A stretch of 64,000 bases of DNA from Zygnema cylindricum (Eukaryota; Streptophyta; Zygnematophyceae; Zygnematales; Zygnemataceae). Both the position numbers and the translations under genes were made by a program. The DNA is taken from NCBI GenBank assembly GCA_037447655.1, contig JBBHKE010001830.1:36746-100745 (forward strand), in the 5' to 3' direction. The stretch's first letter is position 1, and every line of letters begins with the position of its first letter. The notes under the pieces are model-generated. The model searched no databases. It saw only the letters and a list, made by a program, of their open reading frames with translations, and was not told the origin of the DNA. Shown here one piece after another: positions 1 to 64,000 of the stretch.

Positions 1-123
1 TGTGGTTATCTTTGGGTTTGTCCGGAGTTTTTGCGGAAAGGATCGGACGACTCTCATTTTCCTTCCTATTCTTTGGAGATTAGCCAGGGTGTGGCATTTA
101 GTGGGCTTCCGGCGGAGTAGCCA
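1..123 (-). repeat. Gypsy LTR fragment, inverted
   Basis: Reverse-complement match to the outer 120 bases of the Gypsy LTRs that begin at 9252 and 20229. Shared words include the run through 'gtcgtccgat' and the segment corresponding to 'ggacaaaaaccaaagatgac', with scattered substitutions. It is cut by the window edge, so the element it belongs to lies to the left. Confidence 0.75.
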
Positions 124-338
124 AATCTGGGGAGAGGAGGGTACAGGGCACCTTTCTTTTTCTCTCCATTCCTCCTTACTATCTATGCATATCCCTGGGG
201 GGGGGGGGGGTAATGAACAGAAATGGGCATTATCACGGATCCGAGGGAGCATCAGCATTTGGGGTGGATTGCAGGTTTCTCATGCACACCTCCTTGGACA
301 TATAACCTGGACCTCCCGGTTACCAGGCACGCTCGACA
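124..338 (-). repeat. Dispersed repeat R, copy 1 (inverted)
   Basis: A block of about 215 bases whose reverse complement matches 9053-9251 and 10450-10665. The copies share the starting word 'cgagcgtgcctggt', the central 'ccaccccaaatgctgat' and a G- or C-homopolymer tract. It touches an LTR end here, as it does at 9251/9252. It holds no credible coding frame. Confidence 0.75.
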
Positions 339-584
339 GAGGAGAGTATCGTGACATTGGACGATGTGCGCGAATGCTTCGCGGATCTAAAAAATTATAA
401 TATCCAGCAGCCAGGAATTACGCCTACATCATTGGAGCCTCCAGACAGCTTTCCAGTAACGATGTTTTGGGTGACAAAAAAAAAAAAAAGGTACGGCTTT
501 GTACGGCATTGTACGAAAACGTACAGCGTCCAGTAAGGAACCCCACTTTTCGTCTAATGGAATTCTACCCTAATAATATAGAAT
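339..584. other. Unassigned sequence with A-run
   Basis: A stretch of about 250 bases between the Gypsy debris and a MITE end. It has a short open frame (351-536) with no family resemblance I recognise, running into a poly-A tract near 478-490. I see no reliable feature. Confidence 0.4.
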
Positions 585-734
585 ATTAAATTTATAAAAT
601 ACAATATATCGCGATATAAATCGCGATACTTTATGCTGGTCTCGGTACGATATATCGAGGACTTTGCTCGATCGATATTCGATATATCAAATATCAAAAT
701 TATCGCGATATGAAATTACCCGATACCCAACACT
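585..734 (+). repeat. MITE fragment, right end ('cgatatatcg' family)
   Basis: AT-rich block with nested palindromes (tatatcgcgatata, cgatatatcg) that matches the right arm of the element ending at 33760, including the shared segment starting 'ggtacgata.atcgagga'. It ends in 'cgatacccaacact', the reverse complement of the left terminus of the complete copy at 32951. The left half is missing, apparently replaced by Gypsy debris. Confidence 0.65.
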
Positions 735-1130
735 ACTAATGGCGATTGACGGTTTATTGAATCGCTTGTGTTGTTAATAGTGTAAAGAAACAAATAATGT
801 CATCATCGCTATATTGAGTTTCATGACCGGAGGCAAAAAAACATTAACTCTATTTAACACATATAACACTAATTCGGATACAAATTGCCATACTTTAGCC
901 GCGGTATAGCCCTTGTTCCCAAAGTCGACGATTGAACAAGTGAGAACAAGTTCGCGATATTTTCCCTCATCTTTATTACTAGCAATCAAATCTGAGTGCG
1001 ATAAACCGTGTCGACGTCACCCACTTTATCACGTCGACTTCTTTTTCTGACACTTTTTCTGTACATTAGTGCAACAGTGCTAACAGTACGGACTGACACA
1101 TTTGGTACACCACAATTAAAAACTGTTCAA

Positions 1131-1223
1131 ACTACACCGCCAATTGCTATTAGCGTAGAAGTTTGTTTAGCGTATATGAATAATTACTATTAATAATTTT
1201 CTTATAACGATTGGCGGTGTAGT
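1131..1223. repeat. Short foldback element
   Basis: Perfect 14-base inverted repeat: actacaccgccaat at 1131-1144 and attggcggtgtagt at 1210-1223, enclosing 65 AT-rich bases. The size and structure fit a tiny MITE or deletion derivative. The termini share an ACACCGC-like word with the inverted repeats of the MITE at 32301-32804. I could not identify a convincing target-site duplication. Confidence 0.5.
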
Positions 1224-2255
1224 ATAATTGACTCTAACAAAACCATACCTATATTAACGTAGAGGGAAAATAAGTATTACTAATTCTATGTTAGATTCGA
1301 AGGTCAAAATTTAGGGGTGCGCATAGAATGTTATACACAATACAAGCGATTCACGGTGTACTTTCTTCCCCTTATTTTGTTTTGGTTTTTTGCTTTTGTT
1401 AGTACTTTAGTGTTTCGCGTTTCGTTTAATTTTTTAGGCGTAGCTTTAGTCTCCAAATATAAATGTTTTTTTTCAGTTTTACCCCTTCTGGACAGAGATG
1501 GTTTTACCATAGCTATTTTTGCAATAAAGACTTGGCTTTTGACATGGAAGACATAATTGTATTCCTTAAAATTGTGTCACCAAATCCACCTTATTGCTTT
1601 ATAAACCTAATACTTATGTAAATGTACGTAGTTAACCTCTATAGATCCGAGAAGCCTTTAGCGCCTTTTACACATAGATGGCTTATAATCAAAAATTTAA
1701 AACAAAAATAAAACAGGAATGAAAATTTTGGAGAAGTAAAATGAGACCGCACAATTAAAGTCCTTACCTCAAGGTAAGGGCAAAGTTTACGATCATTTCC
1801 AATTAAAGGAAACAACCTAAAAAGGCTCTAAAATTTATAGGTGGTTACCTTACTAGTGGTTAGTTGTTGGACAAGTGAATAATTTTTACATTTAAATATA
1901 TGGATACTAATACAAGTAAACGGTAACGTTTTACTAAACGTAACAAATCAAATGAACATATCATGTGGAATGTTAAAATAACTACAATCCCTCGTCCGCA
2001 ATGTAAATAATGCTAACATATATTGTAAAGGTAATATTCACTAAGTCATACCTTCAGAGTGGGAAGCTAGGATGTTCAACACTTTTCAATGTCCAATGTT
2101 CACTATTCACCAAGTTTAGAGTAAAATTAAGAGGTAAAAATAAAACAGACTTTTTATCTCAATTGATAAAATTGGCCACAAATGAATGTAAACACAAAAC
2201 TCGTTTCCTGGGAATTTCAAAAATATAGAATACAGCATGACTACTTTTGTCCTTG

Positions 2256-2258
<3 letters not shown>

Positions 2259-2330
<72 letters not shown>
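2259..2330. repeat. (AT)36 microsatellite
   Basis: Uninterrupted AT dinucleotide array. The Tyr-Ile repeat frames that cross it on the reverse strand are artefacts of the array. Confidence 0.95.
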
Positions 2331-2333
<3 letters not shown>

Positions 2334-5300
2334 TGGGTTGTTTTGACCACACTATACATAGTTAATTCGTGTTTTTCACCTATTTGCAAATATTTAGGCA
2401 CAAGGCAATATTTAAAACAATAAGGAATCTACATATATGATACAAAATAAACATTCCTCGTCGACAAAGTAATTTAAACACATATTGCACCCTAAATTAA
2501 CCCTTGTTTCCTCATTTGTGTGATATTATATTCGTATAATATGATTAATTTATACATTTCTATATATTTGAGGAACATTCATACCTCCACATATTATAAA
2601 GCCTCTCTCACATGCAAATTGATATATCTATTCCAATAATATTGTCTCTTATCAACCCTCACTTACGCGTCACGTTCTGTTAGGAGGCACGAATAATATT
2701 ACAATCCTAGTGGAAACAATAAAACAATGAAACGTTCTTTTTTTAATTGAAAACAATGAATTTGTTTCGGTTGAGTTGAACAACTTAAACCTTCATATTT
2801 GGAAACGTTTTTAAGTTACAAATCTATAGGTTAATTAAAAAAAAAGCATTTTCAAAACATGGCTAAATGTTTTAAAAAATACTACCTTTAATTTGACCGT
2901 CGACCTTAAGCGTTAAACGTTTTACATCCAGCTCTCTTAATGTGTCTCAAATTTACATATGCCAATTTTATTTTTTTCAAAGTCATGCCTATAAAAATGT
3001 GTATGGCTGACAAAAAAATAAAATAGAAATCATAAAACGAGGCTTAAACCTTCTCAAAAAAACTTGTACTTCGTAAATGAAAAGATTTTACATGGTTTTT
3101 TCGTCAATTTACAAATGATGTAATCTCTCTATATACATAAAATTTTGTTTAATTATTACATGAGACAAAATAACTCGCGGCCACGGATCTATATTTTCCT
3201 ATACGTAAGCTTTGTAGATAAATGGCTCTTTGGTAACAATGTGGTGTCGGTTTTCTCAAACAATAACGACAACTTTATTATTTGAGTAGTTACACATAAA
3301 TGTAGGAAATAACAACCTTTTGTTTCTAAGAGAGGAGTTAGACGAATATGCAAATCTATTTTTTAAAAGATGCCCCAATGGATCTCGACCAGTAGGAAAT
3401 AAACATGCATTAACGATTATATATTGGTTTAAATTGAATCGAAATAATCAATCGATCGTTGCGTTGACGACCACATTTTTTACGAAGTAAAAATGTGTGA
3501 CTCAAACATAATTATCCACATTGTGTAAATGGGAGTACCAAAACACGCGAGCCAACAATATCAACTCTAACTAGAGAAAAAGAATACTTAGAGGATTTAC
3601 AAACCTAAAGATTTGTTTAATCGAGGTCAACAAAGCATCCGAGATTTTGTTTAAAAACATGTAATATATTGTTGATATATACGAGCAAACCATACAACAC
3701 TTTCTATTTTCAACTTCAACTATAAACCTAAAAATATGGCATCGTTTGTGACAACCTTAAAGATATGTATTGAGAGTTTTACGATTAACGTTTTTTTTTC
3801 TCATGCAATACAAAGACCAAATTTAACAAAAACAATCATTTTTAATGAGCCACGATTTGGTACAATAATTTAAGTTGGGTTTCATCAGGCAAATTCAATT
3901 CTTATAGGCTTTAAAATCACATATAAAAATCAAAGACAAACAACCGAATATTTTTAATAACCTCGGAAGCAATAGTAATCTAAGCGATACCGGTGATTGG
4001 AGTAACGGGGGAGGACGCGCAACTTGTGACTTTGTAACATGCTAATCGGTGGTAAATAAAACAAAGATGGCAAAGGTGGTATATATAAAGAGATATCAAA
4101 AAATATTTATATTTATCATGTAAGATATGCATGTGGTAACTACGACAGGTTTCACACCACTTTCCATACGTAGTATTTACTCGATAGGGTAAAAAATAAA
4201 TGTTTATAACCTTTTCTATTACGAGTAATATGATACGTGAAAATGACACGTAAAACATTAATACTACAAACGCTAGCCAAATTTTAAGCATAGTAAGTGA
4301 GGCTAATAAAATAAAGTATTTTTTCTCGTTGCAAGTATGAGCTTAAAATATCTTAATTCTTAAAGCCATTGTTTTCTCCACATGGCTAATGGCTTTTCTT
4401 AGATCGAGGAAAGTTAACACTTTGAATTTACATCTTTTTCACTCTCATATTTAGTTGTGTATAAAGGTATATATTTATGCAAAAAAGCCTAGCATATTTT
4501 GTGCCTTTTTGTTTTTTTATTCAATGATATGCTTTTCTAAAAAGCTTAAAACGAATATCATAAGCGATTATAACGCACTACGCCTATTTTCGCCATATAA
4601 AAAGACTAGCAATATTGCATATTATATCCATAAGAGAAAGTGCAAAACAAGTCAACTTTTAAAAGTAAAAAATAGTAAACTCCACGTTTTTACATTTACT
4701 GTAGAACTTTGAGAAACTATTTTTCTATGCCGAAATACTGAAACACAATTGGGGATAGCGGGTTTATTAAAGTCTTGATATGATTTGTTCTTGCAACAAC
4801 ATATTTTTTCAATTTAAGGCGTCAACCGCACACACTCCATACGTAAGACGGTGCACGCACAAATGCTCGACTGTACACCGCCCATTATTATTAGAGTTTG
4901 GGATTTATTAGCGCTAATGCAAAATTAGAACTATTAATAATAGTATAGTGGGAGCTCGACATATTTTAATCGTCTTCCTGAAATAGTGTTATTAACTCTA
5001 CTTGTTAGTTTTCGGGTAAAAAGTCGCGACCGAAGTAGCGTGATTAACTTAATTACATTGGGAGGTCAAAGAGGTATAGGTCAGACTTTTTGTGCCATAA
5101 ATGTCATCAAAGTTGACTGGATTCTGTCCCATTATCGAATCGTGAAAATGACGTGGAAACTACACTATATATGCAGATTTGTTTGATTTTTCCCGAAAAC
5201 GTAAAAAATACACCGAATATAATATGTTTTGTGCTCATTAAAAAGAATGCATCGAAAAAAAAAACGGACATTCAAAGTTAACTTGAGAAAGTAATGCTCT

Positions 5301-5729
5301 TAAAATAGTGTGTCATGTTCTTGTGGTTAAAAGGTTGTCGCCAACCGTCCTATTCAAGAGCAAAATGTACGTGTTATTTTTTGGTTTATAAAAGCTTTAG
5401 TCCTCTCTATATTCTGTGAGAGGAAAATACAGGACTTAGAAACATTTTCAGAACCTGTTTCAAAGTGTGTGTCAAAATTAATGTAAATTAACAATCTAGA
5501 CTGTACGGAACTAAGGAGATCACATCGGACGGTTCCTAAGCAAAATAAAGATTACAAAATGGCGGGCACTACTTAATTATGACATACCGTCCGATAGAGA
5601 AAATCGGACCGACAAAGACATACCAGAATTTGGAAGTGGACCACATTGATGCCGCAGCATGTTTCTTCACGTATAATGTTTCAATGTCGGTGGTGACCTT
5701 GTGGAAACAAGAGTTTGTCATCACACGTA

Positions 5730-6775
5730 TGAAACTCTGAGACCTCCATAAGTCCTCAGAGTGGACAGTTCCAAGAAGCCTCTAGGATAATCCTGACCCC
5801 TTTGTGGTTAAGCAAAAATAACTGCCACCCTGGCAGACAAATACTCTGACCACCTGCACCCTTGTGAAGGCAAGACTCCCCTGAGTCGATAGCAAAAAGA
5901 ATCTCTGAATTTGCTCCCCTGAGCAGTAAGTTATGGAGGGTCAAAGTTGACCTTTTGTACAGAAGCTCTCTGGGAGAGAGGGTCCTATCTTCTAATTTTT
6001 CTAAGTCCTATCTCTCTCACAGACTCTATCTACTGATGTACGGAACCAATCAGAATACAGTTCCGTACGCAAAAGTACAGCTGCCGGTGTACTTTATGTA
6101 CGGACATTGTACGACATGGCCTAAATGTCCACACGTGGAATGTCCGGATTCGCTCCTTTAATCCTCGGAGATGCCGCGCTCCAATGTAGCATCGCCACGT
6201 GTCATCCGATGTGGCGATGCCCACAAACCGCCGAATTCGGCTTCCGCGATCTCGGCGCTAATTTTGACCGTCCGATTAAACTCGCATTTGATCGTAGCCG
6301 TAATAAATACATGCGCGGTATTTGTTTCGCTTACGAAATCAATGCGCGGTATTGATTTCTTATCCGTACCGCAATTCGTACTTTTACACTACCATATCTA
6401 TGTATCCCGTTAACAGTTATGGTTAAATGATTTATCCTACGTGTACATGTTTAAATAATTATTGTACTATATAATGCTTAAGACTACTTCTAGACTTAAC
6501 GGCTAAGGCTACCGGCTATGTACTCTCTGTCGGCCGGCAGGTATCAAGATCAAATCCTGTCGCCGACACATACCTTTTAGTAATTAATCCCCTAACCAAT
6601 ATAAATTTCCCGTAAACCTCAGGATAGCCTAGGTAGCCATGGCTCTAGCTTCCTCTCCAATTTCTCAGTGACTGCGACAAGTTTGAGAGTTGGAGAGAGA
6701 AGTTAGAGGTAGACTGCCTCGGCTTCTTTATTTCTATTCAGACCTAGAAAATACTAAAAACCATTAATTTCTACA
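5730..6775 (-). repeat. 3' LTR of reverse-strand Copia (family P)
   Basis: Reverse-complement copy of the LTRs at 37528-38561 and 42906-43949, with diagnostic shared blocks such as the 'ccataactta' region, the 'gtcaactttgacc' block and 'aggctatcctgagg'. On the reverse strand it starts TGTAGAAATT and ends CA. It is followed to the right by the polypurine-like 'ctccc' and an RNase H tail, as expected for a 3' LTR. It contains an ABRE/G-box word ACACGTGGC (reverse strand, around 6195-6203) and a segment with a Pol III B-box-like word GATCAAATC near 6560. Confidence 0.85.
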
Positions 6776-6789
6776 CTCCCTTTATTTTC

Positions 6790-6894
6790 TAGTCAATCTT
6801 TAATTTCAGACCACACTTCTCCCTGCAGAAAATTAGCTTAGGGGAAGGCACAGGTTTGGTCATCATATCTGCTACCATCTCACTATCTGGTCGG
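6790..6894 (-). pseudogene. Copia RNase H C-terminal tail (family P)
   Basis: Read leftwards on the reverse strand this encodes the end of a Copia RNase H. It has the tail motif 'SEMVADMMTK', then 'SPKLIFC' and 'EKCGL', closely matching the plus-strand element's end at about 42800-42892. It runs into the assembly gap, so the rest of the element is missing or unassembled. It abuts the 3' LTR at 5730-6775 through a purine tract. Confidence 0.8.
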
Positions 6895-6904
6895 NNNNNN
6901 NNNN
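6895..6904. other. Assembly gap (10 N)
   Basis: Ten ambiguous bases. To the left is a reverse-strand Copia 3' end, and to the right a forward-strand Copia 5' leader. The join is therefore unverified and any frame drawn across it is meaningless. Confidence 1.
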
Positions 6905-7440
6905 AGACAACAAGATATTGGTGGCCACGTTCACCTCCTCGTCGTCATCATCATCTTCTTCTGTACTATGTGAGAGTCTTCGATAGTTCTTAGAATGGAT
7001 TGTGGACAAGAATTCACGAGTGGTTAAGAATATGTTCGTAGGTTTTAAGTGTTTTGAGATAGTTTTATATCTAATCGTATTTGTCACTATTGAGGGTTTC
7101 AAAGTCGTGTTAACTGGGCTGTTGTGAGTTCTATATTATGAGTCTTCAAAGGGTTTTTGACAAAAGTCAAAATGATGAACCTTGTTTTTGGGAAACTTCT
7201 GAGTATTATATCTTGAGTGTTGTCGGGTCAATTGTGCTGAAACTTTGGGAGTTATCACTGTTTATGCTAATCTATATTTTGATAGAGTTTTGTGAATTTT
7301 GGATGCTTGTATAAGAATTGGTGAGCACTTAAGAACAGGTGTTAGGTAAGATTCTTGATAGCTTCTGAGAGTGTATCATGTCTTCTTCTACTACTACTGC
7401 TGCTCCTCCACTTGCACCGGTGGTTATAGAACAACAGATT
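6905..7440 (+). mobile_element. Copia 5' leader plus gag start, truncated
   Basis: Matches, in the opposite orientation, the leader sequences at 44080-44360 and 49085-49220, including the shared block 'gagtattatatcttgagtg' and the run into 'gtgtatcatg'. The gag ATG is at 7378 and opens MSSSTTTAAPP, like other Copia gags here (MSTSTTTA). It continues only about 24 codons to VVIEQQ and a stop, then joins unrelated Gypsy gag sequence. It is a nested or recombinant fragment, not a functional gene. Confidence 0.75.
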
Positions 7441-9052
7441 CCTCCTACATGAAGAACCGAGCTGTATCCTGAAGCGGTGGCTCAGGTGACTTCTACTCTT
7501 GCTAGCACCCAACCAAAGGTTCTTTCCTCGGATACCAGCCGAAAGCCTCCTCTTCAGCGGGAACAGGGGGAAACATTGAACCTATTATGAATGATTTGGG
7601 TGCAGATTTACCTCTTTAGCTTGTTACGCTTCCCCAGGGAGAACCTAGATTTGTATAGGTGAAGGTTGCTTTCGATGTGGAGGCTTTGGTGGAGTTACGA
7701 CCAGACAAGAGGATTCACATTCCCTTGAGGCCGTCAACACCCACTTCCACATCTCTCGGAAGATCTTCTCCTCCTCTATCATCTTACCTCCCGAGTCCTA
7801 CATTCGAGCCCCGGGATGTTCCCGCCTCCTCTCTTTCTTCATCCTTTTCTCCCGCTGCTGCTGTCTGTGGGTCACTGGATTCGCCTGTCTTACTCTACAA
7901 ACACGATGTTTACTCACCACCACACCGGCGTTCCCCATCCTCCAACTGAGACTCCCCCTCCCGAGTTTTTCCGAAGGCGTCCAAGGAGACGGACACCATT
8001 CACGAGACAAACATCTTCTCCTCAAAACCTCTAGCCGTCTCCTTCTCTGCCACCACCCATTCCCTAAGGACCTCCTTTGAACAGACATCACCTCCACATT
8101 CCATCTGTGGAGCAATTTCTCAAGGAAGAACAATACTCTCCTGGATATAAAGGAATAAAAGGGAGCAACCTTCCTCCCACCATATTTTCAGGCGAAGATA
8201 CTTCCTCTTTGGGAAGGGGATCCTCACCTTCCAGGGCACCACTTCCTACCGGAGGAGGAGACGGTTTCGCACCCGAGGAAGAAGATGTCGGAGTAATCTT
8301 GCCTGCACAGTTTGTCAGTCTTACTGTGCCTTCATCTTCCCATTTTTCCAATCTTGATGAGGAAGAAAAAGAGATGGGGGACACCCGGATCTTTACAGGA
8401 GATAGCTCGGGGATCGCATTTTCGGATTTCAAATTGTTGTGGAAGTCATTCACCCAATCTGAGATCAATAAATATAGAGGAGTAATTATAGATGATTTTG
8501 AAACAACCCTCTACCCAATAATCATCAACTTCCTTTTTGGAGGGGCATTGGTGGATTACAAAAAGCTTCAACCTCTTTTGATGGCCCGTAGCATCAAAAT
8601 CTCGAATCCCGCCCTTGATGCTGCTGTGTCACAAGCAGAGGCTGTTTTGGGCGCGGTAGCTGTAAGACCTGTGACGGCTACCTTTACCGAGGAGATGAAA
8701 CTATAGGCACATGGAGGTGCCTATGTTAACTAGCTACAAGCAATTCAGACAGCCTAGACAACAACGCGTATGGTTGCCAATCCCAACCCTTGTACGACCC
8801 TGCTTAACATCTGGAGACTCCTCTACACTGAGAGGAACGAGTCTTAAATCAAGGAATTCACGAAATTCCGCTGTTTGAAGAATGAGACTACGTAGACCCT
8901 CTTTAATCGACTATCTAGCCTTTGTTAGAACGCAAAGCTGTCCACGATTGGTCTTACGGCGATGGCTACCAAATACTTCATAGCCGTCCGTAATTCATTC
9001 GGGCTATCAAGGCAGACAACTTTGGATAATAAGATTGCCAGACAGGCGATGA
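7441..9052 (+). pseudogene. Second Gypsy gag copy, truncated
   Basis: Forward-strand homologue of the gag carried in reverse by the element at 9252-21414. It shares Pro/Ser/Thr-rich N-terminal sequence, then 'GIAFSDF.LLWK.FTQSEI', the 'GGAL.DYK' block, and downstream (after a stop near 8704) 'TRMVANPNPC' and 'WRLLYTERNE' in a broken frame. The longest open part is 8077-8706. Several in-frame stops follow. Homology stops abruptly around 9052 inside gag, where repeat R begins. No pol follows, so this is a remnant. A Gypsy gag assembles virus-like particles around the element RNA. Confidence 0.8.
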
Positions 9053-9251
9053 CGAGCGTGCCTGGTGACCGTGAGGTTCAGGTAAGATGTCGTATGAGGT
9101 ATGCATGAGAGACATGCCATCCACCCCAAATGGTGATGATTCCCCAGACCCGTGACCATGCCATTCTGTGTCTTTTCCCCCCACGGATATGCAGAAGTGT
9201 AATGAGGAATGCAGTAAAGAAGAAAAAGTACTTTGTACCCCCTTGAGATAG
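9053..9251 (+). repeat. Dispersed repeat R, copy 2
   Basis: About 80-85% similar by eye to 10450-10665 in the same orientation. It sits exactly against the outer end of the left Gypsy LTR, while its sister copy sits against the inner end. It has no coding signal. Confidence 0.8.
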
Positions 9252-10440
9252 TGCTTTTCTACCGAAAGCTCACTAAGTCCTACACTCCCGACCACTCTCT
9301 AAAGAATAGGGAGGAACGGAGGGTCGTCCGATCAGGCTCGTAAGAATTCCGGACAAAAACCAAAGATGACCACAAAAGTGTGCAAAGAACTCCTACGCAC
9401 AAATATAGAAATAACAAATATCGGCTCTCTCAGATTAAACAATATCACCTTGCCCTACAGAATGGAAATGAATATATAAATAAATGATAATGGTGAAGCG
9501 AATTCACATACCCCGGAGTGCAACGATGACCAAACTCAGCTGAAGGAAACTCTCCCAATGGCCCCGAAGACAGGTAAGAATTTCCCTCACCCCTCCCGGT
9601 TCCACCGTATGGATCTGACAAGACTCTTCTTAGTTTGAAAAAGTGAAAGTCCAAACCGCCCAAAGCGAGGATAGTGCAAACTACCCACCCTTGCTACGGT
9701 CTCCACAAAAGACAATCCAAAATAAAGATGGCAATAGAGTCCACAACAAAATGCAAACATTCTCCAACAGAAAGATTGATTTAATTCACAAGGGGTTTTC
9801 TTAGGAGACAGTACTGAAAAAGCAACCTGTGTCATTCGACCCCAAGTGCCTTATACAACCAAATTTTGTCTAACTGCAAGTGCCAAAATCAAAGCAATTC
9901 CAAAAGCCAATCAACGGCACCAATTGTTATCGCACGGACATAAGACAAAACAAACTGTACTACACTCAAGGCAAAAAGCTAAGCGACTGGTTTCGGCTGA
10001 AATCACAGCCACAGGTCCTCGTATTGTACACTAGTGGGCAACAAAGTCTTCAATTGACGTGAAACGCCAAACTTTGACCTGGTGTTATAAATGCTCTGCC
10101 AGTCGGTTGGACCCAAACTGACATCCTACTCACAGCTAACAGCAAGATCTACGGGACAATCTTAAAGGCTGCGTGTTGTTCCACAATGTACCCCTTTGTT
10201 AGAGCTACACAGAACGGATGCCATGTAATGGAGCCGCCACCTGTGCACCAGACTAACTCCGCAGTCCGACCACCGTTTAAGGTGAACTAAAGTGAGTTGT
10301 GCTCCATGGTAAAAATACAAAGTTCTGATTCGACGGGTTGTCCCCCCCCCCCCTTCTCCGTACGATGGAGTCCGTACAAGGTGGAATGAGGCCTGAGGAA
10401 CTTCTGGGAGTGCAAATGTGCCGAAGATGCACACGAGCTT
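9252..10440 (-). repeat. Left LTR (3' LTR) of the methyltransferase Gypsy
   Basis: Matches 20229-21414 along its full length with roughly 90% identity by eye, both starting 'tgcttttct' and ending 'cgagctt' on the forward strand. For a reverse-strand element this is the 3' LTR. It contains a C-homopolymer near 10342-10353 that is absent from the right LTR. Confidence 0.88.
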
Positions 10441-10449
10441 GACAGTTGT

Positions 10450-10665
10450 CGAGCGTGCCTGGTGACCTTGAGGTTCAGGTAAGATGTCCTATGAGTTGTG
10501 CATGAGAGACCTGCCATCCACCCCAAATGCTGATAATTCCCCGACCCGTGACCATGCCCTTCTTTGTCCTTCCCCCGTAGAGATATGCATAGGTGTAATG
10601 AGGAATGGAGTAAAGAAGAAAGAGTACTCTGTACCCCCCCAAGATTCCCCCCCCCTCTAAGTCCC
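10450..10665 (+). repeat. Dispersed repeat R, copy 3
   Basis: Lies just inside the 3' LTR, between it and the end of the integrase-PHD frame, so it occupies the element's 3' untranslated region. Its sister copies lie at 9053-9251 (same orientation) and 124-338 (inverted). Confidence 0.8.
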
Positions 10666-10689
10666 GACTGACTAAGAGGTTTAGATAAA

Positions 10690-11243
10690 TTATCCGCCAA
10701 ATTCGCAGTCCCCACAGAACCACAGATTTGCGGGTTGAGAGCAAGGCTCCGAATTCAGCGGTAGGCAGCTGTAATGCCACCCTTGGTGACAACCTTCACA
10801 CACCAACAAGGGGTCGGGTACGGGAGACACATCGCATGCAGAAGAACAGGATGGTGGGTTTGCAAAGTAAGTGAGGTGGAAAGTTGGTTCGTCCTCTAAC
10901 CCTCGCAGGTGGCAAGGGGCCACATTGATCTGATTCTTTTTAATTTTGCAGCCATCCTTCCCTTCCAAAGTAAGAACCCCTTTTTTTGAAACCTCCACTA
11001 CCTTCAGAATTACTTGTCCAGCCGAAATGTCCAAAGTATCTTTCTTTTGTTGCATGCGATACACAAAATCCCCCGGCACAAATCGTCATTGCCGCGGAAC
11101 ATAATTGCTGCTCTGCGTTGGGAATACCAAAGCTGATCCCTATGCTGAGCACCCTGTAAATTGCCCATAGCCAGAGGTATTTCCCGGTGAAATACCTTGG
11201 CCCTGTTGGCAATCAGTTTTTCGACAGTCCCCTGGTTGTCCAT
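10690..11243 (-). pseudogene. Gypsy integrase C-terminus fused to a PHD finger
   Basis: The frame that begins near 11079 opens with PGDFVYRMQQKK, the usual small-barrel C-terminal domain of a Gypsy integrase. It continues to a PHD zinc finger at about 10705-10848 with ligands in C4HC3 order: Cys78, Cys82, Cys94, Cys97 (VCEGC), His102 (GWH), Cys105, Cys122 and Cys125 (WFCGDC). PHD fingers usually bind histone H3 tails, so an integration-targeting role is likely by analogy with the chromodomain of chromoviruses. A frameshift near 11080 separates this part from the preceding integrase segment (11080-11243). The first Cys pair is spaced CX3C rather than CX2C. The stop just after the PHD is the probable polyprotein end. 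Confidence 0.85.
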
Positions 11244-12717
11244 TTCAGGAATTACAACCGCCTGAGTCGATGCAGCCCCAGGTAAGATAAGATGTCAACC
11301 GAAGAGAATGAAATAAGGGATGTAGGAATGGAGAGATGCTTGCCGGCTGAACGTGTATCCCCTGGCAATTCAAGGCACCCGTCTGTCCCATTCCCCCAAA
11401 TCCTCTTCCACTGCATATTTCCGTAGTGACCGCTTCACTGTCTGTACGCACCTCTCGGCCAAGTCGTCAGCTTCGGGGTGGGTCCCGGCTGGTTAGCCGG
11501 TGGTCTATGAGGCACTGCTCCAATAGGTTAGAGAATTCACCGGCGAACTCGGACCCCTGATCCGTTAGCACCTTAGCTGGGACTCCGAATTGAGACAACA
11601 CTCTCTGCAAGAATGCGTCCGTGATTGCTTTGGACTCCTTCCGGGGAAGTACCACCAATTCGATCCATTTAGAGAAGTGCTCAATCATGACCTGGACAAA
11701 ACGGTTTCCCCTCCGGCTAGTGGGAAGTGGTCCCAGCAAATCTAGTGACCATCTATAAAACATCCCCAGGATGGGGAGGGAGTGAAATTCTGTCTCACCC
11801 TTTTTCTCAAAAGCAGCTTTAACCCGGTCACAAAAAGGACATGTCAGCACCACACGATTGACATGGGCCCGCAACCCATGCCACCAATACGACCCTATGA
11901 CCAGTGAGGTGGTCTGTTTTTGCCCGAAATGCCCGTTTTGCTGGTGAAGCGGAACAATGAGTGTTTCCCGATCTGCCGAAAGAGGAACCACTTTCGTCGT
12001 CCCATTGGCCCATTTCCGAAGAAGAATGCCTCTATCCAATCCGTACGCCGCCATTCGGTTTTGAATGCGGAAAAAGTGAATTTTGACAAGGTGAGGAAGA
12101 GGGGAACCCTTCTGGATAGACTGGAGGGAATAGGCATCATTCCAAATATCCTTGCGGTTGGCTCCAATAAGAGCCTGCCCCTCTACATCTTTAGCAAAAG
12201 TTGACAGTTCTCCTTCGGCCCGAGGAAGCCAAATAAAGGCGGAGGAAGCCCGGATAAGTCCCAGGCTGAGCTTTGGGTCTTCGTCGTGCCGCGCTCCGGT
12301 AAAGTCTCTGGTGGAAGGGTTCGGATTCCTGCTGAGTCCGTCGGCATTCCCATGAATCTCTCTGGCCCGATGGATGATGTTGAAATCATATTCCTGCAAG
12401 ATGAGAACCCATGTGGCCAGCTTGTTAGTCAACTTATTGTTCTCCATGATCCATTTGAGGGGCTGGTGATCCGTGATAAGAGTAAAGTGTACTCCATAAA
12501 GGTAAGGCCGGAAATGCTGTATAGCCCACACAGCTTTGAGTAATTCCCCATGGTAACTGCTGTAATTCCCCTCAGCTCTATTATTACTAGAGCTACCGTA
12601 GGCAACTACATACTCAGCCTTTGCATCATCGAATTGCGCCAAAAGTGCTCCCAATCCGAACCTGCTCCTATTCATATTTAGGAAAAAAGATCGCAGGTGA
12701 TCGAGCATCTGGAGCAC
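11244..12717 (-). pseudogene. Gypsy RNase H and integrase
   Basis: A 416-codon open frame (11467-12717) encodes RNase H in its first 115 residues ('SYHGELLKAVWA', 'TDHQPLKWIM') and then integrase. The integrase shows the HHCC zinc module (HQQNGHFG... ending CPFC) and a DDE core, with first Asp in 'WSLDLLGP' and second Asp in 'LTDQGSEF'. A frameshift near 11490 moves the third catalytic region (THPEAD, then AER) into another frame. Further stops follow down to 11244. RNase H removes the RNA template and integrase inserts the cDNA. Most of the fold is present but the broken frame makes the integrase inactive as it stands. Confidence 0.9.
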
Positions 12718-12786
12718 AGGATGCTACTTAAGGGAATCTTTCAGGAATTAGAAAGTAATCTGTTGTTCTTCTTTCCACTGCCATTC

Positions 12787-13660
12787 CTAGTCTTTTCTCA
12801 ATAATAGATTCAATAGCTGAGCGTGGCTATTGAATTCAAGAATAAACCTTCGGTAATAGTTTGCAAGGCCTAGGAAAGTACGAAGAGCAGAAATGTCCTG
12901 CGAGGGAGGAAGAGCGTCAAGGGCTGCCACCTTAACCATGTGGGGGCCCACTGTCCCAGAAGTTACCTCATGACCCAAATAAATGATTTTTTGCACCTCA
13001 TAGATGCCTTTCCCCGAGTGACACTTCAAGACCCTTGCTTGGAGCGCTCGTAGAACAATCTGTATATGCTCCAAGTGTTCTTCGAATGTCTTGGAGAAGA
13101 TTGCTACATCGTTGATGTAGCATCAACGAAGTTAATTCCCCGGAGAGCCTCGTCCATGGCCCGTTGGAATTTGGCAGGTGCATTTTTGAGGCCAAAGGGC
13201 ATGTATAGCCATTCATACAGCCTGGATCCTGCCCAAAAAGCCGTCCTCTCCCGGTGCTTCGGCTCTATTGCAATCTGGTGAAATCCATTCTTCATATCCA
13301 ACGTGGAGTAGATGGTGGCCCCAGCAAGAGAGTCAAAGATCTCTTCCGGGGTAGGCATAGGATAACGGTCGGAGACAGTTGCCGCGTTGAGCATCTAGTA
13401 GTCCCCACACATCCGAAAATCTACCGTTTTTCCGGAGGAGTCTTTCTTTAGCGAGAGCACGGTTGGTGAGGCAAACTAATGTAGCCCTGTACTCTCCTGC
13501 ACCAGCCCTGCATCCACCAAAGTTTGCACCTTTGTGGTAATGAACTCCTTCTCCTTCAAACAGAGAGGATACTATTTCTGCCAAACAGTTGCCGTCTCGT
13601 CGATCAGGTCTATCCGGAAAGGGGTCCCCTTAAAGATTCCTACATCTGTGTCAGACCAGG
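12787..13660 (-). pseudogene. Gypsy reverse transcriptase, catalytic motif lost
   Basis: Read leftwards from about 13660 the strand shows the pre-RT motif 'DLIDETATVWQK', the fingers block ('ASPTVLSLKKDSSGKTVDF', 'MCGDY'), 'YPMPTPEEIFDSLAGA', the first catalytic Asp in 'STLDMKNGF', 'MPFGLKNAPAKFQ', then the thumb 'YLGHEVTS' and 'FLGLANYYRRF'. The signature that should read YIDD is YIND at about 13102-13113 (GAC to AAC), and the frame shifts just before it. In-frame stops lie near 13480 and 13395. The enzyme would copy element RNA into cDNA, but this copy cannot. Confidence 0.9.
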
Positions 13661-14084
13661 CAAACACGTGCCCGTTCTCCTCTAACAGCTTGGAGAGCTG
13701 GGCCTTCTACTGTGGTTGTGGCTGTTCCCCTAGAGTCCAGTCCATCTTCCCGGGTTCCACTGCCGCCAATGCTTCTAGTGGCCGACCCCATAGGGAGATG
13801 TCGAATTTCAGCTCTACCTGTGGGTCTGTCCCTTTTTCGGTTGTTAAAACGCTGCTGCTGTCAACTTCCCTTGAGCTGCCCTAATCTGAGCCTTGGCTCC
13901 CCCCCACTAAGGAAACTTCTGGGTTTAGTGTGCTAATGAATGAAATTGTGTGATTTTTTCCCTGAATTTTTCCCTTCTTTCTTCTCTCCCCCCCTCAAGC
14001 TGCAGAGTAGCTTGCATGGCCAACAACTGTGGAGCTTGAGGTATGCTCCCCGTGACTTTAGAGACTGGTGGCTAGAGAATGCTA

Positions 14085-15040
14085 GAGAATGTTGCAGCAT
14101 CCAAGAAATTGCATTCAAATCCATACTTTGCCCGATTAAACAACACATTTTTGAGGCTGAGACCCTTGGTGCTGTTGTGGTTGCTTGCCATAATCCCATT
14201 GCTTGTTCCCGTTCCTCAATGCTTGGTGCTGTCCAAGTATTTGCTGTACTGTCAAATATCATCCAAGGTGCGCCTCTCCGGTAAGCATGGCTGTTAGGAA
14301 AAGATACCAGGGTTGGTAGGGCCTTCCATGGATATCCGGGTTCATTGCAACAGAATAAGGGTGCTCGCTCGGCTTTGGTCAATGGTATGGCCATGTGACT
14401 GGTTCGAGAATCTGTTAAACTGTGATGTTGGGATCCGGAACCTGGGTTTTCAACAACTTTTGGAGGATGTAAAGGGGAACCATGTTGGTCAATAAGCCCA
14501 AACTTTGTGGGCTCTTGATCCGACCTGAGCGACATCAAAAACTATTGGAGTCCCTCGAACCTTGGTAACTTGGTTCCAGCTGTTGACCACCTGATTTCTT
14601 TTATCATCTGTGGGGTGAACATTTTCCAAGACGTACCCCACTGGTGTGTCCTGGCGTTCCTATATCTTTGTCATTAGTCGCGTCATCTGGAAGAATGTTC
14701 TGCTGCGGACATCTTGGTGTCCCCTGCCCTGTCCTTCTAATGAATACCCTTGGCACGGCCATCCAGCGATTACTAGATCCACCCTTCCAAGCTTTTTCAA
14801 ATGTGAATTGGTGATATTGTCCATATTCTGGGGAAGCGTGCGGTGAGAGTTAGACATGGAGGACACCGGGAGTTGCTGTGGTTAAAGTTGGTGCAGCTGT
14901 TGCAGTCGGTACTCACAGACTGCACGGGTGTCCGGATCAATCTCGATTGTTGAGTACGCTTTTACTTGGTATCCAGCTTTTAGGACGGCCTCCAGATCGA
15001 AGCTAATGCCAGAAAATAGTGATAGAATCCTGAGTCTTGA
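14085..15040 (-). pseudogene. Retrotransposon-borne cytosine-5 DNA methyltransferase
   Basis: A catalytic-domain-sized C5 DNA methyltransferase (about 320 codons) lies between protease and RT. Motifs in order on the reverse strand: I, SAM-binding LSLFSGI (15005-15025); the acidic IEID block (motif II region); IV, GWPCQGYS with the catalytic Cys codon at about 14753-14755; VI, LENV (ENV at 14618-14626); VIII, QVGSRAH (14507-14527); IX, ALPTLVSFPNSHAYR (about 14280-14322); a PSIEEREQAMG block (about 14194-14226); X, LIGQSMD (about 14119-14139). It would transfer methyl groups from SAM to cytosine. The layout is most like the DNMT3/DRM side of the family, but the subclass is uncertain. It has no N-terminal reader domain. 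Motifs I to VIII stay in one frame interrupted only by stops at 14882 (TAA), 14660 (TAG) and 14489 (TGA, in place of an expected Trp). A frameshift precedes motif IX. Confidence 0.9.
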
Positions 15041-15254
15041 GGGCGGGAACTCTAGTGACACCTCCTGTCGATTGAAGTCTTCCCCTTTGTTAGGAGCTGT
15101 TGAAAGTTCTGACCAGGGAACCTTTGTTTTCCAGATAATATTGCAGCAAAGCTCTTGTCCACTTCTCGCCGAAGTGTGGCCATCTGTCTTAATCGGTTTT
15201 GGTACTCCCTTTCCCACCACTTGGAAGTAGGGAATTGCTAGATGGAGTTGGCGA

Positions 15255-16146
15255 TACCGGAAGAGTAGTCGAACAGCTCTGAAGGGGTTTAGGTAGAGTA
15301 TACGGGATAGCATCGAGACACAGGAACAACTATTTTTCCTCGGTTCCATAAATCGAAGGGGACCACCACTTTGGTGCCCTCCGGATCCTCCTGGTATGAG
15401 ACTGTAATTTGTTCCTTCCATACGCTCAATTCCATGTTCCATCTTGTCCACGTTGCCATTCCCAGCAAAATTACGAACTGATTACCTTCCACCACTAGGA
15501 AGGGAAGCTGAATTTGAACGTGCTTGCCTGCGTCATCTGCAAATTCGATTTCCATGGCTTTTCTGATACCATATACTGGTTAGCTCCCACTGCTGACCGT
15601 GCGCAGGCACATGTCGCTAGGGCTGATTTTTGGCCGAAGTTCCTCGGACATTTGTTTTAATGCTGAGGTGGTGATGAGATTATTGAGAGCTCTGGTATCC
15701 ACCACTGCATCCTTGTACCCGTCGTATTCATTAAGTTTAAAATTTCCCGTTCCGTTTAGAATAAGAGCCACTGATAGGGCCTTATAATCTTTATCCGCCA
15801 TAAAGGTTTTTGGTTCCTCCGACATGAAGACTGTCTTGGGTGGTTCTGCCAACGCGACCCTTTCCCTCCTGGTGTGAATCTCTTCCCGTAGTGCCTGAAT
15901 GAGGGTTTCTTCGGGGAGATTGTGGGAGGAAGCTAGCGTATTGACGTGCGTCAGGGTGTAGGGCATCAAGTGCCGTACTAACATGACTGCGGGTTTGGAG
16001 GAAGGAGGGTGAGCTTTGGGCGATGAAATTGGTGAGTCCTTTTCCTCCGATTTCTCCTGTCTCCCCCCTCCTTCTTCCTCACTTTCTGCGTCAAAATTTG
16101 CTGTTGGAGGTGTCACTAGCGGAGCCGTGGGTGGTCTCTCGGCCAA
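15255..16146 (-). pseudogene. Gypsy aspartic protease
   Basis: Retropepsin-like region in two frames (15580-16146 and 15289-15555). The active-site stretch is 'AVVDTRALNNLITTSALK' with DTR at 15691-15699 instead of DTG (AGA for GGA), followed by the C-terminal half with 'FVILLGMATW', the usual second signature. The Pro/Ser/Glu-rich stretch at the start (16000-16146) is a linker from gag. A protease of this kind cuts the Gag-Pol polyprotein. The Gly-to-Arg change and the frame break at about 15570 should inactivate it. The methyltransferase follows directly downstream. Confidence 0.78.
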
Positions 16147-16196
16147 GTATCTTTCGAACCATTCATGATCTGTTTCAGTGGTTACTGTATTTTGTT

Positions 16197-19100
16197 TTAG
16201 CTATGATTTCTTGTAATCTTCGAGACTGAAGGAAGTTTCTTTGGAGCCAAGGGAGACGGATGAGTCGGTTTCAGGCCTAGCATAATGTCAATGTTCAAAA
16301 GAACTGCTCGCGGTGTAAAGGATAAGGGACCCGTGGCTTTGCGGCTGTGGTCCTTTTGTTCCATCGGCTGTTTGTTCTTTCTCGGGGAGGACGTTGTAGA
16401 GCAGAGTTGCCTGCGACTATCCCCTACACCAATGTTCCAGGCCCCGGACCGAAATGTCCGGGCATGATGAGCCTTCGGCGGCTCCATATCCCAACCCATT
16501 AGTTCATCATCATCTTCACCCACTGTAGTCTGCTACTCCAGCTTATCTAGCCTTTGTAACAATTCTTGTTTTTGTTTTTGCAGTTTTTGAGCAGGCGCAA
16601 GAGGATGAGGTGTGCGGGAAGTTGATCCCAGGCAGAGAGCAGCCAGCTCGGCAGCCAAGGCGGCCAATTGAGTGCTCTGCTGCTGAATGATTTGTTGCGG
16701 AGTCAGTCTGTTGGGTGTTAATTCATCTGGAGATCGACGTCCCCAGGGATACAAAATTTGTAATGGAAGAGAGTTAAAAATTGTTTCCCCTTCTCCGATG
16801 AATAAGGCATATTGCATCATCTCCTTTAAGACTCCATTTTTCCGAAAACATTGTCCTTCTTTGTGGCCCATGAACCCACAAGCCTCACATTTTGACCCCT
16901 TAGTAGTATACGTTCCCCTTAGCTCATTTGAGATCTGACCATCATCAAATTAAGGAAGACTAGTTTGTCTGAACTGGGATTGAGACATCTTAGCGGTTTC
17001 AGACCGTGAATTAGGTTTATAAATGTCCTTGTTGACTAGCCTGCGGTCTCCTCCTCCTTGCTTGCGTTCCTGCTGGTTTCAGGTACGTTCTGCACGTTCT
17101 TTCTAAAACTCCTTTTTCTTGATAGCGAGTTATTGGTTGAGCTTCCTTAGACATTGTTTCCACCCGTGACCGGTTTGGTTACAGTTCAGGCAATTGTAAA
17201 GGTAAACTCTTTCGTCCGCGCCCATCGAAGGTTCGGGTTTGCGGTCAGATTCTTTTTTCCCCTTAAGTTTCCGCAAAGCTTGAAGTTCGGTCTGTTCCTC
17301 TTGGTTGAGAGATGATTCCGCGGCAAAACCTGCAAAGTTGGCTCCCGACTTCCCAGTAACAGCCTTTTCTCTTGCTTCGCTGTGCATAAAATGATCATAC
17401 AACTTCATGGCAGCCAATGAGATTTCCTGAGCCGTGGGATTCCGGTCGTGAATGGCCTGACTGGCACTCTAATTGTCGAGAGCTGCCTGTCTTGTTGGCC
17501 CGAACGAATTTTGAACAGCGACATAATACTTAGTGGCCATAGCCGAGGTATCAATGGTTGACAATTTGGTCTTTTAGCAGAGGCTGGAGAGGCGATTGAA
17601 CATCGTCTGAGGGGTTTCATTCTTCAAACAACAGAAGTCTGTAAACTCCTTAATTGCAGTTTCGTTCCTTTCTGTGTAAAGGAGTCTCCATGCGTCCATA
17701 AGAGTGCTGCATGGATTCGGGTTGGCGACCATCCGGGTGGCTGCCTCAGCGGCCTGTACGGCCTGCAGGTGGTTGACATAGGCCCTGCCTTGGGCCTGCA
17801 GTTTCATGTCCATAGTGAAAGTGGGGGTAAGAGGAGCTGTGCCGATAGCAGCCAAGTTGGTCGCTGCTTGAAGAGCATCGGCGTCCATAACCAGATCAAA
17901 TATTTTGATGCTTGGAGCCATCAACAAAGGCTGACGCTCCTTATAGTCGGGCAAAGCTCCTCCGACTAGATAATTGACTATCATTGAGAACATAGTGGTT
18001 TCAAAATCTGCTGGGATGCCCCCCCCCCTGTATTTGTTGATTTCAGACTGCGTGAAGAATTTCCACAACAGTTCAAAATCAGAGAAAGCAATTCCGGAGT
18101 TGTCCCGGGTGAAGATCCAGATGTCTCCCATTCTCTTTTCTTCTTCGGTAAGTTTAGGGAACCATGGTGATGCTTGTCCGGTCGGGCTGACAAATTGAGC
18201 CAGTGAGATTGCTCCAGGATCTGTTACCTCAAGATCTAAACCGGTCCCTCCTCCAATAGGAAGGGTGGTTGTACCAGCAGTGCCCCCCCCCCCACTGAGG
18301 AAGGTATGGCTCTTGAAAAAGTGGGATAGTCGTCTGCCCCTCTATATCTTGGAGAGGCGCGTGCTTTCCGGAGAACTTCTTCTTCCGATGGTATGTGAAG
18401 ATGAGGACGAGGTCCTCATGAATGGATGGCGGTGGAGAGGGTGATGACAAGAAACTTGGAGGAGAAGGTGACTGTTTCCTGAAAGAAGTCTGCTTCTTAG
18501 GTCGCCTCCAGGGATCTTCGGGAGGAGGAGTTCCGCAACTAGAGGATGGCGACCATCTGTGAGGAGGCAAGTAGACCTCCTGTTTGTGGGGTAGGCGAAG
18601 AGGACCTGGAAACCCACGGACTGCTTTGCGGGAGAGATGGATGGCAAGGGGGAAGAGGAGTGAGGGGGTGATGGAGGAGGAGTGGTCAGTCCGAGAAAAA
18701 TGTGTAGTGTTCGGTCGGGTTGTACCTGCACCACGGCCTCCATGGTGGAAGATCCCGCGACCGAAACAAAGGTAAAGAGAGCAGTAGCCGCGGTTACCGA
18801 ATTAATCCGCAAATCTGCACCCAACCCCTCTTTGTTAGGCCTTGTTGTTTTCTCCCCTTCCCGCTGAAAAGGAGATTCTAGTCTCAGTGCTGGTGAAGTC
18901 TTGGGATCTCACGTGACGGGAGGAGTTGCATAATCCAGAGGTTGTACTTCCATCGCGGGACCTATTCTACGAGGAGGAGCTACTTGTCCACTAAGGATTC
19001 CCCCAGATCTCCGTCTAGCTTCCCGTATCAAGATCAGCTCCTGTTCCAATGCTCTCTTCCATTCCTCTTCAAGAGCATCCCAATCTATTGCGACGGGTCC

Positions 19101-20128
19101 GGCCCCCGCCGTAGCCTTATCCTGCGATCGCAGGATCGCAACCAATTTTTGGGTGCTGCTCACCACACCCGAGAGATCCGCAATCCCCAAACCAGGTACC
19201 TTGGGGTCCGTAGGCCTTGAACGCCATAGTCTTTCGGATGGTCAGACAAGTGGTTCCGAAGGAGACCTAGAACATAGGGAAATTGAGGCAGAAGGAAATA
19301 ACAACTTTTCTTTGACTAAGGGAGCAAATCGACCTTTGCTGTCCCGATGGTTGAACCGGAAATTTCTCTGAGGCTCGGGTAACTTTCGCTTGCTACTCCC
19401 TTCTGTGGTCCGGCTCGAGAAGTTGCTGTGCCCCTAAAAATTCTACTAGTGGTAGTTTCCTGAGATATAGTGGGTTGTTGTCGGGTAGTTGATAGCATCT
19501 CCAGTTGCTCTCGGTCTGAGATGGGAGAGCCACTCTCGGACGAGCTACTTGGAGCTCCACTACTCCCACTGACGTATAATTCGGGCTCGGTTGCTTCTTG
19601 CAACGCGCTGCACCAGCTCCTTCTTAACCTTCAACTCATGGATATTGTGAAGGGCTAAAATCTCCTTACGACCGGGTCTGTTTTGATCTGACAAAAGTTC
19701 GGGTCCATGTATGTCTCCACTATCGGAGCCTTGGATCAGGTGTAACGTACCACCTTGGGAGGGTGTCTTTGGACCGCTTCCTTATGAGCCAAACCCTTCC
19801 TACGAGATTGGGGAGGAAAATTATGTCTTTCTACCTTCTTCGTAGCCCTAGCCCTAGCCGCCTCGGACAACGTCGGAAAGTTTTCATGGGAAAAGACCAG
19901 AGGAGGTGGAGGTGAGGGTTGCCTCTCTGTATGCCTTGGAGGATTCTCAACTACAACCGGCTCGGGAATCATTCCCTTAAGAAACTGTTCAGTGTTCAAA
20001 GCTAAGGCGAAAGGGACAGCTTCTTTAGGCACCTGTGACTCTTCTTCTCGTGCTACCGCTACTTGTCTCTCTTATTCTTGCGGACTGACACCGGAAGGAT
20101 CCCTATCCTGAGCTTCTCCTCCGCCCAT
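16197..20128 (-). pseudogene. Gypsy gag with two zinc knuckles
   Basis: The likely gag ATG is at 20128 (reverse strand), 100 bases inside the right LTR. The N-terminal 1.3 kb is low-complexity, Pro/Ser/Arg-rich and broken by stops (one after about 17 codons). The capsid-like core is 17574-18131 ('GIAFSDFELLWKFFTQSEI', 'WRLLYTERNETAIKEFTDF') and matches the second copy at 7441-9052. Two CCHC knuckles follow: CLNCNQTGHGWKQC near 17150-17190, and CEACGFMGHKEGQC near 16855-16895. A Gln/Leu-rich coiled-coil-like stretch lies at 16533-16710. Gag packages RNA, and the paired knuckles bind it. The long N-terminal extension is unusual for Gypsy gag. Confidence 0.8.
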
Positions 20129-20228
20129 GACTTACAGTAGCAAATGAGCTAGATCTCTCAGATAAAGTCCACCACCCTAAACAATTATCCTCTTCAACAA
20201 AAGGGGACAGGTAGCTTTTTCAGTACAG

Positions 20229-21414
20229 TGCTTTTCTGCCGAAAGCTCACTAAGTGCTACACTCCCAACCACTCTCCAAAAAATAGGGAGGATCGGAGGG
20301 TCGTCCGATCCAAACCGCAAGAATTCCGGGCAAAAACCAAAGATGACCACAAAAGTGTGCAAAGAACTCCCACGCAGAAATATAGAAATAACAAAAATCG
20401 GCTCTCTCAGATTAAACAATATCACCTTGCCCCAGAGAATTGAAATAAATATATAAATGAATGATAATGGTGAAGCGAATTCACATACCCTAGAGTGCAA
20501 CGATGACCAAACTCAAAAGAAAAAAATTCTCCCAAGAACCCCGAAGACATGTAAGAATCTCCCTCACCCCTCCCGGTTCCACCGTACGTATCCAACAAGA
20601 CTCTTCTTAGTTTCAAACAGCGAAAGTCCAAACCGCCCAAAACGAGGATAGTGCCAACTACCCACCCATGCTACGGTCTCCACAAAAGACAATCCAAATC
20701 AAAGATAACAATAGAGTCCACAACAAAATGGAAACGTTCTCCAACAGAAAGATTGATTTATTTCTCAAGGGGTTTTCTCAGGAGATAGTACTGAAAAAGC
20801 GACCTGTCTCCTTCGGCCCCAAGTGCCTTATACAACCAAAGTTTGTCCTACTGGAAGTGCCAAAGTCAAAGCAATTCCAAAAGCCAATCAGCGGCCAAAA
20901 ATTGTCATCGCATGGACATATGACAAAACAGATTGTACTACACTAAGGGCAAAAAATTAGGCGACTCGTTTTGGCTGGAATTACAGCTTTTGGTCCTCCT
21001 AGTCTACAGTAGTGGGCAACAAAGTCGTGAATTGACGTGAAACGCCTAACTTTGACTCGATGTCATAAATGCTCTGCCAGTCTGTTGGACCCAAACTAAC
21101 ATCCTACTGACAGCTAATAGCAAGATCTACGGGACAATCTTAAAGGTTGCATGCCATTCCACAATGTATCCCTCCACTAGAGCTACACAGAATGGATGCC
21201 ATGAAATGAAGCCGCTACCTTTACACCGGACTAACTCCGCAGCCCGACCTCCGTTTAAGGTGAACTAAAGTGCGTTGTGCTTCACGGTAAAAATACAAAG
21301 TTATGATCCGACGGGTTGTCGCCTCCCCTTCTCTGTATGCTGGAGTCTGCACAAGGTGGAAAGAGGCCCTAGGACTTCTAGGAGTGCAAATGTGCCGAAG
21401 ATGCACACGAGCTT
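20229..21414 (-). repeat. Right LTR (5' LTR) of the methyltransferase Gypsy
   Basis: Partner of 9252-10440. As the 5' LTR of a reverse-strand element it should hold the promoter. The adjoining leader (20129-20228) has no clear tRNA-complementary primer site that I can see. Immediately outside lies a tRNA-like sequence. Confidence 0.88.
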
Positions 21415-21436
21415 AACACCCATACTAGGGGAAAGT

Positions 21437-21508
21437 GAGTCGGCCAGGGCTCGAACCTGGGACGTCTAACTTTAGCTGTCAGTGCACCAACCACTGTGCC
21501 ACTAGCTC
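21437..21508 (-). repeat. tRNA-like sequence (degenerate tRNA or SINE head)
   Basis: The reverse strand folds as a cloverleaf. It has an A-box TGGCACAGTGG, D stem gcac/gtgc, a 5-bp anticodon stem ctgac/gttag with one G-T pair, and a perfect T arm ccagg-ttcgagc-cctgg containing B-box GGTTCGAGCCC. The acceptor stem has two mismatches, and loop position 33 is G rather than U. A functional tRNA is therefore unlikely, and a tRNA pseudogene or SINE head is more plausible. It sits 22 bp outside the Gypsy 5' LTR. Confidence 0.6.
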
Positions 21509-21689
21509 GATGTACAGCCTGGCGGATCCGTACCTATTTCTTTTAGGCGGATTCGAGTGTGACGTATCACATTCTACCCCGTATTGAACCGGCATTCACG
21601 TGCTAGTCCAACAGGCCTTACGTCCAAAGGAAACGGATCACGATAATCACCGATCACCACGCCCTACAATATCTTCAATCACAGCCAAA

Positions 21690-22054
21690 GTTGTCAAAAA
21701 AATAGGCGTGGATTTGAGGCAATTGGTGCCCCTTAAGAAGAAGAAGAAGCAGCAACAGCATCAGTTGCCATAATCACGATCAAAGTACAAAGAGGAAACT
21801 TTCACAAATACCCACAAATGAAAAACTCCACAATGAAGCACCAAGCAAATCAGACACACACTAGGTCTGGAAATTTGCCACAATGAAGAAAATACACCAA
21901 AGAAAATACATGCAGAATTTCACACAATTCTGCCAAAAGATCACAATGATCTTATAATTCAAAAAACCCAAAAACAGCTTCACAGTTTTTCATACAAAAA
22001 AAACCCTAACTTCCAAAATATTCGAAGTCCAACATATACAAGTGAGCCTTCAAC
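21690..22054 (-). mobile_element. Partial second unit: Copia-1 leader and gag start
   Basis: Nearly identical to 26950-27305, the leader and gag start of the neighbouring Copia-1, but lying beyond that element's 3' LTR. This is the arrangement expected if the LTR at 22055-22703 is shared by two tandem units, with the second cut off at about 21690. Confidence 0.8.
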
Positions 22055-22703
22055 TGATCTAAACCATACCACAATTACCGTGGTCCATCGATACACTAAA
22101 TCTTTACCAAACCAAACCTTCGTCATATACCGTACAAACTATTTACATCAATCTTTAACTCTAGCCGCGGCTAAAGTGTGCAGCAAAAGTTCTTTCACCG
22201 AAATGACGGCGCACTTCAATATTTCACTTTCAAAAATGACACCGAACTCCGTCCGGCGTCCACGCATTCGTTCCCACTGAAGATGAACCTCCACGTGTAA
22301 ATCGAGTCACCAAATGACTGCGTACTTCGTCGTCCACATCAACCAACCTTGACTACCCCCACATACCGACACGTGTGCCTGAGGTGTACCAAGTCTGTGT
22401 ACTCCATTTGGAGTTACATAAACACTGAATCTTGCCTACGACAATTTAGCTTTCATACGAATTGCTATGGCTGCGGTGCTCTACCAGCGCAGCTGTTATG
22501 TTTAGAGCAGCGCAACTGTTTACTCAAGCTGTTATGACTGCGGTGTTCTACTAGCGCACTTGCGACATTAGAGCAGCGCTACATGGCAGCATAACAACGA
22601 AGTATAGAGAGAATTACATGTTTCCAGCTGCGACGTCAGACTTAGCGCAGCATGGCAGTTTAGCAACGAGATATAGAGAGGACTGAAGGTTTCCAAAATA
22701 ACA
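22055..22703 (-). repeat. Copia-1 3' LTR
   Basis: Starts 'tgatctaaacc' and ends 'aataaca' on the forward strand (TG...CA). Pairs with 27306-27952. The stretch 22440-22690 is rich in GCAGC/GCTGC and 'atggcag' words. Confidence 0.9.
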
Positions 22704-22726
22704 CTCCCCTAAACCTTTAGACTCTC

Positions 22727-24330
22727 TCAGTCACTAAGTCCACATTCCTCTCTACAAAATTTCATTTTAGGTGCAGGTAAAGCCTTAGTCATCATATATG
22801 CTACCATCATCTCATCCGGCAAATAACTAAGTTTCAAAATTCTATTCATCACCTTCTCTCTTACAAAATGCAGCTTGATATCAATGTGGTTGCTTTTGAA
22901 GTGATGACTTCGCTTAGATGCAATCGCTATGGCTGCCTGGTTGTCACACCACACTATTTGAGGTCCAGATTACATGAAATGAAGTTATTGAAGGAGAGAC
23001 TTTACCCAAAGTAACTCCTTGATAGCTGAGCTGGTTGCCATGTATTCAGCCTCCATTGTAGACTGAGCTATGACTTTGTGAAACTTGCTGCTCCAGCAGC
23101 ATGCTCCACTTCCAATATTCAGAATGAATCCGGTAGTGGAGCGGCGGCTTGGCATTTCTCCGTAATTCGCATCGCTCCAAGTCTGAATTTTTACTTCACC
23201 TCCACCGAGAGCAATTCGCAAATTCACTGTCTCTGCAAGATACTGCAGAACCCTCTTTGCTGCCTCCCAATCCGATCTCCTCGGAATTTGTAAACTCAAG
23301 CTTAAAGTACCGACTGCTGCCGCAATATCCGGACTTGTGAAATTCATGAAGTAGATTAGATTGTCGACAATCTCAGGACATAGAATGGGAGCCATAGAAT
23401 CTGCCTCCCCTAATTCCAAGGTGTCATCAAAAATGACTCCTCCATCCGTCTCCGTGCCTTCCACCTTTTGCTTAAATTCCATAGGAGTGGCACTTCCCTT
23501 TGCCTCTGCCATGCTAAACTTTTCAAGCATGTTCCCAATCGCTTCCCGCTGCGTTAGATAAATCATTCTCCGATGTCTATCTCTTTCTATAAGAAATCGA
23601 AGAATGTGCTTTGCCTCCCCTAAATCTTTCATCTCAAATCTGGAATTCAATGTAGCCTTTATTTTGTTAATCTCATTTAATGACTTATTAAGTAGCAGAA
23701 AATCATCTACATACACCGCAATGTAAATAATCCCATCTTCCCCTTCCATAACATAGATTGAGTGATCCGAACTATCCTCACAAAGCCGAGACTAGTTAGA
23801 AACTCATCTAGTTTCAGATTCCACTATCATGGAGCCTGCTTCAATCCGAACAAGGATTTCAATTGCTTACGTACCAGATTTTCTTTTCCGGTCTCTGCAT
23901 ACATTTCAAGCTATTTCATATAGATCACTTCCTCTAAATCTCCATGCAAAAAGGTTGTCTTAACATCCATTGGATGTAATTCCCTATTCTCAATGGCTGC
24001 TAAAGACAACAAAATTCTAACAGTTGGAAATCGGACAACCGGTGAGAAAGTCTCTTCATAATCAATTTTCTCCTTTTGACTATAGCCTTTTGCAACAAGC
24101 CTAGCCTTATATCTTTCAATTGAATTATCCGGATTCAGCTTAACTTTAAAACCCACTTACACCCGATGGATTTCCGATCCTGTGGAAGCTCCACAAGCTC
24201 CCAAGTTTGAGCCTCCATAATCGATCTCATTTCATCATTCGCCGCGGAAATCCAATTATCCTTTTCTAGGGCTGAAAAGGCTTTCTGTATGGTGACCGGC
24301 TCCATCGTAGTGGTAGAAAATAGAGCAGGC
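22727..24330 (-). pseudogene. Copia-1 reverse transcriptase and RNase H
   Basis: RT begins with '[20 protein letters not shown]' near 24156 and includes '[14 protein letters not shown]' and '[10 protein letters not shown]'. A break follows around 23780-23910. The palm carries an intact YVDD at about 23700-23712 within 'AVYVDDFLLL'. The connection shows 'MEAEYMA' and RNase H ends with 'WCDNQAAIAIA', 'LHFVREKV' and 'MMTKALPAPK'. The stop between 22984 and 22954 splits RNase H. The catalytic motif is intact but the frame is not continuous. Confidence 0.88.
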
Positions 24331-24339
24331 TCCACCTGT

Positions 24340-26129
24340 TCACTTCGCAACGTCGTAGAAATATCGCAACTTCGCAGCTTGCAGCGTCGTAGTAGATTTG
24401 CAGATTCGTGGTTTCGCAGTTTTGCATTTTTCATCTAGATCTAGCATGCTGACAGAAAGTAGAGCAACTTCGCAGTTCCGCAGCTTGCTGCTTTGCCTTC
24501 TTCCCCCCGGAAAATCTGAGGCTGGAACTGTTGGAGCCAATCGTGTTCCCCGAGGAGGAGGAGGAGGAAGAGGAGGAGGAGGAGGAGGTGACGGAGTAGG
24601 TCCTACCGGCTGAATCACCGAAATGTCTGGAGATGATCCTCCGCCGATAGATGAAGAACTTGTCGCAGATTGAAGAGGAACATTTTCAAAAATTACATAT
24701 TCTTGATTTTTGGTATTTTTCTCAAAAATTGTCATGCCAAAAACATCAACCGAGTGACTCTCTTCCTTAACTTGAATATTTGTAGCAACTTGAAGAGTGT
24801 TTCTATCCGTATTGTATACTTTATAGCCTATGGAATCAACATCATATCCCATAAAAATTCGGGCAACAGATTTGGGATGAAGCTTAGAAATACGAAGATT
24901 GTCTAAAATAAAGCATTTGCTACCAAAAACCCGGAAGTGACTCACATTGGGTTTCTTTCCGATCCATACTTCATATGGTGTTTTTCCTTTTACTGCTCTG
25001 ATTTCTATTCTATTCCTAACATAAGATGCACAGGAGAAAGCTTCACCCCATATTTAAAATCTATCCCTTTATCTAACATCATAGATTTTGCACTTTCTGT
25101 TAAGGTTCGGTTAAGTCTTTCCGATACTCCGTTTTGCTCCGGAGTATAGGGAACTGTAAATTGACGAGAGATGCCATTTTCTTTTAAATAATCTGAAAAT
25201 GCATTAGAAATATATTCTCCGTTGTCGGACCGAAGGGAGAAAATCGGCTTCCCGTGATGTTTTTCCGCCCAAATCCGAAAGTGCTTGAAGTGAGTAAACA
25301 CTTCACTTTTCTCCTTCATAAAGTAAAATTTGCTGTATCGGGAGAAATCATCTGTAAAAGAGACTAAAAACCAGCTGCCACTAAGTGAAGGGACTTTTGA
25401 CGGTCCCCACACATCCGAATGAATTACTTGCAATAAATCTGTGGCCCGGCTATCCGCGGTTTGAGGTAGGGGCAGCTTGTGAAGCTTTCCCAAAGCACAA
25501 CCATCACATACATGAGACTCTTTTTGTTCTTATTCGACACCATCTATCATATTTTGTTTTACCATTTTATCAAGCCTTTCATAATAAACATGACCGAGCC
25601 TCTTATGCCACAAAACATTTTCCAGAAAGACACTGGAGTATGCAAATTCAATTTCATTAGCCAAGTCCATCCGGTACAACAAGTTTGGGCCTCTAGTTCC
25701 TACCAAGGCTACTCTCCCATCTTTGCTTACTACCTTTTTCCCATTCTTTTGCAAAATTTCAAAACCTTTCATTTCAGCTACCGAAGTGGAAAACAATTTT
25801 TTCTTAAATTTTGGAATATAGAGAACATCATGTAAGGTCCTCTTTACAATCTGACCATTGATGTCACATGCTAACTCCACGCTTCCCTTTGCCGTAGCCT
25901 CCACACCGCTGTCATCCGCATAATAAATCCGACGAGTGGGAATTGGATTGAGGGTTTTGAAGTAAGCCCGGTTGCCGCACATGTGGGAAGAGCACCCGGA
26001 ATCCATAATCCACCCGTTCTCTTGAGGTCCTTCCATGAGATCTTTCGCAAGAGCAAAGAATTCATCGTCATCCGATTGCGGAAATCTGACCACATCGTCC
26101 TTTTCTTCCGCGGGATTATCTTGCTCCAT
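24340..26129 (-). pseudogene. Copia-1 protease and integrase
   Basis: The protease active site 'WIMDSGCSSHMC' is intact (Asp at about 26001-26003). The integrase zinc module includes 'LWHKRLGH' and the core has the three acidic residues in 'HSDVWGP', 'RSDNGEY' and 'NGVSERLNRT'. A stop lies between 25494 and 25530, and the frame shifts near 24990. The linker before RT (24340-24620) is unusual. It encodes a polyproline run and then a stretch built from 'gcgaagttgc'/'gcagcttgc'-type words resembling the LTR's GCAGC-rich segment. Confidence 0.87.
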
Positions 26130-26261
26130 CTCGTCGATTGCAAAGAAAGCCGCATTTTTAACCGGAAATTTTTATGCCAGAAACTTAGGTGATGAAGTCT
26201 TTGATCGCACCTTCCATCCCACACGATAAATTCTTGTTTCACATGCTTTTATAAATTCCGG

Positions 26262-27024
26262 ACATGGCCGGAAAACATGACCTTGACCAAAACAATAGAC
26301 ACATCAATCAAATTACGTATAATTCGGATTAGGAGAAAAAATCCAATTTCCTGAAAACAGGCGGCCTAAATGTCTGAGCATTGTAAGCTACTGCTGAATG
26401 TCCTCCATTCAAAGCTATATTGTTTCCCTCTTCATCTAGAATGTAAGCTTCATTTACACCTATATTCCATTTACTCTTCTCTAACCTCTTTAATTGTTCC
26501 GAGGCTCCTTTATATTCAGTAGGAAGCCCTCTCATTAAAATCATTGCTTGATGATAGGGAGGAAAATTCCCCCAAGAGTATGCATTTTTTGACAACAAAA
26601 ATTTGAAACCACTACAGTATGATTTCATATCACACCCAGTATATTTAAATTACCAAATTTTTCCAGCAGTTATAACCTCATTCTGCATAGTAGCTATGAC
26701 ATGAGATTCTCTCAAACTCTTCTATAATTCAGATGCCGTAGTGATAGTGATATACATCATGTTTAAGTCTTCCGACAAAATAAAATTGAGAACATGTAAA
26801 GCATCCTCATTTTTCTTTTCAAAATCTGGGTCCGTATCCAAAAGAACACCAGAGACCACATCATACAACTTTACTTGCTTGAGGTAAAATTTAGTCAAAT
26901 CAACCCAATGCATATAATTTTCCCCATTAAACATCAGGATCCGTGAGGGAGGGCCCGTGACATGTGGATTTGAGGCAGCTGGTGCCCCTTAAGAACAAGA
27001 AGAAGCAGCAACAGCATTTGCCAT
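26262..27024 (-). pseudogene. Copia-1 gag
   Basis: The start ATG is at 27024 (MANAVAASSCS, then a stop). The body includes 'MFNGENYMHWVDLTKFYL', typical of the Copia gag N-terminus, and 'MILMRGLPTEYKGASEQLK'. A CCHC knuckle CVYCFGQGHVFRPC lies at 26262-26303. Stops occur near 26935-26990 and 26640-26720. Gag binds and packages element RNA. Confidence 0.85.
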
Positions 27025-27305
27025 AATCACAATCAAAGTACAAAGAGGAAACTATCACGAATACCCACAAATGAAAAACTTCACAATGAAGCTCCAAACA
27101 AATCAGACACACACTAGATTTGCAAATTTGCCACAATGAAGAAAATACACCAAAGAAAACACATGCAAAATTTCACACAATTCTGCCAAAAGATCACAAT
27201 GATCTTATAATTCAAAAAACCCAAAAACAGCTTCGCAGTTTTTCATACAAAAAAATCCTAATTCCAAAATATTCTAAGTCCTACATATACAAGTGAGCCT
27301 ACAGC

Positions 27306-27952
27306 TGATCTAAACCGTACCACAATTACCGTGGTCCACCGCTACACTAAATCTTTACCAAACCAAACCTTCGTCGTATGCCGTACAAACTATTTACATC
27401 AATCTTTAACTCTAGCCGCCGCTAAGTGTGCAGCAAAAGTTCTTTCACCGAAATGACGGCGCACTTCAATATTTCACTTTCAAAAATGACACCGAACTCC
27501 GTCCGGCGTCCACGCATTCGTTCCCACTGAAGATGAACCTCCACGTGCAAATCGAGTCACCAAATGACTGCGTACTTCGTCGTCCAGATCAACCAACCTT
27601 GACTACCACCACATACCGACACGTGTGCCTGAGGTGTACCAAGTCTTTCTACTCCCTTGGAGTTACATAAACACTAAATCCTGCCTACGCCAGTTAAGAT
27701 GTCATACAAACTGCTATGGATGCGGTGCTCTACCAACGGAGCTGTAATGTTTAGAGCAGCGCAGCTGTTTACTCAAGCTGCTATGACGGCGGTGTTCTAC
27801 CAGCGGAGGTGCGACATTAGAGTAGCGCAGCATGGCAACATAGCAACGAAGTATAGAGAGGATTATAGGTTTCTAGTTGCGATGTCAGACTTAGCCCAGC
27901 ATGGCAGTATAGCAACGAGATATTGAGAGGACTGAAGGTTTCCAAAACAACA
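27306..27952 (-). repeat. Copia-1 5' LTR
   Basis: Partner of 22055-22703. It ends 'ttttggaaacc' in from TGTTGTTTTGG on the reverse strand. It shares the GCAGC-rich segment (27680-27940), though that part differs more between the two LTRs than the rest. Confidence 0.9.
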
Positions 27953-28920
27953 ACAGGTGTAATGGATGACGTTTCTTTAGACCTTCGGCCCGGAACTCGT
28001 TATTAAGTATAAATTGGGCAAGATGAAGCAGACACATGTGTTTTCGAGGAGACCCGGAGTAGCTCCGCAAGTGACGGAGCAACGACAACAAGCATCGCAA
28101 GAGGAAAACAAAAGCCTTGTGAAAAAGAACACCGCCGCACCAAATAAAGCGCAGGATCCGAAATTTAGCGCGGTGACCAGTACGGTACAAGTGGACGAAC
28201 TGTGGTTAAGTACGATCAAGGCTGCATACGACGAAGACAAAACAATCAAGGAACTCATTAAATGGAAGGTGTTAATTCGAACCTCTAATGGTATGTGGCG
28301 GTACAGACCGAGTTAGACAACCAGATTTTACGTTACAACAAACCAAGAGTTACGCCATGCGATACTTAAACTAAGTCATGAAGAGCTGCTCAGTGGACAT
28401 TTCGGGCGTGATAAAATAATTGCACGTGTCGCTGAGGCGTATTACTGGCCGAACATAACTCGAGACCTTGCAGATTTGTCATGACGTGTGACTCTGGTAA
28501 TAGGAATAAATCGGAATCGAATAACCAAGGCATGTTACAACCCCTCCCAACACCATCTGTTCCTTAGGAGGCGATTTCGATGGATTTCATCGTGGCTCTT
28601 CCGTTGACTCGGGAAGGTTATGACTCCATCTTCGTCGTCATGGATTATTTGACAAAAATGGCCCATTTCCTACCCACGAAAACCACAGCCACAGGGCGAG
28701 ATGTGGCAGACTTATTCTTTAGGGAAATATTCCGCCATCACTTTGAGGCTTTGAGGGCTTATGTCTCGGTGCACCAAACGGATTGGGTGAATAATTTGAC
28801 GGTAATTGAGGTGGCGTACAACAGAGCGGTGCATTCGTCCACGATGCTACGCCATTTTCTCTCAATAGACGACAGCCAACCCTCCCCCAAAATTTATTGG
28901 CAGCAGATTGCTCTACACCC
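27953..28920 (+). pseudogene. Chromovirus integrase N-terminus and broken core
   Basis: The frame at 28014-28316 leads into the HHCC region ('ELRHAILKLSHEELLSGHFG', then 'AEAYYWPNI'), with a stop at 28314. The core restarts at 28580 with '[20 protein letters not shown]', which carries the first catalytic Asp, and '[14 protein letters not shown]'. After 'FFREIFRHH' it jumps to '[12 protein letters not shown]', so the segment holding the second Asp and the Glu has been deleted. It is integrase-defective. Confidence 0.85.
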
Positions 28921-29440
28921 GCTGCTCTAGATTTTGCAAAAGCGCTGCAAGAGAATCTAGAAAAGGCGGCGAAGGCACTCCAGCTTGCAAAATATCGTCA
29001 AAAGTCGCAGGCCGACGCTCACCAAAAAGACATTGTCTTCATTGTGGGTGCTAAAGTTCGCCTTAATATGGCAAACTTGTCATTACCAAGTGCCCTCTCC
29101 AAGAAATTGGAATCGAGATTCACGCGCCCGTTCACTGTTGTGTCAAAGGTGGGAGAAGTGGCCTATAAGTTGGATAGCTCAAAAGACTGGCATATCTATA
29201 ATGTCTTCCATGTGTCCTTTCTCAAACCGTTTCGCGACCCCGATTCCATTTTTCCCAATCGACGGCCGAATACCGCTTCACCACCCATTCAGGGTACGTT
29301 AGAAGAGTACGAAGTGGAGGAAATCCTTATGCGTGGCGTTCTAGAAATTCTCCCTCCACTCAATATTTGGTGCGCTGGAAAGGCTACGGCGTCGAAAGCG
29401 ACTCTTGGGTGAACGAAGAGGATATGCATTCACTTGACTT
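28921..29440 (+). pseudogene. Chromovirus integrase C-terminus and chromodomain
   Basis: 'KYRQKSQADAHQKDIVFIVG' and 'HIYNVFHVSFLKPF' are standard for the post-core region of chromovirus integrases. The chromodomain begins 'EYEVEEIL' and, after a one-base frame change near 29335, continues 'YLVRWKGYGVESDSWVNEED' to about 29430. Chromodomains bind methylated histone H3 and steer integration to heterochromatin. Confidence 0.88.
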
Positions 29441-29874
29441 GTTGTGCCGTTTTGCGCTGAGTGCGGACACTCGGCTTCACAGAAGGGGCAATCGCAACAG
29501 ACGGAACAAAGGAAGCTATCGCAATATCGCATCCATCGCGATCATATTAGAGACGCGGTGAGGAAACGAAGCGGCGATGTTAAAAGACCGTAACGTTATG
29601 GGTGCGCGACCACCGAAGCGTTGCATAGTCGTGGTGCCGCCAGAGGATCGCAGCACCATTGCTGCGGTGACAGGAAAGCGCAACAGCGCAATGGTGTTTC
29701 ACCACATTAGTGACGACGAACCCTCGGTTTCGTCGCAGCTGCCCTGTTTATCAAATGTTGGACGCTACTATACCCTCGCATGTTGCGACGGTTGGAGAAG
29801 TCCAAGAGTAAAACCCTCAAAACCTCGAGGTTAAAACTGCCATGAATCTTCGCAAACCACCTAATTGAATTTGT

Positions 29875-30495
29875 TTGGAGAGTGCTTCGCTCTGCACATC
29901 CAGCTTACCTTCTTTCCTCGAACTGCTGGAATTATCTTGTACAACAGCATCCATGGCATCGTCGTCCTCTCTACCACCGAAAAGGAGGAAACTTGTCCGG
30001 GTAGAGAAGGCGGATGTACCCCGCCCGGATAGACTATTAGAGGCTGCGGAGGTCATGGTGGAGGCAGATTGGAGGAGGGAGGTAGAGGCGATTCCTGAAC
30101 CAGAAAAGACAGCTGGCAGCGAGGCAGGACCAGCAGAGACTAGCGGAGGAGAGGAGTCAAAAATTTCACAAGACCTCGAGTACAACCCACTCCAGGAAAG
30201 GGATCAGGAAGATGAGGAAGATCATGAGATCTTGGATGCGGAGGAGCCGGAACGAGAATCGACACCTCCGCCAATTGAGGAGCGTGCCTCCGATTTGGAC
30301 CCTAGGAGGGACCCTAATAAAGAGAGCACCGTATACGAACAGTCCTCAGAAAGCTCGGAAAAGAAGGCGGAAGCACAATACCTTAGTGGACACGATGTAT
30401 TTCTCCTTGGAAGGGAAAGAGGGGACACGGACAAGGAAAGTGAGAAGGGAGAGGAAATTCTCGATTACCTCTTTCCACCCCATATCGACACCTAA
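29875..30495 (+). CDS. Acidic low-complexity ORF downstream of chromodomain
   Basis: A 206-codon open frame with an internal Met at codon 27. It has a short basic patch 'PPKRRKLVRVEK', which resembles a nuclear-localisation signal, followed by a long Glu/Asp/Ser/Arg-rich tract of the disordered type. No enzyme motif is visible. It lies between the chromodomain and the 3' LTR, where extra ORFs of LTR elements sometimes occur. It may be an element-encoded accessory protein, a captured host exon or a chance frame. I do not recognise the family. Confidence 0.45.
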   Translation: MESASLCTSSLPSFLELLELSCTTASMASSSSLPPKRRKLVRVEKADVPRPDRLLEAAEVMVEADWRREVEAIPEPEKTAGSEAGPAETSGGEESKISQDLEYNPLQERDQEDEEDHEILDAEEPERESTPPPIEERASDLDPRRDPNKESTVYEQSSESSEKKAEAQYLSGHDVFLLGRERGDTDKESEKGEEILDYLFPPHIDT

Positions 30496-30901
30496 CATCC
30501 GGACCCTACATTCAATTCGCCAAACGCTATTATTGGGATCCTACGGAGTGGCCAACAACGTGACGCACATGAAAACCTAGGGACCCTATCGATATCCCCG
30601 CCTACGTGCCGTCACACATTTCATGAAGACGAAGGACCTAGGGAAGAACCATAAGGGTTACGTGCAACTAAACCCTCTTGCCCTACCGTTTGTAAAAGTC
30701 ATCGAAGATCACTATCGGTAAAGGGTGCATGTTCCCGGGTTACTCCGCCATCACCACCCGTGGGATGTCCGTCTTCATGACATCATCTCTCGGGGGGAGG
30801 TCACACCCGAGGTACAGGCACTCAAGCTGGCCTTGAAAAGCTCTGGAGCGGGCGCGAGATGGCAAGAAAGACGTCTCCTTTAAATTAAGGAAAGTACCTT
30901 T

Positions 30902-31183
30902 GTGGGAACCAACAGAGGAGGTGGCGGAAGGAACACAACAAGCCAAAGAACCCGAAGCTCCCAAGTTCTGACATCTGAAGAACTTGCCTCGGCGGCCATT
31001 CCGCCGCAACCTGAGGCACCAGGGGAGGTACTCGAGGAAGGGGAAGACCAGGTTCGGGAGCGAATCACACAGAGACGCTTGGTAGCGGCGAACCATCATA
31101 TTGCACTGTTGGAGACTCGATGTGAGCTGCTCCAAAGTCAACTAGACACTCTTCGACAGGAATTCGAGGAGTACCGTGAGTAG
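30902..31183 (+). CDS. Small ORF with predicted coiled coil
   Basis: 93 codons. The second half, 'RERITQRRLVAANHHIALLE' and on to the end, has heptad-like spacing of Leu/Ile and charged residues and should form a coiled coil. It may be the continuation of the acidic frame at 29875-30495 after decay, since coding-like sequence ('HHHPWDVRLHDIISRGEV' in another frame near 30750-30800) lies between them. Its function is unknown. Confidence 0.4.
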   Translation: MGTNRGGGGRNTTSQRTRSSQVLTSEELASAAIPPQPEAPGEVLEEGEDQVRERITQRRLVAANHHIALLETRCELLQSQLDTLRQEFEEYRE

Positions 31184-31294
31184 ACTTACGGCACACTCCG
31201 TGGACGTAAGTTTCCTTCAGTAAGTAAGGTTCAGCAAGAAGCTGAATCCCTAGTGGGAGGCATTATAACAGGGTTACAGAAAGGTGTTCTATAT

Positions 31295-31757
31295 TGTTAG
31301 AGGTGAAGATGTTGTAGTTGCTGTTCCAAAGCAGCGCAGCTGCGACGCCACAGTAGTGCAGTAGAGCAACGTAGCAACTTAGCATTATAATATATCAACG
31401 TAGCGTAGGAGCATAGCAACGCCGCAGAATGTAGATCAAACAGCAAAGTTCTAGAATAATAGTTTGGATAGACCTAGGTTGACCGTGAAGGTCCATGTAT
31501 ACATTTGTAAAGTACTCGGTTGACTAGTTGATGGATAGTTTAAATACCGGAGTAGACTTAGTCAACAAGCAGACTCTTTGAGTAGATCTTTGTAGCGAGC
31601 TTTCAACTTTGTAATCTTTTTCTTGATTAATAAAGCTTAACCTTTCCCAGTGACTGTTGTGTACCTTTGCTGTTGCTACGAGGAGATTCTAGGAGCCTTT
31701 TGTTGTTCATTGTGGTGTATTGTGAAGTATCATTATCCCTTTTATAACCCCGGACAC
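31295..31757 (+). repeat. Putative chromovirus 3' LTR
   Basis: Begins TGTTAGAGGTG after a purine-rich 'agtgggaggc' stretch and ends near CCGGACA. It contains a TATA-like 'tttaaata' (31539-31546) and a polyadenylation word 'aataaa' (31629-31634) in the order expected of an LTR. It also has a GCAGCGCAGCTGCG-type block (31330-31430). No second LTR is present in the window for comparison, so the limits are approximate. Confidence 0.6.
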
Positions 31758-32300
31758 GTAAATTTTAACGCGTGGAATGGTCACATGCAATCCAGGATAG
31801 AAACCCTACATGTGGCATACGCCACACACCTTCGGACATGTGACTCGCGCCTTAGGGCGGACGCGAATCAAATCCTAAGGAAAACCGCGATAAAATTTTT
31901 GTCGAAGAATGTGCCGTGACCCCTCCTCCACCATCCGTTGATATCCGGAATTTGCTGCGCCACGACAAAATAGGAATGACAAAACATCGATTTAAAGACA
32001 AAACACGAGCATACAAATTATAGATTCACGAAATTTAATCCTGCGTTTGGCTATACGTGTAGGAATTCACATATTGTGCTTTTGGAATCATTAACATGCT
32101 TGCCGTTAAAACAAGAACCCACGTGCATCCAATTGAAAGAAAGCACGTACATGATAAATTCCTTGGTGACACGACCTAATGGAGAATTGAACGAAATATT
32201 ATTGCTAGTAAATGTATCCGTACAATTATTGTCGGTGCTTGGTGGAAGTTCAACCTTGATTGAAGTAAACATCTATGTGGGCTTCTATATTTTTTACGCT
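31758..32300. other. Intergenic sequence, no gene seen
   Basis: Short unrelated frames only. No splice-supported coding pattern and no transposon motif. Confidence 0.5.
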
Positions 32301-32804
32301 ACACTGCGAATCGTAATTAGAGTAATGAAAATATTAGAGTAAAAAAAGAGAAAAAAAATAATTAGGGTTATGAACTCTAGTATTTGTGATAAAACCTTTT
32401 CAAAGGGGAATTTTACTCTAATTTATTTAAGTACTCTAATTTGGAGAGCTAATATCTCTACAGTAAATAAGCTATTTGTACAAAATCTAAAAAAACGTAC
32501 AGTTTATCGTCACTATGACGTTTGCACTACGCGGTTTGTTAAAACGTATTTACATGATAATGGTCTATCTTTAATCCATATTTGTACTTTTTTACTTATA
32601 AGAGTACAATTTTGCACGGTCGACCGTCGTCCGTACTCCACACTATTTAAATTGAACCTACATTAGAATCTTTTTATGCTAATCAAACCTTACTTTTCAT
32701 AGTATAATGAAAATTTTCGAATCATTTACTCTATTAAAGGTGATAGAGTCTAAATTTAGGGCGACCGAATTAGAATTATTTACTCTAATTACGATTCGCG
32801 GTGT
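32301..32804. repeat. MITE-like element with 25-bp inverted ends
   Basis: The terminal inverted repeats at 32301-32325 and 32780-32804 match at 24 of 25 positions (acactgcgaatcgtaattag and its complement). The 504-bp body is AT-rich, non-coding and full of 'actctaat' words in both orientations. This fits a non-autonomous DNA transposon. The superfamily is not identifiable by eye. Confidence 0.7.
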
Positions 32805-32950
32805 ACAGTATTGTAATGTTGGAGTAAAGTATGATGCCACAATACATTCAAAATCGGAGTTTTGCACTTGTACAGCTAAGAAAAATTAAGTGTGATATGT
32901 TTCCGATGTGTGAAAGAAGCCTAAAGTGGTTACTATCTTTTATATTTTGT

Positions 32951-33760
32951 AGTGTTGGGTATCGAGGACTGTTTGCCGATATTCGATATATATTGAATTT
33001 CAGGTACCCGATAATCGATATATCACTTTGATGTATCAAATACCAAATTATCACGATATATCGTATCACCAATTCATCGAAGCATTAAGAAAAAAAAAAA
33101 TCTCACAGGTTTTGAAAGTCACATGAGTTCGGACAAAATGACTGTAAAATCTTTGTCGGAAAGAAATACGGTTTTTTCTTGAAAGTCAGCACAGTGAAAG
33201 GGGTCTCCGATGTACATTGACGAGGTACACTTGCGAAGTACACGTACGAAATACGCAAGTACGATTTTCTATACGAAAATCGTCGGTTTCCAAATATTTG
33301 ATGATTTTAGTGTTTTGATAGTTCGCTTACGTGGAACCACTCATATCACAACACATATAAAATATTTTATTTACAGACGATCTGCGATGTACCCGCGGCC
33401 TTTATAATTCATATATTTTGTTGTCTGTACTATTACAAAGACTACCTGATGTAACCATACCCCAAATAAGTAATCATATGAATTACAAAATTTGTTATTT
33501 TTTGTCTGTTATATTTTGCGGCGTCTACCTTTAAGTCACGGATTGAAAATCACGTCATACGTGGCATATTTGACAATTTGTCTTTTTCGCTAAAATAACA
33601 TATAATATAAAAAAAATAAAATGTTACATTTAAAAAATACTATATATCAAGATAATTTATGTTGGTCTTGGTACGATACATCGAGGATTCTGCTCAATCG
33701 ATATTCGATATATCGAATATCGAAATTATCGCGATATGAATTTACCTGATACCGAACATT
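32951..33760. repeat. MITE-like element with long palindromic arms
   Basis: Left end agtgttgggtatcg and right end matching gataccgaacatt in reverse. The arms extend about 100 bp and are themselves made of nested palindromes (cgatatatcg, atatcgatat, tcgcgatat). A right-end fragment of the same family is at 585-734. It has no coding capacity. Confidence 0.65.
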
Positions 33761-34335
33761 AATAGTTTGTATAACACTACGAGCAAAGTGTTGTTGCTGT
33801 CCTTCTGCAACTTGTTTTCCTTTTTGCACGCAGTCAGCTAGTTTTTCTAGCCATGGTGATTGGTTCCGTGGGTGCCTTGCAATCATTATTTTTTTGTTGG
33901 GCAATCAGTTATTATTCGTGAGTCTCACGATTTTTCCGACATTTCTGATTGATTGTGTAAATTCCGGGTAGTCAAGTTGTTTTTTGCCCATAGCACGTCG
34001 TCTTACCACGTGGAGTACCATTGTAGTATGTAAATTCTATGTCCAAATTGTGAATTATCAACTATTTTTTTAACATGGTCTTCCTACACTAGTACTTCAA
34101 GAATATACTAATCCCCCAACTACAACATTCGCTAGGTAAATTGGTAGTTTTTGTCAATATATTGCAGCAAGAAGTTATGTCTTCTATGTGGCCTAATAAT
34201 GGTTAGAGATTTGAGGGCTCTAGATCTAATAAATGAATGAAAAAGATTCTAGAGTCCTTAAAGTTGCCATAAGCTAGATTAGAGTCCAAAAGTGAATAAA
34301 TTGACGCATAGCGTCAACCCACTTAAAGATACTAT
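33761..34335. other. AT-rich spacer
   Basis: No coding frame with family resemblance and no strong repeat recognised. The last bases 'cttaaagatactat' resemble a decayed Copia polypurine tract before the following LTR. Confidence 0.4.
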
Positions 34336-35500
34336 TGTTTTGAAAAGTTTATTTTGTGCGTAGGCGATATTTTGTGCGCTTGTGACAGTTTGTATGCAAT
34401 GGAATTTAATGTGGAGGTTTGAATGGATTCATGGATTGGGGGAGCAAACGTACGAGTAAAACTAAAGTGACGTAAAGGACTTGGTGAGTGGCGAGAATAA
34501 GCATTGAGAAATGGACGGCGGATCGCGAAGCGATCCGATGTGGAATCAACGAAATGTTGAAAAAAACACCGCCGAAATGAAGCACCTGCGACGCAGACAA
34601 GACAACGCATCTGCCGTTATTTTGGATGAATCTGCGCCGCCGGTACGGCGCAGCTACAACGCAGACAAGTCAATGCAGCTGCGGTTAGTCTTAAATGATC
34701 CGTACACACAATGCAGCTGACGCAGCTGCGGATAATATGAATAGGATGGATTCTGATTAATGCTGGTAGCTTAGTGGTAGCTTAGTGGTAGCTTGGTATT
34801 TGACGTACGAAGGTTGCAAAGATGTGGCTGTAAATATTATGTACAACAGAGGTTTTTCGTTTTGCTAATTAGTTTAAGTGTAGATGTGTTTAGTATGACA
34901 TACCTCGAATTATTGAGTATGCTCACAACAGTTTAGGTACATGGTAGATAATATACAGCTGGTATGCCTCCGTACATTTTGTAATGAACTCTCTGAGTAT
35001 AACTTGTAGTACTTAGAATATTTTGAGTATCACAGTCAAGTTTATCATAGCAATGGCAGACTATTTTTTGCATCTTTGACCTGTTGGTGTGATCACTTTA
35101 TTGAGTGCTTTCATGTGTAACTTTGTGGAGTTATTTAATGATATAGAATCTATATGTATTTGCAGTTTCATTGTATTCTGATATCTGTGTAAGACTATGT
35201 GAGCAGTCTAAGTGGTTAGTTTGTGAAATTGTGATTTGTTTATGTGAAACCTTGGAGCTTGTATCTTCTAGATTCCTTTGTGGATTTGACTATAACTTTG
35301 GGAGTTTACATTGACAATAATATACTGCCTGTTGGTGCAATTTGAGGTGATTTTGTTTACTGTGGAGCAATCTGTGGTGTCTGAAATAGAGCTGTTAGAG
35401 GGTAGTCTTTGGTGCTTCCGAGAGTCATCCATGGTTGAAATAGGCTATGGACAACGATACTTTGACGTTTAAGGTTGAACCTCAATCAAGCAAAAAGTGA
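34336..35500 (+). mobile_element. Probable Copia LTR plus 5' leader, decayed
   Basis: Starts TGTTTTGAAAAG, like the other Copia LTR starts here (TGTTNTTTTGRAA). It carries the same GCAGC/CGCAGCTGCG-rich block (34570-34735). The following T- and G-rich sequence (34860-35450) resembles the Copia leaders in style, and a short frame MDNDTLTFKVEP starts near 35449. There is no paired LTR, so limits and family are uncertain. Confidence 0.45.
34765..34797. repeat. 11-bp tandem repeat, three units
   Basis: Three head-to-tail copies of ggtagcttagt, the last with one mismatch, inside the probable Copia LTR. Confidence 0.85.
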
Positions 35501-35958
35501 GGTTCATTACTGCAAAAAGTGCATTTTCGTACAAGGCTAACTCATTTTCGTACATGGCCGTATTGTTTTTTTTTTTTTTTTAAACATGATTACAATCGGC
35601 ATCAAGATTCTCCAAACTTTTGGGCGACAATGTCTACCATCCGATTATGTGTTTTCGAAGCAAAATGTCATTCTATCTAGTGTCTAGCTAGTCTCCTTAA
35701 GGAGGAGATTAGCTGTAATAGGATGTCTTACCTCTCAAAAAATCCCATAACTACAACCAAATCAACCACATATTCCACACATTGGAAAATACACATCCAC
35801 ATTGAAAAACCCTCTCATAAAGATAAACTTTAAATTAGAAGAAGCTTATGTCCACATAACATTCGCTTGGTCTCTTGCCCTCGTGGCTGTTGACGTACCT
35901 GAAACGTGCGATCGATATCCGAAATAGTGGTATAAACCACACTAAAACCTACATATAA

Positions 35959-37455
35959 TTGGACCTACATTTCATTGATGAGAAAGGTAGCCATGGGATG
36001 TTTAGGCTGATCTTAAGTAATGAAATGAAGAAACTTTATTATGCTGGTGTTCATGATATTATGATGTGGCATAAGAGGCTTGGGCATGTGAATCTAGATA
36101 AGTTAAGAGAGATGAAAAAGATGGGAGTGGTGGAAGGGATTCAGTTCAGTGAGAGTGATGATATAAGTGATTGTAGTGGGTGTGCTCAAGGTAAAGCACA
36201 CAGATTACCCTTTCCTAAAACAGCCACCTATAAGGGAGAAAAACTTCTAGATCTAGTACACACAGATATTTGGGGACCGGCTACGGTGCCCTCACCGGGG
36301 GGGAAGAGATTTATGATGACTATAACTAATGATTGGTCTCAGTATTCCCGAGTGTATTTTTGAAAAACAAGTCAGAAGCTGAGGATTGTTTTAGACAATA
36401 TAAAGCATGGAGCGAAAAACTCCATGAAACTCCAATCAAGAGAGTAAGGAGTGACAATGGTGGAGAGTATACTTCTAACCAGTTTGAGGATTTTCTGAGG
36501 GAAGATGGGGTCCAACACCAAAAGACAGTTCCAAAAAATCCGGAACAGAATATGGTAGCTGAAAGGTTAAATAGAACACTAAGTGATAGTGCTAGAAGTA
36601 TGTTGTCAGATAAAAAGATAGGAAAATATTTTGGGCAGAAACAATGAACTGTGCTAATTATCTCAAAAATAGAGTTCTTACTTCAGCTATAAAAGATCAA
36701 ACACCTTATGAGAGATGGACAGGTCGGAAACCAGACATATCTCACTTAAAGGTTTTCGGCAGTCAAGTATTCAGTCTAGATCCTAAAGGAAAACCGGGAT
36801 ACTTATTAGGATATGATGAGGATGTGAAAGGATATAGAGTTTATGTTCTAAAAAGGGAAGATATAATCTTAGTAAAACATCTAGTAGTTATGGCTGAAGG
36901 AAAGTTTAGGGATCCCTTCAAATATACAAAGTCAGAAAAAATCAGATTTGAGTCAGAAAATTCTGATGACTTTGAGCTTCCTAACTATCCAGGTTTTAGA
37001 GACAATGACATTCTTGCAGGTACAAATCAGACCGAAAAGAACTCTGCTGTGGAAACTCCAGTGACAACTCTACCCGAAGCGGAAGAAGTGGTGGAAATTG
37101 ATTCGGAATCAAGGGATAGGGGAGAAGCCGAGTTTGTTCGAAAGAATCCACGAGAACCATCAATTCCCGCCTCAGATTTTGAGGGGGGGAAGAGATGTAG
37201 CAAAAGACTGCAAGAAAATCAGGTTAATAACAAGGTAACTAAACTATCTTATCAAGATGAACCTCAAACTTATGGAGAGGCGATGACTTGTCCAGAAAGA
37301 AATTGGTGGAAGACAGCCATCAATGAGGAGATGGCCTCAATTATGGCAGTCAATTCTTGGGAGGTGGTGGATTGTCCACCTAACCAAAAAACCAATTGGT
37401 TGTAAGTGGGTTTTCAAATTAAAACTGAACCCAGATAACACAATCGAGTGCAAAA
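35959..37455 (+). pseudogene. Copia family-P integrase/early-RT fragment
   Basis: A close forward-strand duplicate of 39985-41501. It covers the end of protease, the integrase ('MMWHKRLGHVNLDKL', 'DCSGCAQGK', 'HTDIWGP', 'RSDNGGEY', 'NMVAERLNRT'), the linker, and the start of RT up to 'NPDNTIEC'. All three integrase acidic residues remain, and zinc-module Cys residues are kept where the other copy has lost one. The Gly before VAERLNRT is Met. A frame break lies near 36360. It is truncated at both ends. Relative to the other copy it lacks a 27-bp segment flanked by 'ctaga'. Confidence 0.88.
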
Positions 37456-37527
37456 AAGATGACGTCGAGAGTCAACCAAGTGCCGCCAAAAAGGTTTAGG
37501 GTTCCAAATGTTGTTCTACGACCACCG

Positions 37528-38561
37528 TGTAGAAATTAATGGTTTTTAAAGTATTTTCTAGGTCTGAAATAAGAAAGAAGCTGAGGCAGTCTACCTCAAA
37601 CTTCTCTCTCCAACTCTCAAACTTGTCGCAGTCACTAAGAAATTGAAAGGAAGCTAGAGCCATGGCTACCTAGGCTATCCTGAGGTTTACGGGAAATATA
37701 TAATTGGGGTTTATTAAGTAAAAAGATATGCGGCGGCCACAGGATTTTAACCTGGTACCTGTTGGACAGCAAACTGCCGGTAGACGGTAAGCTTAGCCGT
37801 TAAGTTTAGAAGTAGTGTTACGTACTATATGGTTTGATAATTAAAAAAACATTATTACGTAGGATAAATCATTTAACTATAACTTTTTACGGGATACATA
37901 GAACCGGTAGAGTAAAAGTACAAATTGCGGTACGGATAAAAAATCAATGCCGCGCATTGATTTCGTAAGCGAAACAAATACCGCGCATGTATTTATTACG
38001 GCTACGATCAAATGTGAATTTAATCGGATGGCCGGAATTAGCGCCGAGATCTCGAGGAAGAATTCGGCGGTTTGTGGGCATCGCCACATCAGATGACAAG
38101 TGGCAAAATTACATTCAATCGTGGTATCTCCGAAGATTACGACACCGAAACAGGATATGACATGTGTCGACATTTAGGCCATGTTGTACAATTTCCGTAC
38201 ATAAAGTACACCGGCAATTGTACTTTTGTGTACGGAGGAGAAATCTGATTGATTCCGTACATCAATAGATAGAGTTTGTGAGAGAGATAGGACTTAGAAA
38301 AATTAGGAGATAGGACCCTCTCTCCTAGAGAGCTTCTGTACAAAAGGTCAACTTTGACCCTCCATAACTTACGGAGCAAATTCAGAGTTTCTTTTTGCTA
38401 TCGACTCAGGAAAGTCTTGCCTTCACAAGGGTGCACGTGGTCAGAGTTTTTGTCTGCAAGGGTGGCAATTGGTTTTGCTGAAACACAAAAGGGTCAGGAT
38501 TATCCTAGAGGCTTCTTAGAAGCTGTCCACTCTGAGGACTTATGGAGGTCTCAGAGTAACA
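37528..38561 (+). repeat. Copia-P 5' LTR
   Basis: TGTAGAAATT start and a CA end after 'ctcagagtaa'. About 95% identical by eye to the 3' LTR. The ABRE-like word is mutated here (acaagtggc). The first bases of the internal region, 'agttatcgaccc', weakly resemble a site for an internal initiator-Met tRNA half, but this is speculative. Confidence 0.9.
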
Positions 38562-39670
38562 AGTTATCGACCCACACTGTAGGGTACCAATCTTTCATGG
38601 AACTGGCTTCATATACTGTGAAAGTATGATGATAGGAGCTCTATGCGAAAAACGTTTTGGGGGATAGTGAGTGGACGGTTGGGGCGTCCATCAAGTCTTG
38701 GGATCCCTCCAGGGTTTGGAGGAAGCAGATTTACCAAGAAAGAGGATCCACCTTCAACGGAGGAAACACAAGAAGAAGAGGTGGTGGACAAAGGAAAGGA
38801 GAAGGAGACCACCACACCAATAGCAACCGGTTCCGCATTCATGTCACCTATTCCAAGGAACGAGGAGAATGATACTGAAACCTGGGACTTCAACAATATG
38901 GCGGCAAAACACTTCATCCTACGCCATCTCACTCAATGACTTGCATGTCCTCATTTGTAGGTAGAAAGGGCATCTGATCTTTGGATGGCTCTCATAGGGA
39001 TGTACCGAAGTGGTACGATTTAGCAACAACAGTTGGCTGATCAAAAAGTTAAGGAGTATGTATACAAAGGGAGAAATATGTTGGATTTTTGCAATGAGCT
39101 TGCTACACTCTTCATGGAGCTAGAGAGTGCGGGCAAGGTTTTTAGTGAAAAAGAAAAGGTTAACTGTTTACTGATGAAGTTACCTGATGAGTTCGAGAAC
39201 ATAGTCAACCGTGTGCAGGACTTGCCGGACTCAAGGTGGATATGGAACTCAGTAGTAGGGATGATTCTCGTTTGAGAGAATACAATTGAGATCCGAAGGG
39301 GAGGAAAGAGTGGCCAAGCGTTGGCAGCAGCGACCTATTGGAGGAACAAGGATTCCCGGAAACTGGAAACTATGGGGGTAGGGAGCAGAAAAAACAGGCT
39401 GACGAGTTCAAACCAAGGGCTTCCAAAGGTTTATGTCAATTTTGTAAGAAACCTCGGCACTATATGGCAGAGTGCACTAAGCTAACCGAGCTTCGGTTAA
39501 AGGAGGGGCAGATCGGTGGTACCCCGAGAGGAAAGAAAAAGGCCCTTGTGACACAGGTGCATGAGGCGGAATCCGAGGACGAGGACGATGAGCTCCTTTT
39601 AGATGAGGAGTTGGAGGCGAAAAACGAGGTCAAATTCCACGAAGGCAGAAATGTGCTTATATTGGATTGA
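38562..39670 (+). pseudogene. Copia-P gag
   Basis: Fragments in several frames. Near 38660 is 'SEWTVGASIKSWDPSRVW', then a Glu/Lys-rich stretch, then 'DFNNMAAKHFILRHLTQ'. The Copia gag core (39033-39275) has 'EYVYKGRNMLDFCNELATLF' and 'LLMKLPDEFENIV', and there is a CCHC knuckle CQFCKKPRHYMAEC at about 39440-39480. Stops at 38937 and near 39274 break it. It would form the particle shell and bind RNA. Confidence 0.83.
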
Positions 39671-41261
39671 AAGGTGAAGCACGCTGGATTATAAATTCAG
39701 GTGCTTCCATGCACATGTGTAAGAATAGGCACTTGTTCACTAAGATAGGAAATATTCCTATCGTAGAGATAGAGTACGAGGATGGGAGGATAGTCACTTC
39801 TACTCTTGTAGGATCGGTAGATTTGAAAGTGTTAGTACAAGGAAAGACATCCATAGTAACATTCTCCGATGTATTGTATATTCCGGAGCTGAACAAAGAC
39901 CTCATCTCTACATCCGTATTAGATGACAAGGGTTTTTTTACTAGCACTAGGGAAGGAGTCTTTAGTGCTAGTTTTGAGCAGGATATCTATTTCATTGCTG
40001 AGAAAGGTAGCCATGGGATGTTTAGGCTGGTTTTAAGTAATGAAAAGAATAAACTTTATTATGCTGGTGTTCATGATATTATGATGTGGCATAAGAGGCT
40101 TGGGCATGTGAATCTAGACAAGTTAAGAGATGAAAAAGATGGGAGTGATGGAAGGGATTCAGTTCAGTGAGAGTGATGATATAAGTGAATCTAGTGGATG
40201 TGCTCAAGGTAAAGCACACAGATTACCCTTTCCTAAAACAGCCACCTATAAGGGAGAAAAAAATCTAGATCTAGTACATACAGATATTTGGGGACCGCCT
40301 AAAGTGCCCTCACCGAGGGGGAAGAGATTTATGATGACTATAGTTGATGATTGGTCTCGGTAATCCCGGGTGTATTTTTTGAAAAACAAGTCAGAAGCTC
40401 AAGATTGTTTTAAACAATATAAAGCGTGGAGCGAAAAACTCCATGAAACTCCAATCAAGAGAGTAAGGAGTGACAATGGTGGAGAGTATACTTCTAACCA
40501 GTTTGAGGATTTTCTGAGGGAAGAGGGGGTCCTACACCAAAAGATAGTCCCAGAAAATCCGGAACAAAATGGGGTAGCTAAAAGGTTAAATAGAACACTA
40601 AGTGATAGTGCTAGAAGTATGTTGTCAGATAAAAAGTTGGGAAAAAAGTTTTGGGCAAAAGCAATGAACTGTGCTAATTACCTCAAAAATAGAGTTCTTA
40701 CTTCAGCTATAAAAGATCAAACACCTTATGAGAGATGGACAGGTCAGAAACCAGACATATCTCACTTAAAGGTTTTCGGCAGTCAAGTATTCAGTCTAGA
40801 TACAGATCGGTCTAATTAGAAGCTAGATCCTAAAGGAAAACCAGGATACTTATTAGGATATGATGAGGAAGTTTAAAGGAAATAGAGTTTATGATCTAAA
40901 AAGAGAAGATATAATCTTAGTAAAGCATCTAGTAAATATGGATGAAAAAAAGTCCGTGGATCCCTTCAAATATTCGAAGTCAGTAAAAATCAGATTTGAG
41001 TCAGAAAATTCTGATGACTTTGAGCTTCCTAACTATCCAGGTTTTAGAGAAGATGACATTCTTGCAGGTACAAATCAGACCGAAAAGAACTCTGCTGTGG
41101 AAACTCCAGTGACAACTCTACGCGAAGCGGAAGAAGTGGTGGAAATTGATTCGGAATCAAGGGATAGGGGAGAAGCCGAGTTTGTTCGAAAGAATCCACG
41201 AGAACCATCAATTCCGGCCTCAGATTTTGAGGGGGGGAAGAGATGTAGCAAAAAACTGTAA
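39667..41261 (+). pseudogene. Copia-P protease and integrase
   Basis: The protease site reads 'WIINSGASMHMC', with Asn (39694-39696) where catalytic Asp is required. Integrase shows 'MWHKRLGHVNLDKL', 'HTDIWGP' and 'RSDNGGEY', but the Glu of 'NGVAERLNRT' is Lys (AAA, 40580-40582). The first Cys of the zinc module has also become Ser ('ESSGCAQGK'). In-frame stop TAA near 40361, frameshift near 40125, and more stops after 40817. These substitutions abolish both activities. Confidence 0.9.
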
Positions 41262-41289
41262 AAAAATCAGGTTAATAACAAGGTAACTA

Positions 41290-42892
41290 AACTATCTTAT
41301 CAAGATGAACCTCAAACTTATGGAGAGGCGATGACTTGTCCAGAAAGAAATTGGTGGAAGACAGCCATCAATGAGGAGATGGCCTCAATTATGGCAGCCG
41401 ATTCTTGGGAGGTGGTGGATTGTCCACCTAACCGAAAAACCAATTGGTTGTAAGTGGGTTTTCAAATTAAAACTAAACCCAGATAACACAATCGAGTGCT
41501 ACAAGGCTAGATTAGTGGCAAAGGGATTTACACAAAAGGAGGGAATTGACTACGAGGAAACCTTTGCCCCAGTGGTCAAATTTCCCTCCGTCCACATACT
41601 TCTCATCCTGGCAGTAGCTGAAGACATGGAAGTGCACCAGATGGAGATCAAAATAGCCTTTTTCCATGGAGATTGGAAGTGGAGATCTTCATGCGACAAC
41701 CCGAAGGGTTTGTGGAGGAAGGAGAGGAGAGTAAGGTATGCCGGCTGATTAAATCTCTTTATGGTTTGAAACAGGCGCCTCGACAGTGGAATAAGAAGTT
41801 TGATGAGTTTCTTACCGGTCTGGGATATATCCGGATCAGCTTAGATCACTCAATCTATGTTTTCGAAGATGAGGAAGGTTATATGTTTACTGCAATTTAT
41901 GTTGATCATTTGCTTGTTTTAAGTAAATCAATGGAAAAAAATAATTAACTGAAAATCGATCTTAAGGGGAGATTTGAAAAGAAGGATATGGGGGAAGCAA
42001 AATATATTTTGGGAATTCAAGTAGAGAGAGACCGAAAACGAAAAATTATAAGATTGACTTAAAAGGAAGCAATAGGGAACATGCTTGAAAAATGTCAAAT
42101 GGATAAAGCTAATAGTTGTACAAGTCCATTGGAATTGAAGAAGGGAAGTGAGGGGAGTGAGGATGAAGGAGTCATAGTCTTAGACGAGGATATATCTCGT
42201 GAAGAACAGAAGTTTATGCAGACTATTCCTTACAGGCAAGTAGTGGGAAGTCTAATCCATTTTATGAATTGTACGGGCCGGATTTAGTTGCAGCTATAGG
42301 AGTGATGAGTTGAGGTCAAAATGCTCCCTTTAAGAGGGATTGGGAGGCAGCTAAGAGAGTCCTTAGATATTTGATAGGAATTAGTGCTTTATGGTTGCAT
42401 TTGGGTGGGAAAAATATTGACATCGCTACTTGGATTTATGCTAGTTATGGTGATGCTCCGATGAGGAGATGCACTTCTTGATATGTATTATATGTGGGTG
42501 ATGGGGCTTGCTGTTAAAGTAGCAAATAGTAAAAAGTTATTGCTCAGTCCACCATGGAGGCTGAGTTTATGGCCTCTTGGTCTGCTGTAAAAGAATATAT
42601 GTGGGTCAAGTCTTTGCTTAGTGAGCTTGGTCACCTTAAGAGAGGTGTGCAGAAAATTTGTTGTGATAATCAAGCAGCAATCGCTATTTCTGCCAATCCT
42701 AAACATCATTTTCTAGCCAAACACATGGACATCAAACTCAGCTTTGTTAGAGAGAAAGTAAAAAACAAAGTAATCAGTTTAGAGTATAGAACAGATAGTG
42801 AGATGGTAGCAGATATGATGACCAAACTTGTGCGTTCCCCTAAGCTAATTTTTTGCAAGGAGAAGTGTGGTCTGAAAATAAAGATTGACTAG
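41290..42892 (+). pseudogene. Copia-P reverse transcriptase and RNase H
   Basis: 'GCKWVFKLKLNPDNTIECYK', 'EETFAPVVKFPSV', 'SLYGLKQAPRQWN' and the catalytic loop 'AIYVDHLLVLSKS', where YVDD has become YVDH (about 41901-41909). RNase H has 'QSTMEAEFMASWSAVKEYMW', 'CCDNQAAIAI' and 'SFVREKVKNKV', ending at 42892. Stops near 41450, 41946, 42060, 42285 and 42480-42515 split the frame. The polypurine tract lies just downstream. Confidence 0.9.
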
Positions 42893-42905
42893 AAAATAAG
42901 GGGAG

Positions 42906-43949
42906 TGTAGAAATTAAATGTTTTTAAAGTATTTTCTATGTCCGAAATAAGAAAGAAGCCGAGGCAATCTACCTCTAACTTCTCTCTCCAACTCTCAAAC
43001 TTGACGCATTCACTGAGAAATTGGAGAGGAAGCTAAAGCCATGGCTACCTAGGCTATCCTGAGGTTTACGGGAAATGTATATTTGGGGTTTATTAAGTAA
43101 AAATATATGCGGCGGCCACAGGATTTTAACTTGGTACCTGCCGGACAGCAAGCTGCCGGTAGATGGTAACCTTAGCCGTTAAGTCTAGAAATAGTGTTAC
43201 GTACTACATGGTTTGATAATTAATTAAACATTATTACGTAGAATAAATCATTTAATTATAATTATTTACGGGATACATAGAACTGGTAGTGTAAACGTAC
43301 GAATTGCGGTATGGATAAGAAATTAATGCCGCGCATTGATTTCGAAAGCGAAACAAATACCGCGCATGTATTTATTACGGCTACGATCAAATGTGAATTT
43401 AATCGGATGGCCGGAATTAGCGCCGAGATCTCGAGGAAGAATTCGGCGGTTTGTGGGCATCGCCAAATCGGATGACACGTGGCAAAATTACATTCAATCG
43501 TGGTATCTCCGGATATTACGACACCGAATCCGGATATGACATGTGTCGACATTTAGGCCATGTTGTACAATTTCCGTACATAAAGTACACCGGCGACTGT
43601 ACTTTTGTGTACAAAGGAGAAATCTGATTGATTCCGTACATCAATAGATAGAGTCTGTGAGAGAGATAGGACTTAGAAAAATTAGGACATAGGACCCTCT
43701 CTCCCACAAAGCTTTTGTACAAAAGGTCAACTTTGACCCTCCATAACTTATTGCTCAGGGGAGCAAATTCAGAGATTCTTTTTGCTATCGACTCAGGGGA
43801 GTCTTGCCTTCAAAGAGGTGTAGGTGGTCAGAGTTTTTGTCTACCAGGGTGCAGTTGTTTTTGCTGAAACACAAAGGGGTCAGGATTATCCTAGAGGCTT
43901 CTTGGAAGCTGTCCACTCTGAGGACTTATCGAGGTCTCAGAGTTATACA
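42906..43949 (+). repeat. Copia-P 3' LTR
   Basis: Partner of the LTR at 37528. It retains the 'gatgacacgtggc' word and the tRNA-like 'ggccacaggattttaactt' segment (about 43110-43190), also seen in the other two LTRs of this family. Confidence 0.9.
43475..43483 (+). promoter_or_regulatory. ABRE/G-box-like word in LTR
   Basis: ACACGTGGC, an exact match to the plant ABRE core with its CACGTG G-box, in the U3-like part of the Copia-P 3' LTR. The same word is conserved in the reverse LTR at 5730-6775 and mutated in the 5' LTR. Whether it binds a bZIP factor is inference. Confidence 0.4.
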
Positions 43950-44372
43950 CCCGTGCAGGTGGAGGAGCAGCAGTAGAAGTAGACATGATACACTCTCAGA
44001 AGCTATCAAGAATTCTATCAAACAATTGTTTTACATTGCTCACCAAATCTCAAAAAAGTATCCAAACCTCACAAAACTCTATCATAATATAGAGTAGCAC
44101 AAACACTGACAACTCCCAAAGTTTGAGCACAATTAACCTGACAACACTCAAGATATAATACTCTGAAGTTTTCCAAAAACGGTTTACAGTATACTACTTA
44201 GAAGTCTTGGTGCATAAAATGTTCTATGTTCTAAGTCTTATACTCTTCACTCAGTTTTCCTACTACATAGTGATGTTTCGCCGATATAAGTGTTCTACAA
44301 GGACACGTCCAAAAGAACTAAACTGCCACTAAGGCCTAAGTGCTCCTACTCACGCTAAAGTTAATCTATCAA
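43950..44372 (-). mobile_element. Partial second unit: Copia-2 gag start and leader
   Basis: Matches the gag start and leader of Copia-2 at 49020-49220 ('gtagaagtagacatgatacac' region), but lies beyond Copia-2's 3' LTR. On the reverse strand it encodes an MSTST-type start, interrupted by the Copia-P insertion. It has about 230 bp (44090-44350) absent from the right-hand unit, similar to the leader at 7000-7380. Confidence 0.8.
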
Positions 44373-44785
44373 TGTACACTCAATATGACTGAGAATCCTA
44401 TACAAGTGATTTGATCAAATACTTGTTGCCTGTCTTAGTGAATCTCGTCCGTTGACTCTAATCATATCAACCGCACTAGCGCAATTTAATTCCTGGTTAC
44501 ATTCAAATATCTGCAGCTTCGTAGCAGCTGGGTTTGTCACGTACAAAAGTTAACCGCAGCTGCGTTTGTCTTATTTTGCCACAGGCTCCGTTCGTCCGCA
44601 CAGATTATATCAAAAATAACCGCAGCAGCGCTTGTTTCATCGGCGTCGCAGCTACGCTATTCCAATGTTGGTGTTTGTACCATTCAAACTTTTACAATGC
44701 TTCAAGTGACAACGCGTGTCCTTATAGATCTATTTTCCCGCCTGTCAAATATATTTGTTAGAGACTTCAGATTTCAAAATAAACA
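44373..44785 (-). repeat. Copia-2 3' LTR
   Basis: TGTACACTCAATATGACTGA start and AAACA end. Polypurine-like 'ctttagggcagtgt' (reverse strand) abuts it. It contains the palindromic word CGCAGCTGCG near 44552. Confidence 0.92.
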
Positions 44786-44939
44786 CTGCCCTAAAGCTTT
44801 AGACTCACTGTATTTGCGCAGCTGCGATGTCACACATAGTGCATCATGGCAGCATAGCAGCGCAGCCATAGCAGCGCAACATGGCAGCATAGCCGTGGAG
44901 CTAATCACCTATTCACCTAATCCTACTGCATTCCTACAG

Positions 44940-46571
44940 TAGTTTAGCTTGGGAGCAGGTCGAGCTTTAGTAAGCATATCATTAACCATTCTTGCATTTG
45001 GCAGATAGCATAATTGATCACCCTAGAGAACAATTTTTCTCTTACAAAGTGTAATCGTACATCCATGTGCTCACTGTTGAAGTGGTGACTTGGGTTAGAG
45101 GCAATGGCAATGGCAGCCTGGTTATCACACCAGATCACCTGTGGCCCAATCTACATGTATCCTAATTCTTGCAACATGGATTTTACCAATAACAGTTCTT
45201 TGAGGGTCGTGCTTGCTGCCATATATATTCTGACTCCATTGTCGACTGCGCTGTAACCATTTGAAGTTTGCTGCTCCAGCAACACGTTCCGTTCCCAATC
45301 TGCAAAACAAATCACGTGGTGGATTTTCGGCTTGGCATGTCGCCATAGCTTGCATCGCTCCACATTTGCAGCTTCACTTCTCCTCCGCCTAGTGTGAGTT
45401 TGAGGTCTTTCGTTCCTGCCAAATATCTTAAGACTCTCCTTGCTGCATCAAAATCAGATTTTCTTGGATTCTTTAGACTCCTGCTCAGTACCCCGACTAT
45501 TGAAGCAATGTCAAGACGGGTACAGTTCATGAAATATCTTAAGCTTCCTACTATCTGTCTGTAAGGTATTTGTGTTATAGAATCATTCTCCCCTGACTCT
45601 CAATACTTGCTAACAATGGCACCTGGTTCTGTTTCTTCTCCCTCTATCTTCTGCCGAAATTCTATTAGAGTTAGACATCCTTTTGCCCCACGCATTCCAT
45701 ACTCATCTAACATGTTTCCAATAGCCTCTTTTTTAGTCAATTTTATTACTTTTTTATTTCTATCCCTTTTTACCTGAATACCCAAAATGTATTTTGCCTC
45801 ACCGAGATCTTTCATCTCGAATCGTGAGTTTAAAGAATTTTTGATTTTGTTGATTTCAGCCATTGATTTGCTGATTAATAGTAAATAATCTACATTCACT
45901 ACTATATACACTATCCCATTTTCACCTTTTAGAACATAGACAAAGTGATCACAACTTATCCTTTGAAATCCTAGTCATCAAGCTTCAGATTCCATTGCCT
46001 ATGGGCCTGTTTTAGGCGATACAAAGATTTTAGCAATTTGCATACTAATTGTTTTTTCCCTGGTTCTGCATACTTTTCGGGCTGCTGCATGTAAATGGTC
46101 TCCTCTAGTTCTCCATGCAAAAATGTTGTCTTTATATCCATCTGATGTATTTCCATATCCTTTGTAGCAGCTAGGGACAACAAAATCCTAACTGTAGGAA
46201 ATCTTACAATCGGAGGGAATGTTTCTTCAAATTCCTTCTTTTTGATTATAGCCCTTTGCAACAAGTCTGGCCTTATATCGTTCAATGGTGTGATCGGGAT
46301 TTAACTTCACCTTGAATACCCATTTGCTACCGATCGCCTTTCGGTCTGGAGGAAGTTCCACAAGCTCCCATGTTTCGGCCTCCATGATCGACTTCATTTC
46401 ATTGTTTGCCGCCTCAATCCAGTGATTTGTCTCTGGTGGTGAGAAGGCCTCTTGGATGATCAAGGGCTCCCCTGAGGCTGGCGAGTAGGCAAAGTGAGAG
46501 CTTGCTTGCAGGCGGCTGCTGGATCTTCTTCCCCCCGGAAATTCAGAGGCTGAGATCGTCCAATGTCGCAC
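44940..46571 (-). pseudogene. Copia-2 reverse transcriptase and RNase H
   Basis: RT starts with '[20 protein letters not shown]' and '[20 protein letters not shown]'. The palm loop is 'VVNVDYLLLISKS' (about 45880-45900), so the YVDD aspartates are not both present. 'MKDLGEAKYILGIQVKRDRN' follows. RNase H pieces include 'IWCDNQAAIAIASNPSHHF' near 45130 and 'LHFVREK'. At least four frame changes occur. It is inactive. Confidence 0.88.
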
Positions 46572-48150
46572 ATTGCGCTGATTGCGTTGATTGCACTGGT
46601 TGCGATACGTGTGTAGCTGATTGCGCTGGTTGCAATCTATTTGTATTGACTGCTGTAGGTTCGGGTGGAACTGAACTTCTTAAGGAATTTGGAGAGAGTC
46701 TGACTTCAGAGTCACCATCGGAGAATGTTGCACTTGCTGGACAAGTTCTTGCATGCAATCTAAAATGACATACTCCTGTACTTTTTGTTGCTTTTGTTGC
46801 TCTGTCATTTGATATAAATCTACCGAGTCTAGTTCATCTTTGACAATGATATTCCTTGCTACAACTAATTTCTGCCTCTCAAATACAAAGACTATGTAAC
46901 CTTTTGATTGATCATCATATCTAACAAAATACTCGGTAATCCTTTCGGTTCCATTTTCCATCTGTCTGTAGATGTATCCAAGATAAAGCATTTACCACCA
47001 AAGACTTTGAAATGGCTAACATCAGGTTTGCTACCTGTCCAGATCACGTAAGTAGTAGATTCTACTGATCTTGATCCTATCCTATTCTTAATATTAACCG
47101 CACATATTAGAGCCTCAACCCATAATTTTGGATCCACATTTATATTTGCGAGCATCGACCTCGAGCTCTCCGTGAGAGATCTATTTAATCTCTCTGACAC
47201 TCTATTTTGTTTCGGTGAATATGGAACAGTCAACAGATGATTTATGCCCTCCTCGAGTAAAAAGGTTTCAAATTCTTTCGAAGTATATTCACCACCATTG
47301 TCCGATCTGAGCTGTAAAATAGGTAAACAATGAAGGTTTTCAGCCCATGCTTTAAAGTGTTTGAAGTGACCAAACACCTCACTTTTCTCCTTCATGAAGT
47401 AAACTTTTGTAAACTTGGAGAAATCATCTGTGAACTTGACCATATATTTCATTCCCCCGGCTGATGGAACCTTCGCAGGACCAAAAACATCCAAATGAAT
47501 TTGTTGTAAACGTTTTGTGTACCGATACTCAGTTTCTTTAGGAAATGGTAGTCTGTGGATTTTTCCCAAAGCGCAGCCATCACATGTTTTGACCAGCTGA
47601 TTTGTGATTCAGACACCCTCTATTTTTCTAGCAATGACCATTTTCTCAAACTATCATAGTTTACATGGCCTAATTATTTATGCCACAACTCATCTGAATG
47701 CAAAACACCGAAGTACAGAACATCATTCTCCTTGGTATTAGCCATATCCATTCGGTACAACTTGTTTTTATCTGTAGTACTTGTAACTGCGATTTTGCCA
47801 TTTTTGCTAACAACCTGCCTACCATTTTTCAATTAACCTCAAAGCCCTTACTCACTACCAAGTACGTAGAAAACAGATTTTTCTTAAAATCATGCACAAA
47901 TAAGACATTGTGAAGAGTTTGTTCAGTTGCTTTGCCCTCCACATCCACTAGCAAAGACACATCACCCACAGAACGAGTCTGAACACTCATTCAATAAGCA
48001 TAATAAAAATTTTTCTCCGGCGTTGTTTTCAGATTTTTAAAGATGGCTTTGTTCCAGCACATGTGGGCTGACGCTCTCGTGTCCATTATCCATCCAAGGT
48101 CCTTTGCGCCCTCTATCGCTGCCGCCATTGCGAATAGATCCGTGTCATCC
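46572..48150 (-). pseudogene. Copia-2 protease and integrase
   Basis: The protease reads 'GWIMDTRASAHMC', Arg (AGA, at 48075-48083 with its neighbours) replacing Gly of the active triplet. The integrase zinc module is degraded by stops (47570-47700). The core (46892-47569) is a long open frame with acidic residues in 'IHLDVFGP', 'RSDNGGEY' and 'RVSERLNRS'. A linker follows with 'SHFKVFGGKCFILD'. Only the core looks intact. Confidence 0.87.
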
Positions 48151-48159
48151 TCCTTAGAA

Positions 48160-49085
48160 ATTGTCAAAGTCTCATCCTAGAGCAATGAAGCCGCTGAAAA
48201 CAGTGCATTTCCACGAGGTGTAGACCCTGTGAAGTTTTTGTAAAATTGGATTTGTTGCCATCTAGGCCTGTATAAACCTGTATCATTAGCCTTTTTAAGC
48301 TTAGGACAAAATCAGTATTCATGACCTTTCTCACTACAATAAAAACATTCATTGTTGGATTGTCTATTCCCACTTTGATTAAACTGTCTAAACTCATTAG
48401 ACTGATTTCTTTGCTGATTAAACTGTCTTTTCCTCTCAAAGTCTGAATTAAAAGCTTCTACCTGCACAACATTGAGAATATTAGATGTAGCTTCCTCTTC
48501 TAGCAAAATATTGATAGCTAACTGTAAAGTCCAGTTAGCTTTATCTTTCTGTTTGAGCATATCAGATGCTCCTTTCATACTACGAGGGAGACCCCTCATG
48601 AGCAACGCTGCCTGTTGAAACTGAGGAAACTCCCCACCTGCACAAGCATGTGCATCTACAAGGATGCGAAACATGTTAGAATATTCAGCCATTGTACCGC
48701 CAGTGTACATATAGTCCCAATTTTTTCAAGCCAATAATAGTTCTTCCTAGACATTAGCTTTTCCATAATCATTTTTAAGAGACTTCCAGTTATCAATCGT
48801 TTTTTTCATTTTTATCCAAGTCATAGCTAAGTCCTCAGATATACAGAATTTCAAAATAGAATGAGCTTACGTATTTTTCTTAGACCAAGACGGATCATAT
48901 TCATCCAGAGAACCATCCAATATGTCTAAGAGATTGACATTCTCAAAATGTGTCTCCACCATATCCACCCAGTAAACATACTTTTCACCGGAAAAGATAG
49001 GAATTCTTGATGACAAGCCCATAACCTGTTGTTCTACGACCATCGTTGCAGGTAGAGGAGGAGCAGTTGTAGTAGAAGTAGACAT
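48160..49085 (-). pseudogene. Copia-2 gag
   Basis: ATG at 49085, [20 protein letters not shown], then 'IPIFSGEKYVYWVDMVE'. The core frame 48312-48710 has 'ALLMRGLPRSMKGASDML', then Gln/Asn-rich sequence and the knuckle CFYCSEKGHEY-FC, in which a stop replaces one spacer residue. Stops near 48866 and 48720 break the frame. Confidence 0.87.
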
Positions 49086-49220
49086 GATACACTCTTTGAA
49101 GCTATCAAGAATTGTATCAAACAATTGTTTGACAGTGCTCACCAAATCTCATAAAAGCATCCAAACCTCACAAAACTCTATCAGAATATAGAGTAACATA
49201 ATCACTAGCTAATCTATCAC

Positions 49221-49633
49221 TGTACACTCAATATGACTGAGAATCGTATACAGGTGATTTGATCAAATACTTGTTGCCTGTCTTAGTGAATCTCGTCCGT
49301 TGACTTGATTCATATCACGCGCAGTAGCGCAGTTCAATTCCTGATTACATTCAAATATCCGCAGCTTCGTAGCAGCTACGTTTGTCACATACAAAAGTTA
49401 ACCGCAGCTGCGTTTGTCTTGTTGTGCCGCAGGCTGCGTTCGTCCGTACGAATCATATAAAAAAAAACCGCAGCTGCGCTTGTTTCATCTGCGTTGCAAC
49501 TACGCTGTTCCAATGTTGGTGTTGGTACCATGCAAACATTCACAAAGCTTCAAGTGACGACGCGTGTCGTTATAGATCTATTTTCCCGCCTGTCAAATAT
49601 ATTTGTTTGAGACTTAAGCTTTCAAAACCAACA
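49221..49633 (-). repeat. Copia-2 5' LTR
   Basis: Partner of 44373-44785. It has two CGCAGCTGCG palindromes (near 49402 and 49470) and a poly-A-like 'ataaaaaaaaacc' between them. Confidence 0.92.
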
Positions 49634-50026
49634 CTAAAGAGTCGATAGTGGCACCGCCGGCTTGCAGCTAGATAAAAAGATGTCTCACTCCCTTCCGCTA
49701 AGTACCAGAATACAACCGATAAACAAAAGAGAGGGAAATTGGGAGAGGAGAGAACGAGAAGTACGTGAGAGAAAAACAAGTTATGTTTCCCATGAATGGC
49801 TTCTAGTCTACAGCTGTGGCCATGGCCATGGTGGTAGCTGTCTTGTTGAGTGAGAGAGGGAAAGGAGCTCTAAGTCTAGCCACAAACATTTTTAAGTCTC
49901 CCTGCCCTCCCATCGTGAACCGTGGTATGCCCTCCACGTTTTCTCTCTTAACAGGAGGAATTTCTATTTTTTTTTGCAATCCAGATAGAGAACTAAACCA
50001 TGTGTGCTAGTTTTTCCCTTGTGCAG
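49634..50026 (+). other. Upstream region of the G8 gene, first exon uncertain
   Basis: A purine-rich stretch (49730-49790) and a short frame MAMAMVVAVLLSERG from 49816 that could be a signal-peptide exon but has no homology support. A good acceptor (tttcccttgtgcag) ends the interval. The start of the gene may have been cut off by the Copia-2 insertion, whose LTR ends at 49633. Confidence 0.4.
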
Positions 50027-53000
50027 GTTACCAGCTTTGGAGCTCACCCGCCACGTGGCCCAATAGCATGGTACCTGGAGTCAGTAAAGGAGTGAATCTA
50101 GACGCTGTAATTCCTTACGGCGTGGCAGTGCTTTTAGATTTACCAAAAATACTATTGGGGTGCTTCAAATCGAAGGCCTTCTAAGGTGTGGTTATATGCT
50201 CGGAGGAGGACAGCTTCACTTGCTATTCAATCCTTTCAAATTTGAAGTTTCCTTAAAAAGGTTTTAATTTTTTTTCTTTGGCTAATTGGAACTTTTGCCT
50301 TGTGTAATTGGCAGTTTTCAAGATGACTCCCTCAGATCTACTTGAAGGCTCACCACGTGTCGGTAGAAGGAAAGCTTTCCATCGGATCTTTCGAGAAGCA
50401 ATTCAGCTAGAAGGCTACCTTTGAGCTTACGCCTGATTCCAATCGGGACCAATTGAAATTCACCAGTTTCCCTCTGGCAAACTCATGAAGTCCACGCTTC
50501 ATCGGTCACAAAGCCTTCGCTGTGGTATGTTGTATTTGTTCGCCGGAGTTTGCCTATTCGATGCATGATTGTAGAGACCAGATCTGGTAACTGTATGTTG
50601 CTTAGCTTACCAAAATACACGTAGCATGCAGATGGGAGGCCACGTGGACTTGCACGGCATGCCAGGTGGCAGCAATACGCCTTCGCGGTGCTAGCTAACA
50701 GCCACGGCAAAGGCATGATCCAAATCAATTGTGGTAGACAATCCTCTCGCCCTCCAATGGCCGGTGGGAGGCGTGATTTTGCCGGCCACCACGGACTACG
50801 ATTACAGCCAATCCGAACAGCGAATCATCCAAAAAGGTGAGATTAAGAGTCCTTTGATTCTCTCCTGGAAAATGCAAGTAAGGAATCACGAAGACAAAAT
50901 ATTTGATTTAAACAAGGAAAAGAAGTTTCCTTCACCAAAATTGTGATGACAAAACGATGGTTTTGGCTTGCTGTGAATGGTTGGTTTTGCAGTAAGCAAG
51001 TCCGCGGGAAAGGTCGTAGTCACCTTAAACCAGCCCTTGGCATTCTCACATAATGGCGTCATGGTGAGAGACGAAATGGGCGGATGGGTTGACCAACGTG
51101 CTGAGGTGGCGCTTCTCTCTCGCAACATCGTCATCACAAACAGACGAACCGTCGCCATATAATATCCTAGGTCATTGCCCCTCGGAACTTAGTCGTTTAT
51201 GTGGGAAATGATTGGTCAAGGGGTAGACAAGCAAGTGAATGTGGTAATACATAATAGAAAAGGTTTTTTTCATTTATCTCAAACAACTTTTTTTCCCGCT
51301 TGCAGGTGGACATTTCATAATTTATCAGACTCCCGACCCTCCACAGTATATCGAGGGAGTGGAGTTTTACAAGATGGGTCAGCAGGGCTGCCTGGGACGC
51401 TACAGCTTGCATTTCCATGTGGTTGGGAGCAGTCCCAGTTCTATTGCCGTTAGAAACTCCATCCATCAAAGCAAACAAGTGAGACAAAATTTCTCCGCTT
51501 TCACTAACTATCAGTTGTCATAAGTAGAGTGGAAAAAAAATATAAAAAAAAATGTTTCCTTTGGAAAATTCGAGTCCGACTGGTTTGGAACAGCTTTGTG
51601 TTTGACTTCCACTCTTGAGGATGAAATAATTTGGAAATGACCAGTTCGCACTGCGTTTTTACCAGTTTGCTGTATTCCAGATATTTATTTTGTTATCTTC
51701 CAGATATTATTTTGTTGTCTTCCAGATTTTAGTTTTATATGCATTTTAGATACTAATTTAGTCGTCTTCCAGATATTAATTTGTTGCGTTTTGTACTCTC
51801 AGCGATGCCTTGTCGTCCACGCGTCTCACAGCATTACTCTGAGGGAAAATGTGGCCTTCAATACCACGGGTCACTGCTTTTCTTTAGAGGAGGGAGGGGA
51901 ACAAAATAATGTGTTTGATTCCAACCTCGCTATCACTGCTCGCAGAGGTAGGTCGAGATTTTTTGTTTGTGAAGATCGAATTTGAGGTTAGCATTAAATG
52001 GATATAAAATCTCGATAAGGTTTCGAAACAGCTCAACATTTTATGGCATGACTACATTACATTGAAGGTGGTGTTTTTATCACAAAATGAGCCCGAAATA
52101 AAGAGCCAATGCTTTCCGTTTTTCTAACAATAAAAATGTTGTTTCTAATGGCCAGCTCTAAAACTTATTCCTGGAGAAACCGACAACAATCCGGCACAAT
52201 ACTGGATGCAAGCTCCAGGAAACATACACATTAATAATAGGGCCGTAGGTTCCCTTGACTCTGGGTGAGTTTCTAGATTCACATCTTGAGATTTTTTGCT
52301 TTTTACCGGGAAAGGAATTGTGATTGAAATCGATGTGGTGTGGAAACGTCACATGTGACAATTATGTTTTTTTACTTCTTTTTTGGCGGGGGTTTCCTTT
52401 TCAAACTCGTTTTGCGAATTATTATTTTTCTGTCATAGAAGGAGGTGAAGGGTGGGGAAGCATGGTCACAAAGTCCATGTGGACTGAAAGCATTGCATTT
52501 TGCAATAGTTTATTCTTCCCTCCAATTCTTTAACGTGGTAGAGACTTTTGCCAGAGATTGAACATGGGCTAACAAAGTACTGTAGTGTTTAATCTCACTG
52601 ATTTTCTATGCTTCGCATCAACATTTTCAGGTTTTGGTGGGACACGGGGAAGACCGTACGGGGGATGTCCCTCAGCATACCCGCCTTGAAAAATATTTTT
52701 CCCGATAATACAATTGTCAAGAAATTCAAGGGCAATGTCGCCCACTCCAGTCATAATGTGGGCATGAAGACATATCCTAGTGGATTTAAACCACTTCAAG
52801 GGACCAATGGGGTGAGTTTCTCAAAACATTAGAAAAATGAACCTTTTGTTCGACCGTTGCAACTATATTGTCCCATGGAATTGCTGCTTCTCTGACAAAC
52901 TACTGACATTTTTCCGTTGACTTGATTTTCCAGTCAATCGGTAGCGTATTTGAGGACCTTCTCATATACAAACACTCTACCCGAGGGTAAGACAGTGAGC

Positions 53001-56000
53001 CTGTATTAGTTTATGTATCAAAGCAGTTTAAGAAGCTATTGCTGCTGGTTTATACCTTCACAAAAAACAAAACTTTGGTTGACTTATTTTGCTCGATTAA
53101 TTGATCGTTTTTGCAGAATGTTTCTGCATCTTAGCCAATTTCTTACCGTGACTGGAACATTCGCCGACAATGGAGTAGGAATACTTATTCTTGAAAGTCG
53201 AGCTATTCACGTGACACGCTCTAAATTTGTTGGTCTCACCACTAATTATGGAAATCCCACTGGTTGTCACACGCCTGATCCTAGAGGGTGGTACTCAAAA
53301 TGCATGCCTATTTCCGGATGCGCGTGAGTACATATTCTCTAACCGCTTTTTTTGAATATTACTTGTTTTGTAAACGACTTATTTGAGGTCCTGCGTTGAT
53401 TAGCTTATAACATTGTTTAATCCCGATGCGGTGCTGCAGAATGCCCTTATCGGCCAATGTTTCTGGACGTACACACTCCGGATTTATGACATACCCATAT
53501 TTTGGTGTCCAAATTAGCCATGAAAGAAGAATTACTGGACACACGTTTCCCAATCGAGTTTCATACACAAGGTTTGTGACGCCCTTGGATGTTTCGAATT
53601 CAGAAACAAGCTAGTCTTATTGCAAGTTCTGCTCTTACCTGAAAAATTTGAACAAAATTAATGGATTGTTGCTCTTTTTTTGGTAATTGTAGGTTTGCCA
53701 ACTTCAACAGCTCTTGCTCCAAATTTGCAAAACCATCAGCCATAATACGCGTTCGAATAGCAGTTCGTGGTTCATAATTTAACCAGCAATTTAGCTTGAA
53801 GGTCAGTTGTTTGCCCCATACACAATCCACGCTCCCACTGGAACTAGAGACTCTCGTTATAAATTTCAAGCCGTAACACTGTTTCCTTTCAATTGTTTTC
53901 TTCTCAAACACGGTTGATGAGATGGCTATTACACATTCGGCAGAATAATGGTCCTTTCTCCTTTCCCTGATTTTGCTTGTGTTTCATGCATTTAATTATG
54001 TTCATCGCTTGTGCTAACTGTGAAATTCTACAACTCTCTTAAATCCTGAAATTGTGGCTGTGGTTACTATTTCTTTTTTTTTTCCAGGGTCTTCAGTTTT
54101 TTACTGATAGCCTTCCAACATACTTTTTTCCGCGAATGGCCAAATATGAGGTGAACTCTCCTTCTAGCAAGTATTCTCGCCTGCAAATATTCACGCATGC
54201 TTAACCTAACTAGGTCCAAATAATCACCAAGTACTTTGCTAAATGCACCATTTTGTAAGAAGTCTCTTTGGTAAAGTGCAGGGCATTTTCATTTGGGCCA
54301 ATCTTTCGTCATCCCACTTATAAAACTTTTTTTCTATTTGCTTTGGAATGCGCAGCAAATGAACTTGACTACAGACATTGGGGAACTCTCACAATACACT
54401 GTAATGAAAGACCTAGACGGGAGTATTATTGGCAAACTGGGAGCTATTAAAGCCAACAACCCATAGCCTCCTCAAACTGTACCATTTTTCCATATATAAA
54501 TGCCTATGGCTGTTATGAAACTTGCTACCGCAACATTAGGATGGAATACCCTGAACCAGGATTGCGCGAACATGGAACCTTCAACAACCGCAGTAGCACA
54601 ATACGTTTACACTTGTGTCGGTGTAGTATCCTTTCTTGTTTTGGAATTGCCAGCGTACTTCATCAGTACCTTCACCATTCAGGCACTAGCCGGCTCTCAG
54701 TCAGTAAGCTCACAAGCATTTGCTTTCGCAGGCTGTGACATCTCAATCCGCGCCCATGAGTCTGGTTGAGCCATTTTCGTTTTTGGAGATATCGTGCCAG
54801 AAATTCATTTCTAGACCTAATTTGTTTCAACTGCTAGCAAATGCCACGGCTTGAAAACATGCCCTTAAGGAGGGATACGCATGAAATAGGTTCAAACAGG
54901 AGAACAGACTTGAGTACGATTCATGAGATGCAATTTGAGGCTCCTTATAATCAGGACATGTTCCCTAACACTATTGACGATTTTTGATGTGATACAGGCC
55001 GTGCAAGATTCTCAGTAACCTCCAAAACGAGTGGCTATGGGACGCATCTAGAGCGGAACGTCGCCCTGTATTTTATGAACCGAACGCTAACACCTCTACC
55101 TTTAACAAAAGCGGGGCAGCAATTTTTGGTTTCAACAATGGTAAGCAAAGTTTACCAACAAATTGCCACAACTTTTTGAAGTGAAGCACAAAAGCACACA
55201 GTATATGATGCTTGTTTGGTCATTTGGAATGTCACATACATCAAAGGCTGTGGGCATAGATGTTGCTCTGCATTAAAAAAACAACTGATCTTGGACAATA
55301 GTTCTAATGTGAAATTGATCAGAGCAAAAAGCTGGATGCTAAAAGCCTTGGTGCTTAAATTCAAGCCTGGGTGTTCAAATTCCTTTCCTTCAATAAGGTC
55401 CTGGTCCACCAATGAGCAACACACTCCTATTTCTCGAGTCCTGGATTTCGTTCAGTAGCTGGTCTTCTAACATTATGTGTACTATGCTAACTATGGTTGC
55501 AGTCAATTTGGGACTAAAGATATTCTTGCCCAAACCATCACAAGCGGTGATCACATATTATTTCCGTAAAACCTTCCCTTTGAAAGATACGAGATGTTTT
55601 TCATCACTGTTTGTTCAACTCTTTGTTGAGGACGGCATAGTTCTTTACCTCAATGGCAAAGAGCTTCTATGCTCCAATATGCCGATTGGAGCAGTCAACG
55701 AAGCACTCTCGTATGTCAAATTCCATCGCTTTTGCATCGATGTTTTCCACTAATTAGCTCGCATTCAAGAATATTATAACACACACCTAACATTTTTCGG
55801 ATTGACTTGACTTTCCACCATCTCATGTACCACTGCCTCATCCCTATGGTTAAGTTTACCTGTCTTAATGCAATTTCTCCACCCGTTGCCTTCTATTACC
55901 AAGATTTTGAACATTCTATGCGGATTTTGGTGTGGCTTTTGACAGGCTTTGGTCAAAAAGTATGCATGGATGGCATGGCAAAACTTCACCGTTCCCCTAC

Positions 56001-56501
56001 CTGACCCTAAGAGCACCTACGGCCTAGTGGACGGGAACAATACTGTGGCTGCGGAGATCCATGTCTACAACAGAGGCGCAAAACGAGTGTTATTTGACAT
56101 GCAGATCGTTGGAAACCAGAAGTACGTCCTGCAATAAACTGCACACTGGTTCTTGTTTAATTGGTTGCAAGCTATTTTAAAGTAATTTGTTAATGTCAGC
56201 ATGCCATATAAGTGCTTAGGTGGTAGCCAGGAGTCTTTACAAAAACAGAAAGAAGCCCTATTGAATTGAGTAGTTGTATAACTAATTCTCACAGTAATGC
56301 ACTTTCAAGCAGCAATCACAATTCGGTTGAATTCAATTTTGGCAAGATGGTTTAAGGTGGGTGTACGCAGTGTTTCATACAAAGAACAGCGATGCAAGCT
56401 CAGCTGACCTATTTTAACATTACGACACCAAGTAACATTCTTTAGCTGTCTATGATTGATTTTGCAGAATCGACTGCACGGGAGGAACCCCACAAGTGTA
56501 A
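50027..56501 (+). pseudogene. G8-domain / parallel-beta-helix protein gene (CEMIP/TMEM2/fibrocystin-like), decayed
   Basis: Multi-exon host gene with good GT-AG borders. A G8 domain (50027-50185 and following: 'YQLWSSPATWP', 'VIPYGVAVLLD', 'VSVEGKLSIGS', 'GGHVDLHG', 'SEQRIIQK') leads to 'LNQPLAFSHNG' and 'EVALLSRNIVI' (ending near 51160). Clean exons follow: 51306-51478 (GHFIIYQ, LHFHVVG), 51803-51947, 52156-52264, 52631-52811, 52934-52986, 53117-53323, 53440-53571, 53693-53801, 54088-54150, 54356 on (MKDLDGSIIGKLG), 54998-55140, 55503-about 55713 (YYFRKTF, VLYLNGKE), 55946-56121 and 56468-56501 (IDCTGGTPQV, stop). This family is extracellular and carbohydrate-related in animals. The function here is unknown. 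Stops in the G8 exons (near 50415, 50487, 50698, 50719) and in later exons (near 53783, 54462), plus two one-base frame breaks, make it a pseudogene. Confidence 0.8.
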
Positions 56502-57847
56502 ACCCTCCAGGGACAAATGAACTGCCAGCTGCATTTTCATCCAACCGAATAAAGCCGCAAGATTTCGGTTCGAGTTTTCTGCTTATCATAAAGCTACTTG
56601 GAGCTGGCGATGGCGTTTTATCTGGCTTATAGGAATAATGTTGAATTCTCAATCTTTGTCAACTGCCATGTGTGAACACGGTTTGCAGCATAAGGCATGC
56701 GCCTTCTGCAGACGAAATCAGGCTGTTCACACATGGCCGTTGCTGGAGCTACTTTGCAGGTTAGCGGACGCTAAGGAGCTACACCGTGTATCGCTACGCT
56801 AATAGCGATACACGTTGTAGCTCATGGCTTAGCACTGTACTAAAAGAAGTTGATTCTTTAGCTTAAAAAATGTGATCGATTAAAAAAGAAAATGCATTAT
56901 ATTCATTTATTTATTCTGCTTGATTTTCATTTGTTTATTCTGCTTTATAGTCATCTATTTATTATATTTTATGGGCGTTGTATTCATATTAGAATGCATG
57001 GTGTATTAGATCACCTAGAGCTTCTTTAGAGTTGGAGTCTCCAGGCTTTGCTAATAGTAGTCTTACAATTTTCCATACATTAGGAAGGGTCATCTATTAT
57101 TTCAGTCATTCTTTTTGAAAGAGATATTTGGATACGTTTTGGTTTAGAAGCTTCATATAAATAGGGGTTAACTTTTAATATACAATGTGTTGTATTTTAA
57201 ATTCATCTTCAACAATTTGACTATTTGACATGACGTGGCTATACTTATCTGAATATTCTTTTGTTATTTAAAAAAAAAAAAAAAAAATAGGTGAATATAT
57301 GATAAACGGAGCCATCTTCTTGCCAAAGTAAGGCACAAATGAGTGCAGAGAGGAGATGTGCATGCTTTGGTCATAGGAAGATGACTCAAAAGACGGTGTT
57401 GATCAAATCTGAGTTTACAAAGTGGAAATCTGGGCTCATTATACGGAAAAATCAACGCATCTTTTGTTTTAAGTGTGAAGTTCTGTAGCTAATCAACAGG
57501 TTGAAATAGATGTCGGATCAAAACTTGTTTTTCACCATGTATTTTGCTACTTGGTTAAATTGAATTGGGGATGAATATGCCTTCCCGGTTTCCTCATCCA
57601 CGATGCTCTGTTTTTGGTGGACTGTAAGCTTGCTAGGTCAGCAGTATACATGCGCACAACGATAATACACGTAGATGTCCTATGCGCATAAAATGCACGG
57701 AGTAAACTAACAATTACTCATACAGTGCTCATTAAACAATTTCAAACTTTTTAAAATTCGTGGTAAAAATCGTGCTTTTTTTAATAATTTCAAATTTAAA
57801 AATTCAAATATTCAATACACTAAAAACTGAAACGCGCAACAAACAAG
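56502..57847. other. 3' flank of the G8 gene, no further gene
   Basis: AT-rich sequence with a hairpin (56776-56823) and an A17-18 tract at 57270-57287. No coding frame of interest. Confidence 0.5.
56776..56823. repeat. Near-perfect hairpin
   Basis: 20-base arms gagctacaccgtgtatcgct and its complement with one mismatch, 8-base loop. Imperfect pairing extends the stem through 'gctaag'/'cttagc'. It may be a deletion-derived foldback element. No terminator role can be shown. Confidence 0.75.
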
Positions 57848-57955
57848 CGACCAGGCTGCCTCGACGCTGAAACAGCGACCAGACTGCCTCGTCGCTGAAC
57901 CAGCGACCAGACTTCCTGGTTGCTGAACCAGCGACCAGACTGCCTCATCGATGGT
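57848..57955. repeat. 28-bp minisatellite, about 3.9 units
   Basis: Head-to-tail units beginning cgaccaggctgcctcgacgc with a few substitutions per unit. It is GC-rich against an AT-rich background. The unit is not a multiple of three, so it is not coding. Confidence 0.85.
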
Positions 57956-58110
57956 ACGACACGGCCTTGTTAAAAATATCCACAATAAAAAAAACCATGT
58001 CCATAAAAAAAAAGACAATTTTCAACTTGAAGCAAAAATAATCAAACGTTGTATTAATTAGGGGGATATGTTCTAATTCTCACATTAAAAATATGTCAAC
58101 TCGTTGCAGG

Positions 58111-58192
<82 letters not shown>

Positions 58193-58247
58193 GTATGTGT
58201 ATATATATATGCATGTGTATATATATATGTATGTGCATATATATATG

Positions 58248-58339
<92 letters not shown>

Positions 58340-58362
58340 CATACATATATATATACACATAC

Positions 58363-58397
<35 letters not shown>

Positions 58398-58410
58398 AAC
58401 ACATACATAT

Positions 58411-58474
<64 letters not shown>

Positions 58475-58502
58475 ACATACATATATATATATATATATAA
58501 AT

Positions 58503-58553
<51 letters not shown>

Positions 58554-58590
58554 AATATATATATATATACATATACACATACAAATATAT
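58111..58590. repeat. TA-rich microsatellite with higher-order pattern
   Basis: About 480 bp of (TA)n broken by regularly spaced 'tatgtatgtg' and 'cacatacata' variants. The left half carries 'gtatgtgtat' and the right half 'acacatacat', so the whole is an extended inverted repeat. All Tyr/Ile-repeat frames across it are artefacts. Confidence 0.9.
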
Positions 58591-59260
58591 ATACAATACT
58601 CAACCATAGTTCCCTCGTGTATTTGTATCCCCAAATTTTTCTAGCCACCAAGAGCTCCACTTGAACATTCGCTTTCTCAAAAGCGGATTTGAGGGATGTC
58701 CAAATCTCCCTCGCCTTCTTCATTTTCAGTCGAGACATGACCAAATTTTCTGAAATACAAAGAATTAGATTGTTCCTTGCCATTGAATTCTTTTTCGCCC
58801 AAGTTGGATCTGTTTCATCAAGGGAGCCATCCAAGACCCCCAATAAGTCAACACTTTCAAACGACGATTCAACCATCGCCGCCCAGTACACATACTTTTG
58901 GCCATTGAAGATAGGAATTCTTGACGAAAGGCCCACAACCTGTTGTTCTACAACCACCGTTGCAGGCGGAGAACCAGCAGTAGTAGTAGAAGTAGACATG
59001 AAAAACAACTGGAACTATCAAAGTACCTACTCAACAGCCAACTTTGAAGTTACACAAAATATGACTCAGAAAGCCAGTATGTTTCAAATTTGACACAGTG
59101 AACTGACAATTCCCAAAATTGCAGCCCAAATGACCTAGTAAACCATAAGATATGATGTCTGGAAGTTTCCCAAAAACTGCCTTAAGAAAATCATATTCCC
59201 AAAACTGGATACTACAAAATTGGCCAATTCCTAAGTTAAGTACTCACAGTGTCTATCTAC
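58591..59260 (-). mobile_element. Partial second unit: Copia-3 gag start and leader
   Basis: gag ATG at 58999 ([18 protein letters not shown]). The frame runs left to '[11 protein letters not shown]', where homology stops in the TA microsatellite. 58592-58850 is almost identical to 63745-64000 of Copia-3. It lies beyond Copia-3's 3' LTR, the same layout as at 21690 and 43950. Confidence 0.85.
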
Positions 59261-59980
59261 TGATCTACACTAATTTGGGTAACCGTTACTACGATTATTA
59301 TCTTGACTAACGACAAAGCATCCTACCTGTACGTCACTGTACCTCAAAACCCTAATTATTATTTTCTAAAAACTTGATTAATGGAACACTATTTTTTTTA
59401 TCACACTAAAATACAAACTAATGTTATTCATATATTTACAGACATTGAACCATACACAAAACGTTCCAAATGCTTAGTCAGCAGTAGGCGCTAAAGTCGA
59501 CCCAATGTGGTCGTGTAGTACGAAGCACCTGAGTGCTTCGTCACTTATGGTCACACGTGAATCACGCCTCGTCACTTTGTGGTCCCACGTAAATCTCGCC
59601 TCGTCACTTGCGGTCCCACGTGAAGCGCGTCCGTCGACGTCTCTCAAAATCAATGATCATAATTCACTTCCGAAATATCCAGACGTTTCTGAAAATTATT
59701 CCGTACCATGTAAATCCAAAATATCTGTATGACTCCAAAAATAGCCGTACCATATATTTTCCGGGATATCCAGATCAGATTCTGTCCGTCTGATCTGGCG
59801 ATTCCAATTACCTGCTGCGTAACGCGTGTCGTCGTCACTCCGTAAAATACTACAATAAAGTGTCCGTACACTCTATTGTACTTTGCCTACTGTAACACTA
59901 ATAAAGGTAAGTCTTATATACCACTTTTTAGAAACTATTCTAAGTCTACTCCATTTACTAACTAGAGATTTCAAATCTCA
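59261..59980 (-). repeat. Copia-3 3' LTR
   Basis: On the reverse strand it starts TGAGATTTGAAATCTC (itself a palindrome) after the polypurine tract 'tttaggggagtgt', and ends near 59261. The limits rest on one LTR only, since the partner is outside the window. It carries a 31-bp tandem repeat. Confidence 0.7.
59539..59630. repeat. 31-32-bp tandem repeat in Copia-3 LTR
   Basis: Three units beginning cgtcactt, each with a 'ggtc.cacgt' core. Two carry the G-box CACGTG (units 1 and 3). The position in the U3-like half of the LTR fits an enhancer array, which is inference. Confidence 0.75.
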
Positions 59981-60006
59981 ACACTCCCCTAAATCTTTTG
60001 ACTTAG

Positions 60007-61505
60007 TTAATCACTTAGTCCAACAGCTTCTCTACAAAACTGCAACTTAGGAGCAGCAAGGGCTTTTGTTAACATATCAACCACCATCTTCTCATCCGGT
60101 AAATAACACAACTTAATGACTTTTGCAAGTACTTTTTCCCTAACAAAGTGAAGTCTAACATCCATGTGTTTACTTTTAAAATGATTGTTGGGGTTAGAAG
60201 CAATGGCAATGGCTGTCTGGTTGTCACACCAAATAGACTGAGGACCTGTTTGCATGTACCCAAGTTCTTGTAGAATAGACTTGACCCATGGGAGCTCCTT
60301 GAGGGTCGAAGCTGCAACCATATATTCAGACTCCATTGTGGATTGAGCTGTAACCTTTTGTAATTTGCTACTCCAACAACAAGTTCTATCTCCAATCTTA
60401 AGTACAAAACCAGTTGTAGATTTCCGGCTTGGCATGTCCCCATAGCTGTCATCGCTCCACGTCTGTATTTTCACCTCTCCTCCTCCGAGTACAAGCTTGA
60501 GATTTCGAGTTCCTACAAGATATCTCAACACCCTTTTCGCTGCTTCCCAATCTGCCCTTTTAGGATTCTGTAGACTTCTACTCAAGACTCCCATAGCTGC
60601 TTCAATGTCGGGTCTCGTACAATTCATAAAATATATAAGACTTCCGACTACTTGTCTATATGGCTTTGAAGCCATAAACTCTTCCTCCCCTTTCTCTAGT
60701 CTCCCACCAACCATTATGCCTGAATCTGTATCAATTCCTTCTAATTTCTGCCTGAATTCCATAAGAGTTACGAATCCTTTAACATCTCGCATTTCAAATC
60801 TTTCCAGCATGTTACCTATTGCTTCTTTCTGATTCAACATAATCAGCCTCTTGTTTCTGTCTCTTTCTACCTGTATTCCTAAGATGTATTTGGCCTCACC
60901 GAGGTCCTTCATCTCGAACCTAGACCTTAAAGCCGCTTTAATGCGGTTTATTTCATCCATTGACTTTCTTATTAATAATAGATCATCCACATATACAGCA
61001 ATGTAAATTACCCCATCCTCTCCTTGTAGAACATATACAAAATGATCTGAGCTAATTCTCTTAAAACCTAGCCCAGTCAAAAACTCATCTAACTTCAGAT
61101 TCCACTGACTTGTTTTAGCCCATACAAAGATTTCATCAATTTACACACTAATTCTTCCTTTCCCTATTCAACGTACATTTCAGGTTGTTTCATATAAATG
61201 GTTTCTTCTAACTCTCCATGCAAAAAGGCAGTTTTAACATCCATTTGTTGTATTTCTATATTCTCTTTAGCCGCTAGACTTAGCAAAATTCTGACTGTGG
61301 GAAATCTGACAACTGGAGAGAAGGTTTCCTCAAAGTCAATACCTTCTTTTTGATTATACCCCTTGGCCACTAGTCTGGCCTTATACCTTTCGATGGTGTT
61401 GTCCGGGTTCAGCTTCACATTGAATACCCATTTGTTGCCGATGGCTTTTCTGCCCGGAGGAAGATCCACCAGCTCCAATGTCTGTGCCTCCATAATAGAC
61501 TTCAT
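60007..61505 (-). pseudogene. Copia-3 reverse transcriptase and RNase H
   Basis: The first part (61164-61505) has 'GNKWVFNVKLNPDNTIERYK' and '[14 protein letters not shown]'. A stop and frame change lie between 61081 and 61164. The second part is one open frame with intact catalytic 'AVYVDDLLLI' (YVDD near 60980-60995), 'MKDLGEAKYILGIQVERDRN', RNase H 'QSTMESEYMVA' and 'IWCDNQTAIAIA', and the terminal 'MLTKALAAPKLQF'. The palm and RNase H look catalytically competent, but the upstream breaks make the whole polyprotein defective. Confidence 0.9.
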
Positions 61506-61579
61506 TTCATCGTTTGCCGCCTCGATCCATTGATTTCTCTCAGGTGATGAGAAGGCCTCATGGATTGTTAGAGGCTCAT

Positions 61580-62840
61580 CTATAGCTCAAGAAAAAGCAA
61601 AGTGAGAGCTTGCTTGCAGACGGCTGCTAGATCGCTTTCCCTCGGAAATTTTGAGGTTGAGATCGTCGGCAACCTCTGATTTTTCTGTTTAGAGTGAACC
61701 GTAACTTGATCTGGTACAGAGTCTGTAGTAGTTCCTTCCACTTGAGGCGTAGCTTGTGGTGAAGCATCATGTAAAGGCACCAGAGGAAGTGAAGGAAGAT
61801 GTGTTCCACTTGCCGGTGGAAAGTAGACTCGCGGCGTATGGTAAAAAATGAAATATTTCTGCTTTTCTTTTGCCGGTTGATCTGGCACTTTAAACAGGTC
61901 AACCGAATCCTGTTCATCTTTAATCTGGATATTTCTAGAAACAATCACTTTCTATTTCTCAAGGAAAAAAACTCTATATCCTTTCGCATTATTATCATAC
62001 CCCATGAAAATCCTAGGTAAGCCTTTAGGTTCAATTTTCCATCTATCCTGTGAAGTATCTAAAATAAAACACTTGCTGCCAAAGATCTTAAAGTGACTAA
62101 CATCAGGTTTTTTCCTGTCCAAAGTTCATAAGGTGTAGTGCTAACAAACCTAGAAGCAATTCTATTTTTAATATAAACAACACAATTAAGTGCTTTAGCC
62201 CAGAATTTCAAATCTAGCCCTTTATCTGCAAGCAAGGACCGAGCACTCTCTGTCACTGTCCTATTTAATCTCCCAGAAACACCATTTTGTTCTGGTGTAT
62301 ATGGAACTGTAAGATTGTGACTGATACTTTCCTGAAGGAGAAATTCTTCGAATTCCTTTGATGTGTATTCTCCCCCGTTGTCCGATCTTAGCGCCAATAT
62401 TGGAACTCCATGAAGCTTTTCCGCCCACAATTTGTAGTGTTTGAAGTGAGTAAACACTTCACTTTTATGTTGCATGAAGTAAACTTTTGTGTACCTCTAG
62501 TAGTCATCTGTAAATATGACCATATAGTGGACCCTCTAGCCGAAGCCACTTGTGAAGGACCGAGAACATCAGAATGTATGAGCTGCAAAACTTTTTCCGA
62601 TCTATGGTTTGGTTCCTGTGGAAATGGCAATTTGTGGATCTTGCCAAGTGAACAACCATCACATGTTTTTATAGGATGAGATGTGAGAGAAACTCCATCA
62701 ACTTTTCCTGAATTTACCATTTTCTTTAGACTATCATAATTCATGTATCCTAATCTCTTATGCCACAACTCATTATTACATTCGACACTAGAGTAGAGAA
62801 CATCATTTTCTTTATATTCAGCCATGTCCATCCGGTACAT
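61580..62840 (-). pseudogene. Copia-3 integrase
   Basis: Zinc module 'ELWHKRLGYMNYDSLKKM' and 'CDGCSLGKIHKLPFP', first core Asp in 'IHSDVLGP', second in 'RSDNGGEY', Glu missing its usual neighbours only slightly ('NGVSGRLNRT': Gly replaces the catalytic Glu). Frames change near 62470 and 62060. The loss of the Glu should abolish strand transfer. Confidence 0.87.
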
Positions 62841-64000
62841 TTTGCTCGCATCTCTAGTTCATGTTACTGCGACTTTCCCTTTCTTGCTAACAACCTGTCT
62901 CACTCCTTTCAAAACGACTTCAAAGCCTTTGCTCTCCACTAATGATGTAGAAAAAAGATTTTTCTTAAAATCTGGAACATACAACACATTGTGAAAGGAA
63001 AGTCTCTACAGACTCCGCCCCCACATCTACCAGTAATGATACATCACCCTGAGCTGAGGTTTGAACACTCATGCCGAAAGCATAGTAGATACTCTTTGGA
63101 GATGTTTGTTGCAGATTCGTAAAAGCCGCCTAGTTCCAACACATGTGGGTAGACGCTCCCTTGTCCATGATCCATCCTGCATCCTTTGGACCCTCCAAAG
63201 CAGCAGTCATAGCAAATAAATTCGCCTCCTCTTGCTCATTGAAGCTGAGAGACCCATCTGAATCAGTTGCAGAAGCTGAAAAAAAAGCATTTCCACGGGA
63301 AGGATTTCCAAAAAAACCTTTGTGATACTGGCTCTGTTGCCAACCTGGCTTGTATAAACCTGTCTCATTAGCCTTCTTCAATTTAGGACAGTACCTGTAT
63401 CCATGACCCTTCTCAGAACAATAGAAACAAGTAGTAGTAGATGGCCTATTCTGCCTTTGATTAAACTGATTCTGATTCTGATTAAACTGATATCTTTTGT
63501 CAAAATGTGTAGCAAATGCTTTAACCTTTCCTACTCCCTCAAGGAGTTTAGTATTTGTTTCTTCCTCCAACATAAGATTATACGCTAACTGAAATGACAA
63601 GCTAGCTTTATCATGACTCTTTAGTTGAACAGACCCACCCTTCATGCTACTAGGGAGACCTCTAATAAGCAAAGCGGCCTGTTGAAACTCACGAAATGAC
63701 CCCCCAACAGAAGAGTGAGCATCAATGAGCGCGCGAAAATTGTCACAATACTCAACCATAGTTCCCTCGTGTATTTGTATCCCTAATTTTTTCTAGCCAC
63801 CAAGAGCTCCACTTGAACATTCGCTTTCTCAAAAGCGGATTTGAGGGATGTCCAAATCTCCCTCGCCTTCTTCATTTTCAGTCGAGACATGACCAAATTT
63901 TCTGAAATACAAAGAATTAGATTGTTCCTTGCCATTGAATTCTTTTTCGCCCAAGTTGGATCTGTTTCATCAAGGGAGCCATCCAAGACCCCCAATAAGT
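62841..64000 (-). pseudogene. Copia-3 gag and protease
   Basis: gag N-terminal piece 63783-63995 ('[20 protein letters not shown]'), then 63130-63759 with 'AALLIRGLPSSMKGG', Asn/Gln-rich sequence and the CCHC knuckle CFYCSEKGHGYRYC. The protease site follows as 'GWIMDKGASTHMC', Lys replacing the usual Ser/Thr of the DSG/DTG triplet. Stops after 'CWN' and downstream break the frame. A stop near 63780 splits gag. Confidence 0.87.

Follow-up and report, generated by a model that had tools for sequence, protein, structure and literature searches.

A methyltransferase within a decayed Ty3/Gypsy element

The window, that is, the whole stretch of 64,000 nucleotides of Zygnema cylindricum DNA that was analysed, harbours a retrotransposon on its reverse strand. 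Its parts are given below in the direction of the element, with reference to L014, another copy from the same genome.

20227..21418, (-): 5' terminal repeat A1, 1192 nt, with the element start TGTTAAGC; 88.3% identical to 10444-9250
16830..18899, (-): gag region in several broken frames, located by tblastn with the L014 gag frame
15241..16068, (-): protease region, ending at the putative leaky stop; 82.6% identity over 276 aa to L014
15232..15240, (-): putative readthrough site, in-frame UAG followed by CAAUUC, between protease and methyltransferase
14035..15073, (-): DNMT3-type C5 cytosine methyltransferase (MTase) domain, pseudogenised by three stops and two frame changes
12706..13631, (-): reverse transcriptase (RT); 87-93% identity to L014; PF00078, E=3e-14
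12253..12702, (-): RNase H, from the L014 alignment; PF17917, E=2e-28
10963..12252, (-): DDE integrase with H2C2 zinc finger (PF17921, E=5e-12) and rve core (PF00665, E=3.5e-11)
10705..10839, (-): PHD finger at the integrase C-terminus; PF00628, E=3.7e-5, 24.1 bits, cut-off 24
10645..10658, (-): G-rich polypurine tract directly before B1, positioned by eye
10447..10640, (-): inner repeat B1; 88.6% identical to 9242-9050
9250..10444, (-): 3' repeat A2, the pair of A1
9050..9243, (-): terminal repeat B2 and element end, the pair of B1

Compared with L014, the coding regions follow one another on the same strand as gag, protease, MTase, RT, RNase H, integrase and PHD region, the last spanning 10962-10693 (-) in that alignment. 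The succession of RT, RNase H and an integrase of the DDE type is that of Ty3/Gypsy elements. Gag is 79% identical over 477 aa to the L014 frame, with further pieces at 48-69% (tblastn), and Pfam names no gag family in this region of the window. The L014 protease frame resembles Asp_protease_2 (E=2.1e-4, 22.3 bits, under the cut-off of 24.3), and the protease piece of the window itself gave no Pfam match. At gathering score, no Rfam family matched the window.

The C5 methyltransferase that the preliminary description had placed between protease and RT is confirmed. The Pfam DNA_methylase profile matches the open piece 14881-14660 (-) with E=1e-8 and 35.5 bits (cut-off 22), and residues 1-201 and 227-347 of the L014 MTase align in order, on the same strand, with 15073-14471 (81% identity) and 14397-14035 (75%). 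Ten MTase domains from further copies were combined into a profile, which likewise matched five pieces of the window in order (74.0, 127.1, 85.2, 18.4 and 172.3 bits), covering model positions 2-344 of 352. By eye, the motifs FSGIS, AGWPCQG, ENV, SRAHKVWAY, PTLVSFPNSHAY and a C-terminal block can be recognised, SRAHKVWAY having lost one R by comparison with HRVRAY. As had been described, motifs I-VIII share one frame broken by three stops, which start at 14884, 14662 and 14491 in the three-frame translation; two frame changes between about 14490 and 14397 then precede motifs IX-X.

Read as a single frame with X at the stops, the window domain has DNMT3A chains as its best solved relatives (E=2e-8). 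The profile of ten domains ranks all DNMT3 chains first in the PDB, with 77.8 bits for DNMT3A, ahead of the best bacterial match (37.6 bits), DRM2 (32.3), DNMT2 (32.1) and DNMT1 (18.6), and the motifs are not rearranged as they are in DRM. Sequence relationships thus assign the MTase of the element to the DNMT3 class. The ADD and PWWP domains that accompany animal DNMT3 are absent from the Pfam matches of ten frames taken from sampled loci. A viral or bacterial source was also considered and rejected: scans that are a weak test, because each used only two peptide patterns, found two loci with MTase likeness in IMG/VR, at 26-29% identity, and none in GTDB. One of the two IMG/VR loci adjoins genes that look phage-like by eye.

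A diversified family under purifying selection

The gene content of the genome searched (352.8 Mb) fits a green streptophyte that is probably not a land plant: it shows 88 matches to the light-harvesting family PF00504, a 167-aa piece resembling LHCII, two DNMT1-RFD matches on a single contig, an arrangement known from plant MET1, and one dynein-like cluster; rbcL had no match, and a K-box search, whose control likewise gave nothing, was empty. In this genome, PF00145 gave at least 123 matches (123 scored of 782 candidates), some of which may be host genes, and a 66-aa query across the protease/MTase junction gave at least 150 (150 scored of 561 candidates). Of the 123 matches, 20 were sampled with 10 kb of surroundings, most of them because of a high score or long open frames, and another 15 with 1.5 kb, so that the 35 loci form a non-random sample. 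Open copies do exist: MTase, RT, RNase H, integrase and PHD finger occupy one open frame of 1520-2395 codons in some of them. In L019 a single frame of 2395 codons encodes a zinc knuckle (weak, under the cut-off), DNMT (942-1078), RT (1496-1647), RNase H (Pfam), integrase (1962-2128) and PHD finger (2338-2382), with no protease among the Pfam matches listed; in L014, 1520 codons hold DNMT (70-249), RT (601-763), RNase H, integrase up to 1259 and a PHD finger under the cut-off. Protease matches in the upstream frame of L014 and in L020 are below Pfam cut-offs. Counting the window with the 35 loci, 16 of 36 places have an MTase frame that is uninterrupted across at least 90% of the profile.

On the basis of motifs and adjacent sequence, supplemented by a tree for the 16 open MTases, these copies fall into clade A (the window and 11 loci), clade B (6 loci) and clade C (18 loci). 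Amino-acid identity between A and B is 0.54-0.59 for the MTase and 0.76-0.80 for RT, and between A and C 0.375-0.425 and 0.48-0.51, respectively. Both the MTase and the RT trees separate C from A+B with support of 100/100, and the RT tree, with nine rows of which one is from B, leaves A and B unresolved from each other. The simplest reading of the sequences is a single acquisition of the MTase before the clades parted.

Pooled dN/dS ratios (omega, NG86), which are biased downward because only open copies entered, amount to 0.212 for the MTase of clade A (bootstrap 0.137-0.287), 0.216 for that of B (0.152-0.322), 0.204 for that of C (0.122-0.301, two pairs) and 0.200 for the RT of A (0.132-0.300). 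The pools leave out L016 (the same as L015), L020 (close to L019), L034 and L044, the latter forming with L022 a near-identical MTase pair with an omega of 1.42. With that pair set aside, pairwise values for pairs at least 68% identical range from 0.12 to 0.47 for the MTase and from 0 to 0.46 for RT; pairs across C subclades and one A-B pair are saturated at synonymous sites and have no ratio. When neutral evolution was simulated for five pairs, the frame remained open in 2, 0, 0, 6 and 46 out of 300 runs. The dN/dS check suggested beforehand therefore indicates, at an omega of about 0.20-0.22, purifying selection on the MTase about as strong as that on RT. The MTases of L016 (C1662) and L015 (C507) are identical over 351 codons, which may reflect recent sister copies or an assembly duplicate.

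Taken by itself, the copy of the window is a pseudogene and could look like a one-off capture, namely a dead Gypsy element into which a methyltransferase gene of the host, or a retrocopy, had inserted. The same domain order in other copies, a protease/MTase junction at no fewer than 150 places, the concordant trees of three clades and the purifying selection leave this explanation a negligible probability; none of the copies seen lacks the domain at this place, the finding that was to betray a single insertion, and insertion of a host gene is ruled out by the other copies. Its sequence relationships identify the window element as a decayed member of a recently active Ty3/Gypsy family.

A conserved UAG ahead of the methyltransferase

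The stop codon at 15240-15238 is conserved and is not a product of decay, since it is kept across copies. A scan for the start of the frame behind the stop, with the preceding codon left free, returned 16 instances from clades A and B, all with TAG and 15 with CAATTC after it, L016 having TAATTC. In the alignment of 15 copies (all but L016, with CAA changed to TAA) the longest stretch free of variation is TAGCAATTCC, of 10 bases, against a mean column identity of 70%. The sequence upstream of the stop is in the frame of the MTase in the seven copies checked, in which gag is interrupted. When stops were counted anywhere inside the match to the 66-aa query, irrespective of exact position, 141 of the 150 scored junctions had at least one TAG and 103 had one TAG and no other stop; for comparison, TGA occurred in 16 and TAA in 14. 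The nine junctions devoid of TAG comprise six with no stop, one with TGA and two with TAA. L019, from clade C, has no stop between the protease and MTase positions.

According to the consulted part of PMC2754532, the type I leaky stop of TMV requires UAG CAR YYA, and candidate readthrough among rice gypsy elements is cited there. The site of the element shares UAG CAA UU- with this signal; it agrees at five of the six positions after UAG, and the sixth is C where the consensus has A, so that the full consensus is not present. By its sequence, UAG CAAUUC may work like a type I leaky stop. Readthrough is strongly suggested, and in clades A and B the MTase would very likely be made only by way of it. 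It could be argued instead that UAG is not recoded and only ends Gag-PR, Pol being translated from its own start on a spliced or subgenomic RNA or by reinitiation. The departure from the full consensus would agree with this, and so would L019, which manages with one 2395-aa frame and no stop. However, the frame is the same on both sides of UAG, neither UAA nor UGA takes its place in any of the 16 scanned instances, and the invariant bases stand out in the 15 aligned copies; a plain terminator needs neither a UAG nor invariant bases behind it, and an own start of Pol is accordingly deemed improbable.

Two further possibilities were rejected. The use of UAG as a sense codon in the host is unlikely because UAG is absent from the open frames that span 1520 and 2395 codons. 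A suppressor tRNA might have been encoded by the tRNA-like gene that ARAGORN predicted at 21508-21435 (-), which has a CUA anticodon and lies outside the element at a distance of 16 nt. This sequence belongs to a repeat that is present at least 40 times (40 scored of 781 candidates), pairing in its acceptor stem is imperfect by eye and no such gene was found at 44 other loci scanned; for these reasons it is most likely a tRNA-derived SINE and not part of the element.

The PHD finger and the altered motif of clade C

A PHD finger behind the integrase is seen in clades A and C. That of clade C matches many PHD fingers, the best being PHF12 (9e-16), with ATXR5 at 2e-10. Plant chromoviruses carry a chromodomain as a chromatin-reading module behind the integrase, and the Zygnema element similarly bears a chromatin reader after the integrase, but a PHD finger in place of a chromodomain. 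By analogy with chromodomains, the PHD finger may have a role in steering integration.

Motif IV reads PCQG in all 19 rows from A and B and ECQG in all 18 from clade C, so that in clade C a Glu takes the position of the Pro that precedes the catalytic Cys; the Cys, EN and RxR are kept in intact rows, and of the 37 rows in total, all 36 that extend over motif VI have its EN. The observed/expected CpG ratio is 0.63-0.76 at six A and B loci and 0.89-1.04 at three C loci, as calculated for nine of 20 loci (L010, L014, L019, L020, L022, L023, L024, L026 and L027) with flanks included and with age and composition not controlled. This difference might mirror MTase activity, or simply age, composition or flanks. 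It is quite conceivable, though less likely than not, that the clade C enzyme no longer methylates DNA and has been retained for binding or for another substrate, as the substitution in every row and the three C loci, which are not CpG-poor, would suggest. Against this stand the retained catalytic residues, an omega of 0.204 over two pairs, and the fact that the youngest copies measured belong to clade C.

Split repeats, insertion and age

The preliminary description had both LTRs present, and this has to be corrected: the ends are A and B, not identical LTRs as in Ty3/Gypsy elements, and in element sense the layout runs A1, coding region, polypurine tract, B1, two bases (GC or AC), A2 and B2. 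Ends were sought in 12 copies. Seven have the full split layout, namely the window, the L014 copy (C1374, with extra inserted sequence and a further B), C1344, C1915, C1042, C2458 (A1 partial) and C2526; C1407 has only the 3' B-A-B. The four lacking B-A-B are C783 (A1 only), C544 and C1920 (B1 present, no repeat pair in the stretches fetched) and C449, in which the A and B repeats from C1344 and C1915 found no counterpart. A search with B gave at least 40 matches (40 scored of 291 candidates), with same-strand pairs 1388-1408 bp apart on C1374, C539, C1769 and C2183, three of them new. In C1374 (31633-35348; L014, L029), an insert of about 3.7 kb separates a first B from the terminal B-A-B of the adjacent copy of clade A; on its flanks is a duplicated stretch of 330 bp (97.9%) that comprises the coding end and B.

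The polypurine tract has the same place in C1374, C1344, C1915, C1407 and C2526. Starts and ends are near-inverted, with TGTC(A/G)TGC in C1344 and C1915, TGTC(A/G)AGCG in C1374 and a weaker form in the window. Because the ends TGTC...GACA thus meet head to head, B1-NN-A2 equals the two element ends plus two bases, and the internal B|A junction reads GACA-NN-TGTC, as the joined ends would. Target site duplications (TSDs) are 4-6 bp long in Ty3/Gypsy elements. A 4-bp TSD was found in two of six copies with both ends readable, the two youngest measured: C1344 (TTGG), with A repeats 100% identical over 931 bp, and C1915 (CCCT), with 99.5% over 1475 bp. The L014 copy, the window, C1042 and C2526 show none, and in C2458 and C1407 the 5' end is unreadable.

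K2P distances between repeats are 0 for C1344, 0.004 for C1915, 0.021 for the L014 copy, 0.030 for C2458 and 0.174 for C1042 (partial A for both), and 0.124 for the window (A1/A2 and B1/B2), whose copy is by this measure old. The claim that the domain decayed recently relative to its capture also stands, as open copies exist, one of them with the fully identical repeats, next to this divergence in the window.

Split direct repeats in the order A-coding-B-A-B are known from PAT/Ngaro-type DIRS elements, which use a tyrosine recombinase and are not known to make a TSD. The Zygnema element has the same repeats, but with an rve integrase and the 4-bp TSD in two copies; the tyrosine recombinase family PF00589 is not among the matches listed, and a DIRS element would have no such integrase. 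For PAT/DIRS elements, template switching on linear cDNA has been proposed to explain the split repeats. The identical layout, together with the lack of a TGG-start tRNA primer site directly behind A1 in four copies (by eye), gives this route an appreciable chance here, a little short of even. On the other side, the polypurine tract at B1 and the seamless A2|B2 of C1344 and C1915 are both explained by plain LTR synthesis and ligation, the ends lack two bases of the spacer and the integrase is of the DDE type. Integration from a circle cut at B|A is the reading followed below.

Relation to known elements

Retrotransposon-borne methyltransferases had been said to be known from few lineages, which accords with the consulted part of PMC5890265, where Klebsormidium and Symbiodinium are the hosts. 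KnitGypsy-Dnmt3 of the charophyte Klebsormidium nitens is a Gypsy element whose Pol ORF includes a DNMT3-type MTase, with DIRS-like split repeats (A-coding-B-A-B, Fig. 4 legend) and purifying selection, all of which it has in common with the Zygnema family, also in a charophyte host. In yeast it produced no methylation, a result called inconclusive there, and SymbioDIRS-Dnmt3 of Symbiodinium showed de novo CG methylation. The latter, with DNMT3 in Pol, and SymbioLINE-Dnmt are a tyrosine recombinase DIRS and a LINE, unlike the Zygnema element, a Gypsy with DDE integrase. PMC6338049 lists PMC5890265 as a reference, and PMC12344493, in the part consulted, mentions DNMT-bearing retrotransposons and terms the streptophyte kind Copia.

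Compared by description, the leaky stop, PHD finger, TSD, circle junction and ECQ clade of the Zygnema family are not mentioned for KnitGypsy-Dnmt3 in the consulted passages of PMC5890265, which contain neither 'PHD' nor 'protease'. In the consulted parts of the literature on DNMT retrotransposons, no leaky stop, PHD finger, TSD, B|A junction or ECQ clade is described for such elements. Apparently, then, the leaky stop, the B|A junction with TSD, the PHD finger and ECQ are new, and the MTase-bearing Gypsy itself was already known.

A proposed model for the life cycle

A recently active Gypsy family combining readthrough, circle integration, PHD steering and self-methylation is the explanation that we regard, with moderate confidence, as probable from the sequences. 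Ribosomes would leak through UAG, and the MTase and Pol would arise only as a minor Gag-Pol fusion, which would be packaged with the RNA, both being released by the protease. Reverse transcription would yield a B-A...B-A cDNA that would be closed into a circle at A|B. The DDE integrase would then open the circle at the B|A junction and insert it with a 4-bp duplication, so that one B moves to the 3' end, and the PHD finger would guide the integrase towards chromatin that carries a particular H3 tail. The MTase may methylate its own cDNA or the fresh insertion de novo; new copies would settle as ordinary silent chromatin and the host would be harmed less. Self-methylation and circle integration are both inferred here from sequence features, and the purpose suggested in the preliminary description, methylation of own or host DNA so as to time expression or escape silencing, is conjectural. 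The enzyme might instead mainly protect the cDNA or alter host or rival DNA, rather than mark its own insertions for silencing. The constraint on the MTase is compatible with any function, and the lower CpG ratio of the A/B loci raises the possibility that A/B activity leaves a CG footprint; such a role is considered rather unlikely.

That one element unites a DNMT3-type MTase dosed by a leaky UAG, an integrase equipped with a chromatin reader and integration from circles opened where the two ends are already joined is put forward as a doubtful, tentative proposal. If true, a retrotransposon would write its own epigenetic state at insertion, and clade C would have re-tuned the catalytic motif to ECQ. 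MTase-bearing Gypsy elements are here abundant, diversified and recently active, not a small curiosity, and UAG, the B|A junction, the PHD finger and ECQ offer testable handles on why a transposon carries an enzyme of the type used by its host for silencing.

Neighbouring sequences

At 7581-9051 (+) lies the gag remnant of a related element in opposite orientation, 59% identical to the gag frame of L014 across 369 aa; it stops within 1 nt of the B2 end. Judged by eye from the translations, the window appears Copia-rich, with Copia-like polyprotein fragments at 22727-26171 (-), 36614-40816 (+), 46230-47608 (-) and 60010-63792 (-). PMC11096116 gives a similarly high Copia share, 29.8%, for Zygnema cf. 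cylindricum SAG 698-1a_XF. A long AT-rich microsatellite with in-frame (YI)n runs, at 58058-58640, adjoins a Copia gag-like frame (by eye).
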